Part shown: one piece after another, positions 1 through 64,000 of the stretch
Layout of the letters: every line of letters begins with the position of its first letter
How positions within the stretch are numbered: the stretch's first letter is position 1
Source of the DNA: Daejeonella sp.
Lineage (GTDB): Bacteria; Bacteroidota; Bacteroidia; Sphingobacteriales; Sphingobacteriaceae
DNA: 64,000 nt
NCBI RefSeq assembly: GCF_030695525.1
Contig: NZ_JAUYSS010000058.1
Coordinates: 100,580 to 164,579, forward strand
Direction of reading: 5' to 3'
Notes under the pieces: model-generated
Told to the model about the DNA's origin: nothing
Seen by the model: only the letters and a program-made list of their open reading frames with translations
Database searches by the model: none
Made by a program: the position numbers and the translations under genes

Positions 1-2536
1 CTGAGGCAAGTTCTTTTAACTGTGGGACCAGTGAATTGAGAAGCGGACCATTCATCAGACTGGCATTAAAAACTAGGATCTGAGGTGATTTTGGCTTGGA
101 GCCAGAAATTGTTCCAGTGGAAAAATAACGGTTTACAAGCTCCTGCACAGCAAAACCAATGCCTGTAAGCTTGTACTTACCCCATACATCTGCATTAAGC
201 ACATCAGATCTTAACTTCAGAGTATTTCTTTCAGCATTTGCGGTGGAAACAATACAGACCGAATCAAGCTGATAGCGTTCTTTCCCCCTGGCGATGATCG
301 CATTGGTCAGGACGATCCTTCCATTCAGATAATCAGGATCTGCTGTACTAAGATCAGCAATAATTTTACCGTGAAACCTGAGATCCTCCTTGACAAAGTT
401 TAGCTTTTGAAAGTTAGCACTGTCAAGGTCAAGGTTAAGTTTTAATGTTGGATATTTACCTGAAAGACCGGCCTGTATATTAGCGTCAAATACAAGATTT
501 GGATCGAGCATTTTGGCTTTAGCAAACAAATTACCATTTCTCGAATTGCCATTTAAAGTCAAATCACGGTAATTATAGCCATTATATTCTGCATGCTGAA
601 CCTTAGCAGCAAATACTGTATTCATCGTTTTAGGATCTATACCCGTACCTGAAACTTTTGCTGACAGGCTTACCTTTCCGATCTGGCCTTCCTGTTTAAT
701 TAGTTTCCCAACATGAAAATTAAACAGACTGATATCGGCCTGATATTTTTCCTTTCCTGATTTCCTTGAATCATAGCCAGCATTCGTTTTGGCATGGCCA
801 AAACTTGAATTAAGATCCAGGCTGGTATTGAAATTAGATATTCCTCCTTTGAAGTTTCCATTTAAACGTATAACTTCAGGAAGCCGGATATCTGCCGGGA
901 TAGTTCCAGGGGGTAAAATAACAGCCATATCATTACTCCTGGTATTTAGCTCAGCAATATTGAGATCAAAAAACGCCTTATTCATATCAGGCAGCCCTTT
1001 AATCCTGCCCGATGCTTTTAGACTGGTATTTCTGAACCCGGAAATATCTATTTCAGGGATATAAAGATCTTTAACCTTCCCCTTCACTCTTCCATTGATT
1101 TTGAGAACTGCATCCGGAGTCCTTTTTATGACATCAATGGAAGCCATTTCGGGAACGAATGTGAGGATATCCCTGAAACTTACCCGGCTGTTTTTCAGGT
1201 CGGCATCAAGTCCAAGATCACCGGGTTTCTCAGTCAGACTCAGAATTGAAGCATAATTCAGACGGATACGATCTCTGATCTCAGAACCCGGGGTCTTCAA
1301 ATAAAGGTCATTCAGATAAATCCGGGTAGGGCTGTAAACAAAATTGGTTCGGATGCCCTGTAAAGAGAAAGCACTTCCTTTTTCAATTAGGCTTCCCGAA
1401 TTAATCTTACCTGATATAGAATCGGGAGAGTAATTTAAATCAGTCAGTCCGAAATTCAGTGCTTTGATATCAAGATGCCCGAAATCCATCCCCCTGTATT
1501 GTTTTGGAAGATTATGGTCATCGAATTTTATATCATTTTTTTCGAGATCTATCTTGCCAGCCTTCAGTGTCCAGTTATCAGAAACCGCATCCAATTCCTG
1601 CCCAACTTCTTTTGAAACGACACTTGCGAGTGCTTTTTTGGCAAGACTGAAATCAATTTTTGAGTTTTTTAATACCAAACTCTCCAGGTCAATATTTTGC
1701 TTTCTCAGGTCAAGCAAGTTCAACTCTGCCAGAAGGCTGCCTATATTAATATCACTCTTTATCCCGGAAATATCATTTATATAATTAAACCTGATCTTAT
1801 CCAGGCTTATCTTACCTAAGGTCAGATCCAGATCAAATGGCTTAGCGGATTCTAATGAATCTGTTTCCGGAGTTTCTGATCGCGCAACCTGTTTTGACTG
1901 AATAATTGAAGCATTCAGTCCGCTCAGCTTTATTTCAGGAATACTGAATTTCATTTTTTCCAGATCGAATTCACGGATACGGGTATCAAAATGACCTATA
2001 AAGACATTGGCATCGGCAGCCATAAGCGCATCCTGGAAACGAAGCTGAATTCGGTCAAGGTTGATCTTAACCATTGAAAATTTCATGGTTGAGGCAGAAT
2101 CTACGGGGGCAGTTTTCTTTTTTTGCTCAGACATGAATGCTTTCAGTATATAATCGAAATTATAGACGCTGTCTGTGGTGCGTTTCACATTCAGGATGAT
2201 CCCGCGCAAATCAACTTCATTGATTTCCAGTTGGTTACGAAGTAATTTTAGCAGACTGATATCAACTTTAAGCGTATCCCCGGATAAGAGGGTATCTTGT
2301 TTCTGATCTTCGAAATAGATATCTTCAAGTACCAGTGATTTTGGCAGATCAAGACTTATTTTATTGATCTCCACCTTTGTTTTTAGCTTAGCCTCAAGGT
2401 AGGAAACGGCCTTATTACGAACCATATTCTGCACTCCCGGAACACGTATCAGAACGTATGCGAGTACAAGAATTAATAACAAGATCCCAATGAACCATAA
2501 AATGATTTTGATTGAAATTAGTCCGAATTTTCTCAA
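1..2536 (-). CDS. TamB/AsmA-like translocation and assembly protein, N-terminal part (runs off left edge)
   Basis: The frame is open from about 2536 to the window edge (845 codons), so the gene is partial at its C-terminal end and absent from the ORF track. The start is probably TTG: reading upstream, only CTG and TTG lie after an in-frame stop. Residues about 5-30 form one transmembrane anchor, followed by a region typical of Bacteroidetes TamB proteins (VRNKAVSYLEAKL, then VEINKISLDLPKSLVLED). Later parts carry short beta-rich repeats such as YNGYNYRDLTLNG, as expected for the long beta-taco fold of TamB/AsmA proteins, which span the periplasm and serve outer-membrane biogenesis or lipid transport. 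Family membership is recognised from these motifs. The exact role is inferred. The C-terminal TamB domain lies outside the window. Confidence 0.85.
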   Translation of the reverse strand, partial: MRKFGLISIKIILWFIGILLLILVLAYVLIRVPGVQNMVRNKAVSYLEAKLKTKVEINKISLDLPKSLVLEDIYFEDQKQDTLLSGDTLKVDISLLKLLRNQLEINEVDLRGIILNVKRTTDSVYNFDYILKAFMSEQKKKTAPVDSASTMKFSMVKINLDRIQLRFQDALMAADANVFIGHFDTRIREFDLEKMKFSIPEIKLSGLNASIIQSKQVARSETPETDSLESAKPFDLDLTLGKISLDKIRFNYINDISGIKSDINIGSLLAELNLLDLRKQNIDLESLVLKNSKIDFSLAKKALASVVSKEVGQELDAVSDNWTLKAGKIDLEKNDIKFDDHNLPKQYRGMDFGHLDIKALNFGLTDLNYSPDSISGKINSGSLIEKGSAFSLQGIRTNFVYSPTRIYLNDLYLKTPGSEIRDRIRLNYASILSLTEKPGDLGLDADLKNSRVSFRDILTFVPEMASIDVIKRTPDAVLKINGRVKGKVKDLYIPEIDISGFRNTSLKASGRIKGLPDMNKAFFDLNIAELNTRSNDMAVILPPGTIPADIRLPEVIRLNGNFKGGISNFNTSLDLNSSFGHAKTNAGYDSRKSGKEKYQADISLFNFHVGKLIKQEGQIGKVSLSAKVSGTGIDPKTMNTVFAAKVQHAEYNGYNYRDLTLNGNSRNGNLFAKAKMLDPNLVFDANIQAGLSGKYPTLKLNLDLDSANFQKLNFVKEDLRFHGKIIADLSTADPDYLNGRIVLTNAIIARGKERYQLDSVCIVSTANAERNTLKLRSDVLNADVWGKYKLTGIGFAVQELVNRYFSTGTISGSKPKSPQILVFNASLMNGPLLNSLVPQLKELAS

Positions 2537-2636
2537 GCCCAGGAAATAAAATTTTTATTGCAAAAATCAGGCCCTAATTTTTATGCAGATTACAACGAAT
2601 AAAATCAATTGAAAATTTAAAACAGGTATTCGGGCA

Positions 2637-3911
2637 TTATAACAACTTGTCGGCTATATACAGATACAACAGGGTCAGTGCCGCAATGCTCATCAGGATA
2701 AAAGCTGTATAACCCAGAAAATTAGATCGCTTGTTATTCGTAAATTCACCCATTACCTCTTTATTATTACCAATATTCAGGATAATCAGGATGAGCACAG
2801 GTGCAGTAATTCCGTAAAGTATTGCCGACCACAACAAAGCCTGAATAGGAGAAATCCCAACATAATTCATCATTAAACCAAGCAACAGGGAGATGATAGT
2901 GATCGAATAAAATGCTTTTGCCTGATGAAATTTTTTGTTGATTCCTTTTTCCCATCCAAAAGTTTCAGTAACAATATAAGATAAACATCCGCAAAGCACC
3001 GGGATAGCTAATAAACCGGTACCAATTACACCTATAGCGAACAAAAGGTAAGCTGAATCTCCTGCTAAGGGTCTAAGAGCCAAAGCTGCCTGCTCCACAG
3101 TTTCAATATTGTGAATTCCGGCATTGAACAATACTGTGCCGGAGGTAAGAATGATAAAGAACATAATCACATTTGAAAATAGCATCCCGAAATCAACATC
3201 CTGCTTCAAATCCTCCAGCACCCGCTTATCGACAATAATCCTTTTCCTTTTCAAGTTCTGATCTTCTACAACCATCGTTGCCTGCCAGAAAAACAAATAG
3301 GGAGAAATGGTTGTACCGAGAATTGCGACAAGGATCCCAATGAATTCTTTCGTAAATTTTATGTCCGGAATAAAGGCTCCCTTTAAAATTGCAAGAAAAT
3401 CCTGTTCATACAAAAAAGGTACAATTAAATAGACAAGAAGAACAATACAAAGGTATTTAAGAAGTGAAGCAAACTTACGATAGGGCAGATATATAAAAAT
3501 ACCCATCAGTAGAATAGTAAATCCAATGCTGAAAATACTCGCATTTATAGATGGAAGCAGCAAATTTCCAACGGCCCCCATTGCTGCAATATTTGCACCG
3601 ATATTCATCACAATGGCAGGAAAGCTGAATAAAAGCATCAGATACAATACCGGTTTTGAATAATGCTCCTTTAAAGTACCTGTTAGTCCTTTGGATGTTA
3701 CCATACCAATCCTGGCACACATCTCCTGTACTGCAGCCATGAGCGGAAAGGTGATAAGTGCAGTCCACAATGTTGAGAGACCAAACTGTGCTCCTGCCTG
3801 TGAATAAGTAGCAATACCTGATGGGTCATCATCACTTGCTCCGGTTATTAGCCCGGGTCCAAGCTTCTTCCAAAATCGAATTACTTTGTTCCAATTACTC
3901 CGTTTAGTCAT
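2637..3911 (-). CDS. NRAMP-family metal ion transporter (divergent clade)
   Basis: A 424-residue polytopic inner-membrane protein with about 11 hydrophobic helices. The N-terminal signature around residues 19-40 (GPGLITGASDDDPSGIATYS) aligns with TM1 of NRAMP transporters, which move divalent metals with protons. In canonical NRAMPs TM1 holds DPGN and TM6 holds a metal-ligand methionine in MPHN. Here TM1 reads DDDPSG and the TM6 equivalent at about 202-205 reads ISPY, so the soft-metal methionine is replaced by serine and the asparagine is missing. The fold assignment is safe, but manganese or iron selectivity should not be assumed. Magnesium-type NRAMP relatives have altered TM6 sites as well. 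It stands alone, downstream of nothing on its strand, and converges on no neighbour. Confidence 0.88.
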   Translation of the reverse strand: MTKRSNWNKVIRFWKKLGPGLITGASDDDPSGIATYSQAGAQFGLSTLWTALITFPLMAAVQEMCARIGMVTSKGLTGTLKEHYSKPVLYLMLLFSFPAIVMNIGANIAAMGAVGNLLLPSINASIFSIGFTILLMGIFIYLPYRKFASLLKYLCIVLLVYLIVPFLYEQDFLAILKGAFIPDIKFTKEFIGILVAILGTTISPYLFFWQATMVVEDQNLKRKRIIVDKRVLEDLKQDVDFGMLFSNVIMFFIILTSGTVLFNAGIHNIETVEQAALALRPLAGDSAYLLFAIGVIGTGLLAIPVLCGCLSYIVTETFGWEKGINKKFHQAKAFYSITIISLLLGLMMNYVGISPIQALLWSAILYGITAPVLILIILNIGNNKEVMGEFTNNKRSNFLGYTAFILMSIAALTLLYLYIADKLL

Positions 3912-4023
3912 ACCTGTTTACCTTGCTATTCGATTATTCAGTAAATACAATTTTTAACCTTGCAATAAATTTCATTAATTATCAGTTAAATTAATAATCC
4001 AGAAGTAAAATCTCGGTGATTAA

Positions 4024-5979
4024 TCATTCCTTTACTGGGTCATAGCGCCATAATTCTGCAGAGCGGTGAAAGTAAATTCTACCCATGTCATCCATAGCTA
4101 GCAAGCTTGCAGATTTTTCAATAAACTCATGGTCAAGAGTAATTGGATCGATCCTGAATAACTGATTGCTGCCTGTTCCATATATTTTGCCGGAAGGATG
4201 AAGCACAAGAAATGCATCTCTCCAAACATGGCTTCTCAATACTCCTGCCTGGTAGATCTGTTTACTTCTAACCACTCTTTTGGCTATGGGATCAAATACA
4301 AAAAGAGTTCCGCTTGCCATTCCCCAAATATTTCCATCAGGACCAATAATCATACTGGTAATTGCCTTAGCACCGGGAACAGGGATAAACTCATCCACTA
4401 ATTCTGCCTTCTCCACATCCCAGGAAAAGAGTTTTGCTTCCTGAGTAGTAGGCATTATTCCGAGTCCCCCCGAAACTGTGGATCCACCCCATACTAAATG
4501 GTTTGCATAGGTCAGGCTGACTATGCTCTGATCTTTCACAAGTATACCATGGGATTGTAGTTTCGGATTATGAGTATCATAACTAACCAATGACCCTCCC
4601 AACATTCCATATTCTGGAACCATACCGAAAAATATTTTCCCGCTTGCTTTATCATTCAAAACGGCAAAAGGGCGGCTCTGATCAGGAATCTGACCAAGGA
4701 ATCTGGGGTTGGATGCTTTGATATCCCATGGTTTACGGATGTCATATTCATACATAAGTCCTTTGGGATAGATCCCAAAATAGATAAACTGATCTTTAAC
4801 AGTCATACCCTCAGTCTGGTGCAGGCCCGGATAACTTATCGTGGTATTTGTTATGGGATCATAGGCAGCATGGCCTCCGGCTAAATAGCCACCAGACCAA
4901 ATACGGCCATCGGGGCCTTTCATAATCGATTGAATAGCAATAGGCTGACCCGGAACATTTAATTTATTTCTGCTCAATTTGCCATTATCAAGATCCAGAG
5001 TCAGGTACTCTGCATCGGAGTTTAAAATAAATAATTGTCTATTAATAATTCGGATCGCATTTGCTGAACCTACATCTTCAGCATGTTTAATCGGTGCTTG
5101 TTGTGGCAAGCTAATATCACGGCTGTAAAGCCCTGAACGGTATGTATAATAAAATCGATTGTTCTGATCCGGCTGACTGACAGCCTTCATATCCATTTCA
5201 TCAATTTGATATTCAAATTTTCTGGTTTGTAGATTATACACCAGTGTAAAACTTCCATTGGTGACTAAAGTTAGCATCCGGTCGCCACCCGGAACTCCTT
5301 TTAAAATCTCAAGGCTGTAAACGAACTCCTTATTTTTATATTCATCAGGCAGCATGTTCATTTTTGAACCGGTTTTTGGATCCAGTTCAACCAACCCGGC
5401 ATGTGAACCGACACCGGCATAAAGTTTACCGGTCTTTTCATAATAAACCAGACTCCTCACATAGTTCTCCCCATCAATCAGCGGACCTTTGGCCACATCG
5501 CTAAAGCCATCCTTAGGGTGGTACCTGAATACCCTGCAACCAGGATAAGTAGCTCCGAATATTTCCCCATTCCTGCCGGAGGCAAGATTCCAAACTGTAG
5601 TTTCTCCGGGCAAAACTATACCCAGGTTCTCAACTGTTGCAGTCCCGGGATAATGCCTGTAAAGTGTCCCTTTCGCTCCAGGAATATAAAGCCAGCCATC
5701 AGAAGAAATCTCCATGTCCCAGGCTCCATCAGTTCCAGGCAAAGGCTGATCTAATATTAATTCCTGATTCTCTGCCCTGAAGGCTACCAGATGAGCAGGA
5801 TTTCCTCTAACAACTGAATAGATCAATGATTTACCTTCTTTATCCTGAATGAAAATACTACCCTGAATCATCGCAGCCCTTATCTGTGGGCCAAGATTTG
5901 TTAAACGCGCATCAGGATTTTGTGCATATAATGAAAATGAACAAAGCGTAATAATGAAATATATGCGTAATGATCTCAA
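4024..5979 (-). CDS. Secreted beta-propeller protein of unknown function
   Basis: A 651-residue protein with an N-terminal signal peptide ending near FSLYAQ. The rest is made of repeated beta-blade motifs (DGWLYIPGAKG, GRNGEIFGATYPG, PDGRIWSGG, PDGNIWGMASG), pointing to one or two propeller domains of the kind seen in NHL, virginiamycin B lyase-like and SMP-30-like proteins. No catalytic residues can be named. It begins only 25 bp after the stop of the PQQ-type dehydrogenase gene on the same strand, so the two are probably co-transcribed and both act in the periplasm or at the surface. A role in sugar or oligosaccharide metabolism is an inference from that neighbour only. Confidence 0.75.
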   Translation of the reverse strand: MRSLRIYFIITLCSFSLYAQNPDARLTNLGPQIRAAMIQGSIFIQDKEGKSLIYSVVRGNPAHLVAFRAENQELILDQPLPGTDGAWDMEISSDGWLYIPGAKGTLYRHYPGTATVENLGIVLPGETTVWNLASGRNGEIFGATYPGCRVFRYHPKDGFSDVAKGPLIDGENYVRSLVYYEKTGKLYAGVGSHAGLVELDPKTGSKMNMLPDEYKNKEFVYSLEILKGVPGGDRMLTLVTNGSFTLVYNLQTRKFEYQIDEMDMKAVSQPDQNNRFYYTYRSGLYSRDISLPQQAPIKHAEDVGSANAIRIINRQLFILNSDAEYLTLDLDNGKLSRNKLNVPGQPIAIQSIMKGPDGRIWSGGYLAGGHAAYDPITNTTISYPGLHQTEGMTVKDQFIYFGIYPKGLMYEYDIRKPWDIKASNPRFLGQIPDQSRPFAVLNDKASGKIFFGMVPEYGMLGGSLVSYDTHNPKLQSHGILVKDQSIVSLTYANHLVWGGSTVSGGLGIMPTTQEAKLFSWDVEKAELVDEFIPVPGAKAITSMIIGPDGNIWGMASGTLFVFDPIAKRVVRSKQIYQAGVLRSHVWRDAFLVLHPSGKIYGTGSNQLFRIDPITLDHEFIEKSASLLAMDDMGRIYFHRSAELWRYDPVKE

Positions 5980-6004
5980 TTGATATAATATTTATTTTAG
6001 GGGG

Positions 6005-7528
6005 TTATTTATTTAATGTTGTCCTAAGCTCCTTAATTAATTCAGGCTTAATTGGTGCCGCATGATTGGAACCTAATGAACGCACATAAGTCGTGATATC
6101 GATCAGTTCATCATCTTTAAGGAACGCAAATGAGGGCATTGGAGTATCGTAAGTAACTCCATTAATTGTGGCCGGGCCATTGGAACCGCTCAAGATCTTC
6201 TTTACAAATTCTTTGGGATTATTGACTACAATCAGTGATGTCTGCAAAGAAGGAAATATCCCTTTTACACCCATACCATCGTCTTTGTGACATGAAGCAC
6301 AATATTGCTGGTATAAAAGCGCAGATTTTGATCCGGGAGGTATAGAAGAAACAATATTGTGAGGATTAGCCGGATCAAGTTTCGAAATTTTGATAATCCT
6401 GTCATCAGATGCTTGTGGAAACCCTGAAACCGGATTCCAGTCGCGGTTACTGGTTGCCAGATAAACATCTCCGGCCGGAGACACACATAAGTCCCTGATT
6501 CTGCCGAATTTATTTTCAAAATAAACCTGCTCTCCAAGGATCTTTTTCCCTTCATTATCCAGTTTTAATACTCTTAAGCTCTTTCCTTTTAGTGTAACCA
6601 ATAGAAGAGAATTCTTCAATGCTGGTATTTTATCATAGGAATAATAATCAAGTCCTGCCGGAGCGATTGTAGGCGTCCATGCTTTAATTGGATCAACCGT
6701 GTTATGAAGCCCTTTGAATGTAGTTTCTTCTACACTTTCGGCAAAACCCTGTACTGTAGGCCATCCATAATTTCTAGCTTTACTGATCAGGTTAATTTCA
6801 TCATCAGTTGCATCACCATGCTCAGAAGTATAGAGCTGTCCACTTTCAGAAAACACCATGCCTTGAATATTGCGAAAACCCCATGCCCAAACCAGACTCC
6901 CTTTCATTGGATTGTCTGAAGGGGCTGTACCATCAATATTCATTCTCAATATCTTACCATTTGGAGTTTTAGGGTTTTGTGAATCAGTCAAACTTAGGGC
7001 ATCACCTGTTGCCCAATATAAAATACCCTTCCGAACTACCAGTCTGGAACCATTATGTCCATTTGCTGCTGGAATCTCCATTAGTATTTTTGGCTCATTC
7101 AGTGTATCCTTATCTGATTTGTAGCGCACCAGTCGCATCAAATATTTTTTATCCTTTTGTATTGTGTAACATATAAAGACATATGGAAATTTCTTCATAT
7201 CTGAGTGAAGAGCCATGCCAAGTAAGCCTGCAGTTCTGGAAACCCAGATATCTGTTAATTCCAAAAGCACCTGTTTGTTTCCGGTTTCGGGATTCATTCT
7301 ACTGATCAACCCTCCATGTTCAGCAATCCAGATCTGGTTATCCTGCCCCCAGGCAATTTCGAGAGGCACATTCAAATTGGATGCAATGATCTTAATTCCA
7401 TCCTCTTCCTGATTCAGATAAGTGAGGGATTCCTTAGGTCTGCTTAATTCATTCCGATCAATAAAATAAACCAAATAGAACCAGCCAAAAGCGATGAAAA
7501 GAATGGAATTCAAACAGATAAATTTCAT
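6005..7528 (-). CDS. PQQ-dependent sugar dehydrogenase (GSDH type) fused to cytochrome c
   Basis: A 507-residue exported protein with an N-terminal hydrophobic signal or anchor (residues ~3-22). Residues ~55-390 match the glucose/sorbosone dehydrogenase six-bladed propeller (IAWGQDNQIWIAEHGG, AANGHNGSRLVV, WAWGFRNIQGMVF, LYTSEHGDATDDEIN), the soluble-type PQQ enzymes that oxidise aldoses. Residues ~405-500 form a class I cytochrome c with a CASCH haem site near residue 410 and a probable axial methionine in MPSF. The fusion implies that substrate electrons pass from PQQ to its own haem and on to the respiratory chain. The substrate is unknown. The downstream propeller gene is likely in the same operon. 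Confidence 0.88.
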   Translation of the reverse strand: MKFICLNSILFIAFGWFYLVYFIDRNELSRPKESLTYLNQEEDGIKIIASNLNVPLEIAWGQDNQIWIAEHGGLISRMNPETGNKQVLLELTDIWVSRTAGLLGMALHSDMKKFPYVFICYTIQKDKKYLMRLVRYKSDKDTLNEPKILMEIPAANGHNGSRLVVRKGILYWATGDALSLTDSQNPKTPNGKILRMNIDGTAPSDNPMKGSLVWAWGFRNIQGMVFSESGQLYTSEHGDATDDEINLISKARNYGWPTVQGFAESVEETTFKGLHNTVDPIKAWTPTIAPAGLDYYSYDKIPALKNSLLLVTLKGKSLRVLKLDNEGKKILGEQVYFENKFGRIRDLCVSPAGDVYLATSNRDWNPVSGFPQASDDRIIKISKLDPANPHNIVSSIPPGSKSALLYQQYCASCHKDDGMGVKGIFPSLQTSLIVVNNPKEFVKKILSGSNGPATINGVTYDTPMPSFAFLKDDELIDITTYVRSLGSNHAAPIKPELIKELRTTLNK

Positions 7529-7676
7529 AATAAATATGGTTAATCAGTATTTTGATTTGTTCAGCATTGATAAGCAGAATACATCATCGGAAAGTATCAC
7601 TGGTCTGTTGCAATTAATCGGAAAAGATATAAATTCTGCGGAAATAAATGTGAATTTTTTAAAATGATAGAGATTC

Positions 7677-8603
7677 TTAAAATGAAAGCTTCAGATTTAT
7701 CTCAAAATCTCCTGTGGTGCTGAATCCTCTCAGAACTGATGTACCAGTGGTATATAATGTGGAGAAGCCAATATTGGAATTATAATTAAAGCCTATTCCA
7801 AAAGTGCTGTTTCCAGTACTATGGTATATACCCGTCAAATTTAAACGATCACTGTTAAATGAAAACTTTGTACCTGCATCCAATATGTTTTTATAACCTT
7901 TTACACCTCTGAAAGCAATAATTGGTTCCATTACCATGGAATTCTTGGTATTAGAATTGCCAATTTTATATGTAAGGGCCGAGTAGAAAATCGAAAAATT
8001 AGAAGTACGAATGTAATCAGTCTTGAAAAAATTTTTAAGGTTAGGTATAGCCAATTGTACTTTAAGTTTATCATTGGTGTAGGCCATACCATAATCGCCA
8101 TCCAAAAAGAATTCCCTATTGTTATAATTACTTACTGAGGGGTCCCCTTCGTTCCCCACAATATCTTCGGTGCGTATCCTTTGTGTTAACATGCCTACTG
8201 AAAGACCAAAGTGTAATTGCTGGTCTTCTTTAAGGGGTAAATGATAAGCGAGCGTTGCTACAGTTCGCAAGGAATTCATTAGCCCTTCCTTTTCTTTTGT
8301 TAAATTTAGTCCCAGTCCAACCTTTCCTGTCTTTATAACTCCGGTAAATACCTGACTGACCGGGGCTCCGGGCACATCATTCCACTGCACCCTATTACTC
8401 AAATCAAATCTATATCCTGAATCTATACCCGCAGAAGAAGGATTTCCCAGATATTGATTATGAAAATACTGTGCGCCAAGTGGATAAAGCTGTGACCATG
8501 CCTGATTGGCACCGGAACAGCTGATCAGTACAATAAGGAATATCGATTTTAAAATTTGCTCTATGCCTCTGATCACTTTTATATAAAATATACTAAAAAG
8601 CAC
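7677..8603 (-). CDS. PorP/SprF-family type IX secretion membrane protein
   Basis: A 308-residue outer-membrane beta-barrel. After a signal peptide ending near NQAWSQ it has the PorP/SprF hallmark QYFHNQYLGNPSSAG, then alternating beta-strands ending in a C-terminal aromatic strand (INLKLSF). A GTG at 8576 would give a more usual signal peptide than the ATG at 8603. PorP/SprF proteins accompany T9SS substrates and are needed for secretion or surface attachment of their partner, as SprF is for SprB. This gene begins 36 bp downstream of the giant type B substrate on the same strand, the classical substrate-SprF arrangement, so the 3761-residue protein is its expected client. Confidence 0.9.
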   Translation of the reverse strand: MLFSIFYIKVIRGIEQILKSIFLIVLISCSGANQAWSQLYPLGAQYFHNQYLGNPSSAGIDSGYRFDLSNRVQWNDVPGAPVSQVFTGVIKTGKVGLGLNLTKEKEGLMNSLRTVATLAYHLPLKEDQQLHFGLSVGMLTQRIRTEDIVGNEGDPSVSNYNNREFFLDGDYGMAYTNDKLKVQLAIPNLKNFFKTDYIRTSNFSIFYSALTYKIGNSNTKNSMVMEPIIAFRGVKGYKNILDAGTKFSFNSDRLNLTGIYHSTGNSTFGIGFNYNSNIGFSTLYTTGTSVLRGFSTTGDFEINLKLSF

Positions 8604-8639
8604 AATGCAAAAAGAGTGCTAAAAATCAGAGAATAGTGT

Positions 8640-11600
8640 TTAATCCCTGACAATGGTGATATAACCTTTTAATTTCTTCAATCCTAAGCCGAAATCGACA
8701 TAATAATAATACGTGCCCTCTGCCAGATAGCTACCATTTAGGGTAGCATCCCAGGTATTTGTGTATCCTTTTTTATAAAATATTAATCTTCCTGCTTTAT
8801 CATATACCCTAACTTCATTGTCAGGATACATATCAATATTTTCAATTATCCAGGTATCATTTATACCATCACCATTTGGTGACATGATATTGGCAGGCTG
8901 AAGTGTAATAAAATCCTCAATTACATTTAATGCAATGCTTAGAACTGCGGTACATCCAAAGGAATTTGTTACGGTTACCTGGTAGCTTTTATTTTCTGCA
9001 GGTCTGACAATTAACTTATCCGTATTCTGCCCGCTGATGATGCCGGCAGCATTCGCCCAAGCGTAGCTATTTCCTCCACTTGCAATAAGTTCAACCGTTT
9101 GGCCCTTACTGATTGACACCCCTACTGCCGAACTAATGTTTGCAGTAACAGCCGGATTGACGGTTATTGTAAACGTACTGATTAAAGAATTCTTACCCCC
9201 ATTAGCGGTCCCACCATTATCTGTTAATATCAGAGTTATATTCGCAATTCCACTCAGTCCGTCTTTCAGTGTATAGTCCAATGCGGCATTGGAACCATTA
9301 ACAGCACTGACATTTAAAGTATTGAAAAGGTTAATATTATCGGTACTTACTGTAATCGACACATTCTGACCCGGCTCCGGACCCGGACTAATTCCGTTAA
9401 GGTTAAGTACCTGGGGCGACGGAGTACTGCAAATAACCATATTAGCTGTCGCAGCAATTGTAGGAGGCTGGTTAACATGAATTACATTAACGGACAACAC
9501 TCTATCTTCTGATAAGCCATTTTGGTCTGTAGCACGTACCCTGATACTGAAGGTTTTGTCATGAGTGATATTAAAAAGCCGGGCAATACGAATCTCATTA
9601 CCGGATATTTCAAAAAGAGAATTATCTGTACTTCCAGCACCGGGAACAAGGCTGAATGAATAAACAGCTCCCTGATTAATGGAACTCGCACTTAAAGTAC
9701 CAACCAGAGTACCTATTGTACTATTTCCATAAACCTGCAATGGAACCCAATTCAAACTAATTACAGAATTCTCTGTGCTCACAAGAATGTCAACAAGTGC
9801 ATTATTGCTGCATGAATTACTGTATTTAACCGAATAGCTTATCGTTACTTTTCCATTTGATTTCCCTGAAACCAAACCAGAGACAGGATCTACTGATGCA
9901 ATTGTGGCATTACTACTACTCCAGACACCTCCCTGTGCAGATGCAGAAAGCTGAATTGTTTTATTTACATAGACTTCCTGGAGGCCACTGATGATTGGAA
10001 TTTCAGGCAAATCATTAATTTTGATTTGGATAGGATAAGCCGGTGCAGAGCAAGTGCTGTTCTTAATGAATAATGAACCTGTATAAATAGCTGCAGGGGC
10101 ATTTACGGGAATATTAACAGCAAAAGAACCCAGAGGAAAGCTTGTACCAGGATCTACATTAACAAAACCAGCTGACAAAGCCGGCTGGTCCCAAATTATA
10201 CTGTAACTATTTGGAGCAGCACTTGCTGATGTAAATGAAATGTCTGCATTAAGAGTCCCTTTGCAAACCGTCGGCATCTGGCCAAGGACGAGTGAAGGCA
10301 AGGCATTTATTTTGATATCAAAAGCATACGAAATACTGCTTTTATAAGCATTTTTAACAATTATTGTCCCCGAATAAGTTGAGGAAGCTGCCTGCGCCGG
10401 AATTGTAATATTTATTGATGATGCAGTCAAGGCTGCATTTGTTATTGAATTAAATCCCGCAAGCAATGCAGCAGCATTCCAGCTAATACTGTAAAATTCA
10501 GGTGAACCGCTTGTTGAGGAATATGGCAGATTAATGGCCGTAATTCCCTTACATCCCGAAGGTGAAGGACCCAATGCAATTGTTGGTCTTGACATTTCCT
10601 TCAGATTTATCTTAACAACCTGATTGTCGCTGATATTCAGACCATCAGTCACTGATAAATTCAAATTAAAAGCCTGAATCAACTCGTATTGCAATGATGC
10701 CTGAGTTAGGACACTTAGAATACCTGTTGTCGGATTAATTGTAAAAGCATTTCCCGAATTGCCTGAAATTATGGTCCAATTTTGTAAAACCGTACCTGCA
10801 TCATTGTCACTTGCTTGAACGGAACCAACAATTGTATTATTAGGACTGCTTTCTTGTATCTCAAATACCTGATTCTGGCTGATTAAGGGCTTATTATCAT
10901 TAAGATCTGTAATGCTTATACTGATTGTTTGATCGGCAAAATTGGCACCATCACTGGCCCGTACCTTTACAACATAAACATTATTGGCATCTGCATCGGC
11001 AGGAGCTTCAAAATCAGGAGCAGAAATAAAACTTAATACCCCGCTACTGCTGTTGATACTGAATTTCGTCGCATCTGGACCTCCATTAATACTATAAACC
11101 GGGCTTGTATTATCAGCATCTGTAGCCACAACTGTGGTAACCAGGGTGCTGTTTTCAGGAAGTGAAATTGAAGCTGTTGCTCCACCACCATTGGAACTGA
11201 TCAGCGGACTGTTATCATTGGCATTGAGAATTATTACAGTAATTGTTTGTTCAATGTTATTTGTACCATCACTTGCCCTGACTGTGACGATGTAGGTATT
11301 GTTAGCGTCTGCATCGGCAGGAGCTTCAAAATCAGGAGCAGAAATAAAACTTAATACCCCGGTACTGCTGTTTATGGTAAATTTCGCCGCATCTGCCCCA
11401 CCATTTAAACTATATACTGGCGTAGTGGTATCAGCATCAGTTGCAACAACGGTGGTAACTATGCTGCTATTCTCAGGTAATGATATTTCAGCAGTTGCCC
11501 CGCCACCATTTGAAGTAATAAGCGGACTAAACTCATTGACATTGAGAATGGTTACATTGATTGTTTGATCGGCAAAATTGGTGCCATCACTGGCCCTGAC

Positions 11601-14600
11601 AGTGACAACATAAACATTATTGGCATCCGCATCTGCAGGCGCCTCAAAATCAGGAGCTGCAATAAAACTTAATACTCCAGTACTATTGTTGATGCTGAAT
11701 TTCGCGGCATCTGCCCCACCGCTGAGGCTATAGCTAAGCGTAGTAACTACGTCGGCATCAGTGGCAGTAATGGTAGATACCGACGTTCCATTTTCAGATA
11801 TTGAAAGGCTTGCAGAAACTCCGCCCCCATTGGAAGTAATAACCGGACTGAAATCATTCGCGATTTCACCAATAACAAAATCACTAAGAGAGCTGATTCC
11901 GTTTGCCTGAATCGATGAAGTTGTTGCACCTGATACAGCAGGCCTTATCCATACAGCACCGGAGTACTTCGCAAGCCGCAGATTACCAGGAATAATGCCC
12001 GCATCATTATCTGCGGTATTCCAGTTGAAGTTTAGATCTGCAGTAGTAAAGCTTACTCCACTATTTGTTAAAGTCCAGTAACGATTAATGCTTTTATCTG
12101 CTTTTATCCCTGAACCAGATATATTGGGATGATCCGTTGCAATACTGCTTCCAAGAATATTTCCTGCAACAGTTAAACCTGAGAATGTAAGTGTAAGCGG
12201 TGAATAATAATTCAGATCCCCTATTTCAAAAATTCCAGGATCAGTATTTGAAAAATTTCTTTGCAAATTTCCATTTACCCAGCCAGTGCCCTGTCCGGCA
12301 CCTGTTATTGTTGCTCCTGAATTTAATATTAGTTTATTGCTGCCTGTAATTAATTTACCCGCACTAAAGAGGAGATTCGTTGTCAGACCCACATCTGCAT
12401 TAAGTGAAACCCCATTGCTATTATTTATTGTCAGATTATTGAGGTCCGATACACTCGAAGGAATAGTTATGCCTAAAGTGCTCCCTCCAAATACTAGAGA
12501 TGAAGTTGTATTCCCGGATAAACTGTTCGGTGTTCCTGCAATTGCAGGTCCATTTAAAGTCAGGATATTGGCACCAATACTCATAGTTCCTGTGTTTAAA
12601 CTCAGGGTTTTAGTCACTGTAACATTCCCTGAAAGCGTCTGATTTCCGGAAGTATTACTCATTGTAAGGTTATTATAAACCAGAGGACTTACGGACTGAC
12701 CGCCACCTGCAGCAGTGTATTCCACGGTTGAGGCTGTTCCTAATACAATGGCAGGTGAATTTGCTGAGTTAATTGCGGCACTTACAGATCCGGAAAATCC
12801 GGAAGTATTCGAAGTTTTGAACAAACCATTCACAGTAATAGTGGCTAAGGTAGCCGGAGAAATCACTGTGTTACCTGCATTAATAACAGAACCCTCATAG
12901 ATTGTTAAATCCTGCGAATTATTCAGGGCAATATTAAAATCACCTGTATCAAACAAGCTTCCTGTATTGGTATCCCCTACAAACAAATTTCCCATTAAAT
13001 TTGTCGTAGTAATAGGTGCGCTAAGACTTGCACCAGCTGTACTGGTATTGTTAATTCTCAAATTATTGTAAGCTCCGGAACTGAAAAAATTAATGGTTTG
13101 TGGGTCAGTATCAAGATAATTAATAATACTTCCTGAACTTCCTGCAGTTAAGGTGGAGGAAAGCGCAGGAACCGTTAATGCTCCCTTTAATTTCAGCACG
13201 GCAGCACCACCCGACATATCAATTACCTTGGTTGCAGCGGCCGAAGCGATGAAAGTAATCCCGCCATTTGCATTTAAAGTACCAGTTGTAAGGGCAATTC
13301 GACCTATTCTGGATGCAATAACATTGGCACCGGCTAAGGTAATCAAACCCGAAACAGTAGCCGAACCGGCGTTAATGATCCAGGAATTATTTCTTACGCT
13401 AGTGGTCGGCTGCCCTATATTCACATCACCATTCACTAGGAGTGCCGCTGTTCCCCCGTGGGTAAATGAACTATTTACACTCAAAGAAACCAGATTTAAG
13501 CCAGTTGATGTATTTGAATTATTCAAGGTGATTGTAGCACCATTGGCGATACTGATTATTGGAAAATCCGTTGAGCTTGTTCCATCTATTGTTTTTGATA
13601 TACCGGTAAAAGAAACTGTAGCTGCACCTCCAGAAAAAATACCACCGTTATTCGTCCAATCACCCCCAACAGATAGGGTTGTTGTACCTCCTGATAAACT
13701 TAAAGTCTGTCCGTTATTATTGAGTAAAATATTAAAAAAAGTTTGAGTCAGGGCAGTACCATTAATATTTTGAGGACCCGTGGTATTATTAAAATTGACA
13801 GTACTGTTGATTGAAGTGAAAGTTCCACCGTTGTTCGTCCAGTTTCCTGCAATATTATGAGTAAAGGCACCACCTGTAAAAACAGTTCCGGTTCCGAGAA
13901 TCACATTAGCTCCAACGGTTATAGAAGCAAGAGCTGTTGCAGAAGCAGTACCAGAGAAGGTGAAATTACCCAATATGTTGAGGGCAATAGCAGGTAAAGT
14001 TTTTGCCCCACTTCCACTCAATGTCAAAGCACCGAAATCTCCCAGACCGCCATTCACCGTCTGAGCACCTGCACCGGAGAAATCTAAGGTCAAACTGTTT
14101 AGTGTATTAGTAGAAAATTTATACTGGTTCAGGTAATCGGCTGTTGCTGCAATTCGGGTAATCCGTATAGTACCATTTCCACTGATTGTACCAACAGCAC
14201 CTGCATTATTTATTACGACTGCTGCACCCGGAATTAATAAGCTGCCAGTACCATTCATGTTTAATGTACCTGCAATATTGGTATTGGTATTAACCGAAAC
14301 GGCTGCAACCGTATTTGAAACAGTCAGATTATTAAAGCTTGTGGTAGAACTACCGGCAATTGCCTGGGCAAGAATCCCATCGAGGTTTACAGTCCCGTTA
14401 CTATGTACAAATGTTGAATTATTTGTCCAGTTCCCCCTGGCATTAAGCATGGTTCCGGAAGTGAAAGTTCCGGCTGTTAAGGTTAGAAAACCATTAATAT
14501 CCAGGGTATTTGTAAAGGTAAAATCACCCTGAGTTTGTGTGAAATTATTCACGGTCAGCGTTGTATTACTGCCGCCTACACTCAAAAGAGTCAAAGCTGT

Positions 14601-17600
14601 TTTATTAACAATAACATTGTAGAAGGTTTGACTTAATACAGTACCATTAATCAATTGAGCACCCGTTCCTGTAAAGTTCAGGGTGTTAGTGCCCGGTGCA
14701 AAACTGCCTCCATTATTTGTCCAGTCGCCCCTGGATGTCAAATTAGTCCCTGAAGTTAGATTTCCGGCTGTAAGTAGTGCATTTCCATTTATTGTAAAAG
14801 CAGCGGGTGCAGTAAAATCACCCAGAGTTATGGTTAGATCATTTACTGTAAGTGTAGTAGTACTTCCACCTGTATTTAACAAACTACCTCCACTCTTATT
14901 CACAATTAAATCATAAAAGGTCTGAGAAGTTGAGGTGCCATTTATTGTTTGTGCTCCCCCTCCATTAAAATTAACCGTGTTGGTACCAGGGGTAAATATT
15001 GCAGCTGTTGCTTTAGTCCAGTCGCCTGCAATGTTTGTTGTTGTACCGGCTGTAAATGTGCCTGCAGTGAAGACCGCATTGCCATTAATAGTGAGAGTTG
15101 CGGGAGGAGTGAAATTCCCAAGTGTTTGGGTAAAATTGTTCACATTGAGCGTAATAATACTTCCTCCGGTGCTCAATACATTAGCGGCAGTCTTGTTTAA
15201 AATGAGATTATAGAAACTTTCGGTGGTATTGGTACTTGTGATTGCAGAAGTTGTTGAAGTGAAAGTTACCTGACCATTATTGTGAGCAAAACTGCCACTA
15301 TTGTTCCATTCACCTGATATTGTCATCGCTGCAGGACCAGTAAGTGTACTGCCTGAATTGATAGTTATATTTCGAAAAGTAATCGGAACGGCTCCGGCAA
15401 TTGCCTGAGTAGTACCATTAAAGGTGACTGTTCCTAGCCCTGCTGTAAAGACTCCACCGTTGTTTGTCATGTTACCGCCAATGAATAAAGAAGTACCGGC
15501 GGTCAGAGTACCACTTGATAAAGTTAAATTGCCATTGATATTTAAGGTAGCCGGAACAGTTAATACCCCTGTTTTGTTGACATGCAAATGGTGGAAAGTC
15601 TGGTTCACATCTGTTCCGTTTATTGCCTGAGCAACGGCACCTGTGAATGTGACAGTCCCTGCCCTTTGTAAAAAAGTTCCGCCATTATTGGTCCAGTTAA
15701 GCCCAAGTGAAATATCATAGTTTCCACTATTGCTTGCATCCAGAATAGCACCTGAGCTTATAGTTAGTGTATTTTGTAAAATAAGGTTGCCACCGGCAGT
15801 TGCACCGACTGTATTGGTGATATTTAGATAACCATAACCGGGTGCCGCAACCGGGTAAATAACCTGAGCTTTAGCACCTGAATAGGTAATTACACTGGCT
15901 GCTCCCAATGTAACCGTAGCAAAACCTGTTGGGAAAGCACCTTCTAATTGAAAAATAGCAGATGCAGAATTAGCTACCGAAAAAGTACCCCCGTTACCAT
16001 TACTGGTAAAGAGACCAATATCCAGAGTACCTGCTGTAATGGTAAGATCATTTGCAATAGAAGTATTGGTCAACAGAGTAGTCTTACCCGCCAATCCGTT
16101 CTCAATCAGGTTATAAAATGTAGTACTATTTGCTCCTCCAAGAGTTTGTGGGGTAGTTCTTGTAAAGGTTACGGTACCACTATTATGCACAAAAGCACCA
16201 TCATTTATCCAGTTTCCGGCAATACTTATTATTCCTGAGGAAGCTGTGAGTGTACTTGTTGGATTTATTGTGAAATGATTAAAGTTATGATTTGATGAAC
16301 CAGTAATCGCCTGAGCAGTTCCATTAAAATTTACTGTTCCTGCACCGGGAGTAAACGTTCCGCCATTATTAGTCCAGTTACCGGTAGCATTAATCGTTGT
16401 TCCGGCAGTTAGGATGCCTGCAGTTAATAAAGTGTTGCCATTAATATTAAAAATTGCAGGTGGAGTAAATGATCCTAATGTATTTGTATAATCATTTACA
16501 GTAATTGAAGTTGTGCTTCCTGTAATTGTCAGAGCCAGTGATTTATTGACTACCAGATCGTGAAAAACCTGACTTACTACTGTACCACCAATTGTTTGAG
16601 CAACAGTGCCAGTGAATGATAAAGTGCCACTGTTATGACTGAAGGAAGCACTATTTGAAAAATTCCCCTTTAAGTTCAGGTTCCCTGAAGTAGATAACAA
16701 AGTCCCTGCACTTATCGTAAGGCTGCTTATTGTCACATCATTGGAACCAAAACTAAGTGTCCCATTTCCCGCTTTTGTTAAACTAAATGTACTACCTGAA
16801 ACAATACCACCAACAGTCAGATTATTCGCTGCTATAGTTGCTACAATACTTGCGCCCAGTGTAACAGCGCCTGTACCCAGGTTTAAGTCATTAGCTCCAG
16901 TAAAAGTAAAGCTGCCATTCCAGGCCATCGGATAATACAGCGTGTTAATACTACTCCCTGAAGTGTTGTTTATTGTACCTGCCGTAATGGTAAAAGTTCC
17001 ATCAACTGTACCCAATGCCTGTGAATGATTGATATTAAGGATCCCAGCACTTAAGGTTGCACCCCCGGTAAAGGTATTTGCTGAACTCAGTGTCCAGGTT
17101 CCTGCTCCGATTTTTGTCAGGGTACCCGCTCCGGTTCCAATAATACTTGACATTGTCCCGATTCCGGCTCCCCCTAAAGTCAGTCCAAATCCCGATCCAG
17201 TTATGGTGCCTGGATTAGTAATGTTCAGTTCTCTGGCTGCAGTAGTTGCTACGATGCTGGATGCAGACTCAAGTGTAATCAGGCCCGAATAATCTGCGCT
17301 CAGTGTCGCTGAACCATTGATCAGCGCTCCTGCAGCAGCAATACCTGTACCATTCAAGGCAAGTGGTTCTGATGTAGAAAGTGTAATACCATTCACATTC
17401 AAAACCGCTCCGGTATTTACTCTGGTTCCTCCGTCTATGGTACCTAATGGTGAATTTGTACCGTCACCTGCAGCACCCAAAGCAATAGTACCTGTATTGA
17501 TTGTTGTTAAACCTGTGTAAGTACTTAATCCTGAAACCGTAAATATCAAAGTTCCTGCCTTTGTCAGGTTTAGTGTTCCTGAGCCATTCTGTATAATTCC

Positions 17601-19925
17601 TGAAAAAACTGTACTGGTATTATTTCCACCAGTGGTCAGTGTCACACTTCCTGCCTGACTGCTGGTAACCGTTCCTGCACCAGCCAGAGAACCTATGGTT
17701 GCATTAAAGCCATTGAGGTCAAGGGTTGAAGTCACAGTAACAGCACTGCTATTTGAAATTCCAGCATTGTTGGCTCCAACTTTTAGAGTACCCACACTGA
17801 TTGTCGTGACTCCCGTATAGGTACTGGCCCCGGAAAGCGTCCAGGATCCTGTTCCTGTTTTAACTACTGTTCCGGCTCCGGTACCTATAATACTTGATAT
17901 GCTTCCGTTTCCTGAACCACTTAAAGTAAGTGCAAATGCTCCTGTAATCGTTCCCAGATTGGTCAGGTTAAGATCTCCTGCGCTGGTAGCAATGCTTGTG
18001 GCCGCACCAATGGTGACCAAGCCACTGTAATCAACTGCTGTGGCCGAACTATTGGTCAGTGCTCCGCCGGCACTTATTCCGGTACTTCTAAGGGTTATGG
18101 CCTCAGCCGTTGCCAGTGTGAATCCATTCAGGTCAAGTGCTCCCGCTGTGATATTAACACCGTTATCTACAGTCCCCAAAGGCCCATTTGTTGCATTCCC
18201 TGCAGTACCCAGCCTGAGGGTCCCAGCACTTATAGTAGTTAAACCTGTAAACTCATTATCCGCTAAAAGCGTCCAAATTCCTGTTCCAATTTTGGTTAAG
18301 GTACCCGAACCGGTATTGATTAAACTTTGCATTGTTCCATTTCCTGTTCCTCCAAGCGTCAGGCCGAAACCCGAACCGGTAATGGTTCCTGTATTGATTA
18401 CCATACCTCCAGCCGCTGTTACAATACTCGCAGCAGATCCTAGTGAGATGGAGCCAGTATATGTAGAACTTAGAGTAGTTGAAGTATTATTCAGGGCGCC
18501 AGCAGATGCAATACCTGTTCCGTTTAAGGTAAGTGATTCAAGGGTCGAAAGACTAAACCCGGCAAGATTTAATGCTGCACCAGTATTAACTGTTGTTCCT
18601 GAAGCAATAGTACCCAATGGCGAGTTTGTGCCGTTTCCTGCAGCACCCAAAGTAAGTGTTCCGGCGCTTACTGTCGTAACTCCGGTATAGGAATTAAGTC
18701 CCGAAAGGACCATAATACCTGTTCCTGCTTTAGTTAAATCTAAAGTTCCGGCTCCGTCCTGAATTATACCAGAGAATGTTGTGGTTGTAGTATTATTCCC
18801 TCCTGTGGTCAAAACCAGTGCACCAGCAGCTGTGCTGGTCACTGTTCCAGCGCCTGCCAAAGAGCCTATAGTCTCAGAAAAACCATTTAAATCGAGAGTT
18901 CCTGTAACAGAAACAGAATGCGCGGAAATATCAGACAAAACATTGGCAGCTCCCAGTTGAATTGTGCCGGCACTGATTGTCGTGGCGCCGGTATAGGTAT
19001 TGGCAGTATTTAATGTTAATGTCCCTGACCCGGATTTTGTTAGTGCTATGGTTCTTATTCCATTTTGAATGATCCCTGAAAAGCTGGTACTTGTATTATC
19101 TGATCCAATAGTTAATACCCTGTTGGCAGCTCCATCACTGGTGATTGTGCTGCTACCTTCCAGACTTCCAACTGTGGTTGCTCCATCCAGATTAAGTGTA
19201 CCTGATGTTAATGTCAAACGTCCTGTAGCTGAGGTTGTACCTGAGAAAGTGGTCACTCCTGAAGCTTTATTGATGACAATATTACGATAAGCGGTTCCTC
19301 TAATCAATTGCGAACCGGTACCATTCAAAGTTAGTGTACTGGTGCCGGCTGTGAATGTCCCTGTTCCGGTAAAATCCCCACCCAAATTAATTATTGAATT
19401 ACCGGTACACGTTAAGGCATTTTCGGTAGTAGCTCCGGGCATAGCGATCGTACCGCTTACAGTCAGCGATCCCGTAGTAATTGTTAAATTATTATCTCTG
19501 GTAGATGTACTTGTATTGACAAAATTCAGATTAGCACAGCTTACTATACCGCTTCCTATGGCGATGGTTTGAACCCGGGAATCAATAGAAGGATCAGAGT
19601 ATGAAATATCACCCGTCACATCCAAAGTGAAAGCACCTGAAATGTTTAGAGCACTGTTTACTGAATTAGAAACAAAACTTATGGAACTGCACACTGCTCC
19701 GGTAGCATTTATTGTAACTGTAATGCCTGAATTGATGCTTACAGTTTCAGCGGCAGAAGGCACTGCTTCACCTCCCCAGGTGGCAATGTCATGCCAGTTA
19801 CCGCTAACACTTGCTATACGCTGTGCAAATAAATCAGTTCCTGCAAAAAGCAAAAAAAATGCCAATACTGTAAATTGAGAAATTACATTCACATTTTTAC
19901 TAAACAGACATTGTTTTTCGCACAT
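8640..19925 (-). CDS. Giant T9SS type B surface protein with autotransporter-type beta repeats and cadherin-like repeats
   Basis: A 3761-residue secreted protein, signal peptide ending near TDLFAQ (~35). The N-terminus has a GNWHDIATWGG motif common in Bacteroidetes surface proteins. Residues ~130-1100 are autotransporter-associated (PATR) beta repeats (GTLTL..ANTYTGATTISAGT). Residues ~1150-2650 carry a different repeat, GNWTNNGGTF followed by a TVNFNGT strand, consistent with a long beta-solenoid. Residues ~2690-3110 hold cadherin-like repeats, three of them almost identical. Ig-like and BIG2-type domains follow (~3110-3390), then another cadherin-like unit, and the last ~85 residues are the gliding motility-associated C-terminal domain (MSPNGDGINDTW) that directs T9SS type B export. 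Probably a surface adhesin. The very long plus-strand ORFs inside it are shadows. Confidence 0.93.
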   Translation of the reverse strand: MCEKQCLFSKNVNVISQFTVLAFFLLFAGTDLFAQRIASVSGNWHDIATWGGEAVPSAAETVSINSGITVTINATGAVCSSISFVSNSVNSALNISGAFTLDVTGDISYSDPSIDSRVQTIAIGSGIVSCANLNFVNTSTSTRDNNLTITTGSLTVSGTIAMPGATTENALTCTGNSIINLGGDFTGTGTFTAGTSTLTLNGTGSQLIRGTAYRNIVINKASGVTTFSGTTSATGRLTLTSGTLNLDGATTVGSLEGSSTITSDGAANRVLTIGSDNTSTSFSGIIQNGIRTIALTKSGSGTLTLNTANTYTGATTISAGTIQLGAANVLSDISAHSVSVTGTLDLNGFSETIGSLAGAGTVTSTAAGALVLTTGGNNTTTTTFSGIIQDGAGTLDLTKAGTGIMVLSGLNSYTGVTTVSAGTLTLGAAGNGTNSPLGTIASGTTVNTGAALNLAGFSLSTLESLTLNGTGIASAGALNNTSTTLSSTYTGSISLGSAASIVTAAGGMVINTGTITGSGFGLTLGGTGNGTMQSLINTGSGTLTKIGTGIWTLLADNEFTGLTTISAGTLRLGTAGNATNGPLGTVDNGVNITAGALDLNGFTLATAEAITLRSTGISAGGALTNSSATAVDYSGLVTIGAATSIATSAGDLNLTNLGTITGAFALTLSGSGNGSISSIIGTGAGTVVKTGTGSWTLSGASTYTGVTTISVGTLKVGANNAGISNSSAVTVTSTLDLNGFNATIGSLAGAGTVTSSQAGSVTLTTGGNNTSTVFSGIIQNGSGTLNLTKAGTLIFTVSGLSTYTGLTTINTGTIALGAAGDGTNSPLGTIDGGTRVNTGAVLNVNGITLSTSEPLALNGTGIAAAGALINGSATLSADYSGLITLESASSIVATTAARELNITNPGTITGSGFGLTLGGAGIGTMSSIIGTGAGTLTKIGAGTWTLSSANTFTGGATLSAGILNINHSQALGTVDGTFTITAGTINNTSGSSINTLYYPMAWNGSFTFTGANDLNLGTGAVTLGASIVATIAANNLTVGGIVSGSTFSLTKAGNGTLSFGSNDVTISSLTISAGTLLSTSGNLNLKGNFSNSASFSHNSGTLSFTGTVAQTIGGTVVSQVFHDLVVNKSLALTITGSTTSITVNDYTNTLGSFTPPAIFNINGNTLLTAGILTAGTTINATGNWTNNGGTFTPGAGTVNFNGTAQAITGSSNHNFNHFTINPTSTLTASSGIISIAGNWINDGAFVHNSGTVTFTRTTPQTLGGANSTTFYNLIENGLAGKTTLLTNTSIANDLTITAGTLDIGLFTSNGNGGTFSVANSASAIFQLEGAFPTGFATVTLGAASVITYSGAKAQVIYPVAAPGYGYLNITNTVGATAGGNLILQNTLTISSGAILDASNSGNYDISLGLNWTNNGGTFLQRAGTVTFTGAVAQAINGTDVNQTFHHLHVNKTGVLTVPATLNINGNLTLSSGTLTAGTSLFIGGNMTNNGGVFTAGLGTVTFNGTTQAIAGAVPITFRNITINSGSTLTGPAAMTISGEWNNSGSFAHNNGQVTFTSTTSAITSTNTTESFYNLILNKTAANVLSTGGSIITLNVNNFTQTLGNFTPPATLTINGNAVFTAGTFTAGTTTNIAGDWTKATAAIFTPGTNTVNFNGGGAQTINGTSTSQTFYDLIVNKSGGSLLNTGGSTTTLTVNDLTITLGDFTAPAAFTINGNALLTAGNLTSGTNLTSRGDWTNNGGSFAPGTNTLNFTGTGAQLINGTVLSQTFYNVIVNKTALTLLSVGGSNTTLTVNNFTQTQGDFTFTNTLDINGFLTLTAGTFTSGTMLNARGNWTNNSTFVHSNGTVNLDGILAQAIAGSSTTSFNNLTVSNTVAAVSVNTNTNIAGTLNMNGTGSLLIPGAAVVINNAGAVGTISGNGTIRITRIAATADYLNQYKFSTNTLNSLTLDFSGAGAQTVNGGLGDFGALTLSGSGAKTLPAIALNILGNFTFSGTASATALASITVGANVILGTGTVFTGGAFTHNIAGNWTNNGGTFTSINSTVNFNNTTGPQNINGTALTQTFFNILLNNNGQTLSLSGGTTTLSVGGDWTNNGGIFSGGAATVSFTGISKTIDGTSSTDFPIISIANGATITLNNSNTSTGLNLVSLSVNSSFTHGGTAALLVNGDVNIGQPTTSVRNNSWIINAGSATVSGLITLAGANVIASRIGRIALTTGTLNANGGITFIASAAATKVIDMSGGAAVLKLKGALTVPALSSTLTAGSSGSIINYLDTDPQTINFFSSGAYNNLRINNTSTAGASLSAPITTTNLMGNLFVGDTNTGSLFDTGDFNIALNNSQDLTIYEGSVINAGNTVISPATLATITVNGLFKTSNTSGFSGSVSAAINSANSPAIVLGTASTVEYTAAGGGQSVSPLVYNNLTMSNTSGNQTLSGNVTVTKTLSLNTGTMSIGANILTLNGPAIAGTPNSLSGNTTSSLVFGGSTLGITIPSSVSDLNNLTINNSNGVSLNADVGLTTNLLFSAGKLITGSNKLILNSGATITGAGQGTGWVNGNLQRNFSNTDPGIFEIGDLNYYSPLTLTFSGLTVAGNILGSSIATDHPNISGSGIKADKSINRYWTLTNSGVSFTTADLNFNWNTADNDAGIIPGNLRLAKYSGAVWIRPAVSGATTSSIQANGISSLSDFVIGEIANDFSPVITSNGGGVSASLSISENGTSVSTITATDADVVTTLSYSLSGGADAAKFSINNSTGVLSFIAAPDFEAPADADANNVYVVTVRASDGTNFADQTINVTILNVNEFSPLITSNGGGATAEISLPENSSIVTTVVATDADTTTPVYSLNGGADAAKFTINSSTGVLSFISAPDFEAPADADANNTYIVTVRASDGTNNIEQTITVIILNANDNSPLISSNGGGATASISLPENSTLVTTVVATDADNTSPVYSINGGPDATKFSINSSSGVLSFISAPDFEAPADADANNVYVVKVRASDGANFADQTISISITDLNDNKPLISQNQVFEIQESSPNNTIVGSVQASDNDAGTVLQNWTIISGNSGNAFTINPTTGILSVLTQASLQYELIQAFNLNLSVTDGLNISDNQVVKINLKEMSRPTIALGPSPSGCKGITAINLPYSSTSGSPEFYSISWNAAALLAGFNSITNAALTASSINITIPAQAASSTYSGTIIVKNAYKSSISYAFDIKINALPSLVLGQMPTVCKGTLNADISFTSASAAPNSYSIIWDQPALSAGFVNVDPGTSFPLGSFAVNIPVNAPAAIYTGSLFIKNSTCSAPAYPIQIKINDLPEIPIISGLQEVYVNKTIQLSASAQGGVWSSSNATIASVDPVSGLVSGKSNGKVTISYSVKYSNSCSNNALVDILVSTENSVISLNWVPLQVYGNSTIGTLVGTLSASSINQGAVYSFSLVPGAGSTDNSLFEISGNEIRIARLFNITHDKTFSIRVRATDQNGLSEDRVLSVNVIHVNQPPTIAATANMVICSTPSPQVLNLNGISPGPEPGQNVSITVSTDNINLFNTLNVSAVNGSNAALDYTLKDGLSGIANITLILTDNGGTANGGKNSLISTFTITVNPAVTANISSAVGVSISKGQTVELIASGGNSYAWANAAGIISGQNTDKLIVRPAENKSYQVTVTNSFGCTAVLSIALNVIEDFITLQPANIMSPNGDGINDTWIIENIDMYPDNEVRVYDKAGRLIFYKKGYTNTWDATLNGSYLAEGTYYYYVDFGLGLKKLKGYITIVRD
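10893..11850 (-). repeat. Three tandem 318-bp cadherin-like coding repeats
   Basis: Within the giant adhesin gene a strongly conserved DNA block (gcatcggcaggagcttc and surroundings) recurs at about 10993, 11311 and 11629, an exact spacing of 318 bp or 106 codons. Each unit encodes a cadherin-like domain (SLPENS, DADANN, VRASDGTN motifs). The near-identity at DNA level suggests recent tandem duplication or gene conversion. Boundaries are approximate. Confidence 0.85.
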
Positions 19926-19990
19926 AGAAATTTATTTGCGACCATAGGCAATATTATAAAGCAAAGGTCAAGCCATAAAAAATGTTGCTA

Positions 19991-20060
19991 TTACCCCGTT
20001 AAAACCGTCGAGAGAGGCATTTAAATTAAAAACTGTTGATGACGGGGTAAATATTACCCG
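19991..20060. promoter_or_regulatory. Cluster of TTACCC palindromic half-sites upstream of the giant adhesin
   Basis: The region holds TTACCCCGT (19991-19999), its exact reverse complement ACGGGGTAA (20042-20050), and an adjoining perfect palindrome GGGTAA-ATA-TTACCC (20045-20059). Three copies of one half-site inside 70 bp look like a regulator-binding cluster or an RNA hairpin with a 42-nt loop. It lies 66 bp upstream of the adhesin start and about 200 bp upstream of the divergent small gene. The regulator is unknown. Confidence 0.5.
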
Positions 20061-20257
20061 AAATGGGCATATTTTTCTACAATAGCGCATTAATTCATCT
20101 ATTTTGCATTAATACAATTTTAACAATAAGTTAATTAATTGATTTGCAGAATTAATCGTGTATAAAGCTATTTTTTATGCATATCTTGACTCGAGAAGCA
20201 ATAATCAGGTGCTTTATCAAAGAAAGTATACATATTGACAACGCTTAATTTATAGCA

Positions 20258-20416
20258 ATGGAAACAAATTACTTCATCATAGCATTGGCTTTGATAGTGG
20301 CGTTAATCGTCCTTTTCCTACTAATCTGGAAGAACCGAAAAGACCAAAAAGCATTTGAACAGAAAATGAATCAGCAAAGTATTGATCCTGAGCAACATAA
20401 GGAAGAAAGAATTTAA
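20258..20416 (+). CDS. Small single-pass membrane protein (52 aa)
   Basis: A 52-codon ORF too short for the ORF track, starting METNYFIIALALIVALIV. Residues ~5-25 are a strongly hydrophobic helix, followed by a basic segment (WKNRKDQKAFEQKMN) and an acidic, charged tail ending EEERI-like (HKEERI). This layout, a short N-terminal helix with a charged cytoplasmic tail, is common among small Sphingobacteriaceae membrane proteins of unknown function. It stands alone, divergent from the giant adhesin and convergent with the receiver-PAS gene, whose stop is 16 bp away. No Shine-Dalgarno site is seen, as is usual in this phylum. Being a real gene rests on the typical small-protein architecture and clean codon use. 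Confidence 0.65.
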   Translation: METNYFIIALALIVALIVLFLLIWKNRKDQKAFEQKMNQQSIDPEQHKEERI

Positions 20417-20432
20417 GTATCTTTGAGCATTA

Positions 20433-21470
20433 TCAGTTTTTAAAATTCTTGTATTCCTGATTATAAGCGTTTGCTTTTGTAATAATCTCTTTGATTATAT
20501 CCTCAAGTTCATAGGCAGATTGATACAGATAATCATACATTTCTATTTTCAGACTTTCCGAAACTTCCGGGGTTTTGATCAGATCAACTAAACCCATAAG
20601 GCGTGCTATTGGTGCCCTTACAACATGCGATTGAATCCATGAAATCTCACTCAGTCTTATGTTTTGGCCTTCAATTTTATTGACGTAATTAATTTGATCT
20701 GTAACATTTTGAGCGAGTATTAACTTTGCATCAAGCCCCTGATAATTGATAAATGAACTTTGAATTTCAACATATATAATTTCTCCATTTTTTTTCTGAT
20801 GCCTGAATCTGTTCCGGAACGGATAGTCCGGGCTACCTTTCGGCAAACGGAGTGCAGCATTTAAAATCGGAATATCTTCCTCAGGTCGTATTTGTTCAAG
20901 AGTCATAGATAAAAATTCCTCAAGGCTATAGCCATATTGTTCAATTGCCGCCTGATTAACATTGAGAAATTTAAGAGTTCCAATCTGGAAGACCCACATT
21001 GGCTGCGGATTTAAGTGGAACAGATCACTATACCTTTTTTCAGATTTTTCAAGTTCGAATAATGATTTCCTGCGTTCAATGTTATATACAATGCTTTTAT
21101 AAAGAGATAGTGCATTTAGATCATCCTTGAGAAGGTAATCATACACTCCCATAGTTAAGGATTTTACACTAAAATTAAAATCTGTAAAACCTGTGAGTAC
21201 AATAATTGGGGTACCCATACATATTTTCAGTATCGCCTGAATTAAATCAATCCTCTCCATATCTGGCAGGCTAAGATCAAGTAAAATCAGATCGAAACGC
21301 TTACAATCCTTTTCTCTGAAAAGGCTTTTTACTTCTTTAAAGCTTCCTGCCTGCGAAATCAAAGGAACAGAAATATATTCTTTGATATAGTCTTGAATCA
21401 GGAAATAGTCGCCCGGATTATCTTCAACAATCAAAAAATTATATGGATGGTTATCCTTAGGTCGGGGCAT
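20433..21470 (-). CDS. Receiver-PAS protein with kinase dimerisation helix but no ATPase domain
   Basis: 345 residues. An N-terminal CheY-type receiver (residues ~12-125) has the acidic patch VEDNPGD and the likely phosphoacceptor Asp in LLDLSLPD. A PAS domain follows (~140-265, PQPMWVFQIG, AAIEQYGYSLEEF). Residues ~275-340 resemble a histidine-kinase dimerisation segment (WIQSHVVRAPIARLMG), including a histidine at the expected place, but the protein ends there with no N, G1 or G2 box. It could receive phosphate and pass it on, or act as an adaptor for another kinase. It lies directly downstream of the 1411-residue kinase on the same strand (78 bp gap), so that kinase is the obvious partner. 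This pairing is inferred. Confidence 0.85.
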   Translation of the reverse strand: MPRPKDNHPYNFLIVEDNPGDYFLIQDYIKEYISVPLISQAGSFKEVKSLFREKDCKRFDLILLDLSLPDMERIDLIQAILKICMGTPIIVLTGFTDFNFSVKSLTMGVYDYLLKDDLNALSLYKSIVYNIERRKSLFELEKSEKRYSDLFHLNPQPMWVFQIGTLKFLNVNQAAIEQYGYSLEEFLSMTLEQIRPEEDIPILNAALRLPKGSPDYPFRNRFRHQKKNGEIIYVEIQSSFINYQGLDAKLILAQNVTDQINYVNKIEGQNIRLSEISWIQSHVVRAPIARLMGLVDLIKTPEVSESLKIEMYDYLYQSAYELEDIIKEIITKANAYNQEYKNFKN

Positions 21471-21548
21471 TTCTATCGCTTAGGAAGTTGAACTATATTA
21501 ATCCAAAAATCTTCAATTTTTGTAAAATAATTCCTGCAGAATGATAGA

Positions 21549-24500
21549 CTAAGCAATTTTCAGGGATTTAGGTATTGTAAAGTAAAATGTACTTCCTTTT
21601 CCTTCAGTAGATTCGACCCATATTTTTCCTCCCATATTATCTAGAAGTTTTCGACAAATTGCCAGTCCCATACCTGTACCTGAATACTCGTCCTTATTGT
21701 GAAGCCTTTGAAAAATAATGAATATTTTATCAAAATAATCCTCCGAAATGCCAATCCCATTATCTTTAACTGAAAAACGTATCTCATCTTCAGATTCCTC
21801 AGCATTAAGTTCAATTATTGGATTTGATTCTTTAGAACTGTATTTAAGGCTATTGGAAATTAAATTTTGAAGTAATTGCCTGATGGCTGCCTTTGGTGCA
21901 TTAATTATTGGTAAGCTATGAACCCTTAATTCAGCTTTTTTATCCTGAATTTCTTTCCCTAATAAGAGTAATATTTCATCAATCACCTCATTTACATTGA
22001 CCAGTTCGAGTGCTTGATCAAATCGGCCTGCACGCGAAAAGTCCAGCAAATCAAGTATAATCTGTCTCATTCTTTTCGCGCCATCTACTGCAAAGTGTAT
22101 ATACTGATGAGCCTTGTGATCAAGTTTGTCGGAATACTTTTTCTCTAATTGGGACAAAAAACCTGAAATCATTCTCAAAGGTTCCTGCAGATCATGAGAA
22201 GCAACATAGGCAAACTGTTCCAGTTCCCGGTTAGAAATAGCCAATTCTTTAACATGTATTCTCAAAATATCGTTTATTTCTTTCATTTGATCTTCATGTA
22301 TTTTACGTTCCGTTATATCTTTGAAATAAACTGACAGACCTTCACCAGAGGGGTAGGCACTAATCTCATACCATTTTTTCATAGGTTCATAATAGTCTTC
22401 AAAATTAACTACCTGCCCGGTTTCAATTGCCTTTTGATAATACTGATATGATAAAGAATTCTGACTTTTAGAAAATATGTCCCATAGGTATTGATTGATC
22501 ATTTGTTGCTTTTTGGGGCCCAGTAGTTTCTCGGCTTCCTTGTTCCAATACGTTACAATCCAATCCCTGTCAACAGCAAAAAAACCATCCCCAATACTTT
22601 CGAGTATCTGATTACGCTCATCAAAGGCCAGTTGCAATTCATTTTTAGCTTTCACCCGCTCAGAGATATCAATCCCTACGCATTGAATCTCCAAAGGTTG
22701 ATTCTCAGCTCCGGTCAAACAGATAAAATCCCATAAAGTCGTAATGATTTTCCCTTTTACCTGTGATGGTTTATCAAGTTCAACCTGAAAGACTTTATTG
22801 GGATGTTTAAAACACTTCTCGACGACTTCATAAACTCGCGGGTGGTGGTAATCCATAACTGCATTCATCGAAGGCTGTCCCAACATATCTGAGTCAGGAT
22901 ACAGCCATCCAAATTCCTGATGGTATTTATTATTGCAATAAGATAAATTACCCTCCAGATCTGTCCTGAACATAAAATTGGTTTGTGATTCAATAATACC
23001 GCGGTAGCGGGATTCACTAACCATCAATCTTTCCATAGCAAGATGAGACTCGGTAATATCTTGTGTAGTACCTTCAAAAACAAGAATCTTTCCGTTTTCG
23101 TCCCTGATCAAATTTCCTTTAGCATGAATCCACTTTATAGACCCATCGGGCAAGAGGATACGGTGACGGATATCATGATCTCCTTCTCCATTCAAAGCCT
23201 TTTTCCTACTTGCAAGAAATGCCTTACGATCTTCATGATGAATACTGCTTATCAGATAATCATAATCTAATTTCACCTTAGACTTATCGAGACCCCATAT
23301 CTCATATAGTTCGTCCGACCAGTATAAAAATTTTGTATCGGGAACCGATTGCCAATAGCCAACACGTGCAATTTTCTGTGCAGTCAACAATTTAGTTTCA
23401 TTTTCCTTAAGCTGTTGAAACATCCTGTCTTTCTCAGTAATGTCATTATGTACTACCATCATACAGGCACGCCCCATATAATCAAAACGATGTCCGGAAA
23501 CCTCTGACTTGATCAAATCTCCATTTACTTTGATTTGCCAAAAAGTGCCAAAAGAAATTGTACCTCTATTAGCCTCAACACCTGCATGCGCTGAAATAAC
23601 TTTCTCTGACTCCTGTTTGGTGTATAAGTCCATGATAGACATACTAAGTATTCTCTTTAGAGAATATCCATAATGCATCAGAGCTGTATCATTACAATCA
23701 AGGATCCGGAAACTATTCAAATCATAAATAAACTGTGGAAGAGGGCTCGACTGAAACAGTAATTTATATTTTTCTTCTGATTCCTGCAGCCGTTTTAAGA
23801 TTATCTTTTTGTCGGTAACATCGGTTATCGTTACAAAAACGCCGATCACTTTATTGAATTCATCAAGGGCAGATTTATAGTGAAGCGAGAAAACAACCTT
23901 ATCCGTACCCTGGAGCGGAATAACCAGTTCCGACTCCTCCTCTTTCCCCATTAATACCCTCTGATATCTTTCAAATACTTCTGTAACCCTGCCGGGAGCA
24001 ACATAATCCATAATGGATTTGTCCTTTTCAACCTCCCGCCCAAAATATTTTTTGTATAATCGGTTAAATTGTTGATTAAACGATACAATTTTCAGTTCTG
24101 TATTTAATAAAACGAAACTTTCTTCAGAATTGTTCATCAGAAGATTCATTTCAATTTCAGATTGACGCTTTTCTGTTACATCCCTGAAATTATCCACAAT
24201 TCCATTAATTTCGGGATCATGCAAAAGATTAGTTATTGTGGCTTCGAGCCATCGCCAGGAACCATCTTTATGTTTTGCCCTGGATGTGTGTCCGGCAATA
24301 GGAATTCCGGGTTTATTCATACATTCCTGCATCTTTTTAACTACTCCCTGCCGATCGTCAGAATGCAAAAGTTCAAACAAATTTAATTTCAGGGCCTCTT
24401 CTTCAGAATAACCCAAAATGTTCTTTACAGTGGGCGAAACATAAGTGGGTGTACCCATTACATCCAGAATAACAATGGCATCTGCACCATTTTCAACCAA

Positions 24501-25784
24501 ACTACGATAGCGGCGCTCTTTAACTTTTAACTCTGCTTCTGTTCTTTTTATATCAGTAACATCTTTAGCAACGCAATACAATCTGGCAGATGGAGTATCC
24601 CATCTAACTGACCATAACAGATTAATAATTGTTCCGTCCTTTCTGATATAACGATTCTCGAAATTGGATATTTCGATTCCTCTGATAATCTCCTCAGCCG
24701 CCCTAACCGTAAGGGCAATATCTTCTGGATGTACAAAATCTAAAGCTCTGATGCCCTTAAGTTCAGAAGGTTTATATCCTAAAATCTGAGTTGAGGCAGC
24801 ACTAATATCAAGAAACTCTCCAGACTCGTTCATCGTACAAATAATGTCAGGCGAAGAGTCCATAATAGCTTGAAATGCTGCTACTGCCTCCTTATATGCT
24901 CTTAAATTTTCGGTTTCTGAGGTAATGTCCCTGCTATAACAGGCCACACCAAACTGCTTGTTATTGTCATCTTTGATAGGTGAAAATGAAACTATTGTAT
25001 AAATCCTTTCACCACTAACCGGATCTGAACTTTCTCGATTTACCTTGAACTCATTTCCATTAAATGCCTTTAAATAGAGTTTATTCCATTCTGAGACCAG
25101 CTGATCACCAAATGCCCTATTAAGTAAAGAATCGCCCTCCTTAACTTCTTTACCTGTCTTCAACACAAATGACCGGATAAATGCCTGATTAGCTGCAATT
25201 AATCTGCAATCCATATCCACAGACCAGATCAGGTCTGAAGAAGAATTAATAAGAGCTTCCTGGTTAATTTTAGTGCGTTCAATTTCATAGGCCTGATTTG
25301 CAACTTCAGAAAGAATGGTTTCAAAAAGCTCATATTTTAGTTTGAGTCCTTTTCCATTGTCGTTTAATTCACTCTCAGGCAAAATCCCTGTATCAGAACC
25401 AGTTTGCTTATGCCAATACTGTAAAATATATAAATCAGTACTTCCCTTTGAAGATAAAGGAATATGTTCCAGTCGAAAGTGTTCTCCAAGAACGGATAAA
25501 TCATCTATCTGTTCTTTATGCAGATTTTTAAATTGCTTGTTTTGAAGTACTTTAGAGTTTGATTTAAATAAATTATCAATTTGCCTGGCCTCTTTTTCCT
25601 TGAGTCCCATTTTGGCGTATACTATAGATGGGGATTTATCAGATATTTCGACTTCTAATAAGTGGAATTGCTCCACAAAAGAAGTACTGCATCGAAGTAT
25701 ATTAAGCCCTGAACTATCCTGTCCTATTAGCAAAGCAGGAATCGGGTTGGATTTAATAACTTCGAATAATATGGATTTGTTCAT
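21549..25784 (-). CDS. Soluble multi-PAS sensor histidine kinase (1411 aa)
   Basis: No transmembrane segment is evident, so this is a cytoplasmic sensor. Eight PAS units can be recognised with a ninth, weaker one at the N-terminus, for example SSSDLIWSVDMDCRL, SSPDIICTMNESGEF, ENGADAIVILDVMG, NNSEESFVLLNTE, SSPLPQFIYDLNS, a PAS_3-type GYWQSVPDTKF, ESQTNFMFRTDLEG and SIGDGFFAVDRD. The C-terminus is a complete kinase: HisKA with SHDLQEPLRMISG, N box NLISNSLKYS, G1 DNGIGIS and G2 GTGMGLAI. What it senses is not visible. The small receiver-PAS gene downstream is a likely partner. The high PAS number with no membrane anchor suggests integration of several intracellular signals, which is inference. 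Confidence 0.93.
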   Translation of the reverse strand: MNKSILFEVIKSNPIPALLIGQDSSGLNILRCSTSFVEQFHLLEVEISDKSPSIVYAKMGLKEKEARQIDNLFKSNSKVLQNKQFKNLHKEQIDDLSVLGEHFRLEHIPLSSKGSTDLYILQYWHKQTGSDTGILPESELNDNGKGLKLKYELFETILSEVANQAYEIERTKINQEALINSSSDLIWSVDMDCRLIAANQAFIRSFVLKTGKEVKEGDSLLNRAFGDQLVSEWNKLYLKAFNGNEFKVNRESSDPVSGERIYTIVSFSPIKDDNNKQFGVACYSRDITSETENLRAYKEAVAAFQAIMDSSPDIICTMNESGEFLDISAASTQILGYKPSELKGIRALDFVHPEDIALTVRAAEEIIRGIEISNFENRYIRKDGTIINLLWSVRWDTPSARLYCVAKDVTDIKRTEAELKVKERRYRSLVENGADAIVILDVMGTPTYVSPTVKNILGYSEEEALKLNLFELLHSDDRQGVVKKMQECMNKPGIPIAGHTSRAKHKDGSWRWLEATITNLLHDPEINGIVDNFRDVTEKRQSEIEMNLLMNNSEESFVLLNTELKIVSFNQQFNRLYKKYFGREVEKDKSIMDYVAPGRVTEVFERYQRVLMGKEEESELVIPLQGTDKVVFSLHYKSALDEFNKVIGVFVTITDVTDKKIILKRLQESEEKYKLLFQSSPLPQFIYDLNSFRILDCNDTALMHYGYSLKRILSMSIMDLYTKQESEKVISAHAGVEANRGTISFGTFWQIKVNGDLIKSEVSGHRFDYMGRACMMVVHNDITEKDRMFQQLKENETKLLTAQKIARVGYWQSVPDTKFLYWSDELYEIWGLDKSKVKLDYDYLISSIHHEDRKAFLASRKKALNGEGDHDIRHRILLPDGSIKWIHAKGNLIRDENGKILVFEGTTQDITESHLAMERLMVSESRYRGIIESQTNFMFRTDLEGNLSYCNNKYHQEFGWLYPDSDMLGQPSMNAVMDYHHPRVYEVVEKCFKHPNKVFQVELDKPSQVKGKIITTLWDFICLTGAENQPLEIQCVGIDISERVKAKNELQLAFDERNQILESIGDGFFAVDRDWIVTYWNKEAEKLLGPKKQQMINQYLWDIFSKSQNSLSYQYYQKAIETGQVVNFEDYYEPMKKWYEISAYPSGEGLSVYFKDITERKIHEDQMKEINDILRIHVKELAISNRELEQFAYVASHDLQEPLRMISGFLSQLEKKYSDKLDHKAHQYIHFAVDGAKRMRQIILDLLDFSRAGRFDQALELVNVNEVIDEILLLLGKEIQDKKAELRVHSLPIINAPKAAIRQLLQNLISNSLKYSSKESNPIIELNAEESEDEIRFSVKDNGIGISEDYFDKIFIIFQRLHNKDEYSGTGMGLAICRKLLDNMGGKIWVESTEGKGSTFYFTIPKSLKIA

Positions 25785-26155
25785 ATCATATTAAATATAG
25801 CATAAATTAATAGCGGTTCTTAAACAAAAAGGTAAAAGGTAAAACCCCATAATGAATGTAAAGTAGAAAATGAGGTTTTCAGAAATTCCTGGATTTGTCC
25901 ATTTGCGATGTTAGCAATTTTTCGTCAGGTACCCTCCATTTTATTGAAATAATAAAACAAAGATGAACCAGAAATTCTATGTGTAGGAAAACAGAAAGGC
26001 AAGGTTCTACTTTTAAGCATTAATCAAATTGCCTGAATTTTCATAAATTGCAACAGTATAATTCATATTAATACCAGCCTCTCAAACATCACCTGAATTT
26101 TAACGTTAAAAATCTGATGGAGCATAGCAACATAGAATTTCATCCGGCAAAAAAA
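25785..26155. other. Intergenic region between divergent kinase and YaiO-like genes
   Basis: About 330 bp (to the first possible start at 26117). It holds a short heptamer repeat (25827-25847) and AT-rich sequence that should contain divergent promoters. I could not place a convincing Bacteroidetes -7/-33 pair and saw no RNA gene or further ORF. Confidence 0.4.
25827..25847. repeat. Short heptamer tandem repeat (AAAAGGT x2-3)
   Basis: AAAAGGT, AAAAGGT, AAAACCC in direct 7-bp succession in the gap between the kinase and YaiO-like genes. Taken alone it is weak. It is listed because several other arrays in this window share the same period. Confidence 0.4.
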
Positions 26156-27433
26156 ATGTCCTTAACAGAAATTAATTACTCCCTGGTACTAAGAGGAATA
26201 CTTTGCTTAATCGTTTTATTTTCTCTCAGTACGATCAAAATTTCAGCCCAGGAAACCGAAAGTTCAGATGAACTTTTTATAAAAGCCAGAAAACTTGCTT
26301 TCGACGACAAAAATTATATTAAAGCAATAGCTTTAACCAAACAGGCCTTAATACAGAGTCCGGACTATGCCGATATCAGAATATTTTTAGGCCGCTTGTA
26401 TACCTGGACAGACAAGCCAGACAGTGCGAGAATTGAATTTAAAAAAGTACTCGAAAAGAACCAGGGCTATGAAGACCTTTATCTCGCCTATGGTTCAATG
26501 GAATACTGGAACAAAAATCCTGAGGAGGCCTTTAAAATAGTTTCTGAGGGAATAAGATACAATGAAAAATCAGAAAGCCTGTTATTACTCGGCGCGAAAA
26601 TATTTCTGGATCTAAAGAAATTTGAGGAGGCGAACCTCACACTAAGACATCTCCTGAAGCTTTATCCAAATTCAACTCAGGCACGTGCACTGGCTGGCAC
26701 ACTAGGGAATATTGGATCCAAAAACAGAATTGGCTTTAGTTATGATTATGTATATTTCGATAAACAATTTGATGACCCCTGGCATTTAGGGAGTATTGAT
26801 TACAGCAGGCAAACAGGAATTGGTCCCTTAACTGCAAGAGTAAATTTTGCTAACAGGTTTAAGACCAATGGCACACAGTTAGAACTTGATTTTTACCCAA
26901 GAATTTCCAACACGTTTTATGCCTATATGAGCGGAGGATATTCGGGCAATGTTGGCGTATTTCCGGAATATCGTGCAGGATTTTCATTGTATGCAAATCT
27001 GCCTTCAGCATTTGAGGCCGAAGCTGGATTCAGGATGTTGAGTTTTAATGACCAGACCTGGATCTATACGGCTTCATTAGGTAAATACCATGAAAATTTC
27101 TGGTTTAATCTAAGGACATTCCTTAGCCCATCTAGTAATGATATCTCACAGTCTGTAGCGTTCAGTACGCGCTACTACTTTGGTGGAGCCAATGATTTCC
27201 TGAGTCTAGTAGTTGGAACCGGCCTTTCGCCTGACAACCCAAGAAATAACCTGCTCTATAATAATGGCAATACCTATAAGTTGAAATCAAATAATATTTC
27301 CTTAGGATATCGCAAAAGCATTAAAACTACAAATATTCTCATCTTTAAAGCTTCCCTTGAAAACCAGCAATATTTACCGGATACAAGAGGTAATCAGCTG
27401 GAATTAGGGATTGGATATATGAAACTATTTTAA
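26117..27433 (+). CDS. TPR plus YaiO-type outer-membrane beta-barrel protein
   Basis: 438 residues. The ATG at 26156 gives a cleaner signal peptide (MSLTEINYSLVLRGILCLIV, ending ISAQ) than the one at 26117. Residues ~50-200 contain TPR-like helical pairs (AIALTKQALIQSPDYADIRIFLGRLY, then PEEAFKIVSEGIRYN). Residues ~205-438 are alternating beta-strands of the YaiO outer-membrane barrel family (IGFSYDYVYFDKQFDDPW, FYAYMSGGYSG, ending LELGIGYMKLF). The TPR-plus-barrel layout resembles PgaA and BcsC, the exporters of synthase-dependent polysaccharides. The stop lies 2 bp from that of the convergent GT2 synthase gene, so the two belong to one conserved-looking locus. An export role is inferred. 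Confidence 0.85.
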   Translation: MEHSNIEFHPAKKMSLTEINYSLVLRGILCLIVLFSLSTIKISAQETESSDELFIKARKLAFDDKNYIKAIALTKQALIQSPDYADIRIFLGRLYTWTDKPDSARIEFKKVLEKNQGYEDLYLAYGSMEYWNKNPEEAFKIVSEGIRYNEKSESLLLLGAKIFLDLKKFEEANLTLRHLLKLYPNSTQARALAGTLGNIGSKNRIGFSYDYVYFDKQFDDPWHLGSIDYSRQTGIGPLTARVNFANRFKTNGTQLELDFYPRISNTFYAYMSGGYSGNVGVFPEYRAGFSLYANLPSAFEAEAGFRMLSFNDQTWIYTASLGKYHENFWFNLRTFLSPSSNDISQSVAFSTRYYFGGANDFLSLVVGTGLSPDNPRNNLLYNNGNTYKLKSNNISLGYRKSIKTTNILIFKASLENQQYLPDTRGNQLELGIGYMKLF

Positions 27434-27435
27434 AG

Positions 27436-28860
27436 CTATTTTTTCGCGCCCGACAAACCTGCCCTTGTCATTTCACCCCAGGAGGATTTTTTTCTCAAAA
27501 AATCAATGTTACCCATAATTGCCGACCATACTCCAAAAGGATGTAAAATTACAGGCTCCAAAATTGCCGTTAGAAATAAACGAATCATATCCTTCGGCTC
27601 TTTATATTGATTATAGGTGCGTACCTCCATCAGAATTGCAAAAACTGAATACAAAATCCCGAAAGTATAAATCATAAGTAACAGGGACAAGAAGTTTAAA
27701 AAATTCACAAGTCCAAAAATAACTGATATGATAAAATAAATTATTCCCATGAACTCAATTATTGGTGCTAGAAATTCAAAAAAGAACCAATATGGATAGC
27801 TTAACATCCCCATTAAATGATATTTAGGATTTAAAAACATCACTTTATGAATCTTTAGTGTTTCTATTGTACCTCTGGTCCATCGGTTTCTCTGCCTTCC
27901 CAAAATTTTAAAATCTGAAGGCGCTTCTGTCCAGCAAAGGGGATCCGGTATAAAACTAACTCTGTAAGGAAGTTTCATTTCTTCCATATATCGACGCATC
28001 CTTACAACCAGTTCCATGTCCTCCCCAACTGTTTTATGGTTATAACCGCCACATTTAATCGCAATCTCTTTATCAAATGCACCAAAAGCGCCGGAGATCA
28101 GCATCAAACCACCCAAACGGCTCCAGGCCATCCTTCCGAGCAGAAATGCACGGATGTACTCTAAGGTCTGCATCCTGGGCAATAATTGATCAGGCAGATG
28201 TACCTTTATCAAGCGACCGTCAGCAATTTCACAACCATTGGCAATCCTAACCACGCCACCGGTGGCAATCACTCTGTGACTGGCAGATTCAAGAAAAGGT
28301 TTTACCAGCTTCAATATGGCATCCTGTTCAAGGATACAATCTACATCAATGCAAACTATATAATCATTTTTGGAAATATTGATTCCAACATTTAGTGCAT
28401 CTGCTTTTCCCCCGTTCTCCTTATCAACTACAATCAGTTTATTATATATAGGATTCCTGCTTTTATATACTCCACGTATGGGCTTGGTACTAAGCCTCTC
28501 ATCAACAAAGTGTTCTGAATTAAAGAGTTCGTAAGCCTGAATTAGTTTTTCCAGGCTGTCGTCTTTACTACCATCATTGATAATGATAACTTCCATGTTG
28601 CTATAATAAATGGAAAGCAGGGAACGCACATTTTCAATTATATTTGCCCCTTCATTATAGGCAGGTGCAAGAATGCTGATATGGGGTGAATCTGAAGAAT
28701 TAGCAAGCAAACGATAATTTGTAAAACTATTCTTATTCATATACTTTTTAAGCTCTCCGATCGAAAAAAGTCCTATGAAAATGTAACCGCTAATCAGAAT
28801 AACAGAAAAAGAAAGAAGAAAAGTTGTGAAAACAGTAATAATTAAATCAAGCCAATTCAT
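27436..28860 (-). CDS. Processive family 2 glycosyltransferase (membrane polysaccharide synthase)
   Basis: 474 residues with one N-terminal transmembrane segment (~8-32), a GT2 catalytic domain (~55-290) and about four C-terminal membrane helices. All processive-synthase motifs are visible: APAYNEGANI, the DVD metal site in CIDVDCI, the acid in GEDMELV, and QRNRWTRG, the QxxRW acceptor-site motif of cellulose, hyaluronan and PNAG synthases. No PilZ domain is present, so c-di-GMP control is not built in. Its start overlaps the stop of the HEAT gene by 4 bp (ATGA), indicating translational coupling. The sugar polymerised cannot be read from the sequence. Confidence 0.9.
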   Translation of the reverse strand: MNWLDLIITVFTTFLLSFSVILISGYIFIGLFSIGELKKYMNKNSFTNYRLLANSSDSPHISILAPAYNEGANIIENVRSLLSIYYSNMEVIIINDGSKDDSLEKLIQAYELFNSEHFVDERLSTKPIRGVYKSRNPIYNKLIVVDKENGGKADALNVGINISKNDYIVCIDVDCILEQDAILKLVKPFLESASHRVIATGGVVRIANGCEIADGRLIKVHLPDQLLPRMQTLEYIRAFLLGRMAWSRLGGLMLISGAFGAFDKEIAIKCGGYNHKTVGEDMELVVRMRRYMEEMKLPYRVSFIPDPLCWTEAPSDFKILGRQRNRWTRGTIETLKIHKVMFLNPKYHLMGMLSYPYWFFFEFLAPIIEFMGIIYFIISVIFGLVNFLNFLSLLLMIYTFGILYSVFAILMEVRTYNQYKEPKDMIRLFLTAILEPVILHPFGVWSAIMGNIDFLRKKSSWGEMTRAGLSGAKK

Positions 28861-29996
28861 GCCGCTTCCTCCTGTATTTGTGCAATAATTTGTGTAAGCG
28901 GGTATTGACTTGAAGCAGGATGGGATTGAATAGCCTCTATCCCGACCTGCCCTATTGCCGCCAGAGCCTTCGCTGAAGCAAGCTTCACCGCATCAACTTC
29001 ATCCGAAAGAAGGCTTACTAAAAAGGGAATTTCAGTATCTGTACTAACCGACTCAAGTGTTCGCAGAATTGCCAATTGATTATTAGCTGTCTCAGAAAAA
29101 TAAATATCTGTTAAAATTGCTGCCGACTTCTCACTAGGCAGATTTTTTAAAACTGATATCGCCTTTTGTCTGACCATTGGATTATTATGCCTTAGACAGA
29201 CAACTACCTGATCAAAGAGTTCAAACCGGTGATAGTTTTTCACAAGATTTAATGCAAAAAGCACAATGGTATCATTTTTGGATTCCAGCCATACCTCAAT
29301 TCCGGTAAAATGCTCTGTTGGTAAACTGGCCAATTGATCCAGTAATTTAATTTGCTGCCATTTAGTAATCGGATAAGTTGCATTATCCAGAAAACGCAGC
29401 CCTTCAAAACCATAAAATTTTAAAATGGCATTATGAGCTTCTACGCGAATTAAACCACGTTCATGATCAACAAATTCGAATATTCTGTGTTTATATTCAT
29501 CCAGTTCCATTACCCCGATTTGTTGAATAGCGGATGCTATTTTATACCATGAAGAACTATTCAGCATTTTCAGAACCTGTTTATCAAAGTTTAATTGTCT
29601 GAATAGCCTTGTCAGATTATCTGAAGCGGCACCTGACATATTTAGCTTTACAGCAATTAATTTTTGAATAAGGGTTTTCCGAAAGTTAGTATTGTGCAAG
29701 TGTTTAGCCATTCCGAAAGGTAACTCAATGTTTGTCCGGGATACTATATCCAACAGTTCAGCGGTCTGATCACCATCCGGGTTATCATCTTCATGGAAGA
29801 TAACTTTGTAAATCATATCATCAGTCAAAGTATTCCATCGGTCTGTTTGCTTTTGCCTCGCTCTCAGAATCCCCTGATAAATTAAGATGTATATGAATAA
29901 AACAACAATAAAAAAAGAAAACAGAATTGCAGCAATCAAAGGAAAGGGTAATCCTGAGAAAAAATCAATTTGAATATTTAAATCGGATAGCCTCAA
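28857..29996 (-). CDS. Membrane-anchored HEAT-repeat protein
   Basis: 379 residues. An N-terminal helix (~18-42, PLIAAILFSFFIVVLFIYIL) anchors the protein and the remainder is alpha-helical and presumably cytoplasmic. Residues ~160-375 show HEAT-type repeats (VVVCLRHNNPMVRQKAISVLKNL, IPFLVSLLSDEVDAVKLASAKAL). HEAT solenoids act as protein-binding scaffolds. It sits between a CheY-like receiver (18 bp upstream) and the GT2 synthase (4-bp overlap), so the simplest reading is that it links the receiver to the synthase or assembles the synthase complex. That role is inference and no catalytic motif is present. Confidence 0.85.
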   Translation of the reverse strand: MRLSDLNIQIDFFSGLPFPLIAAILFSFFIVVLFIYILIYQGILRARQKQTDRWNTLTDDMIYKVIFHEDDNPDGDQTAELLDIVSRTNIELPFGMAKHLHNTNFRKTLIQKLIAVKLNMSGAASDNLTRLFRQLNFDKQVLKMLNSSSWYKIASAIQQIGVMELDEYKHRIFEFVDHERGLIRVEAHNAILKFYGFEGLRFLDNATYPITKWQQIKLLDQLASLPTEHFTGIEVWLESKNDTIVLFALNLVKNYHRFELFDQVVVCLRHNNPMVRQKAISVLKNLPSEKSAAILTDIYFSETANNQLAILRTLESVSTDTEIPFLVSLLSDEVDAVKLASAKALAAIGQVGIEAIQSHPASSQYPLTQIIAQIQEEAA

Positions 29997-30013
29997 AAGT
30001 ATTATATTAAAGC

Positions 30014-30382
30014 CTAACTTTTTACACTATCAGCGAAGCGACGGATACGTACAGATAATTCATTCGGACTGAACGGTTTTGTAATATAATCATCGGCACC
30101 GAGCCGAAAAGCTTCTAATATAACACTTTCCTGCCCCATCCCCGATAATACAATAACCTTAATTTTATCAGGATATTTTTGCTTTACTGAACCCACGATC
30201 TCCAAACCTGTCGAATAGGGCATCATTATATCCGTAATTACCAGGTCAGGCATATACTGATCAATTAAGTCTAATGCGGCCTTACCATCACGGGCCAGGA
30301 AAATTTCATGTCCATCACGCTTCAACCGAAATTCAAGTGTTTTCAACATTAATTCATCGTCTTCAGCAATTACAATTTTCAT
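30014..30382 (-). CDS. Stand-alone CheY-like response regulator
   Basis: 122 residues, a single receiver domain: acidic pocket EDDE (~7-10), phosphoacceptor Asp at ~51 in VITDIMMP, switch Ser in VLSGMG, and the conserved Lys in ITKPFSP. No output domain follows, so it must act by protein contact. It is the first gene of an apparent operon with the HEAT protein and GT2 synthase. It is divergent from the GAF pseudokinase gene (166 bp apart). A role as phospho-switch for polysaccharide synthesis is inferred from this order. Confidence 0.92.
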   Translation of the reverse strand: MKIVIAEDDELMLKTLEFRLKRDGHEIFLARDGKAALDLIDQYMPDLVITDIMMPYSTGLEIVGSVKQKYPDKIKVIVLSGMGQESVILEAFRLGADDYITKPFSPNELSVRIRRFADSVKS

Positions 30383-30547
30383 TTCAGGCAGATATTTCCA
30401 GATGTAACTTTTGATTGTGGTCTAAAAAAGCAAAATTTAGACTCAAAAATACATTTATTTGAAGATTTTGAGCAGATTTCAGATTAAAAACAAAATAATT
30501 AAAATAATTATTGATCTAAGTATATTTACGTTCCAAATTATTATTTA

Positions 30548-31684
30548 ATGATTCAGCCATTACCGCTTAATGAAGCGAAAAGAATTCTTAGTCTTTCAAA
30601 CCTTGATGTCGATTACAGCACATTAGAAGATAATTTTAAGCATCTGATGAAACTGGCATCCAGGCTAACAGACATGGATGTTACCCTATTAAATCTGGTA
30701 GATTCCTATACTCAATGGACTATAGCACAACATGGCATTCAATTACCATCAATGCCCAGAGAGGAATGCGTATGTCAGTATACGATAGTTCAGGATCAAG
30801 GTTTCGAAATCAAAGATCTTTCTACTGATACCCGATTTGAGCAGGCTTCTTATGTTAAAAACGATCCAAAGTTACGCTATTACTATGGTGTGCCGTTAGA
30901 AATGAGCAATGGGGTAAATATTGGTTCTCTTTGTGTGATGAATCGAGAAATAAAAATTCTCAGTAATGATAAAATAGATCTTTTAAAGATCATTGCAGAG
31001 GAAATAGTCTGTAAATTAAAAGATTTCCAAAAAATTAATGAGTTAAAAAATGAGCTATCTGATGCAATTAAAATGCAACGTAAAATCGCTCATGATATTA
31101 GAAACCCACTAGCCGGAATAATTGGGATTTCTGATATACTCATTGAGCCTGATGAAGAACACGATCAGGAAGAAGTTTTACACTGTCTTAAACTTATTAA
31201 TAATAGTAGCAAATCAATCCTTGAGATTGCAGACAACATCTCAATGGAACTCTTTGATAAAGTGAGTCACTCGCACAGTTTTAACCTTGAAGCACTCGCC
31301 GAACGAATTAACCACCTGTATTTACCTCTCGCAAAAAACAAAAAATTAATTCTTGAATTTACCATTGATAAGAGCAAAGAGCATATTCACTTCTCAAAAA
31401 ATAAACTCCTTCAAATAATTGGAAGTCCTGTTTCAAGTGCTATTAAATTAAGTAAACCGGGTGCTTTGATTAAAATCCAGCTTGGACTTACTATACAATC
31501 TGACCGAAATATACTACAGGTTCAGATCAATAGTAACGATCCTATAAGTCGCGAAATTAGCCCTGAAAGTATTGTATTAAATTTCACTAAGGAGCTTATT
31601 GAAAGTAAGGATGGAACGCTCCATTTTGAGTATAATGAGCTGGAAGGACTATCTTATAAATTAAGTATTCCCCAGTCAGGCTGA
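30548..31684 (+). CDS. GAF-domain histidine kinase-like protein, probable pseudokinase
   Basis: 378 residues. A GAF domain (~15-165, NLVDSYTQWTIAQHG, MPREECVCQYT, YYYGVPLEMSNG) is followed by a dimerisation helix that keeps the histidine (IAHDIRNPLAGIIG). The ATPase region is degenerate: where the paralogous kinase at 38192-39400 has N box NLISNAIKF, G1 DTGEGL and G2 GYGFGLQL, this protein has SPVSSAIKL, NSNDPIS and SIVLNFTKE. ATP binding is therefore unlikely. It may be a phosphotransfer or regulatory protein. It is transcribed away from the receiver-HEAT-GT2 operon, which makes that receiver a plausible partner. It converges on the DUF4838 gene with 8 bp between stops. Confidence 0.85.
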   Translation: MIQPLPLNEAKRILSLSNLDVDYSTLEDNFKHLMKLASRLTDMDVTLLNLVDSYTQWTIAQHGIQLPSMPREECVCQYTIVQDQGFEIKDLSTDTRFEQASYVKNDPKLRYYYGVPLEMSNGVNIGSLCVMNREIKILSNDKIDLLKIIAEEIVCKLKDFQKINELKNELSDAIKMQRKIAHDIRNPLAGIIGISDILIEPDEEHDQEEVLHCLKLINNSSKSILEIADNISMELFDKVSHSHSFNLEALAERINHLYLPLAKNKKLILEFTIDKSKEHIHFSKNKLLQIIGSPVSSAIKLSKPGALIKIQLGLTIQSDRNILQVQINSNDPISREISPESIVLNFTKELIESKDGTLHFEYNELEGLSYKLSIPQSG

Positions 31685-31692
31685 AACAACTC

Positions 31693-33948
31693 TTATTCAA
31701 CAATTATTTCATCTATCATTAACCAGGGTTTCCGGTCTTTTCGGTTGCGCCAGGAAGGTATTTCAGTTTGATTGATCGCTGTTATTTTTATGTAACGAGC
31801 TTTTGTTTTACTCAGATCAAAACTAAATTTCCTGATCGGTGCTGAAACATCTTCAAAGGGTCCCTCTATAAGCAGACTTGCTGCCTGTTTGTAGCTTTTA
31901 CCATCATCTGATAATTCTATGCATATTTCCTTAGGCAAAAACATATAATGCCGGTGATTCTCTAGAAATGACATTTCAATTTTGTTGATCCGGATTTGAG
32001 TTTCCATGTCGATTTCGACTTTCATATCAGTTTCATTCCACCCAAGCCAGTTGTACTGAAAATCCTCTGTACCACTAGTTCCATCAACAAGTGTCCTTGC
32101 TCCTTTGCTTACAAATTCCGGATTGTTTTCAGTTAATAATCTTACTGGTTTATTTAATGCTTTATGAATGACAGGGCCGGTTCTAAAAATATGCTCCCAT
32201 TCTTTCAAATATTGTTCAGGACTAAATCCAGACTCATTTAATTGAGTGATCTGATTGTCTCTGGCCGACTCATAAAAATATTGAACCTTTCTTCTGATCT
32301 CCTCTCTGACCACCCAGTTTTTATTCTGTTTTATGAAAACTCCATTCTGATCAATTCCAAAAAATCTGGCTTGTTGTAAAACTGCAAAATGCAAAGGCAA
32401 AGAAACCATTTGAACCCGTTTTGTTAATTCAATATCTCCTTTAACAAGAGTTTCTGCCGTATCCAGAATATGTAGATATTCAGTAAGTAGTTGAGGACTA
32501 AGGTAAGTTTGATAAGGCATTATAGGGTTATCGTAAATATCCATTCTTTTCCATGAGGCACGAACATGCTCATGAATGAGGTCTATGTATTGGCCGACAT
32601 AAACTCCGGCATTTCCATAATAGTTATTTAGGAATTCTGTTTTAATTTTATCTGTGTCTGAATCTTTATCCCAAAGAAGCTTTGATAAAATATATGTCCT
32701 CAACTCAGCCAGTTCTCCTGGAATCTCAACGCTGCCCTGTATAAAAAAACCATCTGCCTGCTTTTTAGAAAAGTAATCAAAATTAGGCTTCAGTGTATGC
32801 AGGTTTGGAAAGGGGCTGATATAATTCGTGAACTGTACGACATAATCCCAAACAATAATATTTGAAGTCAGTTTCTCCCATCCATTGTAATCCTTTCTAA
32901 TTTTTTCTGAACGTGGATCAGTATCAAGCGGCTTGCTGCGGTTAATATCGATTGCAGAAAACATGATATTTACATTCGGCAGCGGCTTAAGACCTACAGG
33001 TGGTTTTCTGGAATACGTATAAGCAAGAGTCGAAATCGTTTTATCAGGAAAGTTTGCAGCAACCAGATTTACAAAAGTTAACAAAGATCCCTGATTACTT
33101 TCATGCCTCTTATTCAAGGCGGAGCACTGATTACATTCACAGGCTCCGATATCGTCATTCTGACTTAGAGACCAATATTTTAATGCAGCAGCATCAGTAA
33201 TCCTTTTACCCAATTCATTTACTACTATCTTTAAAACATCAGGGTTTGTCAGGCATAATTGCATTGCTCTTCTTTCCCCATTTACCAAACTGAAATATTC
33301 GGGATGTTGATTGAAGTACTGCGCGGGGGAAAGCAACTTAAAAAACGAATGGCCCCATAAACCCCATTTATCTTCGATGCGATTTAGTTTATGCCAGTCA
33401 AGATATTCCTGATCAGTTTCTGCATCCCAATAGTGTAATGATCTGAAATTAATTTCCGGGTTTTGAAGATCATTTATGACCGGCAGTACGATTGAGCCCT
33501 GTTTAGGAATCAGTGAAAATCTGGAAGAATATTTTCTGCAACCCATATATGTTTCCAGAAAAGTGTATACACCATACAGTGTACCTTTTCCTTTACCTGA
33601 AATAATAAGTTTATTGGATTTGGTGGCTATCAGAAACCCATCATTTTGAATACTCTCATTTACCTCAATACGACCGGTATTTCCAATTAATATCTCCAAT
33701 TCAGAAGGGGGCAAACTATCATCAATAATCGGAATTAATGCCCCGGAAATTTGATGAAGATAATTCTGTAAGATAATAGACGCAGACAGTTCATGAACGG
33801 AGGCATTCTTTGACCTGACAATTGAATATCCAGACCTCCCATTTTCAACCAGGGTAATGGAAAAAGACATCATTGGTATAAATGAAAATATAAGAACACA
33901 GAGAAAGCGAAAATCAATCATAGGAAAACAATGAATTCTCATAATCAA
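31693..33948 (-). CDS. Secreted DUF4838 glycoside hydrolase-like protein
   Basis: 751 residues. The ATG at 33921 gives the neater signal peptide (MIDFRFLCVLIFSFIPMMSF). Residues ~45-150 resemble the non-catalytic N-terminal domain of GH67/GH20 enzymes (FLETYMGCRKYSS). Residues ~170-480 match DUF4838, a TIM-barrel family related to alpha-glucuronidases (HPEYFSLVNGERRAMQLCLTNP, QNDDIGACECNQC). The last ~140 residues look like an F5/8-type carbohydrate-binding module (YKQAASLLIEGPFEDVS, ARYIKITAINQT). It probably acts on a polysaccharide in the periplasm or at the surface. The substrate is unknown and catalytic residues cannot be fixed from sequence alone. Confidence 0.83.
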   Translation of the reverse strand: MIMRIHCFPMIDFRFLCVLIFSFIPMMSFSITLVENGRSGYSIVRSKNASVHELSASIILQNYLHQISGALIPIIDDSLPPSELEILIGNTGRIEVNESIQNDGFLIATKSNKLIISGKGKGTLYGVYTFLETYMGCRKYSSRFSLIPKQGSIVLPVINDLQNPEINFRSLHYWDAETDQEYLDWHKLNRIEDKWGLWGHSFFKLLSPAQYFNQHPEYFSLVNGERRAMQLCLTNPDVLKIVVNELGKRITDAAALKYWSLSQNDDIGACECNQCSALNKRHESNQGSLLTFVNLVAANFPDKTISTLAYTYSRKPPVGLKPLPNVNIMFSAIDINRSKPLDTDPRSEKIRKDYNGWEKLTSNIIVWDYVVQFTNYISPFPNLHTLKPNFDYFSKKQADGFFIQGSVEIPGELAELRTYILSKLLWDKDSDTDKIKTEFLNNYYGNAGVYVGQYIDLIHEHVRASWKRMDIYDNPIMPYQTYLSPQLLTEYLHILDTAETLVKGDIELTKRVQMVSLPLHFAVLQQARFFGIDQNGVFIKQNKNWVVREEIRRKVQYFYESARDNQITQLNESGFSPEQYLKEWEHIFRTGPVIHKALNKPVRLLTENNPEFVSKGARTLVDGTSGTEDFQYNWLGWNETDMKVEIDMETQIRINKIEMSFLENHRHYMFLPKEICIELSDDGKSYKQAASLLIEGPFEDVSAPIRKFSFDLSKTKARYIKITAINQTEIPSWRNRKDRKPWLMIDEIIVE

Positions 33949-34082
33949 AGGAAAACTGCGCTTCCCAGAACCAAAATATATGAAATAAAAATGCTTAATA
34001 GCGAGCCTGCGCTATTTTCTAAACTAGGAAAAAATAGTAATTATGCCGAAAATAACGGTTTTATATTAAAAATTAGTGGAAA

Positions 34083-34766
34083 TTAATATTTACTGTTTAA
34101 AGCCATTGAGCGAATATCCTCTTTGGTATTAATAACCTTTTCTTCATGTAGTTGAAAATGAAATGTTTCAAGCTTTTGAAGCAGATATTGTAGCTTCAGT
34201 TTCTCTGAATAACATAAATTCCCTGTAACCATTTTCCCAACATAGTTCATATCATCAAACACCCGATGTAAAAGCTCCTTTCCAATTTCAGTGATTGAAA
34301 TTCTCCGGGAACGTTTATCTGCCGGATCATCCCATTGTTTAACAAGACCTGCAGTGAGTAAACGGCGTATGACTTCGGTTCCTGAAGTTTTTTCCTGTAT
34401 ATTTCTACTGATCAATTCGCCTTTAGTGAGACTTTCGTGAGTTAATAATATGGCAAGGGCGGTAAAATCTTCCGGACTTTGTAAAGGTGTACCTTCCAAC
34501 GTTTTCTTGATATATGATTTTGCATAACGGCTCATATAAACGAACAGACGTCCAATGGCATTGTCAATTTGATAGGCCAATTCCTGCGTTTCTTCCTCCA
34601 TTTCACCAAATCGAATATCGGATGAACCAAGGGAATTGTCCGAATGCTCCAGTTGATTGATTAGGAATCCTGAAAAATCACTCAGGCATAATTCCCTGCC
34701 ATTGCTGTCTCGTTCAAATTCTTCAACGAGATCCAGGAGCTGATGTATAAATTTATAGCTTTTCAT
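34083..34766 (-). CDS. MarR-family transcriptional regulator
   Basis: 227 residues, longer than a typical MarR (~150) because of extra sequence at both ends. Residues ~90-190 form the winged helix: ALAILLTHESLTKGELIS, recognition helix region EKTSGTEVIRRLLTAGLV, and the wing DKRSRRISITEIGKELL with the family D-R-x-x-R pattern. It is the last gene of the folE-SDR-flavin reductase-FAD oxidoreductase operon (19 bp after the FAD gene), which suggests it controls that operon. The ligand is unknown. A candidate operator is the inverted repeat at the folE start. Confidence 0.88.
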   Translation of the reverse strand: MKSYKFIHQLLDLVEEFERDSNGRELCLSDFSGFLINQLEHSDNSLGSSDIRFGEMEEETQELAYQIDNAIGRLFVYMSRYAKSYIKKTLEGTPLQSPEDFTALAILLTHESLTKGELISRNIQEKTSGTEVIRRLLTAGLVKQWDDPADKRSRRISITEIGKELLHRVFDDMNYVGKMVTGNLCYSEKLKLQYLLQKLETFHFQLHEEKVINTKEDIRSMALNSKY

Positions 34767-34785
34767 TTGAGTCTTAAATTCAGTT

Positions 34786-36030
34786 TTATATGGATAGGAT
34801 GGCCTCTGCTGCCAATCTTCCGCTCTTCATAGCTGCATTAATTGAACCGTTCATTAAATGATCCCCACAGATAAAAGTTGAGTCATTTATCCGCATTGAA
34901 GAAGGAAGAATATCATTTGTAACGTGCTTATTATCAGGAAGTGCATAAGGAATAGTATAAGTTTTTAAATGTTCCCAGTTCATACAGTCTGGGTACCAGA
35001 ATTTTAACTCATCCTTAATTTTAAATTCAAGGGATTCAGGTTCAATAAGTAGCTGCTTATCAGTAAGTGAGACCGAAATCAGCGATTTACCTTCAGGAGC
35101 ATAATCTGCAGAAACATTACTCATTACCGCAATATTGTTTACCAGCCTATTTGAATTTGCATTTAAAGCGATTAAAGCTTTATGATAGGGTGCCTTTTCA
35201 GTTGAAAAATATAGACATGTCACCGATTTTTTATCGATAGGAATACGTTGAAATGGCGCCGGAATACAGTCAGCAGCAGTTGCAATAAGAATAATTCCGG
35301 CTTTATAGTTCCTTTCTGAAGCAGTTCGAACCTCATTGCCATCTATACTTAAAACACGTTCATTAAGTATTAATTCTTCTGCTGAAAGTCCGGAAGATAG
35401 TTGTGCTGAAATCATCCCCATGCCCCTAGCCGGTATTGCAGTATCTGCTTCACTAAACATTTTAAATACAAACTCAAACATACGGGAAGATGTTTCCAGT
35501 TTTTGTTCCAGATAAATCCCCGACATAAAAGGAGTAAAAAAGTTAGAAATTATTCTTTCACTAAAACCTGCATTTCTTAAATATTGTAAGGTTGTGGTTT
35601 CCTGCTTTGAAAAAATTTCATCAATGCTAATATCAGCCAGCTTTAAACGAAGAAAAAGTAGTCTGAATTTATCAGGCAGACTGCCAACAGGAGATTTTAG
35701 AGTGCGAATCAAGGATCCTATTTCTCTCAAAGGATCACCTATTTCGTCAATTCCGGAATTACTAAAAATGATAGAACCCGGACTAAAAGAACGGAGATCC
35801 AGTGCTTTATAGTCCAGAAAGTTCCTTGCTTCCGGGTATGCAGTTAGTAAAACCTGAAAGCCCCTGTCAAAAAGATATCCATTTACTTTATCAGTCCTGA
35901 CCCTTCCGCCCGGGGCATCAGAAGCTTCCAGTATCTTTACTTTACGACCAGCCAATTTTAATACACGAGCGGCAGTCAGACCTGCAAGACCTGAGCCTAT
36001 GATTAAGATATCGCTTGGGCTAGTATTCAA
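34786..36030 (-). CDS. FAD-dependent amine oxidase/protoporphyrinogen oxidase-like oxidoreductase
   Basis: 414 residues. The N-terminal Rossmann motif GSGLAGLTAARVLKLAG with the following ILEASDAPGGRVRT is the classical FAD-binding signature of the amine oxidase/phytoene desaturase/PPO superfamily, and the C-terminal CGDHLMNGSINAAMKSGR is the second FAD contact. No membrane segment. The substrate cannot be deduced. It follows the flavin reductase gene by 30 bp and precedes marR by 19 bp in the same operon, so it probably belongs to a redox pathway that uses reduced flavin or a pterin. Confidence 0.88.
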   Translation of the reverse strand: MNTSPSDILIIGSGLAGLTAARVLKLAGRKVKILEASDAPGGRVRTDKVNGYLFDRGFQVLLTAYPEARNFLDYKALDLRSFSPGSIIFSNSGIDEIGDPLREIGSLIRTLKSPVGSLPDKFRLLFLRLKLADISIDEIFSKQETTTLQYLRNAGFSERIISNFFTPFMSGIYLEQKLETSSRMFEFVFKMFSEADTAIPARGMGMISAQLSSGLSAEELILNERVLSIDGNEVRTASERNYKAGIILIATAADCIPAPFQRIPIDKKSVTCLYFSTEKAPYHKALIALNANSNRLVNNIAVMSNVSADYAPEGKSLISVSLTDKQLLIEPESLEFKIKDELKFWYPDCMNWEHLKTYTIPYALPDNKHVTNDILPSSMRINDSTFICGDHLMNGSINAAMKSGRLAAEAILSI

Positions 36031-36060
36031 AACCTCAATTAAAATTTGATAAAAGATGGA

Positions 36061-36672
36061 TTAAACAAACTTTGCATAAGCTAATCTACCTAAATGTTCT
36101 GTTGTAAAATAGCTGTCCAATCCTGCAACAGTAAGGGTTCCAGCATTAATATGATCTACATAACCATCGGCTGCAACAATTCCATCATCCATCAAAACAT
36201 GGACTATTTCACCGATCAGAATCTTAGTATTGTTCAATGATACATCAATAATTTCACGAAGCTCTAATCCAATTTTGACACTGGATTCTAGCACAAAAGG
36301 GGCCTTGAATGGATCCATATAAAACTCTTTAAAACCACATGGTTCAAACTCAGATACACCTGATGGAAAGCGGGCACTGGTTTGATGAGCCTGTTGAAAA
36401 TGGTCTGGCAATACATTATTAAGGGTATATTCCTGGGTTTGAATTATATTCTGCAGTGAGTCGTGGTCATTACTGTCTGGTCTGAATACCATACCCAACA
36501 AAGGGGGATTGGCTCCAACATGAAAAATCGAATTAAACAAGCCCAGATTACTGATCCCATCTTTATTTGCAGTACCCAGCATATGCAGCGATTTATAACC
36601 CGGTAAACTATTAATGAAAGTAGTCCGGTAACGCTTTTCCATAGCTGAGATATGGCTTTGATTAAAGTTCAT
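36061..36672 (-). CDS. Flavin reductase-like FMN-binding protein
   Basis: 203 residues of the flavin reductase-like split-barrel family: LGTANKDGISNLGLFNSI (~32-49), PPLLGMVFRPDSNDHDS, and NTKILIGEIVHVLMDDGIV. Members bind FMN and reduce flavin or deliver it to a partner oxygenase or oxidase. It starts 2 bp after the SDR stop and lies upstream of the FAD oxidoreductase gene, so these two flavoproteins may work together. The reaction is inferred. Confidence 0.87.
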   Translation of the reverse strand: MNFNQSHISAMEKRYRTTFINSLPGYKSLHMLGTANKDGISNLGLFNSIFHVGANPPLLGMVFRPDSNDHDSLQNIIQTQEYTLNNVLPDHFQQAHQTSARFPSGVSEFEPCGFKEFYMDPFKAPFVLESSVKIGLELREIIDVSLNNTKILIGEIVHVLMDDGIVAADGYVDHINAGTLTVAGLDSYFTTEHLGRLAYAKFV

Positions 36673-36674
36673 TT

Positions 36675-37391
36675 TTACAAAGTTTTTAAATTCCCCATAC
36701 CTCCATCAATTCCCAAGACCTGTCCGCTTATCCACCCGCTTTCATCCGATAATAGAAACGAAATTGCAGAGGCAATATCTTCAGGTTTTCCAATTCTACC
36801 AAGCGGATGTCGCTTTGCAGAGGCTTCACGTTTCTCGGGAGTATTCAATAAATTACCCGCAAGAGAAGTATCCGTTAATGAAGGTGCAACCACATTAACC
36901 CTGATATTTTGGGAGGCAAACTCGGCAGCGAGTGACAGGGCCAGACTTTCAACCCCACCTTTAGCGGCCGCGATACTGGCATGATAAGGCATACCTGTTT
37001 TAGCGGCGACCGAGCTTATCAACACGATTGATGCTACGCCAGAATTTTTCAATGACCTGTATGCCAGCTGAATGGATCGGGCGGCTCCCGTTACATTCAA
37101 TCTGTAATCTTGTATAAAATCATCTTCAGTATAACGGCTGAAAGGTTTAAGATTAATGCTTCCTACTGCATAAACCAAACCATGCAAATTATCAGGTAAC
37201 TGTTCCGCAATCAAATCAAGGTTTGTTAAGACATCTACAGGTATATGAATCAGTCCATCGGGCCAATCTTCAGATTTGGTTCTCGAGGCATTGTATACCT
37301 GGGCTCCCAGCGTAGACAGCATATTGACCAATTTGAGTCCGATGCCTGAACTACCACCCACAACGAGTATATTTTTACCTTTAAAATTCAT
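36675..37391 (-). CDS. Short-chain dehydrogenase/reductase family protein with altered active site
   Basis: 238 residues with the Rossmann motif VGGSSGIG (~11-18), NVTGAARS-type assembly helix, catalytic-type serine in LISSVAA (~126) and C-terminal DGGMGNL. In classical SDRs a YxxxK follows. Here the sequence is YHASIAAAK, so the residue four before Lys144 is Ile140 and a tyrosine occurs only at 136. Either the protein uses another proton donor or it is not a normal dehydrogenase. Its ATG shares one base with the folE stop (TAATG), showing translational coupling to GTP cyclohydrolase. A pteridine reductase-like function is possible but unproven. Confidence 0.88.
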   Translation of the reverse strand: MNFKGKNILVVGGSSGIGLKLVNMLSTLGAQVYNASRTKSEDWPDGLIHIPVDVLTNLDLIAEQLPDNLHGLVYAVGSINLKPFSRYTEDDFIQDYRLNVTGAARSIQLAYRSLKNSGVASIVLISSVAAKTGMPYHASIAAAKGGVESLALSLAAEFASQNIRVNVVAPSLTDTSLAGNLLNTPEKREASAKRHPLGRIGKPEDIASAISFLLSDESGWISGQVLGIDGGMGNLKTL

Positions 37392-38077
37392 TATCCGATG
37401 TGCTTTAAAAACTCGTTTCTGGTTTCGGGCGACAAAAACCTCCCACTGTATTCGGCTGTAATTGTTGAGCTATTCATATCACGTATACCCCTCGACGAAA
37501 CACAATGATGATGGGCATCAATAACTACAGCCACGTCTTCAGTCCCCAATGCTTCTTTTATCTCATTTGCAATCTGAATAGTTAGTCTTTCCTGAACTTG
37601 CGGACGCTGGGAATAATATTGTACAATCCGATTGAGCTTAGATAAACCAATAACTTTTCCATTACTCATGTAAGCAATATGCGCTTTCCCCGTAATCGGA
37701 ACAAAATGATGTTCACAATTACTGTAAACCGCAATATTACGTTCCACCAGCATCTGATTATATTTGTAATGGTTCTCAAATAAAGTGACTGAAGGTTTAC
37801 CCGCAGGATTTAGTCCGCTAAAGATCTCCTTAACATACATTTTTGCTACTCTTTTAGGGGTTTCTCTCAAACTGTCGTCATTGAGATCCAAACCGAGAAT
37901 ATTCATGATATGACTGAAATGCTTCTCAATAAGCAGAATTTTAGTTTCATCATCCAGGTCAAATGCATCCTCACGCATTGGAGTATCAACAGAAACTGAA
38001 ATATGACTTTCAGCCATCAGGTTTAATAAATCCTGTTCTGTAGTACCCAGGATAGTATTGGGAATATTTTTATCCAT
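37391..38077 (-). CDS. folE: GTP cyclohydrolase I
   Basis: 228 residues. Converts GTP to 7,8-dihydroneopterin triphosphate, the first step to folate and other pterins. The zinc and catalytic residues are present: SNCEHHFVPITGKAHIAY, LSKLNRIVQYYSQRPQVQE and the second zinc cysteine in AHHHCVSSRGI. The ~45-residue N-terminal extension is longer than in minimal enzymes. It leads a five-gene operon with SDR, flavin reductase, FAD oxidoreductase and marR rather than folate genes, so it may supply a pterin for a dedicated redox or light-related function. It may not be the housekeeping copy. An inverted repeat overlaps its start. Confidence 0.95.
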   Translation of the reverse strand: MDKNIPNTILGTTEQDLLNLMAESHISVSVDTPMREDAFDLDDETKILLIEKHFSHIMNILGLDLNDDSLRETPKRVAKMYVKEIFSGLNPAGKPSVTLFENHYKYNQMLVERNIAVYSNCEHHFVPITGKAHIAYMSNGKVIGLSKLNRIVQYYSQRPQVQERLTIQIANEIKEALGTEDVAVVIDAHHHCVSSRGIRDMNSSTITAEYSGRFLSPETRNEFLKHIG

Positions 38078-38106
38078 TGTATATTTTCGTATTAATTCTA
38101 TACAAT
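38076..38106. promoter_or_regulatory. Inverted repeat at folE start, candidate MarR operator
   Basis: ATTGTATA and TATACAAT form perfect 8-bp arms separated by 15 bp, overlapping the folE ATG. Its place at the head of an operon that ends in a marR gene makes it a candidate autoregulatory site. The spacer is longer than in most MarR sites and the sequence is AT-rich, so chance is possible. Confidence 0.4.
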
Positions 38107-38191
38107 TATAACAAAAACATTCTAATTAAGTTAAATGGAAAAGTCGCTAAAATGTCAAATAATCAACTATTAAAAAACAAATTCCTTCAAT

Positions 38192-39400
38192 CTAAGACAC
38201 ATTTGCATTAATCATTACTTCAAATACGGATCCTTCACCGGGTACAGAACTTATATTAAGTTTACCATTCAAACCATAAATCAGATGTTTGATTAGTTGC
38301 AAACCAAAACCATAGCCTTTCTCGCCATCAGTTCCATTTTCTGATGAAGCACTTCCATTGAGAATAACATCTATTTTCTCAAGGCTTAAACCTTCACCGG
38401 TATCCTTTACCTTGATGTTTAAATTATTACTTGACTGTGAAACATCCATATCCAATTCCACGATGACCTTACCACCATTGGGAGTAAATTTGATCGCATT
38501 AGAAATCAGGTTTCCTGTAATCTGAAGCAATTTGTTTTTTGGAAAAGGTACCCCCATGGCCCGAGGATTGATATTTACTTCAAAGTGAATATTTTTTGAC
38601 TTTGCCTGAGGAAGATATAACTTTTGAAGTTTATCCTTGAAGGATTGCATATTCAATTCATTTCCTTTAAAAGCAACTGTTTTTTCTTTGTCGGCACTTA
38701 AAATTTCATCGGCAAGTTCAAGAATTGACTTTCCACTTTTGTGAATGAGGTTAATGAACTCAAGTACTTCATCTATTTTGTTTTCCTTCCCTTGTTCGCT
38801 GATCATTTCTGTTAGTCCAATTATTCCTCCTAAAGGTCCGCGTATATCATGAACTACCTTGTTTTGAGTTGCTTGAACTTCCTTTACTTTATTTCTTAAG
38901 CCTTCAATAGCTTTATATGCTTTCAGACGGTTAACAATTTCGTCAGCTATAATCCTCAAAAGTTCTTCTTTCTCTGGTGAGATTGTTCTCGTTTCTCTGT
39001 CCATTACACAAAGTGCTCCAATATTAAAGCCATCTGATTTCAATGGAATACCATAATAATATCGCAGTTTTTCTTCGCCGGCCACATAAAATCTTTCCAA
39101 AAAACGCTCATCTTTAGAAAGATCTTCAACCTCAAGAGCAGAGTCTTCAGAAGCTATCAGGTATTGACAAACTGATTCTTCTCTAGGCATTTGCTCAACA
39201 TCTATACCATAATTTGTGATGGTCCATTGGGTATAAGAGTCGATCAGATTAACCAAAGAAATTGGCGTACCAGCAACTCTTGCAGCCAATTTGGCTAAAT
39301 CTTTGAATTTATCCTGAAAATTGGAATAATCGAGATTGAAATCAGAGAGGTTCAGTACTCTTTCAAATTCATTTTTTAGAATTGGCGAATCTAAAGTCAT
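38192..39400 (-). CDS. GAF-domain sensor histidine kinase
   Basis: 402 residues, soluble. GAF domain at ~15-165 (NLIDSYTQWTITNYG, MPREESVCQYL, YYYGIPLKSDGFNIGALCV), HisKA helix with VVHDIRGPLGGIIGL, then a complete ATPase domain: N box NLISNAIKF, G1 DTGEGLS, G2 GYGFGLQLIKHL. It is a clear paralogue of the protein at 30548-31684, with the same order and very similar GAF motifs, but this copy keeps all ATP-binding boxes. No receiver lies next to it. It is upstream of folE on the same strand with 114 bp between, so separate transcription is likely. Confidence 0.92.
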   Translation of the reverse strand: MTLDSPILKNEFERVLNLSDFNLDYSNFQDKFKDLAKLAARVAGTPISLVNLIDSYTQWTITNYGIDVEQMPREESVCQYLIASEDSALEVEDLSKDERFLERFYVAGEEKLRYYYGIPLKSDGFNIGALCVMDRETRTISPEKEELLRIIADEIVNRLKAYKAIEGLRNKVKEVQATQNKVVHDIRGPLGGIIGLTEMISEQGKENKIDEVLEFINLIHKSGKSILELADEILSADKEKTVAFKGNELNMQSFKDKLQKLYLPQAKSKNIHFEVNINPRAMGVPFPKNKLLQITGNLISNAIKFTPNGGKVIVELDMDVSQSSNNLNIKVKDTGEGLSLEKIDVILNGSASSENGTDGEKGYGFGLQLIKHLIYGLNGKLNISSVPGEGSVFEVMINANVS

Positions 39401-39589
39401 ATTTGTATGTTAATTGTGGGATTAATTTAGAATTGAAATGACAAAAAAAAATCATTTCAACAAATTGAATCAGATTAAGTGAAAAAATTTCATTTCCTTC
39501 AAATCTACTAGCTATATATACCAATAAGCAGGCCAGTATGTGATTTTATGACTATAATCGCATATTAAATTGGCAAATGACCTCAAGAA

Positions 39590-40960
39590 TTGATCTTCGG
39601 AATAAAAAACCAAATAAAAACGTTCAGATATTATAACTTTAACCAATTGATCCTAAATCCACGATTAGTGAAAAACATATCCCTGATATTTCTATTTCTG
39701 TTCGGGATGCTATCTGTGAGTGCGCAGAATCAAAAAGCATCTCATACTCAAGCCATATACAAAGATCAGCTCGAAAAAATCAGCGGTAATACAAAAATCA
39801 AAAAGGCTTTTGAGATTATTCAGCAATTGGAACCAACAACTACAAAAGAGTTGATAGAACTTACTGAAATTCCTGCTCCCCCTTTTATGGAGCAAAAAAG
39901 GGCCGAACGATTTAGGGAAATGCTTAAGAATGCAGGTATTGATTCTGTTTGGATAGATGAGGCAGGAAATGTTCTTGCATTGCGAAAAGGAACAGGAAAT
40001 GGCAAGACGGTTCTGATTGAAGGACATTTAGACACGGTTTTTCCTTTAGATACCGATGTCAAAGTAAAAATGAAGGGGGATACGCTATTTGCACCGGGCA
40101 TAGCTGATGACACCAGGGCACTTAGCGTAGTTCTTACAGTAGTTAAAGCAATGAACAAGACAAAAATCTCAACAGAATCTGATATTTTATTTGCCGGAAC
40201 AGTTGGTGAAGAAGGTTTGGGTGATTTGCGGGGAATCAAACATCTATTCAAACCGGGGAACCTGAAGATCGATTCGCATATTGCCCTGGATGGAGGCGAC
40301 ATTGGAGGACTGGTAACAAATGGTTTAGGATCGGTACGATATAAAATAACATTTAATGGGCCGGGCGGTCATTCATGGGGTGCTTTTGGATTGGCCAATC
40401 CTCATCACGCTATGGGAAAGGCGATCGACTATTTTAATACGGCCGCCTCAAAATTTGTCGAAGATGGTCCAAAAACCACCTATAATGTTGGCAGAATTGG
40501 AGGCGGAACTTCAGTAAACTCCATACCTTTTGAAACCTGGATGGAGGTAGATATGCGCTCACTGAGTCCGGAAAAGTTGACTGGTCTGGAACAAATCTTG
40601 TTAAATCAGGTAAAAAAGGCCCTGGATGATTACAATTCTGGTATCAAAAACGGGGCAAAACTTACCGCTCAATTTGAAAAAATAGGGGAAAGACCTTCCG
40701 GAGTACAGACAGAGGACCTCCCGCTTATTCAGAGAGCAATGGCAGCAATTGAATATTTTAAAGCAATACCCTCATTAGGTACAGGTTCTACAAATTCAAA
40801 TATCCCGATTTCCCTTAGTATACCCAGCATTACGATTGGAAGAGGAGGAAAAGGTGGAAACTCTCATTCCCTGGATGAATGGTGGATCAACGAAAATGGA
40901 GCTGAAGCTATAAAATTTGCATTATTAATCCTGATCGCAGAAGCTGGTTTGGCTCCATAA
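39590..40960 (+). CDS. Secreted M20-family metallopeptidase
   Basis: 456 residues in the track from a TTG start. A GTG at 39668 gives a much better signal peptide (VKNISLIFLFLFGMLSVSAQ), so the mature exported form probably begins there. M20 zinc ligands are visible: IEGHLDTVFP, GIADDTRAL, the catalytic acid pair GEEGLGD, LDGGD and the C-terminal NSHSLDEWW. The lid/dimerisation domain lies at ~230-370 (NGPGGHSWGAFG). Family members are aminopeptidases, carboxypeptidases or deacylases such as peptidase T. Its specificity is unknown. The stop is 6 bp from that of the convergent peroxiredoxin gene. Confidence 0.9.
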   Translation: MIFGIKNQIKTFRYYNFNQLILNPRLVKNISLIFLFLFGMLSVSAQNQKASHTQAIYKDQLEKISGNTKIKKAFEIIQQLEPTTTKELIELTEIPAPPFMEQKRAERFREMLKNAGIDSVWIDEAGNVLALRKGTGNGKTVLIEGHLDTVFPLDTDVKVKMKGDTLFAPGIADDTRALSVVLTVVKAMNKTKISTESDILFAGTVGEEGLGDLRGIKHLFKPGNLKIDSHIALDGGDIGGLVTNGLGSVRYKITFNGPGGHSWGAFGLANPHHAMGKAIDYFNTAASKFVEDGPKTTYNVGRIGGGTSVNSIPFETWMEVDMRSLSPEKLTGLEQILLNQVKKALDDYNSGIKNGAKLTAQFEKIGERPSGVQTEDLPLIQRAMAAIEYFKAIPSLGTGSTNSNIPISLSIPSITIGRGGKGGNSHSLDEWWINENGAEAIKFALLILIAEAGLAP

Positions 40961-40966
40961 TGTAAT

Positions 40967-41494
40967 CTATTTCTTTTTTAAAGTCAGTATCTGACCTGCG
41001 TGATTTTTGGTATCAATTTCAGTGATCACTTTATTGATATAACCCTCTTTATTAATCAAAAAAGTAGTCCTGGTAGTACTAAAAGATTTTACTCCATTTC
41101 TTTCTTTCTCTGTCCAGACACCATATTTTGTCACAATTGATTTATCTGTATCAGCTAAAAGCGAAAAAGGCAAATTATTTTTTGCAATAAAATCCCGGTG
41201 AGAAGCCTCATCGTCGATACTCACACCCAGAATAGTATAACCTTCTTTCTTTAACTCTTTAAAATTATCTCGTAAACTACAGGCCTGTGCAGTACAACCT
41301 GAAGTATTATCCTTTGGATAAAAATACAATACGAGCTTTTTGCCTTTAAACTGTTTCAGGGAAACAGTTTTTCCGTTCTGATCCCGGGATATGAAGTCAG
41401 GCGCTTTGTCACCAGCTTTTAATTTGGTCTGTGCCTGCATAAGCCCCGGAGCAATCATGCCCAGAAACAATACTAAAGAGAATAATGATTTCAT
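40967..41494 (-). CDS. bcp: Exported BCP-type peroxiredoxin
   Basis: 175 residues. Signal peptide (FSLVLFLGMIAPGLMQAQ) followed by an AhpC/TSA thioredoxin fold. The atypical 2-Cys bacterioferritin comigratory protein motif is intact: YPKDNTSGCTAQACSLRD contains the peroxidatic cysteine and, five residues later, the resolving cysteine. It reduces hydrogen peroxide and alkyl peroxides with thioredoxin-like donors. The signal peptide places it in the periplasm, less common than the cytoplasmic form. Confidence 0.92.
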   Translation of the reverse strand: MKSLFSLVLFLGMIAPGLMQAQTKLKAGDKAPDFISRDQNGKTVSLKQFKGKKLVLYFYPKDNTSGCTAQACSLRDNFKELKKEGYTILGVSIDDEASHRDFIAKNNLPFSLLADTDKSIVTKYGVWTEKERNGVKSFSTTRTTFLINKEGYINKVITEIDTKNHAGQILTLKKK

Positions 41495-41559
41495 GGATTT
41501 GCTTTTTTATAAAAATACGGATTTTGAAAGAATTAGAATTGTAATTGTTCAGTTACCTA

Positions 41560-41594
41560 CTATCAGTTGTCTGTTGCCGGTTGTCTGTTGTCGG
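41560..41594. repeat. Heptamer tandem array (TTGTCTG/TTGCCGG type)
   Basis: CTATCAG, TTGTCTG, TTGCCGG, TTGTCTG, TTGTCGG follow in strict 7-bp register between the peroxiredoxin and isomerase genes. The even-odd alternation suggests duplication of a 14-bp pair. Confidence 0.75.
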
Positions 41595-41644
41595 TGAAAT
41601 TTTGGTTCATTTGACAATCAATTTATAATGCTCAATCGATTTCC

Positions 41645-41693
41645 ATTCGTAATTGCTAATTCGTAATTGTTAATTCGTAATTCGTAATTAATT
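41645..41693. repeat. Heptamer tandem array (ATTCGTA type)
   Basis: Seven units in register: ATTCGTA, ATTGCTA, ATTCGTA, ATTGTTA, ATTCGTA, ATTCGTA, ATTAATT. It lies 36 bp before the isomerase start, so it may overlap that gene's promoter or leader. Confidence 0.8.
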
Positions 41694-41728
41694 TATCAAA
41701 TTTATAACTCAGAAATCTATAAAATATC

Positions 41729-42643
41729 ATGGTATACTCACGGAAACAGTTTTTGCAAAATTCAGCCATTTTATTAGCAGCAGCAATGTGCAGTTCAGCC
41801 TTCACAAGCAAAAAAAACATGCCACTTTTAGCATTTTCTACATTAGGTTGCCCCGACTGGTCTTTTCAGCAAATTGTGAATTTTGCGGCTGAACATGGCT
41901 TTTCAGGTTTAGAAATCCGTGGCATAAAACGTCAGATGGATCTTACCTTATGTGATGAATTCAGCAGTCCTGAGAAAATCAGAGCTACACTTTCATTGAT
42001 GGCTGAAAAAAACCTGAAGTTCATCAACCTTGGAGCCTCTGCCAAAATGCATTTTCATGAGGGTTCTGAAAGAGAGAAGAATCTGGAAGAAGCAAAATCT
42101 TTTATTGACCTGGCACAAAAAATCAATTGCCCATTCGTGAGGGTATTTCCCGACAAATTTCCAAAAGAAAGGGAACGTGAAGCAACAATTCGTACTGTTG
42201 CAGAGAATCTGCTGATTCTGGGGCAATACGCAAAAAGCCGGAATGTTACTGTTTTACTGGAAACCCATGGTGATTTTTCAGGATCTGAGGATATCTTAAA
42301 AGTGCTGAAAATTGCAAAACATCCAAATGTCGGACTGGTTTGGGATATTGCAAACATGTGGACCATCACCAAAGAAGCCCCATTGGAAGTTTATAAAAAA
42401 TTAAAGAAACACATACATCATACCCATATTAAAGATGCAAAATTGATTGGGGATAAACTACAATATACCTTACTCGGGCAAGGTGATGTACCCATGTTTG
42501 AAGCCATAGATATTTTATCAAATGACGGATATAAGGGCTATTATAGCTTTGAATGGGAAAAATTATGGCATCCTGAAATTGCTGAGCCGGAGATCGCGAT
42601 TTCGCATTATGCTAAAGCTATGAAGGAGCACTTTAGTAATTGA
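41729..42643 (+). CDS. Sugar phosphate isomerase/epimerase-like TIM-barrel protein
   Basis: 304 residues. An N-terminal hydrophobic export signal (SRKQFLQNSAILLAAAMCSSAF) has a near-Tat SRKQFL motif. The rest is an AP endonuclease-2-type TIM barrel (xylose isomerase-like): FSTLGCPDWSFQQIV, VRVFPDKFPKE, and the metal-ligand acids and histidines in LLETHGDFSGSED, VGLVWDIANMW, HHTHIKDAKL and YYSFEWEKLWHP. Such exported isomerase-like proteins are frequent in Bacteroidetes and often near carbohydrate genes. The substrate is unknown. Confidence 0.87.
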   Translation: MVYSRKQFLQNSAILLAAAMCSSAFTSKKNMPLLAFSTLGCPDWSFQQIVNFAAEHGFSGLEIRGIKRQMDLTLCDEFSSPEKIRATLSLMAEKNLKFINLGASAKMHFHEGSEREKNLEEAKSFIDLAQKINCPFVRVFPDKFPKEREREATIRTVAENLLILGQYAKSRNVTVLLETHGDFSGSEDILKVLKIAKHPNVGLVWDIANMWTITKEAPLEVYKKLKKHIHHTHIKDAKLIGDKLQYTLLGQGDVPMFEAIDILSNDGYKGYYSFEWEKLWHPEIAEPEIAISHYAKAMKEHFSN

Positions 42644-42667
42644 GAGTTGACAGTTGAAAATGGAAAA
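42640..42667. repeat. Heptamer tandem repeat at the isomerase stop codon
   Basis: TTGAGAG, TTGACAG, TTGAAAA, TGGAAAA in 7-bp register, beginning within the stop codon of the isomerase gene. Degenerate, but the same period as the other arrays. Confidence 0.5.
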
Positions 42668-42759
42668 ATAAACAAATGATTTTTTCCAAGGGATGTCTTT
42701 TACATAATATCATCCGGAATGATTTCTGGGATTCAATTGCATTTACAGTATCAGCAGGC

Positions 42760-42978
42760 TTAATCCTTAATTTGAAAAAATGAACAATATTCTTCCTTCA
42801 ACTCAATCAGACATGCGGCACATAAACAGCCTTCATAATTCTCACTTACATATTGAAGCTCATTCAAATTCAATTGTATAGTACTGCATTGACACTTGGT
42901 GTAGGAATTTGCTTTGCATTCAATTCTTTTACCGCAACGCTCGCAGCTAATGATCTCATGTTTAGTTATTTGTAACAT
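42760..42978 (-). CDS. Cysteine-rich CWC-family protein
   Basis: 72 residues. Cysteine pairs at ISCERCGKRIECKA, TKCQCS and GCLCAACL match the cysteine-rich CWC family, small zinc-ribbon-like proteins of unknown function. It lies 76 bp downstream of nrdA on the same strand and could be the third gene of the nrdBA transcript, and so could be under the cobalamin riboswitch too. No direct link to ribonucleotide reduction is known to me. Confidence 0.82.
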   Translation of the reverse strand: MLQITKHEIISCERCGKRIECKANSYTKCQCSTIQLNLNELQYVSENYEGCLCAACLIELKEEYCSFFQIKD

Positions 42979-43054
42979 AGTTTTATAACTAAAACACCTT
43001 AATTCCCGAAAAAACGAATCCTTTGGGAATTAAAGCATCTTTTAATCCAGCCAT

Positions 43055-45451
43055 TTAAGAACCGCAACTAAGACAACCATCTTCCATACTGCAGCTTGAT
43101 CCTTCCTCCGACACTGATGGTTCAACCTGGCCTGAATCATTGTTCTGAACCGGGTCGAGCTTTGGAACTACCGGCTCCAATGTTTTTCCACCTTGTGTTT
43201 CTACCGTAAACTGAACCGCCTTTGTTGCGGCTTGTGTCCGAAGGTAATACATCCCTGTTTTCAAACCCTTTTTCCAGGCATAGAAATGCATGGAAGTTAA
43301 TTTTGCGGTACTGGGATTATCAACAAAAAGATTAAGTGATTGCGACTGGCAAATAAAAGCACCCCGGTCAGCAGCCATATCTATCAGATTACGCTGTTTA
43401 ATCTCCCAAACTGTTTTGTACAATTCCCTGATCTCTTTAGGTATTTCCTCAATATGCTGGACTGAGCCATTGGCCCTGATAATATTATCCTTCATGGTAT
43501 TATTCCATAGGCCCAGATTAATCAAATCTTTCAACAAATGCTTGTTCACGATAATAAACTCTCCGCTTAATACCCTGCGGGTATAAATATTGGATGTATA
43601 GGGCTCAAAACATTCATTATTTCCTAATACCTGAGATGTTGATGCTGTAGGCATCGGAGCAACAAGCAGGGAATTCCGCACCCCATATTGTCTTACCTCT
43701 TCTCTTAACTTTTCCCAGTCATGCCTTTCTGAAGGCTTAACACCCCATAAATCGAACTGAAACAAACCCTTTGATAGTGGAGATCCTTCAAAAGTTTCAT
43801 ACGCTCCCTGTTCCTTTGCCAAATCCTTACTGGCAGTCATCGCCGCAAAATAGATCGTTTCGAATATATTTTTGTTCAGCAAGGCCGCAAGTTCACTTTC
43901 AAATGGCAGGCGCATCAGAATGAAAACATCCGCAAGGCCCTGTACTCCAAGTCCGACAGGCCTATGTCGCAGATTGGAATTCTTTGCCTCCTCAACGGGA
44001 TAAAAATTATTATCGATTATGCAGTTCAGGTTCTTTGTAACCTGATAGGTAATCTGATACAATTTTTCAAAATCAAACTGTCCATCAGTAACAAAACGCG
44101 GCAGCGCAATTGATGCAAGGTTGCATACAGCTACTTCATCCGCGCTTGTATATTCCATGATTTCAGTGCATAGATTACTACACTTAATGGTACCCAAATT
44201 CTGCTGATTGCTTTTACTGTTTGCTGCATCTTTATAAAGGAGATAAGGCGTGCCGGTTTCAATCTGTGCTTCCAGAATAGCAAACCATAATTCCTGAGCC
44301 TTAATCGTTTTACGTGCCCTACCCTCCGATTCATACTGATGATACAGCTCTTCAAACTCCTCCCCAAAACATTCGTGTAATCCCGGTGCCTCATGCGGAC
44401 AAAACAAACTCCAATCCTCATTAGCCTCGACCCGCTTCATAAAAAGATCAGGTACCCAAAGTGCATAGAAAAGGTCTCTTGCACGCATTTCTTCTTTACC
44501 ATGATTCTTTCGCAGATCCAGAAATTCAAATACATCAGCATGCCAGGGCTCGAGATAAATCGCAAAGGCACCTTTCCTCTTCCCACCTCCCTGATCTACA
44601 TAACGGGCTGTATCATTAAATACCTTAAGCATCGGGACAATTCCATTGCTGGTACCATTCGTGCCACCAATATAAGTCCCCGTAGCCCTGACATTATGAA
44701 TTGCCAGACCTATCCCACCGGCACTCTGAGAAATCCTTGCAGTCTGCTTCAGCGTATCATAAATACCATCGATACTATCATCTTTCATTGCTAAGAGAAA
44801 ACAGGATGACATTTGAGGCTTGGGAGTTCCTGCATTAAAAAGCGTCGGGGTAGCATGAGTGAACCAGCGCTCAGTCATCAGATTATACGTATGGATAACA
44901 CTCTCCAGATCATTCTTGTGGATTCCGATCGCCACACGCATATACATATGCTGTGGCCGTTCAATAACTTTACCATCAATCCGAAGCAAATAAGATTTTT
45001 CAAGTGTTTTAAAACCGAAATAATCGAATCCAAAATCCCGGTCATAAATAATAGAACTATCCAGCAGATCAGCATTTTTTTCAATTATTTCAATCACATC
45101 CTCTGCTATTAATGGCATTTTACGGCCACTATGTGCATCCGAATAATGATACAGATTAAGCATGGTTTCAGAGAATGATTTGGTGGTATTCTTATGCAGG
45201 TTACTTACTGCAATACGACTCGCCAGTAATGCATAATCAGGATGCTTTGTAGTGAGTGAGGCTGATGTTTCTGCCGCTAGATTATCCAATTCGGTGGTGC
45301 TGACGCCATCATAAAGTCCTTCAATTACTTTTTTTGCCACATCAATGGCATCTACCAGCGGACTCAGTCCATAGGATAGTTTCTGTATGCGGGCAGTAAT
45401 TTTATCGAACTTAACGCTCTCTTTTCTTCCGTTTCTTTTAATTACAAACAT
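43055..45451 (-). CDS. nrdA: Ribonucleoside-diphosphate reductase alpha subunit, class Ia
   Basis: 798 residues. The catalytic subunit that reduces NDPs to dNDPs with the radical supplied by NrdB. An N-terminal ATP-cone ([15 protein letters not shown], to ~90) gives dATP feedback. Active-site elements are present: SSCFLL with the first redox cysteine, KCSNLCTEI with the radical cysteine and glutamate, [10 protein letters not shown] with the partner cysteine, the radical-transfer region [19 protein letters not shown], and the C-terminal dithiol tail [12 protein letters not shown]. It follows nrdB by 99 bp on the same strand, and the pair is preceded by a cobalamin riboswitch. Confidence 0.96.
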
Positions 45452-45550
45452 GATTCTTTTATGATTGAATATTCTTGTTAGATATTTTAGATGTTAATCG
45501 AGTAAGGGTTAATCGGAAAATTGAATTTCCCATCTCAACTGTGTGTATTC

Positions 45551-46522
45551 TTAAAAATCCTCTTCCAGTGAGAAATTATTAGATTCCTTGCTTCCAGAGA
45601 GTACTCCCGCCTTCTGATAGTCTCCCACCCTCTTCTCAAAGAAATTAGTTTTCCCCTGAAGAGAAATCATTTCCATAAAGTCAAAAGGATTTGATGCATG
45701 ATAGATTTTCGAATAGCCCAATTCATCAGCCCAGCGGTCAGCTACAAATTCGATGTATTGTTTCATTAGTTTGGCATTCATACCGATGAGTTCAACAGGT
45801 AAGGCCTCGCTGATAAATTCCTTCTCAATCTCTACTGCATCCCGGATAATGGCAAGCACCTGTTCTTCTGAAAGTTTATTGGATAGCATCCGGTAAAGCA
45901 TACAGGCAAATTCACAATGGAGACCCTCATCGCGGCTGATCAGCTCGTTGCTAAAGGTGAGGCCGGGCATCAAACCCCGTTTTTTTAGCCAGAATATGGA
46001 GCAGAAACTGCCACTAAAAAAAATACCTTCAACTGCTGCAAAAGCAACCAGACGTTCGGCAAAACTCCCATTTTCTATCCAGCGAAGTGCCCATTCTGCC
46101 TTTTTCTTCACTGCCGGGACCGTATCAATTGCATGAAAAAGATGATCTTTTTCTACTGGATTATTGATATAGGTGTCGATCAGCAATGCATAGGTTTCAG
46201 AATGGATATTTTCCATCATAATCTGAAATCCATAAAAACATCTTGCTTCGGGAACCTGTACCTCCCTCATAAAGTTGACAGCAAGATTCTCATTTACAAT
46301 ACCATCACTGGCTGCAAAAAAAGCAAGGATGTGAGATACAAAATGTTTTTCACCGGAATTCAGATTAGCCCAATCCTTGAGATCGCCTGACAAATCGATT
46401 TCTTCGGCTGTCCAGAAGCTGGCTTCATGTTTTTTATACATCTCCCAGATCGCGGGATAATTAATGGGAAGGATCACGAAACGATCCTTGTTCTCTTTTA
46501 ATAGAATTTCTTCCTGTTGCAT
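45551..46522 (-). CDS. nrdB: Ribonucleoside-diphosphate reductase beta subunit, class Ia
   Basis: The track starts this ORF at 46657, but its first 45 residues are translated from the riboswitch and its expression platform. The ATG at 46522 ([15 protein letters not shown]) gives 323 residues, the usual length. Diiron ligands are seen in [32 protein letters not shown] and the later [12 protein letters not shown]. The tyrosine four residues after the ligand histidine (HSETY) matches E. coli Tyr122, so a tyrosyl radical and class Ia chemistry are expected. First gene of the nrdBA operon, probably switched off when cobalamin is plentiful. Confidence 0.95.
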
Positions 46523-46573
46523 ATACTTTTGTTTTTTTGTGTAAACAAGAATTGACAAAAGGCAACAAACCCA

Positions 46574-46621
46574 GAAAAAAGGAGAAAGAGCTTTCGCCAA
46601 AACTTTAGTCGTGAAAGTTTT
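46574..46621 (-). terminator. Expression platform: hairpin plus intrinsic terminator of the nrdBA leader
   Basis: In transcript sense the leader after the aptamer contains a perfect 9-bp hairpin, CAAAACTTT-CACGACT-AAAGTTTTG, followed at once by a GGCGAAA-GCTC-TTTCTCC stem (one mismatch) and six T residues, 52 bp before the nrdB ATG. This looks like an intrinsic terminator with a possible competing structure, so transcriptional attenuation by the riboswitch is plausible. The pairing was read by eye. Confidence 0.65.
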
Positions 46622-46629
46622 GAACAAAA

Positions 46630-46748
46630 CTATCTTGGCAGGTGTCTGGCTCTCCATTTTATTGGATTACAGTTGCACGTCAGCCCGCGATTTACACACG
46701 GTTCCCTTTTAATCATCCGCAAAAGCGAATGAACCAGAATAGATATGA
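46630..46748 (-). ncRNA. Cobalamin (adenosylcobalamin-type) riboswitch of nrdBA
   Basis: In transcript sense the conserved core is clear: TTAAAAGGGAACCGTG, TGTAAATC, GGGCTGACGTGCAACTGTAA, and the B12 box GAGCCAGACACCTGCC at 46652-46637. A P1 helix can form between TATCT near 46745 and AGATA just after the B12 box. Cobalamin riboswitches ahead of B12-independent ribonucleotide reductase are known (for example nrdABS of Streptomyces coelicolor), where B12 represses the class Ia enzyme in favour of the B12-dependent class II enzyme. A nrdJ gene is therefore expected elsewhere in this genome. Confidence 0.93.
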
Positions 46749-46976
46749 CAAAGAACTAGAAAACGAAAGTAGATAATAAATCAGCGCGGCGGATCATCTA
46801 GTTTTAAACAAGCAATCAGTTTTCAACAGATCGTAGATTTATCCTTCAGGATAAAAAACAGAAAGTATAATATAAGAAATTGACCTATTTTTAATTAAAT
46901 AAACAATTTCAATGCATATTTTCTTCATTCGATATTCATATTGATTTAAATGGAATAGCATTATTACTCCCAAACA

Positions 46977-48419
46977 ATGAAAAAAGAAAAAAACCAAATT
47001 TCCAGAAGATCACTTTTCAAAGGTGCTGCTCATGCAGGATTAGCCTCTGTTTTAATTCCTCTTGGGGCTGCATCAGCCAGCACAAGAGAAATCCTGAATG
47101 AAAATGAACAACTCAAACGCAATAACATCTCAATAGATCCTTCAATTCTAAATGCAGAGGCGAAGATCCTCACACCCTCTGTTATTTATGCATCCGAAGG
47201 AATTGAAACCAATATTTACTTCGATAATGTGATCTTTTCAAATCTTCCGAATGAGCTTTTAGCCATTGATATTACTTGTACAAAGGGTAGACAATATGAT
47301 AAATTCTGGAGAATTAGTCCGCAGACTACTGATACCGGAACTATTGAATTTAAAATTGAAGTTAGTTTTGCAGGTAAAATAATTGCTTCAAAAACTTCGG
47401 AACTGATCATCACTGGTAAGAATAATGGTGCAGGATCTTCAATAAAGGTTCTCTGTATTGGGGACAGTACAACTGCGGGAGGGCAATATATCAGCATAAT
47501 CAATACTGATTATCAGGTGATGGCAAGTCCATCAATGACATTTCTTGGAAGCCGTGGAAGTACGCCCAATAAGCACGAAGGCAGAGGAGGTTGGAAATTC
47601 AGTCAGTACGCCGGAGATGGCGGTCAAAGTACCTGGCAGTTCGGACTGAGCGGATTAGCAGAGAGTCCCGGGATTGGCTCAGTCTATACAGATGGCAAGT
47701 CGGAATTCACCATTTCTGAAGTAAACCTTAGCGGTGGAAATGGATATGTAGCTGCCCGCAGAAGCAAGGGGATTGATAATCCATCTGTAAATGGCACGCT
47801 AACAAAGGTTTCAGGCAATGGGGACACTTTAATTCCTTTTACAAATTCGGTAATGACTGCAGCTAATCCCTTCTGGAATCTGAACACTCAGCGACTGGAT
47901 TTTAAGAAATACCTGATGGATAAAGGGTATAGCATGAATGCAGAGGATCTGATCACAGTGCATCTGGGAATTAACGATGTTTTTCTTGATGTTACAGAGT
48001 CAAAATTAAAAGGTATAAGAGACGATTTTGATAAAATGCTGAGTGAATTCAGAGCTGTTATCCCCCAGATTAATATCGGACTTTGCATTACCATACCACC
48101 TTCAATCTCACAGGATGCTTTTGCTGTGAATTATGCATCAGGGCAAACCTTAAAAAGGTATATCGAAAACTATAAGAAACTCGTTGAATTCCTGTTAAGC
48201 AATTACGATACTCCGGAAATGAGGACTTCAAAATTATATTGTATTGGTTTTAATTATTGTATTGACAGAACCAATAACTTCCAGAAAACTACAATGAAAG
48301 CCAATGCAAGAAGCACCCAAATAATCGAAACATGGGGTAATGGGGTACATCCGGACAATACGGGCTATTACCAGATGGGGGATGCTTTATATTCATTTAT
48401 AAAGAGTTTAGTTTCTTAA
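46977..48419 (+). CDS. Tat-exported SGNH/GDSL hydrolase
   Basis: 480 residues. A canonical twin-arginine signal (SRRSLFKGA, hydrophobic region to ~35) sends the folded enzyme to the periplasm. The SGNH esterase blocks are visible: VLCIGDSTTAGG with the nucleophile serine, GNGYVA-type block, HLGINDVFLD with Gly-x-Asn-Asp, and a C-terminal GVHPDNTGYYQ carrying the catalytic Asp-x-x-His region. Such enzymes deacetylate sugars or lipids, often on plant polysaccharides. The substrate is unknown. A ~190-bp inverted-repeat element begins at its stop codon. Confidence 0.88.
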   Translation: MKKEKNQISRRSLFKGAAHAGLASVLIPLGAASASTREILNENEQLKRNNISIDPSILNAEAKILTPSVIYASEGIETNIYFDNVIFSNLPNELLAIDITCTKGRQYDKFWRISPQTTDTGTIEFKIEVSFAGKIIASKTSELIITGKNNGAGSSIKVLCIGDSTTAGGQYISIINTDYQVMASPSMTFLGSRGSTPNKHEGRGGWKFSQYAGDGGQSTWQFGLSGLAESPGIGSVYTDGKSEFTISEVNLSGGNGYVAARRSKGIDNPSVNGTLTKVSGNGDTLIPFTNSVMTAANPFWNLNTQRLDFKKYLMDKGYSMNAEDLITVHLGINDVFLDVTESKLKGIRDDFDKMLSEFRAVIPQINIGLCITIPPSISQDAFAVNYASGQTLKRYIENYKKLVEFLLSNYDTPEMRTSKLYCIGFNYCIDRTNNFQKTTMKANARSTQIIETWGNGVHPDNTGYYQMGDALYSFIKSLVS

Positions 48420-48420
48420 T

Positions 48421-48607
48421 TTAACGTGAACTCGACATAAAATTTTAAAAACCGCATAGAAACATAGTATTTTACAGCTTCTAACCTACATTTTAGACAC
48501 AGATAGCCTTGAAGCTTCGCTTCAATCAATGTTTCCTTTAAAGCATAATAAATTCAATCTATTTGGTTAAATATTAATCTTTAGATAGTTTAATCGAACT
48601 CACGTTA
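48421..48607. repeat. Inverted-repeat-bounded intergenic element, copy 1
   Basis: About 186 bp bounded by TAACGTGA and TCACGTTA. Internal sequence shared with copy 2 includes gaactcgacataa, gcatagaaacatagtattt, the hairpin TTGAAGC-TTC-GCTTCAA and tttaaagcataat. No ORF is inside. This resembles a non-autonomous mobile or REP/MITE-like element of Bacteroidetes intergenic regions. Confidence 0.7.
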
Positions 48608-48617
48608 TTTTAATGAA

Positions 48618-48657
48618 ATTGATAAGGCGTCATCTATGCAGATGGCGCCTTATCAAT
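48618..48657. terminator. Bidirectional intrinsic terminator between SGNH hydrolase and amidohydrolase genes
   Basis: ATTGATAAGGCG pairs perfectly with CGCCTTATCAAT, continued after a T-G step by CATCT/AGATG around an ATGC loop, an 18-step stem. AGCTTTTT follows on the plus strand and the minus side is A/T rich. It lies between two convergent genes. Confidence 0.85.
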
Positions 48658-48673
48658 AGCTTTTTATAAAATG

Positions 48674-50062
48674 TTATCTGTCTGCCGGACTTGGGCCTGC
48701 TGGCTGAGCTATTCCATCCAGATCATAAACGATACTTCCTGCTCTGATAGTCATTTCAGTTTGCAATCTTTCTTTACCCGTAATTTTTCCACCCCTTACA
48801 GGCCATCCATAATCACCTTTATTAATTCTGAATATGGCGATATCAGCTACTGATCCCTGTGATAGGTTACCAAGTTCTTCACGCTTTATTGCCTGAGCCG
48901 GATGCCAGGTACTGGCAGCAATAACGTCTTTCAGTGGCATCCCTGTGGCCATAAATAATCCCATGATGTTTTCCATGCTTTTCATCGGACCATTCATACT
49001 TCCGGTATGCAAATCTGTACTGATGGTAGTTGGATAAAATCCTGCCTTAACGGCAGGAACACCCTGATTATATAGATAACTTGCTCCCCCAAAACCAATA
49101 TCAAATATTACTCCCCTGTCTCTGGCTTTGTAAACAAATGGTTTTACTTTGCCGTTCATATCAACAATGGATTCCCTCCCATTAGGGTTATCTGTTCCAT
49201 TCCCTCCAAAAGCATGAGTATAAATATCGCCTTTACGGAATTTTACATTAAATAATGAATCTAATGGCAAAAAAGGATCTGCAGAACCAAAATCCACCAT
49301 AATTGGGATATTGGCAAGTCGGCCAGCTTCCAGTGTACGGTCGGTAGGCACCCAGGTACGTCCTGAGAAATGTGCCAGTTTAACCCCAACGATATCATTT
49401 GGATATTTCTTAGCCATCTCTGCAGTTTTCTGAGGATCCATCTCATCAATATTATTTTCTCCGGCACCATCCATTCCTGTTCCAACAATATTCAGCATAG
49501 TCAGAACCCGGGTTCTGGAAGCATCAATTGTACGCTTTTTAAAGAGTTCAAAATCCCTCCAGCCGGTACAACCGGCATCAACAACAGTAGTTACCCCTGT
49601 ACGGAAAGTAAAACCATCAGCTGGTAAAGCAGTTGGCGCATCTTTCAAATAACTTCCATCATGCCCCCAAAAGAAATGGACATGGATGTCAATTAAACCC
49701 GGAGTTACATATAAGCCTTTAGCGTCAATAATCCTGTCGGCAAGATTCGGATTGATATTGTTAGAAATCAGTGCGATTTTTCCTTCAGATGCTGGAACAG
49801 CAGCACGTGCCGGTATTGCCGGACGAGCCGGACGACCATCTGCAGCAGGTCTTGCGGACATTGCAGGACGGGCAGCCTGTCCTCTTGTACCGGCAGTGAA
49901 GGCAATGTCCATAATACCATTAATATTATTCTTAGGGTCTATAACATGTCCGCCTTTAATAATATAGGCATAAGGCTTACCTGATGATGCTCCGGCGGGT
50001 TGGGCATTAGCCCTGATGCCGAAAATCACCAGGACTGTAAATAGTAGTAGTTTTGTTCTCAT
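48674..50062 (-). CDS. Exported amidohydrolase/deacetylase-family metallohydrolase
   Basis: 462 residues with a signal peptide ending near GIRANAQ. Dihydroorotase/imidazolonepropionase-type fold: YIIKGGHVIDPKNN, GLYVTPGLIDIHVHFFWGHD with the first zinc histidines, VGVKLAHFSG with the bridging lysine, and STDLHTGSMNG near the C-terminus. The closest named relatives act on dihydropyrimidines or N-acyl groups. Unusual is a low-complexity insert (~residues 55-92) rich in Ala, Arg and Pro (ARPAMSARPAADGRPARPA) inside the N-terminal beta domain. The gene is flanked on both sides by copies of a ~190-bp inverted-repeat element. Confidence 0.88.
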   Translation of the reverse strand: MRTKLLLFTVLVIFGIRANAQPAGASSGKPYAYIIKGGHVIDPKNNINGIMDIAFTAGTRGQAARPAMSARPAADGRPARPAIPARAAVPASEGKIALISNNINPNLADRIIDAKGLYVTPGLIDIHVHFFWGHDGSYLKDAPTALPADGFTFRTGVTTVVDAGCTGWRDFELFKKRTIDASRTRVLTMLNIVGTGMDGAGENNIDEMDPQKTAEMAKKYPNDIVGVKLAHFSGRTWVPTDRTLEAGRLANIPIMVDFGSADPFLPLDSLFNVKFRKGDIYTHAFGGNGTDNPNGRESIVDMNGKVKPFVYKARDRGVIFDIGFGGASYLYNQGVPAVKAGFYPTTISTDLHTGSMNGPMKSMENIMGLFMATGMPLKDVIAASTWHPAQAIKREELGNLSQGSVADIAIFRINKGDYGWPVRGGKITGKERLQTEMTIRAGSIVYDLDGIAQPAGPSPADR

Positions 50063-50309
50063 TATATTTTTTTAATTTCTGAAATATAGAAAAATACCCT
50101 GATGATATGAGGGCTACAATTGAATACTCTGTTTTCTAGAATCAGGTTTATCCTTATCTAAACTTGATCATTGAGTATTAATAATTGAAATATATACCTC
50201 CAACAATCCCCAAGGGCATTTAACTCTGATTTTTTTACAGGAATAGAAGAAAATACCTAACCTTTGAGGCAATTGTAACAATAACATTATCCGGTTAAGG
50301 TGGATTAAA

Positions 50310-50501
50310 TTAACATGAACTCGACATAATAATTGAAAACCACATAGAAACATAGTATTTTAAAGCTGCCAACCTTAATTTAGACACACATAGTCTTGAA
50401 GCTTCGCTTCAATCTATGTGATTTACAAGCTATGTTTCCATTTAAAGCATAATATAAGTCAATCTATGTGGTTAGTTATTTATATACCAAACTCACAATA
50501 A
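50310..50501. repeat. Inverted-repeat-bounded intergenic element, copy 2
   Basis: About 190 bp, same orientation as copy 1. It starts TTAACATGAACTCGAC and ends ACTCACAATAA, so its termini are more decayed. The shared core includes cacatagaaacatagtatttt and TTGAAGCTTCGCTTCAA. It has about 20 extra bases (gatttacaagctatg) that pair with the upstream aaacatag segment, extending the internal hairpin potential. It lies upstream of the rraA-like gene in a 548-bp gap (50063-50610) in which I saw no gene. Confidence 0.7.
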
Positions 50502-50610
50502 ATTATTTGCTTTAATACCATGATAGTAAAAAATTAGCCCAAAAACGAAGCCTTATCAAAGCGGTAAGTGAGCTTGAATATTTATATTGCATACCATTTT
50601 AATATAAAGT

Positions 50611-51390
50611 ATGAACGACCATAAAAACCGACCACCTGATAGCTATCAGGTGGCCCATAGCGATCTCATCCAGCTTAAGCGCTGGAATACCCCCACAATT
50701 TATAACGGCTGGGAACAAATTACCAAACAAAATCGGGCAAAAGATGCATTCAATCTTGAAGAAACCCACGACTTTATGCCACAGATGGGACCAATGGTAG
50801 GTTATGCCGTTACTTTGGTTATTGAACCCAGTAATCCTCAGCATAAGATTTCAAATCCCAATGCCTACATGGAATACCTGCAATATGTTGCTAATACTCC
50901 CGGACCCAAGATTGTGGTTGTACAGGACATGGACAAATCACGTATTGTAGGTTCTTTCTGGGGTGAAGTGAATAGTAATGTTCATAAATCACTTGGCTGT
51001 GTTGGCACGATTACCGATGGTGCCATACGCGATCTGGATGAAATGACAAATGCCGGATTTAAAGCTTTGGCAAAAAGGCTATGTGTAGGGCATGCTTATG
51101 TTAGTTGCGTCAGGTGGAATTGTGAAGTAGAGGTGTTTGGAAGAAAAGTCCAACCGGGTGACCTAATTCATGCGGATAAACATGGTTTTATAGTGATTGC
51201 ACCAGAAGATCAAAGCAGATTACTTGATGCAGCCCGCTTTATGGATGCCAATGAGTGTAATACCATAATTCCTGCAGCACGTGATGCCGCAGGGCATACT
51301 ACCGAAGAAATTTTAGAAAGCCTGAAACACAATCTGAACCAGTTCAGTAAGAATGTAAAAGAAAAATTCAGGAATGAGGGTGAGTGGTGA
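50611..51390 (+). CDS. RraA-family protein
   Basis: 259 residues, longer than typical RraA (~160). The family core is present: VVVQDMDKSRIVGSFWGE and CVGTITDGAIRDLDEM, containing the G-x20-R-D type metal/substrate motif, and GHAYVSCVRWNCEVEVFGRKVQPGDLIHADKHG. Members with this motif include class II HMG/CHA pyruvate aldolases and oxaloacetate decarboxylases as well as the RNase E regulator RraA. With no RNase E context here an aldolase or decarboxylase role is more likely. A diverged copy of its last ~47 codons occurs at 62388-62529. A short heptamer repeat follows its stop. Confidence 0.87.
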   Translation: MNDHKNRPPDSYQVAHSDLIQLKRWNTPTIYNGWEQITKQNRAKDAFNLEETHDFMPQMGPMVGYAVTLVIEPSNPQHKISNPNAYMEYLQYVANTPGPKIVVVQDMDKSRIVGSFWGEVNSNVHKSLGCVGTITDGAIRDLDEMTNAGFKALAKRLCVGHAYVSCVRWNCEVEVFGRKVQPGDLIHADKHGFIVIAPEDQSRLLDAARFMDANECNTIIPAARDAAGHTTEEILESLKHNLNQFSKNVKEKFRNEGEW

Positions 51391-51403
51391 AGAAAAAGAG
51401 GAA

Positions 51404-51420
51404 AGCTAAAAGCTGAAAGC
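51404..51420. repeat. Short heptamer repeat after rraA-like gene (AGCTAAA/AGCTGAA)
   Basis: AGCTAAA, AGCTGAA, AGC just downstream of the gene's stop. The same motif forms a longer array after the rraA-like fragment at 62529, tying the two loci together. Confidence 0.55.
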
Positions 51421-51440
51421 ACTACCTCCGGTTAGGTGAA

Positions 51441-54400
51441 TTAATCATTAAGAATTAATACAAAGCCTTTCACTCTTTCTTTACCCTGGTTGAATTCAAG
51501 AAGGTAATAATAAGTTCCAGTTGGTAATGGCATTCCATTTCGTTCACCTTTCCATTCGTTCCTGTAATTGATTTTTGCATAAACAACTGTACCACTTTTA
51601 TCAAATACTTTCAAATCGTTCTGTGGAAATAAATCAATGTTCTTCGCAGTAAAGAAGTCGTTTATACCATCTTCATTTGGTGTGATTACATTATAAAAGG
51701 CAGGCTCTGTGTTTTCCCTTACTAAAATACTTATTTCCTTTTCGGTCACACATCCGCTTTCGCTGGTCATGCGTGCTTTATAAACTGTTGACTGGAGTGG
51801 ATTAACGCGGAGAAAAGAGCTATTCTGCCCTGCTAAAACGCCTTTTTCATCACTCCAGGTATAGGAACCATTCCCGTTCGCACTTAGCAACACTGTTTCT
51901 CCCTTTATAATAGTTGTACCCCGGTCAGAAGAAATCGCAAGTACTGGTGGCTCTTGAAAACTTAGGATGTAGTGATAAACCGCTGAATCAATTCCTCCAT
52001 TTTTTATACCACCATCATCTTTAAGCATAATTTCCAACCTGGCTGACCTTGTTGAACTTTTTGCAACACTGTAGGTTATTATTGCTTTTCCATTTATCAC
52101 ATCAGAAACTTTCAGAATACTAAATAATTTCAGGTCAGGTGACTTAACTACTACACTCAACCTCTGATTTGCCTCAGGGCCTCCACTAATGCCATTCAAT
52201 ACTATCTGACCGGTCATACATAATTTTTGATCTGAAATGGCATCCATTTTAGGCATTTCATTAATGTCGGCAATCGCAATCCTTATAATTTTCTCTCTAA
52301 ATTCCCCATAATTGCCGGTTGCCCTAATCCTTAAAGTACATTCTCTGGTAGTTTCGTAATCAATTAAAGTGCGAGTCAGAATTTTATTGCCTTGTATTTG
52401 AAATAAACTATTATCAGTGTCTCCATCACCAATTGCCATAGTATAGTCCATTTTAGCATCTGAAACAGCTGTTATCAAAACCCCCGCAAGGGAATTAAGA
52501 GGCTGGTTTTCAAACAGAATACCTTCCTTAAGAAAAAAGTCAGGAACTTCCTGAAAAATTACCATCAATTTACCTTCCTGAAAGGTTATATCATAGTTCT
52601 TAGCAGTTGCTGCGCTTACAATAAGTTTATAATTACCCGGGACTGTACCTGTTGGCACTGAACTAATAACCTGAGGTTTATCAGTCAGACATGCAATTCC
52701 ATCACCATTTACAAATCCAACATAGCTTACAGTAAATTCAGGATCCGGGGCCCCAATTATTTTAGTTTTATCATCAGCGATAATTTTAAGTGCTGCTTTT
52801 TCAATAGAAATATTCCCCGGGAGTATTGTTAAATTATAATCGGGGCTGAGTGCTAAATTACCAGCAAGGATTGGATAAACACCAACTGATTCGCCCGTTT
52901 CCCTGCTTAATTTACCTTTAAACAGATCTTCATTAACTATTGTGCCGGATTTAATATTAAAACTAATATCGAAATCTGGCTGACCATATTTTTTACTCTG
53001 ACCTTGTACAGGCTGTATAATTATTGGTCTGGCTTTCACAAGTACTTCTCCTTTAAGCTCCAAAGGAAGAAAATTTGCATCTCCTTTTTGTATGGCAGTA
53101 AACCCTGTTCGCCCTGCTTTCAAAATCCTTGCAACATTTCCGCTTATTGTAATAATTGCAGGTTCATCCGCCACATAAATAATTGGCAATCCTGCCGAGG
53201 AAAGCTCTGGCCCTATACTAAATGCTGAATCACCGTAAATTTTTTCAGACAGAGCCTGAATCTCCAGTTTTTGATTTTCTGCCTTTTGAATTGTAAAATG
53301 CCAGTTAGACAGACCATTAAATTCATTTTTAAGAGAATCACTGATCAAACCTTTACTGAATAATATCCTGATAGCTGAATTTGATGGTAAATCTCTGACG
53401 TCTTCAATTTGAAGCGATTTACGATCAGAAGAAAGTACAAGTTTTGCCCGCTGGTCTGGAATTTTCAAATCAAGTTTTTTCAGAACTTCTGAACCTTTAT
53501 ATACTGTGACGGAGCCTGTATCACTCAAAAATATTTCTTCATCAAAGGTTAGCATTAAATCAGGCGAACGGGAAACAGAAGTTGCCCCATTTGCCGGACT
53601 GAAAGAATTTACCTGAGGTGGCAATATATCCCGAACTACCAGGGTAAAACTTTGGATTGCAGTTGCAGATTCATTCGTTGCGGCGAGAACTACCTCATAG
53701 GAACCTACGTCTGATTTAGCTGGTGTACCAAATAGTACCGGATCATTAATAATCTTCCTGATTCTGTAATTATAAAAATCAGCTATATACAGTTCACCTG
53801 AAGGTGCGGTACAAATGCCGGATGGATTTCTAAATTTTGCAGAGCTGCCTGATCCCTCAGAAAAACCCGGCTCAGTTCCAGCAACTGTGCTCACCAGACC
53901 ATCTTTGCTGATTCTCCTCACATTATGATTAAGCTGATCTGTTACATACAAGCTGCCATCGCTTCCAAGAGTTATCCCGGTAGGATAACGGAAACCGGCA
54001 AGAGTTCCCATGGCATCAAAGTATGTAAATGTACCACTGCCGGCAACAGTACTTACCTGACCTGCTTGATCTATTTTGCGAATCCTGTTATTAACCTGAT
54101 CAGCAATAAACAGATCTCCCGAACTACTGATTGCTATGCCCGTTGGAGCATTGAACATTGCGCTCAAAGCCGCACCATCGGCAAAGCCTGTTGCCCTGGT
54201 TCCGGCAAGGGTTGATACTTTTCCATTGGCATTTATTACGCGAATTAAATTATTCCCGCGATCAGCAACATATACATTCCCGATCGCATCAACAGCGAGA
54301 CCAGCAGGGTATTTAAAGTGGGCCACACCACCTGTACCATCTGCATAGCCAGGTGTACCATTACCTGCAAAAGTTGAAACAATCCCTAAAGGGCTGATTT

Positions 54401-55352
54401 TTCTGATGGAGTGATTATTCTGATCTGAAATATAAACATTACCTGAACGATCAATGGCAATTCCCGAAGGAGAATTGAATCGGGCTTCATCAGCAATACC
54501 ATCCTGAAATCCTGATTTATTACCGCCTGCCAGCAGGCTAACTTCCCCTGAAGTATTAATCTTACGGATATTTTGGGCGAGCTGATCTGCAATATAGATA
54601 TTACCGCTTGTATCCGAAGCAAGTGCATAAGGTGTGCGAAAAGAAGCTGACAAAGCAGGGCCATTTACTGATCCGCTACTTCCACTTCCAGCTAAGGTCT
54701 GAACTTCTGCTTCTGAACTTAATGTCAGCCATTCAGGTTTCTTCTTAGCTATTACTTTGGTTTCAAGATTACCTGGCGACTGAACCTTAATAACTGATTG
54801 ATAGATTTCATCATAATTAACGGTTGAAATAAGCTTACTGATAAATAATGGAGCATTATCCCCTACTCTACCTTCAATCGCCGGTCCATAGGTTAAGCCT
54901 CCGCTATGGATTGCATAAGGGGTAATATGATAGGTTTTATCGCTTTTAAGATTAGTTAATTTTATGGTAAAGATTCCGAAGCCAGAGCCTGCACTAATTT
55001 GTTGATCATCTCCCTGACCTTTGCTGAATATAAAGCCCTTCTCAGTTATTGAATTCCCCTCATCAACAAGAATTTCACCTTGAACAGAAATCCAATCAGC
55101 ACCAGTATCTATAACCTTTGGACAGATTATTACAGGAGCTTTACCGGCACAATATCCGGGAGTAAGCGTAAAAAAAAGCAGATTTAGGCTTATAATAACT
55201 CCTGAAAGAACACTCCGTAGAATTAGACTATTCTGACTCAAAATGGTAAGCTGCCTGGTCGAAGAAACAGAAACAAAAAACAAATGGCAACCTATGGCAT
55301 AAATCCAGTTAAGATGAAAATATTCAGATTTCGATAATATCCGGGTTTTCAT
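51441..55352 (-). CDS. T9SS type B secreted protein with NHL, Ig-like, MBG and cadherin-like domains
   Basis: 1303 residues. The N-terminus has two hydrophobic stretches and the true start may be internal, since the second (VIISLNLLFFTLTPGYCAG) looks like a signal peptide. Then a fibronectin-like domain (~70-165), six NHL blades (~215-545, GNIYIADQLAQNIRKI, GTPGYADGTGG), a Big_5-type Ig domain (FSPANGATSVSRSPDLMLTF), two MBG-type domains (KIYGDSAFSIGPEL, KKYGQPDFDISF), cadherin-like units, and a C-terminal gliding motility-associated T9SS type B domain (ITPNEDGINDFFTAKNIDL). Probably a surface-attached adhesin or glycan-binding protein. Unlike the giant adhesin it has no PorP/SprF gene beside it. 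Confidence 0.92.
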   Translation of the reverse strand: MKTRILSKSEYFHLNWIYAIGCHLFFVSVSSTRQLTILSQNSLILRSVLSGVIISLNLLFFTLTPGYCAGKAPVIICPKVIDTGADWISVQGEILVDEGNSITEKGFIFSKGQGDDQQISAGSGFGIFTIKLTNLKSDKTYHITPYAIHSGGLTYGPAIEGRVGDNAPLFISKLISTVNYDEIYQSVIKVQSPGNLETKVIAKKKPEWLTLSSEAEVQTLAGSGSSGSVNGPALSASFRTPYALASDTSGNIYIADQLAQNIRKINTSGEVSLLAGGNKSGFQDGIADEARFNSPSGIAIDRSGNVYISDQNNHSIRKISPLGIVSTFAGNGTPGYADGTGGVAHFKYPAGLAVDAIGNVYVADRGNNLIRVINANGKVSTLAGTRATGFADGAALSAMFNAPTGIAISSSGDLFIADQVNNRIRKIDQAGQVSTVAGSGTFTYFDAMGTLAGFRYPTGITLGSDGSLYVTDQLNHNVRRISKDGLVSTVAGTEPGFSEGSGSSAKFRNPSGICTAPSGELYIADFYNYRIRKIINDPVLFGTPAKSDVGSYEVVLAATNESATAIQSFTLVVRDILPPQVNSFSPANGATSVSRSPDLMLTFDEEIFLSDTGSVTVYKGSEVLKKLDLKIPDQRAKLVLSSDRKSLQIEDVRDLPSNSAIRILFSKGLISDSLKNEFNGLSNWHFTIQKAENQKLEIQALSEKIYGDSAFSIGPELSSAGLPIIYVADEPAIITISGNVARILKAGRTGFTAIQKGDANFLPLELKGEVLVKARPIIIQPVQGQSKKYGQPDFDISFNIKSGTIVNEDLFKGKLSRETGESVGVYPILAGNLALSPDYNLTILPGNISIEKAALKIIADDKTKIIGAPDPEFTVSYVGFVNGDGIACLTDKPQVISSVPTGTVPGNYKLIVSAATAKNYDITFQEGKLMVIFQEVPDFFLKEGILFENQPLNSLAGVLITAVSDAKMDYTMAIGDGDTDNSLFQIQGNKILTRTLIDYETTRECTLRIRATGNYGEFREKIIRIAIADINEMPKMDAISDQKLCMTGQIVLNGISGGPEANQRLSVVVKSPDLKLFSILKVSDVINGKAIITYSVAKSSTRSARLEIMLKDDGGIKNGGIDSAVYHYILSFQEPPVLAISSDRGTTIIKGETVLLSANGNGSYTWSDEKGVLAGQNSSFLRVNPLQSTVYKARMTSESGCVTEKEISILVRENTEPAFYNVITPNEDGINDFFTAKNIDLFPQNDLKVFDKSGTVVYAKINYRNEWKGERNGMPLPTGTYYYLLEFNQGKERVKGFVLILND

Positions 55353-55676
55353 GGATTATTATGTTTTAACAAATACCTTTTTTTAAGTTTATCGCAGGCT
55401 ATCGTAGCCAGATACACCTAATAACAATTGGCATGCCTTGAACTTAAAAGACTGATTAACAATCAATTAATAATTATTTAAATCTTATTTTCTTCCGGCT
55501 AATGGAAATTTATTCCAAATTCTGGAAACCCATACCTAACCCATCTATCTCTAAATAAAACAACGCAGATTAGCCTCCCGGGTTAGCATGCATGAATTGC
55601 ATCACATTAAAGAATTGTCAATTAGCGGCTAATATTTCCTCTCATTGAGTATATTTATAATAAGGAATTACCGCCT
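55353..55676. other. Intergenic region between divergent type B protein and sigma-54 regulator genes
   Basis: 324 bp, AT-rich. It must hold two divergent promoters. TATATTTA at about 55652 resembles a Bacteroidetes -7 element for the regulator gene, but no -33 TTTG is correctly spaced. No RNA gene or ORF is seen. Confidence 0.4.
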
Positions 55677-57029
55677 ATGAAAGACTATCATATTTTTATT
55701 ATCGAGGATGATCCCTGGTATGGAGAGATTCTTGAATATCATCTTACTTTAAACCCTGATTATCGAGTCACCCGCTTCGGTTCTGCCAAAGAATGCCTGG
55801 ATAATCTTCACCTCAAGCCTAACCTTATCACAGTGGATTATTCACTCCCGGATATGACTGGTGAACAGTTATTCTCGAGAATAAAAAATCAGAATCCCGC
55901 CTTGCCGGTAATCATTATCAGTGGTCAGGAAAAAGTTGTTACGGCGGTTAGTTTATTAAAAATGGGAGTGGCAGAATATCTTGTCAAAGATGATCATACA
56001 AGAGACCTTTTGTGGAATGCCATATTGCGAATAAGGGAATGCCAGGATTTAAAGGAAGAAGTTGAAATCCTGCGGGATGAACTGGGTCAAAAATATGCGC
56101 TTGATAAAATAATTCAGGGGAATTCAAATGCAATCAGGAAGATCTTTACACTTTTAGAAAAAGCTGCCAAAACAAATATTAATGTATCTATTACAGGTGA
56201 AACCGGAACTGGCAAGGAACTGGCTGCGAAGGCAATACATTACAATTCTGACCGGAATAAAATGCCATTCATCGCCCTTAATATGTCGGCTATTCCTTTT
56301 GACCTGCTCGAAAGTGAATTGTTTGGATATGAAAAAGGTGCTTTTACAGGTGCTTTAACCCGAAAAACAGGAAAATTTGAGGAAGCAAATAAGGGTACTT
56401 TATTTCTGGACGAGATTGGTGAAATGGACATGAGTATTCAAAGCAAACTGCTGCGGGTTTTACAGGAACGTGAATTATACCGACTTGGTGGTAATGAACC
56501 TATTAAGCTGGATGTAAGGATCATCGTGGCAACACATAAAAATTTAGCCAAACAGGTTGAATTAGGCAAGTTCAGGGAAGACCTTTATTATAGGATAATC
56601 GGAATGCCTGTCGAACTTCCCCCACTCAGGGTTCGTGATAATGACATCCTTTTGCTTGCGAAATATTTTCTGGATGAATTCTGCAAAGAGAATAAAATGC
56701 CTCTGAAAATACTTGACAATGATGCCAAGAACAAATTGATGAATTATACCTATCCAGGCAATATCAGAGAGTTAAAAGCGATTATAGACCTTGCGGTGGT
56801 AATGAGTGAAGGAACTCAGATCACTTCCACCGACATTGTTTTTGCAAATGCTAAAACAGAAGACAACCTGCTTGCATCTGAAACAACTATGAAGGAATAT
56901 ACTGCCCGGATTATTCAATATTTTTTAGAAAAAAATGATAATAATGTTGTCAAAGTAGCCGAAAAGCTGGATATCGGAAAATCTACTATTTATAATATGA
57001 TAAAAAGCCGGGAAATAAGGCTTAAATGA
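55677..57029 (+). CDS. Sigma-54-dependent response regulator (NtrC family)
   Basis: 450 residues. Receiver (~4-120) with EDDPWYG acidic patch and phosphoacceptor Asp in [13 protein letters not shown]+ domain (~145-370) with Walker A GETGTGKE, the sigma-54 contact loop GAFTGA, Walker [11 protein letters not shown] and arginine-finger region [10 protein letters not shown]-terminal Fis-type helix-turn-helix ([17 protein letters not shown]). It activates transcription from -24/-12 promoters after phosphorylation. No kinase is cotranscribed with it. The convergent kinase operon ends 50 bp away and is a possible partner. Confidence 0.95.
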
Positions 57030-57047
57030 TGTTTCTAAAAGGTTAAC

Positions 57048-57076
57048 CTTGTTTAATTGCAACTTATTTAAGCAAG
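57048..57076. terminator. Possible bidirectional terminator between convergent genes
   Basis: CTTGTTTAA and TTAAGCAAG form a 9-step AT-rich hairpin (one T-G) with an 11-nt loop exactly between the stops of the sigma-54 regulator and the receiver-kinase gene. Weak by composition, supported mainly by position. Confidence 0.35.
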
Positions 57077-57078
57077 AT

Positions 57079-58587
57079 TTAGGCAATATCTGGTAAGGAT
57101 ATCAAGAATTCTGTCCCTTCCCCTTCTTTACTGGCTACTGTAATCATTCCATTTAGCAGATCAACATGGGTTTTAACCATAAACAATCCCATACCTCGCC
57201 CACTTGAAGACTCATTGAATGTATTGTATAGTCCGAAAAGATTTTTCTCATGTTTTTCAAGGTCGATACCCTGCCCGTTATCCTTCACTGAAAATACTAT
57301 CAAATCACCATCTCTTTTACTGGTAATCAGAATTACTGGCGGGTCACCTGCTCTGTGAAATTTTATACTGTTTACAATCAGGTTGTAAAAAATACTATAT
57401 AAATTACTTTTGACAGCTTTCATGGAATTAACTAAAGTAAAATCACATACCAGATTTGCCTGTACTTTCTCAATAGAGTGAATTATCGCTGACTTAATGC
57501 CATCAATCAATTCTTGCAGCGAAACATCCGATAACTGCTCACTTGCATTCTGTGTTACCTGCAGAATCTCATTCAAATCTTTTACGATAGTATCCAGGTT
57601 GGCCGTAGCATCTGTTAAAGCCTTATGAATTTCATTCCTTTCTACTTCACTTAAGCCTCCATCCCTCAAAAGATATTCAAGACCAAGTATACTAGTTACC
57701 GGAGCTCTCAAATTGTGTGAAACAATGTAGGAAAACTGTTCCATCGCAGAATTGCGCTTAATCAGGTCAGTAGTAATCAAATCCTTTTCTAATTCCGAAA
57801 GTTTTCTTCTATTAATATCGGTAATAGACATAATTACCCCTAATATTTTATCTTCAGCATCCAAAATTCTTGCATAACTGATAAAAAACCATCGGTAAGA
57901 ACCATCTGGTTGGGAATAACTAATTTCATACTCAGTCTTGTTTCCCAACATTGCACTATTCAATATTTCAATAATACGTTGTTTACGGTCTTCCTTAAAA
58001 AAATCAGGTGCATAACTCCCTTTCCTGAGAGCCTTGCTGAACTGAAATTGAGCCAGTTCCACCGCCCGCTGATTAAATGAAGCTATCATAAGCTCAGGAG
58101 ATATCAATATGTATCCGGTATCGGTATTATCCAATATAGCTTTGAGATTAGCCCTGGATTCCAGCAATTCTTCCCTGACTTTCAGTTTCTCTTGTTCGGC
58201 TTTGAATTTCTCGATACAATTGATTACAGACGATGGCAGCCTTTCCAAACGATCCTTCAGAATATAGTCAGAGGCTCCCTCCTTCATTACCCTGACCGCA
58301 AATTCTTCAGAAACAGTTGATGTCACCAATATAAACGGAATGTCAGGATTCCATTCCTTTTTTAAGATCAGTGCTTCCATTGAGTTAAAAGACGGAAGTG
58401 AGTGATCCGATATGATAATATTCGGAGAAAAAGTATGAAGCGCATCCCGGTAACTTTCACGATTATCTACCAGCATTATTTCAAATTCAAAATCCTCCTT
58501 CCTGAGCTGCCATTCAACCAATTCAGCATCTGCCGAAAGATCTTCCAGATGAAGAATGCGAATTTTGTTTAGTGGATATGACATCAT
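57079..58587 (-). CDS. Receiver-PAS-histidine kinase hybrid protein
   Basis: 502 residues. N-terminal receiver (~7-125, LHLEDLSADAELVEW, Asp in IIISDHSLPSF), PAS domain (~150-270, TDTGYILISPELMIASFNQRAV), HisKA (FSYIVSHNLRAPVTSILGL) and ATPase domain with N box NLIVNSIKFH, G1 DNGQGID and G2 GRGMGLFM. The receiver-first order suits a kinase whose activity is gated by phosphorylation from upstream. Its ATG overlaps the stop of the receiver gene by 4 bp. It is the last of a three-gene operon. Confidence 0.94.
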   Translation of the reverse strand: MMSYPLNKIRILHLEDLSADAELVEWQLRKEDFEFEIMLVDNRESYRDALHTFSPNIIISDHSLPSFNSMEALILKKEWNPDIPFILVTSTVSEEFAVRVMKEGASDYILKDRLERLPSSVINCIEKFKAEQEKLKVREELLESRANLKAILDNTDTGYILISPELMIASFNQRAVELAQFQFSKALRKGSYAPDFFKEDRKQRIIEILNSAMLGNKTEYEISYSQPDGSYRWFFISYARILDAEDKILGVIMSITDINRRKLSELEKDLITTDLIKRNSAMEQFSYIVSHNLRAPVTSILGLEYLLRDGGLSEVERNEIHKALTDATANLDTIVKDLNEILQVTQNASEQLSDVSLQELIDGIKSAIIHSIEKVQANLVCDFTLVNSMKAVKSNLYSIFYNLIVNSIKFHRAGDPPVILITSKRDGDLIVFSVKDNGQGIDLEKHEKNLFGLYNTFNESSSGRGMGLFMVKTHVDLLNGMITVASKEGEGTEFLISLPDIA

Positions 58588-59021
58588 TTACCAGGCACAT
58601 GATTTGTTATCAGCCAATACAATCCCAGCTCACTTACTGCTTTTGCAAAATTTCCAAATTCAACAGGCTTAACTACAAAGCTATTTACTCCATAACTATA
58701 GCTTTTAATTAAATCCTGCTCTTCCCTTGAGGATGTCATAATGACAACAGGAATAGTCCTGGTAAGCTCATTTTCTTTAATCTGCCTAAGGACTTCGAGT
58801 CCATCTACTTTTGGCATTTTAATATCGAGTAAAATAACTTTAGGATTTGCAGACTTATTACCCTCAAAGTCCCCGCGCTTAAAAATAAAATCGAGGGCTT
58901 CGCTTCCATCCTTAACATGGAAAAGTTTATTACCGAGATTGATCTTATTCAAAGACCATATTGTCAACTCTGCATCGATTTCGCTGTCTTCAACTAATAA
59001 AATTTCTACTTCTTTTACCAT
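58584..59021 (-). CDS. Single-domain response regulator (Rcp1-like)
   Basis: 145 residues, one receiver domain: VEDSEIDAELT, a long beta-alpha loop (FKRGDFEGNKSANP), phosphoacceptor Asp in ILLDIKMPKVDG, MTSSREEQD and VVKPVEF. The extended loop is typical of Rcp1-type partners of phytochrome-like kinases. Its ATG shares one base with the stop of the 968-residue kinase (TAATG) and its stop overlaps the next gene by 4 bp, so the three products are translationally coupled. It is expected to carry phosphate from the membrane kinase, perhaps to the hybrid kinase. Confidence 0.95.
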   Translation of the reverse strand: MVKEVEILLVEDSEIDAELTIWSLNKINLGNKLFHVKDGSEALDFIFKRGDFEGNKSANPKVILLDIKMPKVDGLEVLRQIKENELTRTIPVVIMTSSREEQDLIKSYSYGVNSFVVKPVEFGNFAKAVSELGLYWLITNHVPGK

Positions 59022-61927
59022 TATTTATTGTATTTAGATAGTGTGAAATAAAATGTAGCGCCCTTGCCTACCTCTCCTTCTGCCCAGACCTTTCCATTGT
59101 GTTTATCAATTATTCTTTTGATGAGGGCCAGACCAATGCCGGTACCCTCAAATTCAGACTGCCGGTGCAGACGTTGAAAAACTCCGAATAATTTATCATA
59201 ATATTGCATATCAAAACCTACTCCATTATCCTTAACCAAATAGGTTACCGTTCGTTCAGTTTCTTTAAAGTTAATTTCTATCCGGGGAGAATCTACTGTA
59301 GAAGAGTACTTTACTGCATTTTCAATCAGGTTCATCCAAACCTGGCGAAGAACCAGTTGATCTCCAAGACAGTCTGGTAAGGTTTCTATCCCGATTTCAG
59401 CATTAAGGGAGGGATAAGAAATCCTTATTTCCTGGAGACAATCCCTGACAAGTGCATCCATATTAACAGGTTGAATAGTCAACTCTTTACGGCCAAGACG
59501 TGAAAATTTCAGCAGATCATCTATCAGCATTCCCATATTTATGGTACTGGAGACAATAGTTGATATTAATCGTTCGGCACGTTCATCTAGCTTATCGCGA
59601 TACAGTTCATGTAACATTGTCGAAAATCCATTTACAGCCCTTAAAGGTGCACGTAAATCATGTGATACAGAATATGAAAAAGCCTCCAGATCTTTGTTGG
59701 CCTGTTCAAGCTGTTCTGTACGGGCAAGCACTTTGTTTTCCAATTCCTGATTAAGACTGATTATCAAATGTTCAGCTTCCTTTCGTACGGTAATGTCATT
59801 TATGAATGAAACAATAGATATTACTTTTCCTTCATCATCCTTTAGAACAGAATTATACCATTCGGTAAAAATTATATTGCCAGTTTTGGTTATGTTTTTT
59901 GTGCTTCCAATTACTCGTTCCAGTTCACCATTAAGAAGTTTACGGTTCAATTGTTGATCTGAGGCTGCCTGTTCAGGTAAGATAATTTCTAGCTCAGAAA
60001 AATTTCTACCAATTATCTCGCTGGCTTTCCAGCCAAATATGATTTCAGCTTGTTGAGACCATTGCACCACTTTCCCTTCCGGATCCCATTCCATTACCCC
60101 CATCGGAGTGTTCGTGAAATGGAAGGCTAAACGCTGATAAGCGGTACTAATTGCCTGCTCATGCCGCTTTTGTTGGCTGATATCACGGATAAATACAGCA
60201 ATTCCATCTTCTGAAGGGTAAATATGGTTTTCCTGCCACAGGTCCAGAGGAGGATAATGATCAACATCACATAAATAACACTGCTCATTAAATGCATGTT
60301 CGAAAGCCTTTTGGGTGGCTGATCCAACTGCTTCCGGAAATTCATCCCATACATTTTTACCTATCAAAGATGCTGGCTCACGTCCGGTCATTTCCCCAAT
60401 TCTTTTGTTAGCATAGGTGTACCTGAACTCTTTGTCTAATGCAATAAATCCTTCATCAATACGATCAAGGATATCCTCAATCTGCCTTGTTTTCTGGTGC
60501 AATTCCTCTTCTGCCTGCTTACGTTGAGTTATGTCAGAACGAATAGCCACATACTGGTAAGGTTTTCCATCGGAGTTCAAAAAGGGAATTATAGTGGTAT
60601 CTACCCAATAGTATCTGCCATTCTTTGCTTTGTTTTTTAATTCTCCCTTCCATATTTGGCCATTCGCAATTGTTTTCCATAAACCCCTGATAAATTCCTT
60701 AGGATGAAAAGCAGAGTTTATTATGCGATGATCCTGACCAATAAGTTCTTCTTTAGTGTAACCTGATATTGCACAAAAATTATCATTAACATGTTCAATA
60801 ACACCCTTTTGATCTGTAATTGCAACTATTGCTGACTCATCAAGTGCATATTTATAATCAGAAATTTCTTTCATACTCCGCTTCAGGTCATCTTCAGCTT
60901 TTCTGCGCTCGGTAATATCCCGCATATTGGCAACTATTGTACCTAAATCAGGATCCTGGAGTAAATTCACGAAAGTACCTTCAAGCCATAAATAATGACC
61001 CAATTTATGTCTCACTCTGAACAAAGCATAAACAACTTTGCCCGGTTTAGCTATTACCAGATTGATAACATCTGTCAGCCTTTGTTTGTCTTCGGGATGT
61101 ACATCATCCATTTCAATTGCCTTCTTACCCTCATCAGGGTTATATCCGCGAAAGCGCTCGGCTGAAGGACTATGATAAACAGGAGACATTTTACTATCAA
61201 GCATAGCGATGATGTCTGTACTTTTCTCAACAAGTGTCCTGAAACGCTTTTCGCTTTTTCCAAGCTCATATTCCTTAAGCTTTGTCTTTACTCTCTCTTT
61301 ATAGAGGTGATAACTGGTATATACCAATAATATAATTGAGAGGGCAAAAAATACAATAATCCATAGCTGCAGATTCCAAAGAGACTTCTCAAATTCCTTT
61401 CGCCTGTAATTCAGTATAAAGCTGCTCCTTTTGATTCCGGCATTGATCAGGGAATCAATATTTTGCAATGCAGTAATATGAGGATCTGTGATACTCTGAA
61501 CAGAAGAGTCTAAAACCTTTGTTCCGAGTATCCAGGGAAGCTCCGCATGGATTTCATTATCCAACTGACGGGCAATTCTCAAATTAAGTGTATCGTTAGC
61601 TGTCCCATTCAACAACTCTAATTGCTTGATAAGGTATTGACTATCCGCAAAAAAAAGCGTCAGGTCTTTCAGCTTGCCTCTGTCTTCAATAAGCTCCGAA
61701 TTTCCTGTAGCAGCTTTATTCATCTCAACTCCCAGGTTTCTGAAACTGCTGTAAACCTTATCTGTACGGTTGGTCAGGTCGGAATAGTTGAGAAGTTCTG
61801 TATAAATTCCATTGAATAGCAAAAAAACACCTAATAAAAACCATATGGGAAGGCTGTACACCAGCAGTGTTTTCAGAAAAATAAAATTCAAAAATTGTTT
61901 CTTTGGGATTTGATCCATTGAGTACAT
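59021..61927 (-). CDS. Membrane-bound multi-PAS sensor histidine kinase
   Basis: 968 residues. Two transmembrane helices (~15-35 and ~190-210) enclose a ~150-residue helical periplasmic sensor resembling CHASE3. Four cytoplasmic PAS domains follow (EKSTDIIAMLDSKMSPVYH, ESAIVAITDQKGVIEHVND, DEGFIALDKEFRYTYAN, NTPMGVMEWDPEGKVVQW), then a phytochrome-type kinase core: HisKA SYSVSHDLRAPLRAVNGFS, N box NLIENAVKYS, G1 DNGVGFD, G2 GTGIGLAL. The signal is unknown. First gene of a tightly overlapping HK-receiver-hybrid operon. Confidence 0.94.
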   Translation of the reverse strand: MYSMDQIPKKQFLNFIFLKTLLVYSLPIWFLLGVFLLFNGIYTELLNYSDLTNRTDKVYSSFRNLGVEMNKAATGNSELIEDRGKLKDLTLFFADSQYLIKQLELLNGTANDTLNLRIARQLDNEIHAELPWILGTKVLDSSVQSITDPHITALQNIDSLINAGIKRSSFILNYRRKEFEKSLWNLQLWIIVFFALSIILLVYTSYHLYKERVKTKLKEYELGKSEKRFRTLVEKSTDIIAMLDSKMSPVYHSPSAERFRGYNPDEGKKAIEMDDVHPEDKQRLTDVINLVIAKPGKVVYALFRVRHKLGHYLWLEGTFVNLLQDPDLGTIVANMRDITERRKAEDDLKRSMKEISDYKYALDESAIVAITDQKGVIEHVNDNFCAISGYTKEELIGQDHRIINSAFHPKEFIRGLWKTIANGQIWKGELKNKAKNGRYYWVDTTIIPFLNSDGKPYQYVAIRSDITQRKQAEEELHQKTRQIEDILDRIDEGFIALDKEFRYTYANKRIGEMTGREPASLIGKNVWDEFPEAVGSATQKAFEHAFNEQCYLCDVDHYPPLDLWQENHIYPSEDGIAVFIRDISQQKRHEQAISTAYQRLAFHFTNTPMGVMEWDPEGKVVQWSQQAEIIFGWKASEIIGRNFSELEIILPEQAASDQQLNRKLLNGELERVIGSTKNITKTGNIIFTEWYNSVLKDDEGKVISIVSFINDITVRKEAEHLIISLNQELENKVLARTEQLEQANKDLEAFSYSVSHDLRAPLRAVNGFSTMLHELYRDKLDERAERLISTIVSSTINMGMLIDDLLKFSRLGRKELTIQPVNMDALVRDCLQEIRISYPSLNAEIGIETLPDCLGDQLVLRQVWMNLIENAVKYSSTVDSPRIEINFKETERTVTYLVKDNGVGFDMQYYDKLFGVFQRLHRQSEFEGTGIGLALIKRIIDKHNGKVWAEGEVGKGATFYFTLSKYNK

Positions 61928-62387
61928 TACATTTAGAAACTCATCTGTAATATTTAAGCCTCAAGCTATTCTGAGCATACACTGCCAGGTTTAATCTAAA
62001 TTCCAGAATCTCCCGGACCGGCCAATCTTACTCTGCAGTAAGAATTTAATTTAAACTTAAACAGAATTTTCGTCATTAGCAATAAAATTTACCTTGGATT
62101 TAGGGCTTAATAGCTTCAAGAGATTAGTTTTCGGCTTTTGATATGCCCCCAATTGGATGTCAAGGCTATTAGTGATAAACGATTGCTAATGTTAGCTATA
62201 TTTTGCACTATCCTTCCATTGAGACTAAACCTGATTGACTACCATTTGCCTATTTCAAATAACCTAGTAAAACAAATGCCCGTGTTGAAATTTGCACCCA
62301 CATTAGTCCATCAATTAAATGATGATTGAATTCTTTACCCTTAAAACAGCAAAAGCAGATAGCTATGTGGAATCACAGGCTTCCAGC
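61928..62387. other. Intergenic region upstream of the kinase operon
   Basis: About 460 bp. It should contain the kinase operon promoter near the right of 61928. No RNA gene, strong hairpin or plausible ORF is visible apart from the rraA-like remnant that begins at 62388. The ORF-track entry 62326-62529 is that remnant plus unrelated upstream codons. Confidence 0.4.
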
Positions 62388-62529
62388 CTATGAGTGTAAT
62401 ACCATAATTCCTGCAGCACGTAATGCAGCAGGGCATACTTCTGAAGAAATTTTAGAAAGCCTGAGACAAAATCTCCAACAGTTCAGCAAAAATGTAAAGG
62501 AAAAATTCAATCGAACGGGCGAATTTTAA
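62388..62529 (+). pseudogene. Remnant of an rraA-like gene (last ~47 codons)
   Basis: The frame ECNTIIPAARNAAGHTSEEI, then LESLRQNLQQFSKNVKEKF, matches the C-terminus of the RraA-family protein at 50611-51390 almost residue for residue. Nucleotide similarity starts abruptly at ATGAGTGTAATACC and ends at the stop. Upstream there is no homology and no RraA core, so this is a fragment. Differences are conservative, suggesting it came from a second, diverged paralogue rather than a fresh copy. Both loci are followed by AGCTNAA heptamers. Confidence 0.85.
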
Positions 62530-62570
62530 GCTTAAAGCCGAAAGCTTAAAGCTAAAAGCCCATAGCTGAA
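62529..62570. repeat. Heptamer tandem array (AGCTTAA type)
   Basis: AGCTTAA, AGCCGAA, AGCTTAA, AGCTAAA, AGCCCAT, AGCTGAA in strict 7-bp register, starting at the last base of the remnant's stop codon. Confidence 0.8.
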
Positions 62571-62686
62571 TGTCCATTGCTCACCATTAGCTCAATGAAT
62601 TTCAAATTCGGTGTAAATGGTTTGAAAGCTAGACTCCCAAGGATAATATGTACCTGACACCTTATACGTCATAGCTCATACCTCTT

Positions 62687-62770
62687 ACTTCAGACTTCAG
62701 ACTTCAGACCTCAAACTTCAGACCTCAGATTTCAGACCTCAGATTTCAGACTTCATCCCTCATACCTCCT
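62687..62770. repeat. Heptamer tandem array (ACTTCAG/ACCTCAG/ATTTCAG, 12 units)
   Basis: Twelve consecutive 7-bp units, consensus AYYTCAG, with variation concentrated at positions 2 and 3 (ACTTCAG, ACCTCAG, ATTTCAG) and decay at the right end (ACTTCAT, CCCTCAT, ACCTCCT). It ends 11 bp before the stop of the dehydrogenase-cupredoxin gene. Confidence 0.9.
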
Positions 62771-62781
62771 TATCTCCTATC

Positions 62782-64000
62782 CTAATTTACCTTCATCACC
62801 CCTTTCATAATCCGCCAATGCCCGGGAAAAGTACAGATAAATGGATACTCACCAGGTTTTGCGGGCGCCTTGAAATCAAGCCTGAACGAAGCACCGGTAG
62901 CAACAAGCGGCGTGGAATAAAGTACCTCGGGAATAGCAGGAACAAAATTCTTTTCGTAAGCATCTTTCCTGCTTGCCATCGCATCTGCAGCCTTTCCAAC
63001 GGTCTCAGTTGAACCGGGTTTTATGATGACCACATTATGTGGCATTTCATCAGGATTCTTAAAAATAAGGGAAACCAAACTACCTGCCTTTATGTTTATT
63101 ACAAGCTTATCATAGGCCATTTTGCTGCTTATAGTTGATAATTGGATTACAGTTCTTCCTTTAATATCCTTTACTTCTGAAACTGTTGCATCAGCTTCTG
63201 TAATTAATGTTTTCCTGAAATCCGAAAACGCCTTTACATCCGCAAAATCATCATAAATTTTATCTGACAAGGGTTTTCTGGTATAAATAGCAGCATCCGG
63301 ATCATTCTTAAAGTAGCCTGGCATAGTTAATACTTCGGCAGAGGAAAGCGGCTGAAGCAGTAATTTTGCCTTTTCTGGATCATTTGCCAGAAAGTTTTTT
63401 TCCTTCTTAAACTTCTCCATCCAGATGGGTTGCAAATGCTTAAAACTCTCCTTTAATGCATAAACGATATAGTCATCCATTGGCATTTCTGAAGCTGACA
63501 GTAAAGCCATCAGGCTGGCCTCATTCTTATAGTGACTGAGGGATACAATAGCCTCCAAACGTACTCTTGGAGAAGAATCTTTAGACATTGCTATTAGCCT
63601 TGCCTGGGAGTTCTTCAAGTAATCTCTCCAGTAAAATAAAACCCGGGTCGCCGCAGCCCTGATATTGGCATCTCTTGCCTTTAATAAATTATTTAAAAGA
63701 ATTTCGTTTGTTTGATGTAATCTCTGGTACATCCATAAAGCTTCCAATTGGTATTGCTCATAATTCTTGTCAGCCGTGTTTAGTTTTTGAAGCCAATTTG
63801 GCAAGGCTGCTAAAACTTCTTGTTCAGGAAACTCCGTCAGTTGAATTCTGGCGCGGTATCTTGTTCTGTCTTCGTATTCCTTTAATTGGTCCAGTAATTG
63901 ACCGATCTTAAGACGGCTCATATCTACAGGTTTCAGTAATTCCTTTCCTGTATATGTTATGCGCCATATCCGGCCATGGGTTTTATCCCGATCAGGATCA
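62782..64000 (-). CDS. C-terminal part of membrane-bound dehydrogenase-like protein: HEAT repeats plus cupredoxin (runs off right edge)
   Basis: The track begins this at an internal ATG (63921), but the frame is open to the window edge and encodes THGRIWRITYTGKELLKP ahead of it, the end of a GSDH-like propeller seen in large PVC/Bacteroidetes membrane-bound dehydrogenases. So the 5' part is missing. HEAT repeats follow (DANIRAAATRVLFYW, SSPRVRLEAIVSLSHYK), and the last ~120 residues are a type 1 copper domain with MPHNVVII and CTFPGHWRIMKG giving the His, Cys, His and Met ligands of an azurin-like site. Electrons from sugar oxidation would pass to copper. Its start lies beyond 64000. Confidence 0.85.
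   Translation of the reverse strand, partial: DPDRDKTHGRIWRITYTGKELLKPVDMSRLKIGQLLDQLKEYEDRTRYRARIQLTEFPEQEVLAALPNWLQKLNTADKNYEQYQLEALWMYQRLHQTNEILLNNLLKARDANIRAAATRVLFYWRDYLKNSQARLIAMSKDSSPRVRLEAIVSLSHYKNEASLMALLSASEMPMDDYIVYALKESFKHLQPIWMEKFKKEKNFLANDPEKAKLLLQPLSSAEVLTMPGYFKNDPDAAIYTRKPLSDKIYDDFADVKAFSDFRKTLITEADATVSEVKDIKGRTVIQLSTISSKMAYDKLVINIKAGSLVSLIFKNPDEMPHNVVIIKPGSTETVGKAADAMASRKDAYEKNFVPAIPEVLYSTPLVATGASFRLDFKAPAKPGEYPFICTFPGHWRIMKGVMKVN

Follow-up and report, generated by a model that had tools for sequence, protein, structure and literature searches.

In known synthase-dependent exopolysaccharide systems c-di-GMP is the usual, though not universal, switch, and PilZ, PgaD, PelD and Alg44 are its usual receptors on the synthases; the barrels of BcsC, PgaA and AlgE have 16-18 strands. 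In the Bcs type II system (BcsA/BcsC/BcsG) the polymer is decorated while it is being made by BcsG, a membrane transferase with five TM helices that is in physical contact with the synthase (PMC11470070). The locus described here lies in a 64,000-nucleotide stretch of a Daejeonella sp. contig (hereafter the window), and it shares with Bcs a synthase and a TPR/beta-barrel exporter, the latter here a candidate. Whereas BcsG is bound to its synthase, 25 loci of relatives encode the corresponding enzyme as a fusion with the GT2 synthase, and in the window it is deleted; and while the Bcs synthase depends on c-di-GMP, a receiver and a HEAT protein stand in that place in the studied loci, in which no homologs of BcsB, BcsQ or BcsE were seen.

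Three other described systems bear comparison. With PgaABCD the locus has in common a GT2 whose best NCBIfam match is PgaC_IcaA (138.9 bits against a cut-off of 422.3) and a TPR region resembling that of PgaA (25.3 bits against 366.65), both far below the equivalog cut-offs, and it contains no PgaB- or PgaD-like gene. The E. coli yaiS-yaiP-yaiX-yaiO locus, uncharacterised and with yaiX split by IS2 in K-12, likewise clusters a GT2, a YaiO barrel and carbohydrate-modifying enzymes, and its YaiP is 26% identical to the window GT2 over 234 aa. Its modifying enzymes are, however, the deacetylase YaiS and the acyltransferase YaiX, whereas relatives of the window encode an LtaS-fold transferase; it has no receiver, HEAT protein or kinase, and E. 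coli YaiO (257 aa) lacks the TPR part. Finally, that LtaS-fold transferase shares with phospho-transferases of the LtaS/OpgB/EptA/BcsG type the PF00884 fold, five TM helices, metal ligands and a conserved Thr where the nucleophile sits, but unlike them it is encoded next to a GT2 synthase and in many cases fused with it. Open-access literature on YaiO function, on HEAT proteins with synthases and on receiver-controlled synthases yielded no account of such a system. The features of the window are as follows.

26117-27433, + strand: YaiO TPR-barrel gene, candidate outer-membrane exporter (438 aa; PF19413, TPRs)
27434-27435, no strand: deletion junction, 2 bp between the converging YaiO and GT2 stop codons
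27436-28860, - strand: GT2, candidate processive polysaccharide synthase, PgaC-like (474 aa; PF00535/PF13641)
28857-29996, - strand: membrane-anchored cytoplasmic HEAT-repeat protein (379 aa; PF13646; TTG start codon at 29996)
30014-30382, - strand: stand-alone CheY-like receiver, REC (122 aa; PF00072, 94.6 bits)
30548-31684, + strand: GAF-HisKA pseudokinase, divergent from the receiver operon (Pfam GAF and HisKA, HATPase domain undetectable)
38192-39400, - strand: intact GAF-HisKA-HATPase paralog, candidate cognate kinase, outside the five-gene locus (HATPase_c 66 bits, Pfam)

The five genes, and the convergence of YaiO and GT2 across 2 bp, are as the initial annotation had described them, and the neighbourhood it had proposed to look for in Bacteroidota genomes proved strongly conserved. 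At 80 GT2 loci, several of them cut by contig ends, HEAT was present in all 80, REC in 77 and YaiO in 62. The HEAT and GT2 genes overlap by 4 bp in 69 of 87 loci, that of the window included. When the search was widened to a phylum sample of 297 genomes, GT2 occurred in 71 and YaiO in 70, both together in 70 (Fisher p 5e-68), with no case of YaiO without GT2; YaiO lay within 8 kb of GT2 at 68 of 79 GT2 loci, and every HEAT match near a GT2 (56/56) was upstream on the same strand. Conserved synteny and genomic co-occurrence thus place this grouping of genes far beyond chance. One locus in the collection, L059, is labelled Beijerinckiaceae, yet its GT2 falls within a Chitinophagaceae/Bacteroidota clade; the record is probably misbinned.

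The GT2 has the attributes of a synthase-dependent system: TM helices at both its N-terminal and C-terminal ends, and the three motifs that had been named for it, DVD (172-174), GED (279-281) and QRNRW (323-327), corresponding to DxD, (G/T)ED and QxxRW, each retained by 95% or more of the 86 relatives compared. The converging gene belongs to the YaiO family (PF19413, 241.2 bits against a cut-off of 23.9; TIGR04390, 193.5 against 32), and its AlphaFold2 model (pLDDT 87) comprises a signal region, about 4.5 TPRs (residues 50-199) and a 14-strand beta-barrel (203-437). The top PDB fold match of this model was the cellulose exporter BcsC (9b8a, E 8e-11), with OmpG at rank 3 and PelB (9h80) at rank 4. 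The barrel is smaller than those of BcsC, PgaA and AlgE, and the TPR part is short. By fold, co-occurrence and proximity, YaiO appears to be an exporter-like protein, combining TPRs with an outer-membrane beta-barrel, that is co-encoded with the synthase. The pairing of GT2 and TPR/barrel exporter first suggested for the locus gains support from the BcsC match and the conserved neighbourhood, the pore being judged as far as the model allows.

Control of the synthase had been assigned to the receiver and the HEAT protein, and the frequency of both at GT2 loci bears out their occupation of a regulatory slot. The constant partner of GT2 is the HEAT protein, a hydrophobic N-terminal helix followed by HEAT repeats, and not the receiver. 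The receiver nevertheless keeps its phosphorylation-site residues D8, D51, S80 and K102, conserved in 77-80 of 80. These two proteins had further been taken to replace PilZ/c-di-GMP control. The window's genome agrees with this view: neither PilZ domains nor GGDEF genes were detected in it (98% complete), although positive controls were, and GGDEF was likewise absent from all 33 sampled genomes of its class that possess the system. Without a GGDEF gene the organism would not be expected to make c-di-GMP, and control by this messenger is excluded in the genome as far as 98% completeness allows. Receiver control is not a universal rule, for a diguanylate cyclase accompanies the HEAT-GT2-YaiO core in several other classes, either in place of a receiver or alongside one, so that the regulatory module looks swappable. 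We tentatively view the system as a HEAT-gated synthase, with a modular switch on the HEAT-GT2-YaiO core that would be a kinase-fed lone receiver in this class and a diguanylate cyclase in several others.

The divergent GAF protein was first labelled a pseudokinase, a description that is apt for ATP binding but not for the phospho-acceptor. Its N-box and G-boxes are absent in alignment with intact Pedobacter homologs and Pfam finds no HATPase match, whereas the phospho-acceptor His182 is retained within a HisKA domain scoring 35.4 bits against 26.9; its dN/dS is 0.07 (dS near 1). The paralog at 38192-39400 groups with L040 (97/98) inside a clade of intact kinases, members of which adjoin YaiO, the periplasmic-protein gene P2 described below, or REC in other Sphingobacteriaceae, and it is conserved beside folE in two sister species. 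Judged by these sequence relationships, it appears the likeliest kinase for the receiver. We also considered whether the pseudokinase is a degenerate ortholog of the Pedobacter kinases that are intact; given the paralog and the tree, a duplicate is likelier.

It is conceivable, though in our view doubtful, that the polysaccharide machine is correctly identified while the receiver passes phosphate on to different targets or titrates a kinase, leaving HEAT as a GT2 assembly factor only. Some loci link REC to the kinase and YaiO rather than to the HEAT gene, REC lies elsewhere in 10 of 87, and the association of HEAT-GT2 with a diguanylate cyclase in other classes points the same way. Against this, 74 of the 87 loci have REC upstream of HEAT-GT2 and in the same orientation, and where REC has moved it remains within the locus; it lacks an output domain; and with a dN/dS of 0.008 against the sister species (dS near 1) it is the slowest-evolving gene of the locus.

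The initial annotation had read the locus as a minimal system lacking a modification enzyme by design. Comparison with relatives corrects this, as the locus is a reduced form of a larger gene set: in most relatives GT2 and YaiO are separated by two further genes, encoding an LtaS/OpgB/BcsG-type transferase and a periplasmic protein, P2. In a sister species (G015; L009/L106) alignment places a 2046-bp transferase gene and a 1155-bp periplasmic-protein gene between the same two stop codons that in the window are 2 bp apart, and another sister, L099, retains a 51-bp scar of the transferase start (82%). Neither gene was found elsewhere in the window's own genome, which holds only a 25% transferase paralog. 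The window's lineage has deleted both. An assembly error was considered and rejected, as the junction is internal to a contig, both genes are missing from the rest of the genome and a sister species bears the scar.

The transferase of relatives has the sulfatase fold, metal ligands, Thr/Ser nucleophile and N-terminal TM helices of its type, with E290, T330, D523, H524 and H539 invariant in 33 of 33 sequences and five TM helices predicted in 26 of the 33; it also matches VP1736 (3lxq). It probably served polymer decoration. P2 has no Pfam, NCBIfam or PDB sequence family match; its model (pLDDT 87) bears a weak likeness (E ~1e-4, query TM at most 0.38) to ThuA/GATase1 and GH42/Agd3 domains, too slight to assign it an enzyme activity.

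These enzymes raise an alternative product. GT2 and the LtaS-type transferase could make a phospho-decorated periplasmic or membrane-linked glycan, such as OpgH/OpgB glucans or a teichoic-acid-like polymer, with YaiO a porin or structural envelope protein. The best NCBIfam match of the transferase is indeed phosphoglycerol transferase I, and LtaS is among its further matches, each scoring far short of its cut-off; the YaiO barrel in turn resembles OmpG, a general porin of 14 strands. The TPR-barrel chain, however, matches BcsC best overall, the OpgH model is absent among the GT2 NCBIfam matches, and throughout the phylum YaiO accompanies GT2 also at loci without the transferase, that of the window among them; we regard a periplasmic glycan as unlikely. 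That the window copy is a decaying, non-functional remnant is very improbable: two genes are deleted and the neighbouring kinase has no ATP-binding motifs, but the genes that remain all have open reading frames and evolve under purifying selection (dN/dS 0.008-0.12 against the sister species, values underlain by dS near 1), and many other lineages maintain the transferase-less core, both extra genes being absent from 20 of the 76 loci scored.

We conclude that the locus is probably a reduced form, still under selection, of an undescribed synthase-dependent polysaccharide secretion system that occurs across the Bacteroidota, and we propose that it operates as follows. A GAF sensor kinase, probably that at 38192-39400, would phosphorylate the lone receiver, a step that the GAF pseudokinase would modulate; the phospho-receiver would act on the membrane HEAT protein, which, as the conserved HEAT-GT2 coupling suggests, may sit on GT2 and switch it. 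From its motifs and from what is known of the family, GT2 is expected to polymerise sugar and push the chain across the inner membrane. The TPR domain may then guide the chain to the YaiO barrel for release, consistent with the BcsC/PelB fold match and near-perfect co-occurrence. In the full system the membrane-bound transferase would add a phospho-group to the polymer, perhaps assisted by the conserved, GATase-like P2; with both genes lost, the window's lineage should export undecorated polymer.

The locus thus offers a conserved, testable candidate answer to how a synthase is controlled in a class whose 33 sampled genomes with the system have no GGDEF gene: from receiver to HEAT scaffold to synthase. 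If the HEAT-gated reading is true, a phospho-receiver controls an exopolysaccharide synthase directly, without c-di-GMP. The natural GT2-transferase fusions would tie polymer synthesis to the proposed decoration, and close relatives that have repeatedly lost this step provide a ready comparison for its role. YaiO, an E. coli outer-membrane protein whose role is undescribed in the open-access literature searched, gains a testable function as a polysaccharide exporter.

The five genes proposed in the initial annotation are all real and lie where it placed them, and the window also holds an intact paralog of the fifth:

26117-27433, + strand: TPR and YaiO beta-barrel protein (YaiO), convergent with GT2
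27436-28860, - strand: processive synthase (GT2), its stop codon 2 bp from that of YaiO
28857-29996, - strand: HEAT-repeat protein with an N-terminal hydrophobic helix (HEAT), upstream of GT2 and overlapping its start by 4 bp
30014-30382, - strand: lone CheY-like receiver (REC), upstream of GT2
30548-31684, + strand: GAF-HisKA protein with no detectable ATPase domain (pseudokinase), divergent from REC
38192-39400, - strand: GAF-HisKA-HATPase kinase of 402 aa (HATPase, 66 bits), adjoining folE

The pseudokinase gene is adjoined, also in sister species, by one for a glycosidase-like protein with DUF4838 and F5/8-type C domains (31693-33948, - strand). Elsewhere, a candidate giant secreted adhesin of 3761 aa (8640-19925, - strand) combines PATR repeats and cadherin domains with a type IX secretion signal (CHU_C); the PorP/SprF gene that comes after it (7677-8603, - strand) is its likely dedicated partner.

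The conserved co-occurrence that the initial annotation proposed as a check is found in relatives. A scan of bacterial genomes retrieved 80 GT2 relatives (64-92% identity), nearly all labelled Bacteroidota (Sphingobacteriales, Chitinophagales, Cytophagales and Flavobacteriales); HEAT accompanies 80/80, REC 77/80 and YaiO 62/80, some loci stopping at contig borders. When genus-level relatives were added (87 loci), the HEAT/GT2 overlap was exactly 4 bp in 69, 74 had REC upstream in the same orientation, and YaiO was convergent with GT2 in 56 of 68. In an even sampling of the phylum (297 genomes), 71 genomes have a GT2 homolog (E <= 1e-60) and 70 have YaiO; the two are found together in 70, and YaiO without GT2 in none of the 297. 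YaiO lies within 8 kb of GT2 at 68 of the 79 GT2 loci in this sample, and HEAT, where detected nearby, is upstream on the same strand (56/56). Two loci of the same genus carry a second, diverged REC-HEAT-GT2-YaiO set (L103:5145-9681 and L104:5701-10038; GT2 identity 46-48%) in which YaiO lies on the same strand as GT2 with no transferase gene in between; that of L103 also has a DUF4838 gene beside it. An enlarged HEAT protein of 931 aa occupies the same operon position at L125:8560-11355 (- strand), and similar long forms with an extra region occur in several genomes (G148, G152, G252, G292).

The predicted YaiO structure (pLDDT 87) comprises about 4.5 TPRs and 14 strands, and its best PDB fold match is E. 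coli BcsC (E 8e-11), followed by OmpG (14 strands) and PelB, consistent with export of a polymer by the HEAT-GT2-YaiO core. Known polysaccharide exporters have barrels larger than 14 strands, and the size of the modelled barrel is the main structural caveat. A GT2 and YaiO are paired independently in another phylum, in the yai cluster of E. coli K-12, where YaiO is barrel-only and is accompanied by YaiP (a GT2), YaiS (a deacetylase) and the acyltransferase YaiX, which is split by IS2.

Control without PilZ or c-di-GMP, as initially suggested, accords with the genomic record. Because neither GGDEF nor PilZ domains were found in the organism's own genome (positive controls matched), and GGDEF is absent from 33/33 system-bearing genomes of the same class, c-di-GMP control is not expected. 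In other classes, GGDEF occurs in 23 of 38 system-bearing genomes, and at four loci read there a GGDEF protein lies close to GT2 (REC-GGDEF-REC at L118; GGDEF-EAL plus a lone REC at L121; CHASE3-GAF-GGDEF at L119; GGDEF-EAL at L122). The constant partner of GT2 is the membrane HEAT protein, divergent copies of which match the profile of the window's family. REC residues D8, D51, S80 and K102 are kept in essentially all copies, and we infer that a signal would pass from REC through HEAT to GT2. REC is directly preceded by a hybrid kinase gene in many Chitinophagaceae; a scan of one such kinase (L055) showed HisKA, HATPase, receiver and Hpt domains. The window's pseudokinase has lost its N- and G-boxes but retains His182, a residue that further members of the family have lost as well. 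The likeliest phosphate source for REC would be the kinase at 38192-39400, which is 44% identical to the pseudokinase, clusters with intact kinases encoded next to YaiO/P2 or REC in loci of Pedobacter and Desertivirga, and is retained in two sister species; the pseudokinase may be its partner or its antagonist.

GT2 and YaiO are separated in most relatives by 3.2 kb of sequence that encodes two further proteins. The first (680 residues) combines five predicted TM helices with a sulfatase-fold domain of LtaS/OpgB type (PF00884), matched best in the PDB by VP1736 (3lxq); its catalytic residues E290, T330, D523, H524 and H539 are invariant (33/33). Threonine at the nucleophile position, as in LtaS and EptA, points to a phospho-group transferase rather than a formylglycine sulfatase. 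It is fused to the GT2 C-terminus in 25 distinct loci, as single ORFs of ~1140-1230 aa (L011, L020, L044, L049-L053, L056, L057, L061 and others), and the GT2 tree shows at least six gene fusions or fissions. The arrangement resembles that of BcsG, an enzyme that docks on cellulose synthase through its five TM helices and adds phosphoethanolamine to cellulose as it is made (PMC11470070); the transferase would likewise decorate the polymer. The second, P2, is a one-helix periplasmic protein of 384 residues (L009:11480-12634, - strand, and ~40 further loci) matching no Pfam, NCBIfam or PDB sequence family, for which a GATase/ThuA-like fold is weakly suggested; all 11 of the 297 phylum genomes with P2 also have GT2 and YaiO.

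The organism's own genome lacks both genes and has, for the transferase, no more than a paralog at 25%. G006 (L099) and G015 (L106/L009) form a pair (support 100/91) that is the window's sister group on the GT2 tree; the transferase and P2 genes are both present in G015 and both missing from G006. What remains in G006 is a 114-bp stretch: its first ~51 bp are an 82% match to the start of the transferase gene and include an early in-frame stop. Since G006 is nearer in DNA identity to G015 (91.1%) than to the window (82.4%), the two losses are independent. G013 also lacks the transferase but has P2. Of 76 loci scored, 42 have both genes and 20 have neither, and in independent pairs the two go together ~7 to 0 (median p 0.016). 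The loss is lineage-specific and recurrent. The remaining window genes are under purifying selection (dN/dS against the sister, rough with dS near 1: REC 0.008, GT2 0.06, pseudokinase 0.07, YaiO 0.10, HEAT 0.12). The window's system, read initially as minimal and without a modification enzyme, is therefore reduced rather than primitively minimal, and is probably still used. Curated cut-offs exclude it from Pga and its regulators set it apart from Bcs; by features of the kind, the locus would work like a synthase-dependent secretion system.
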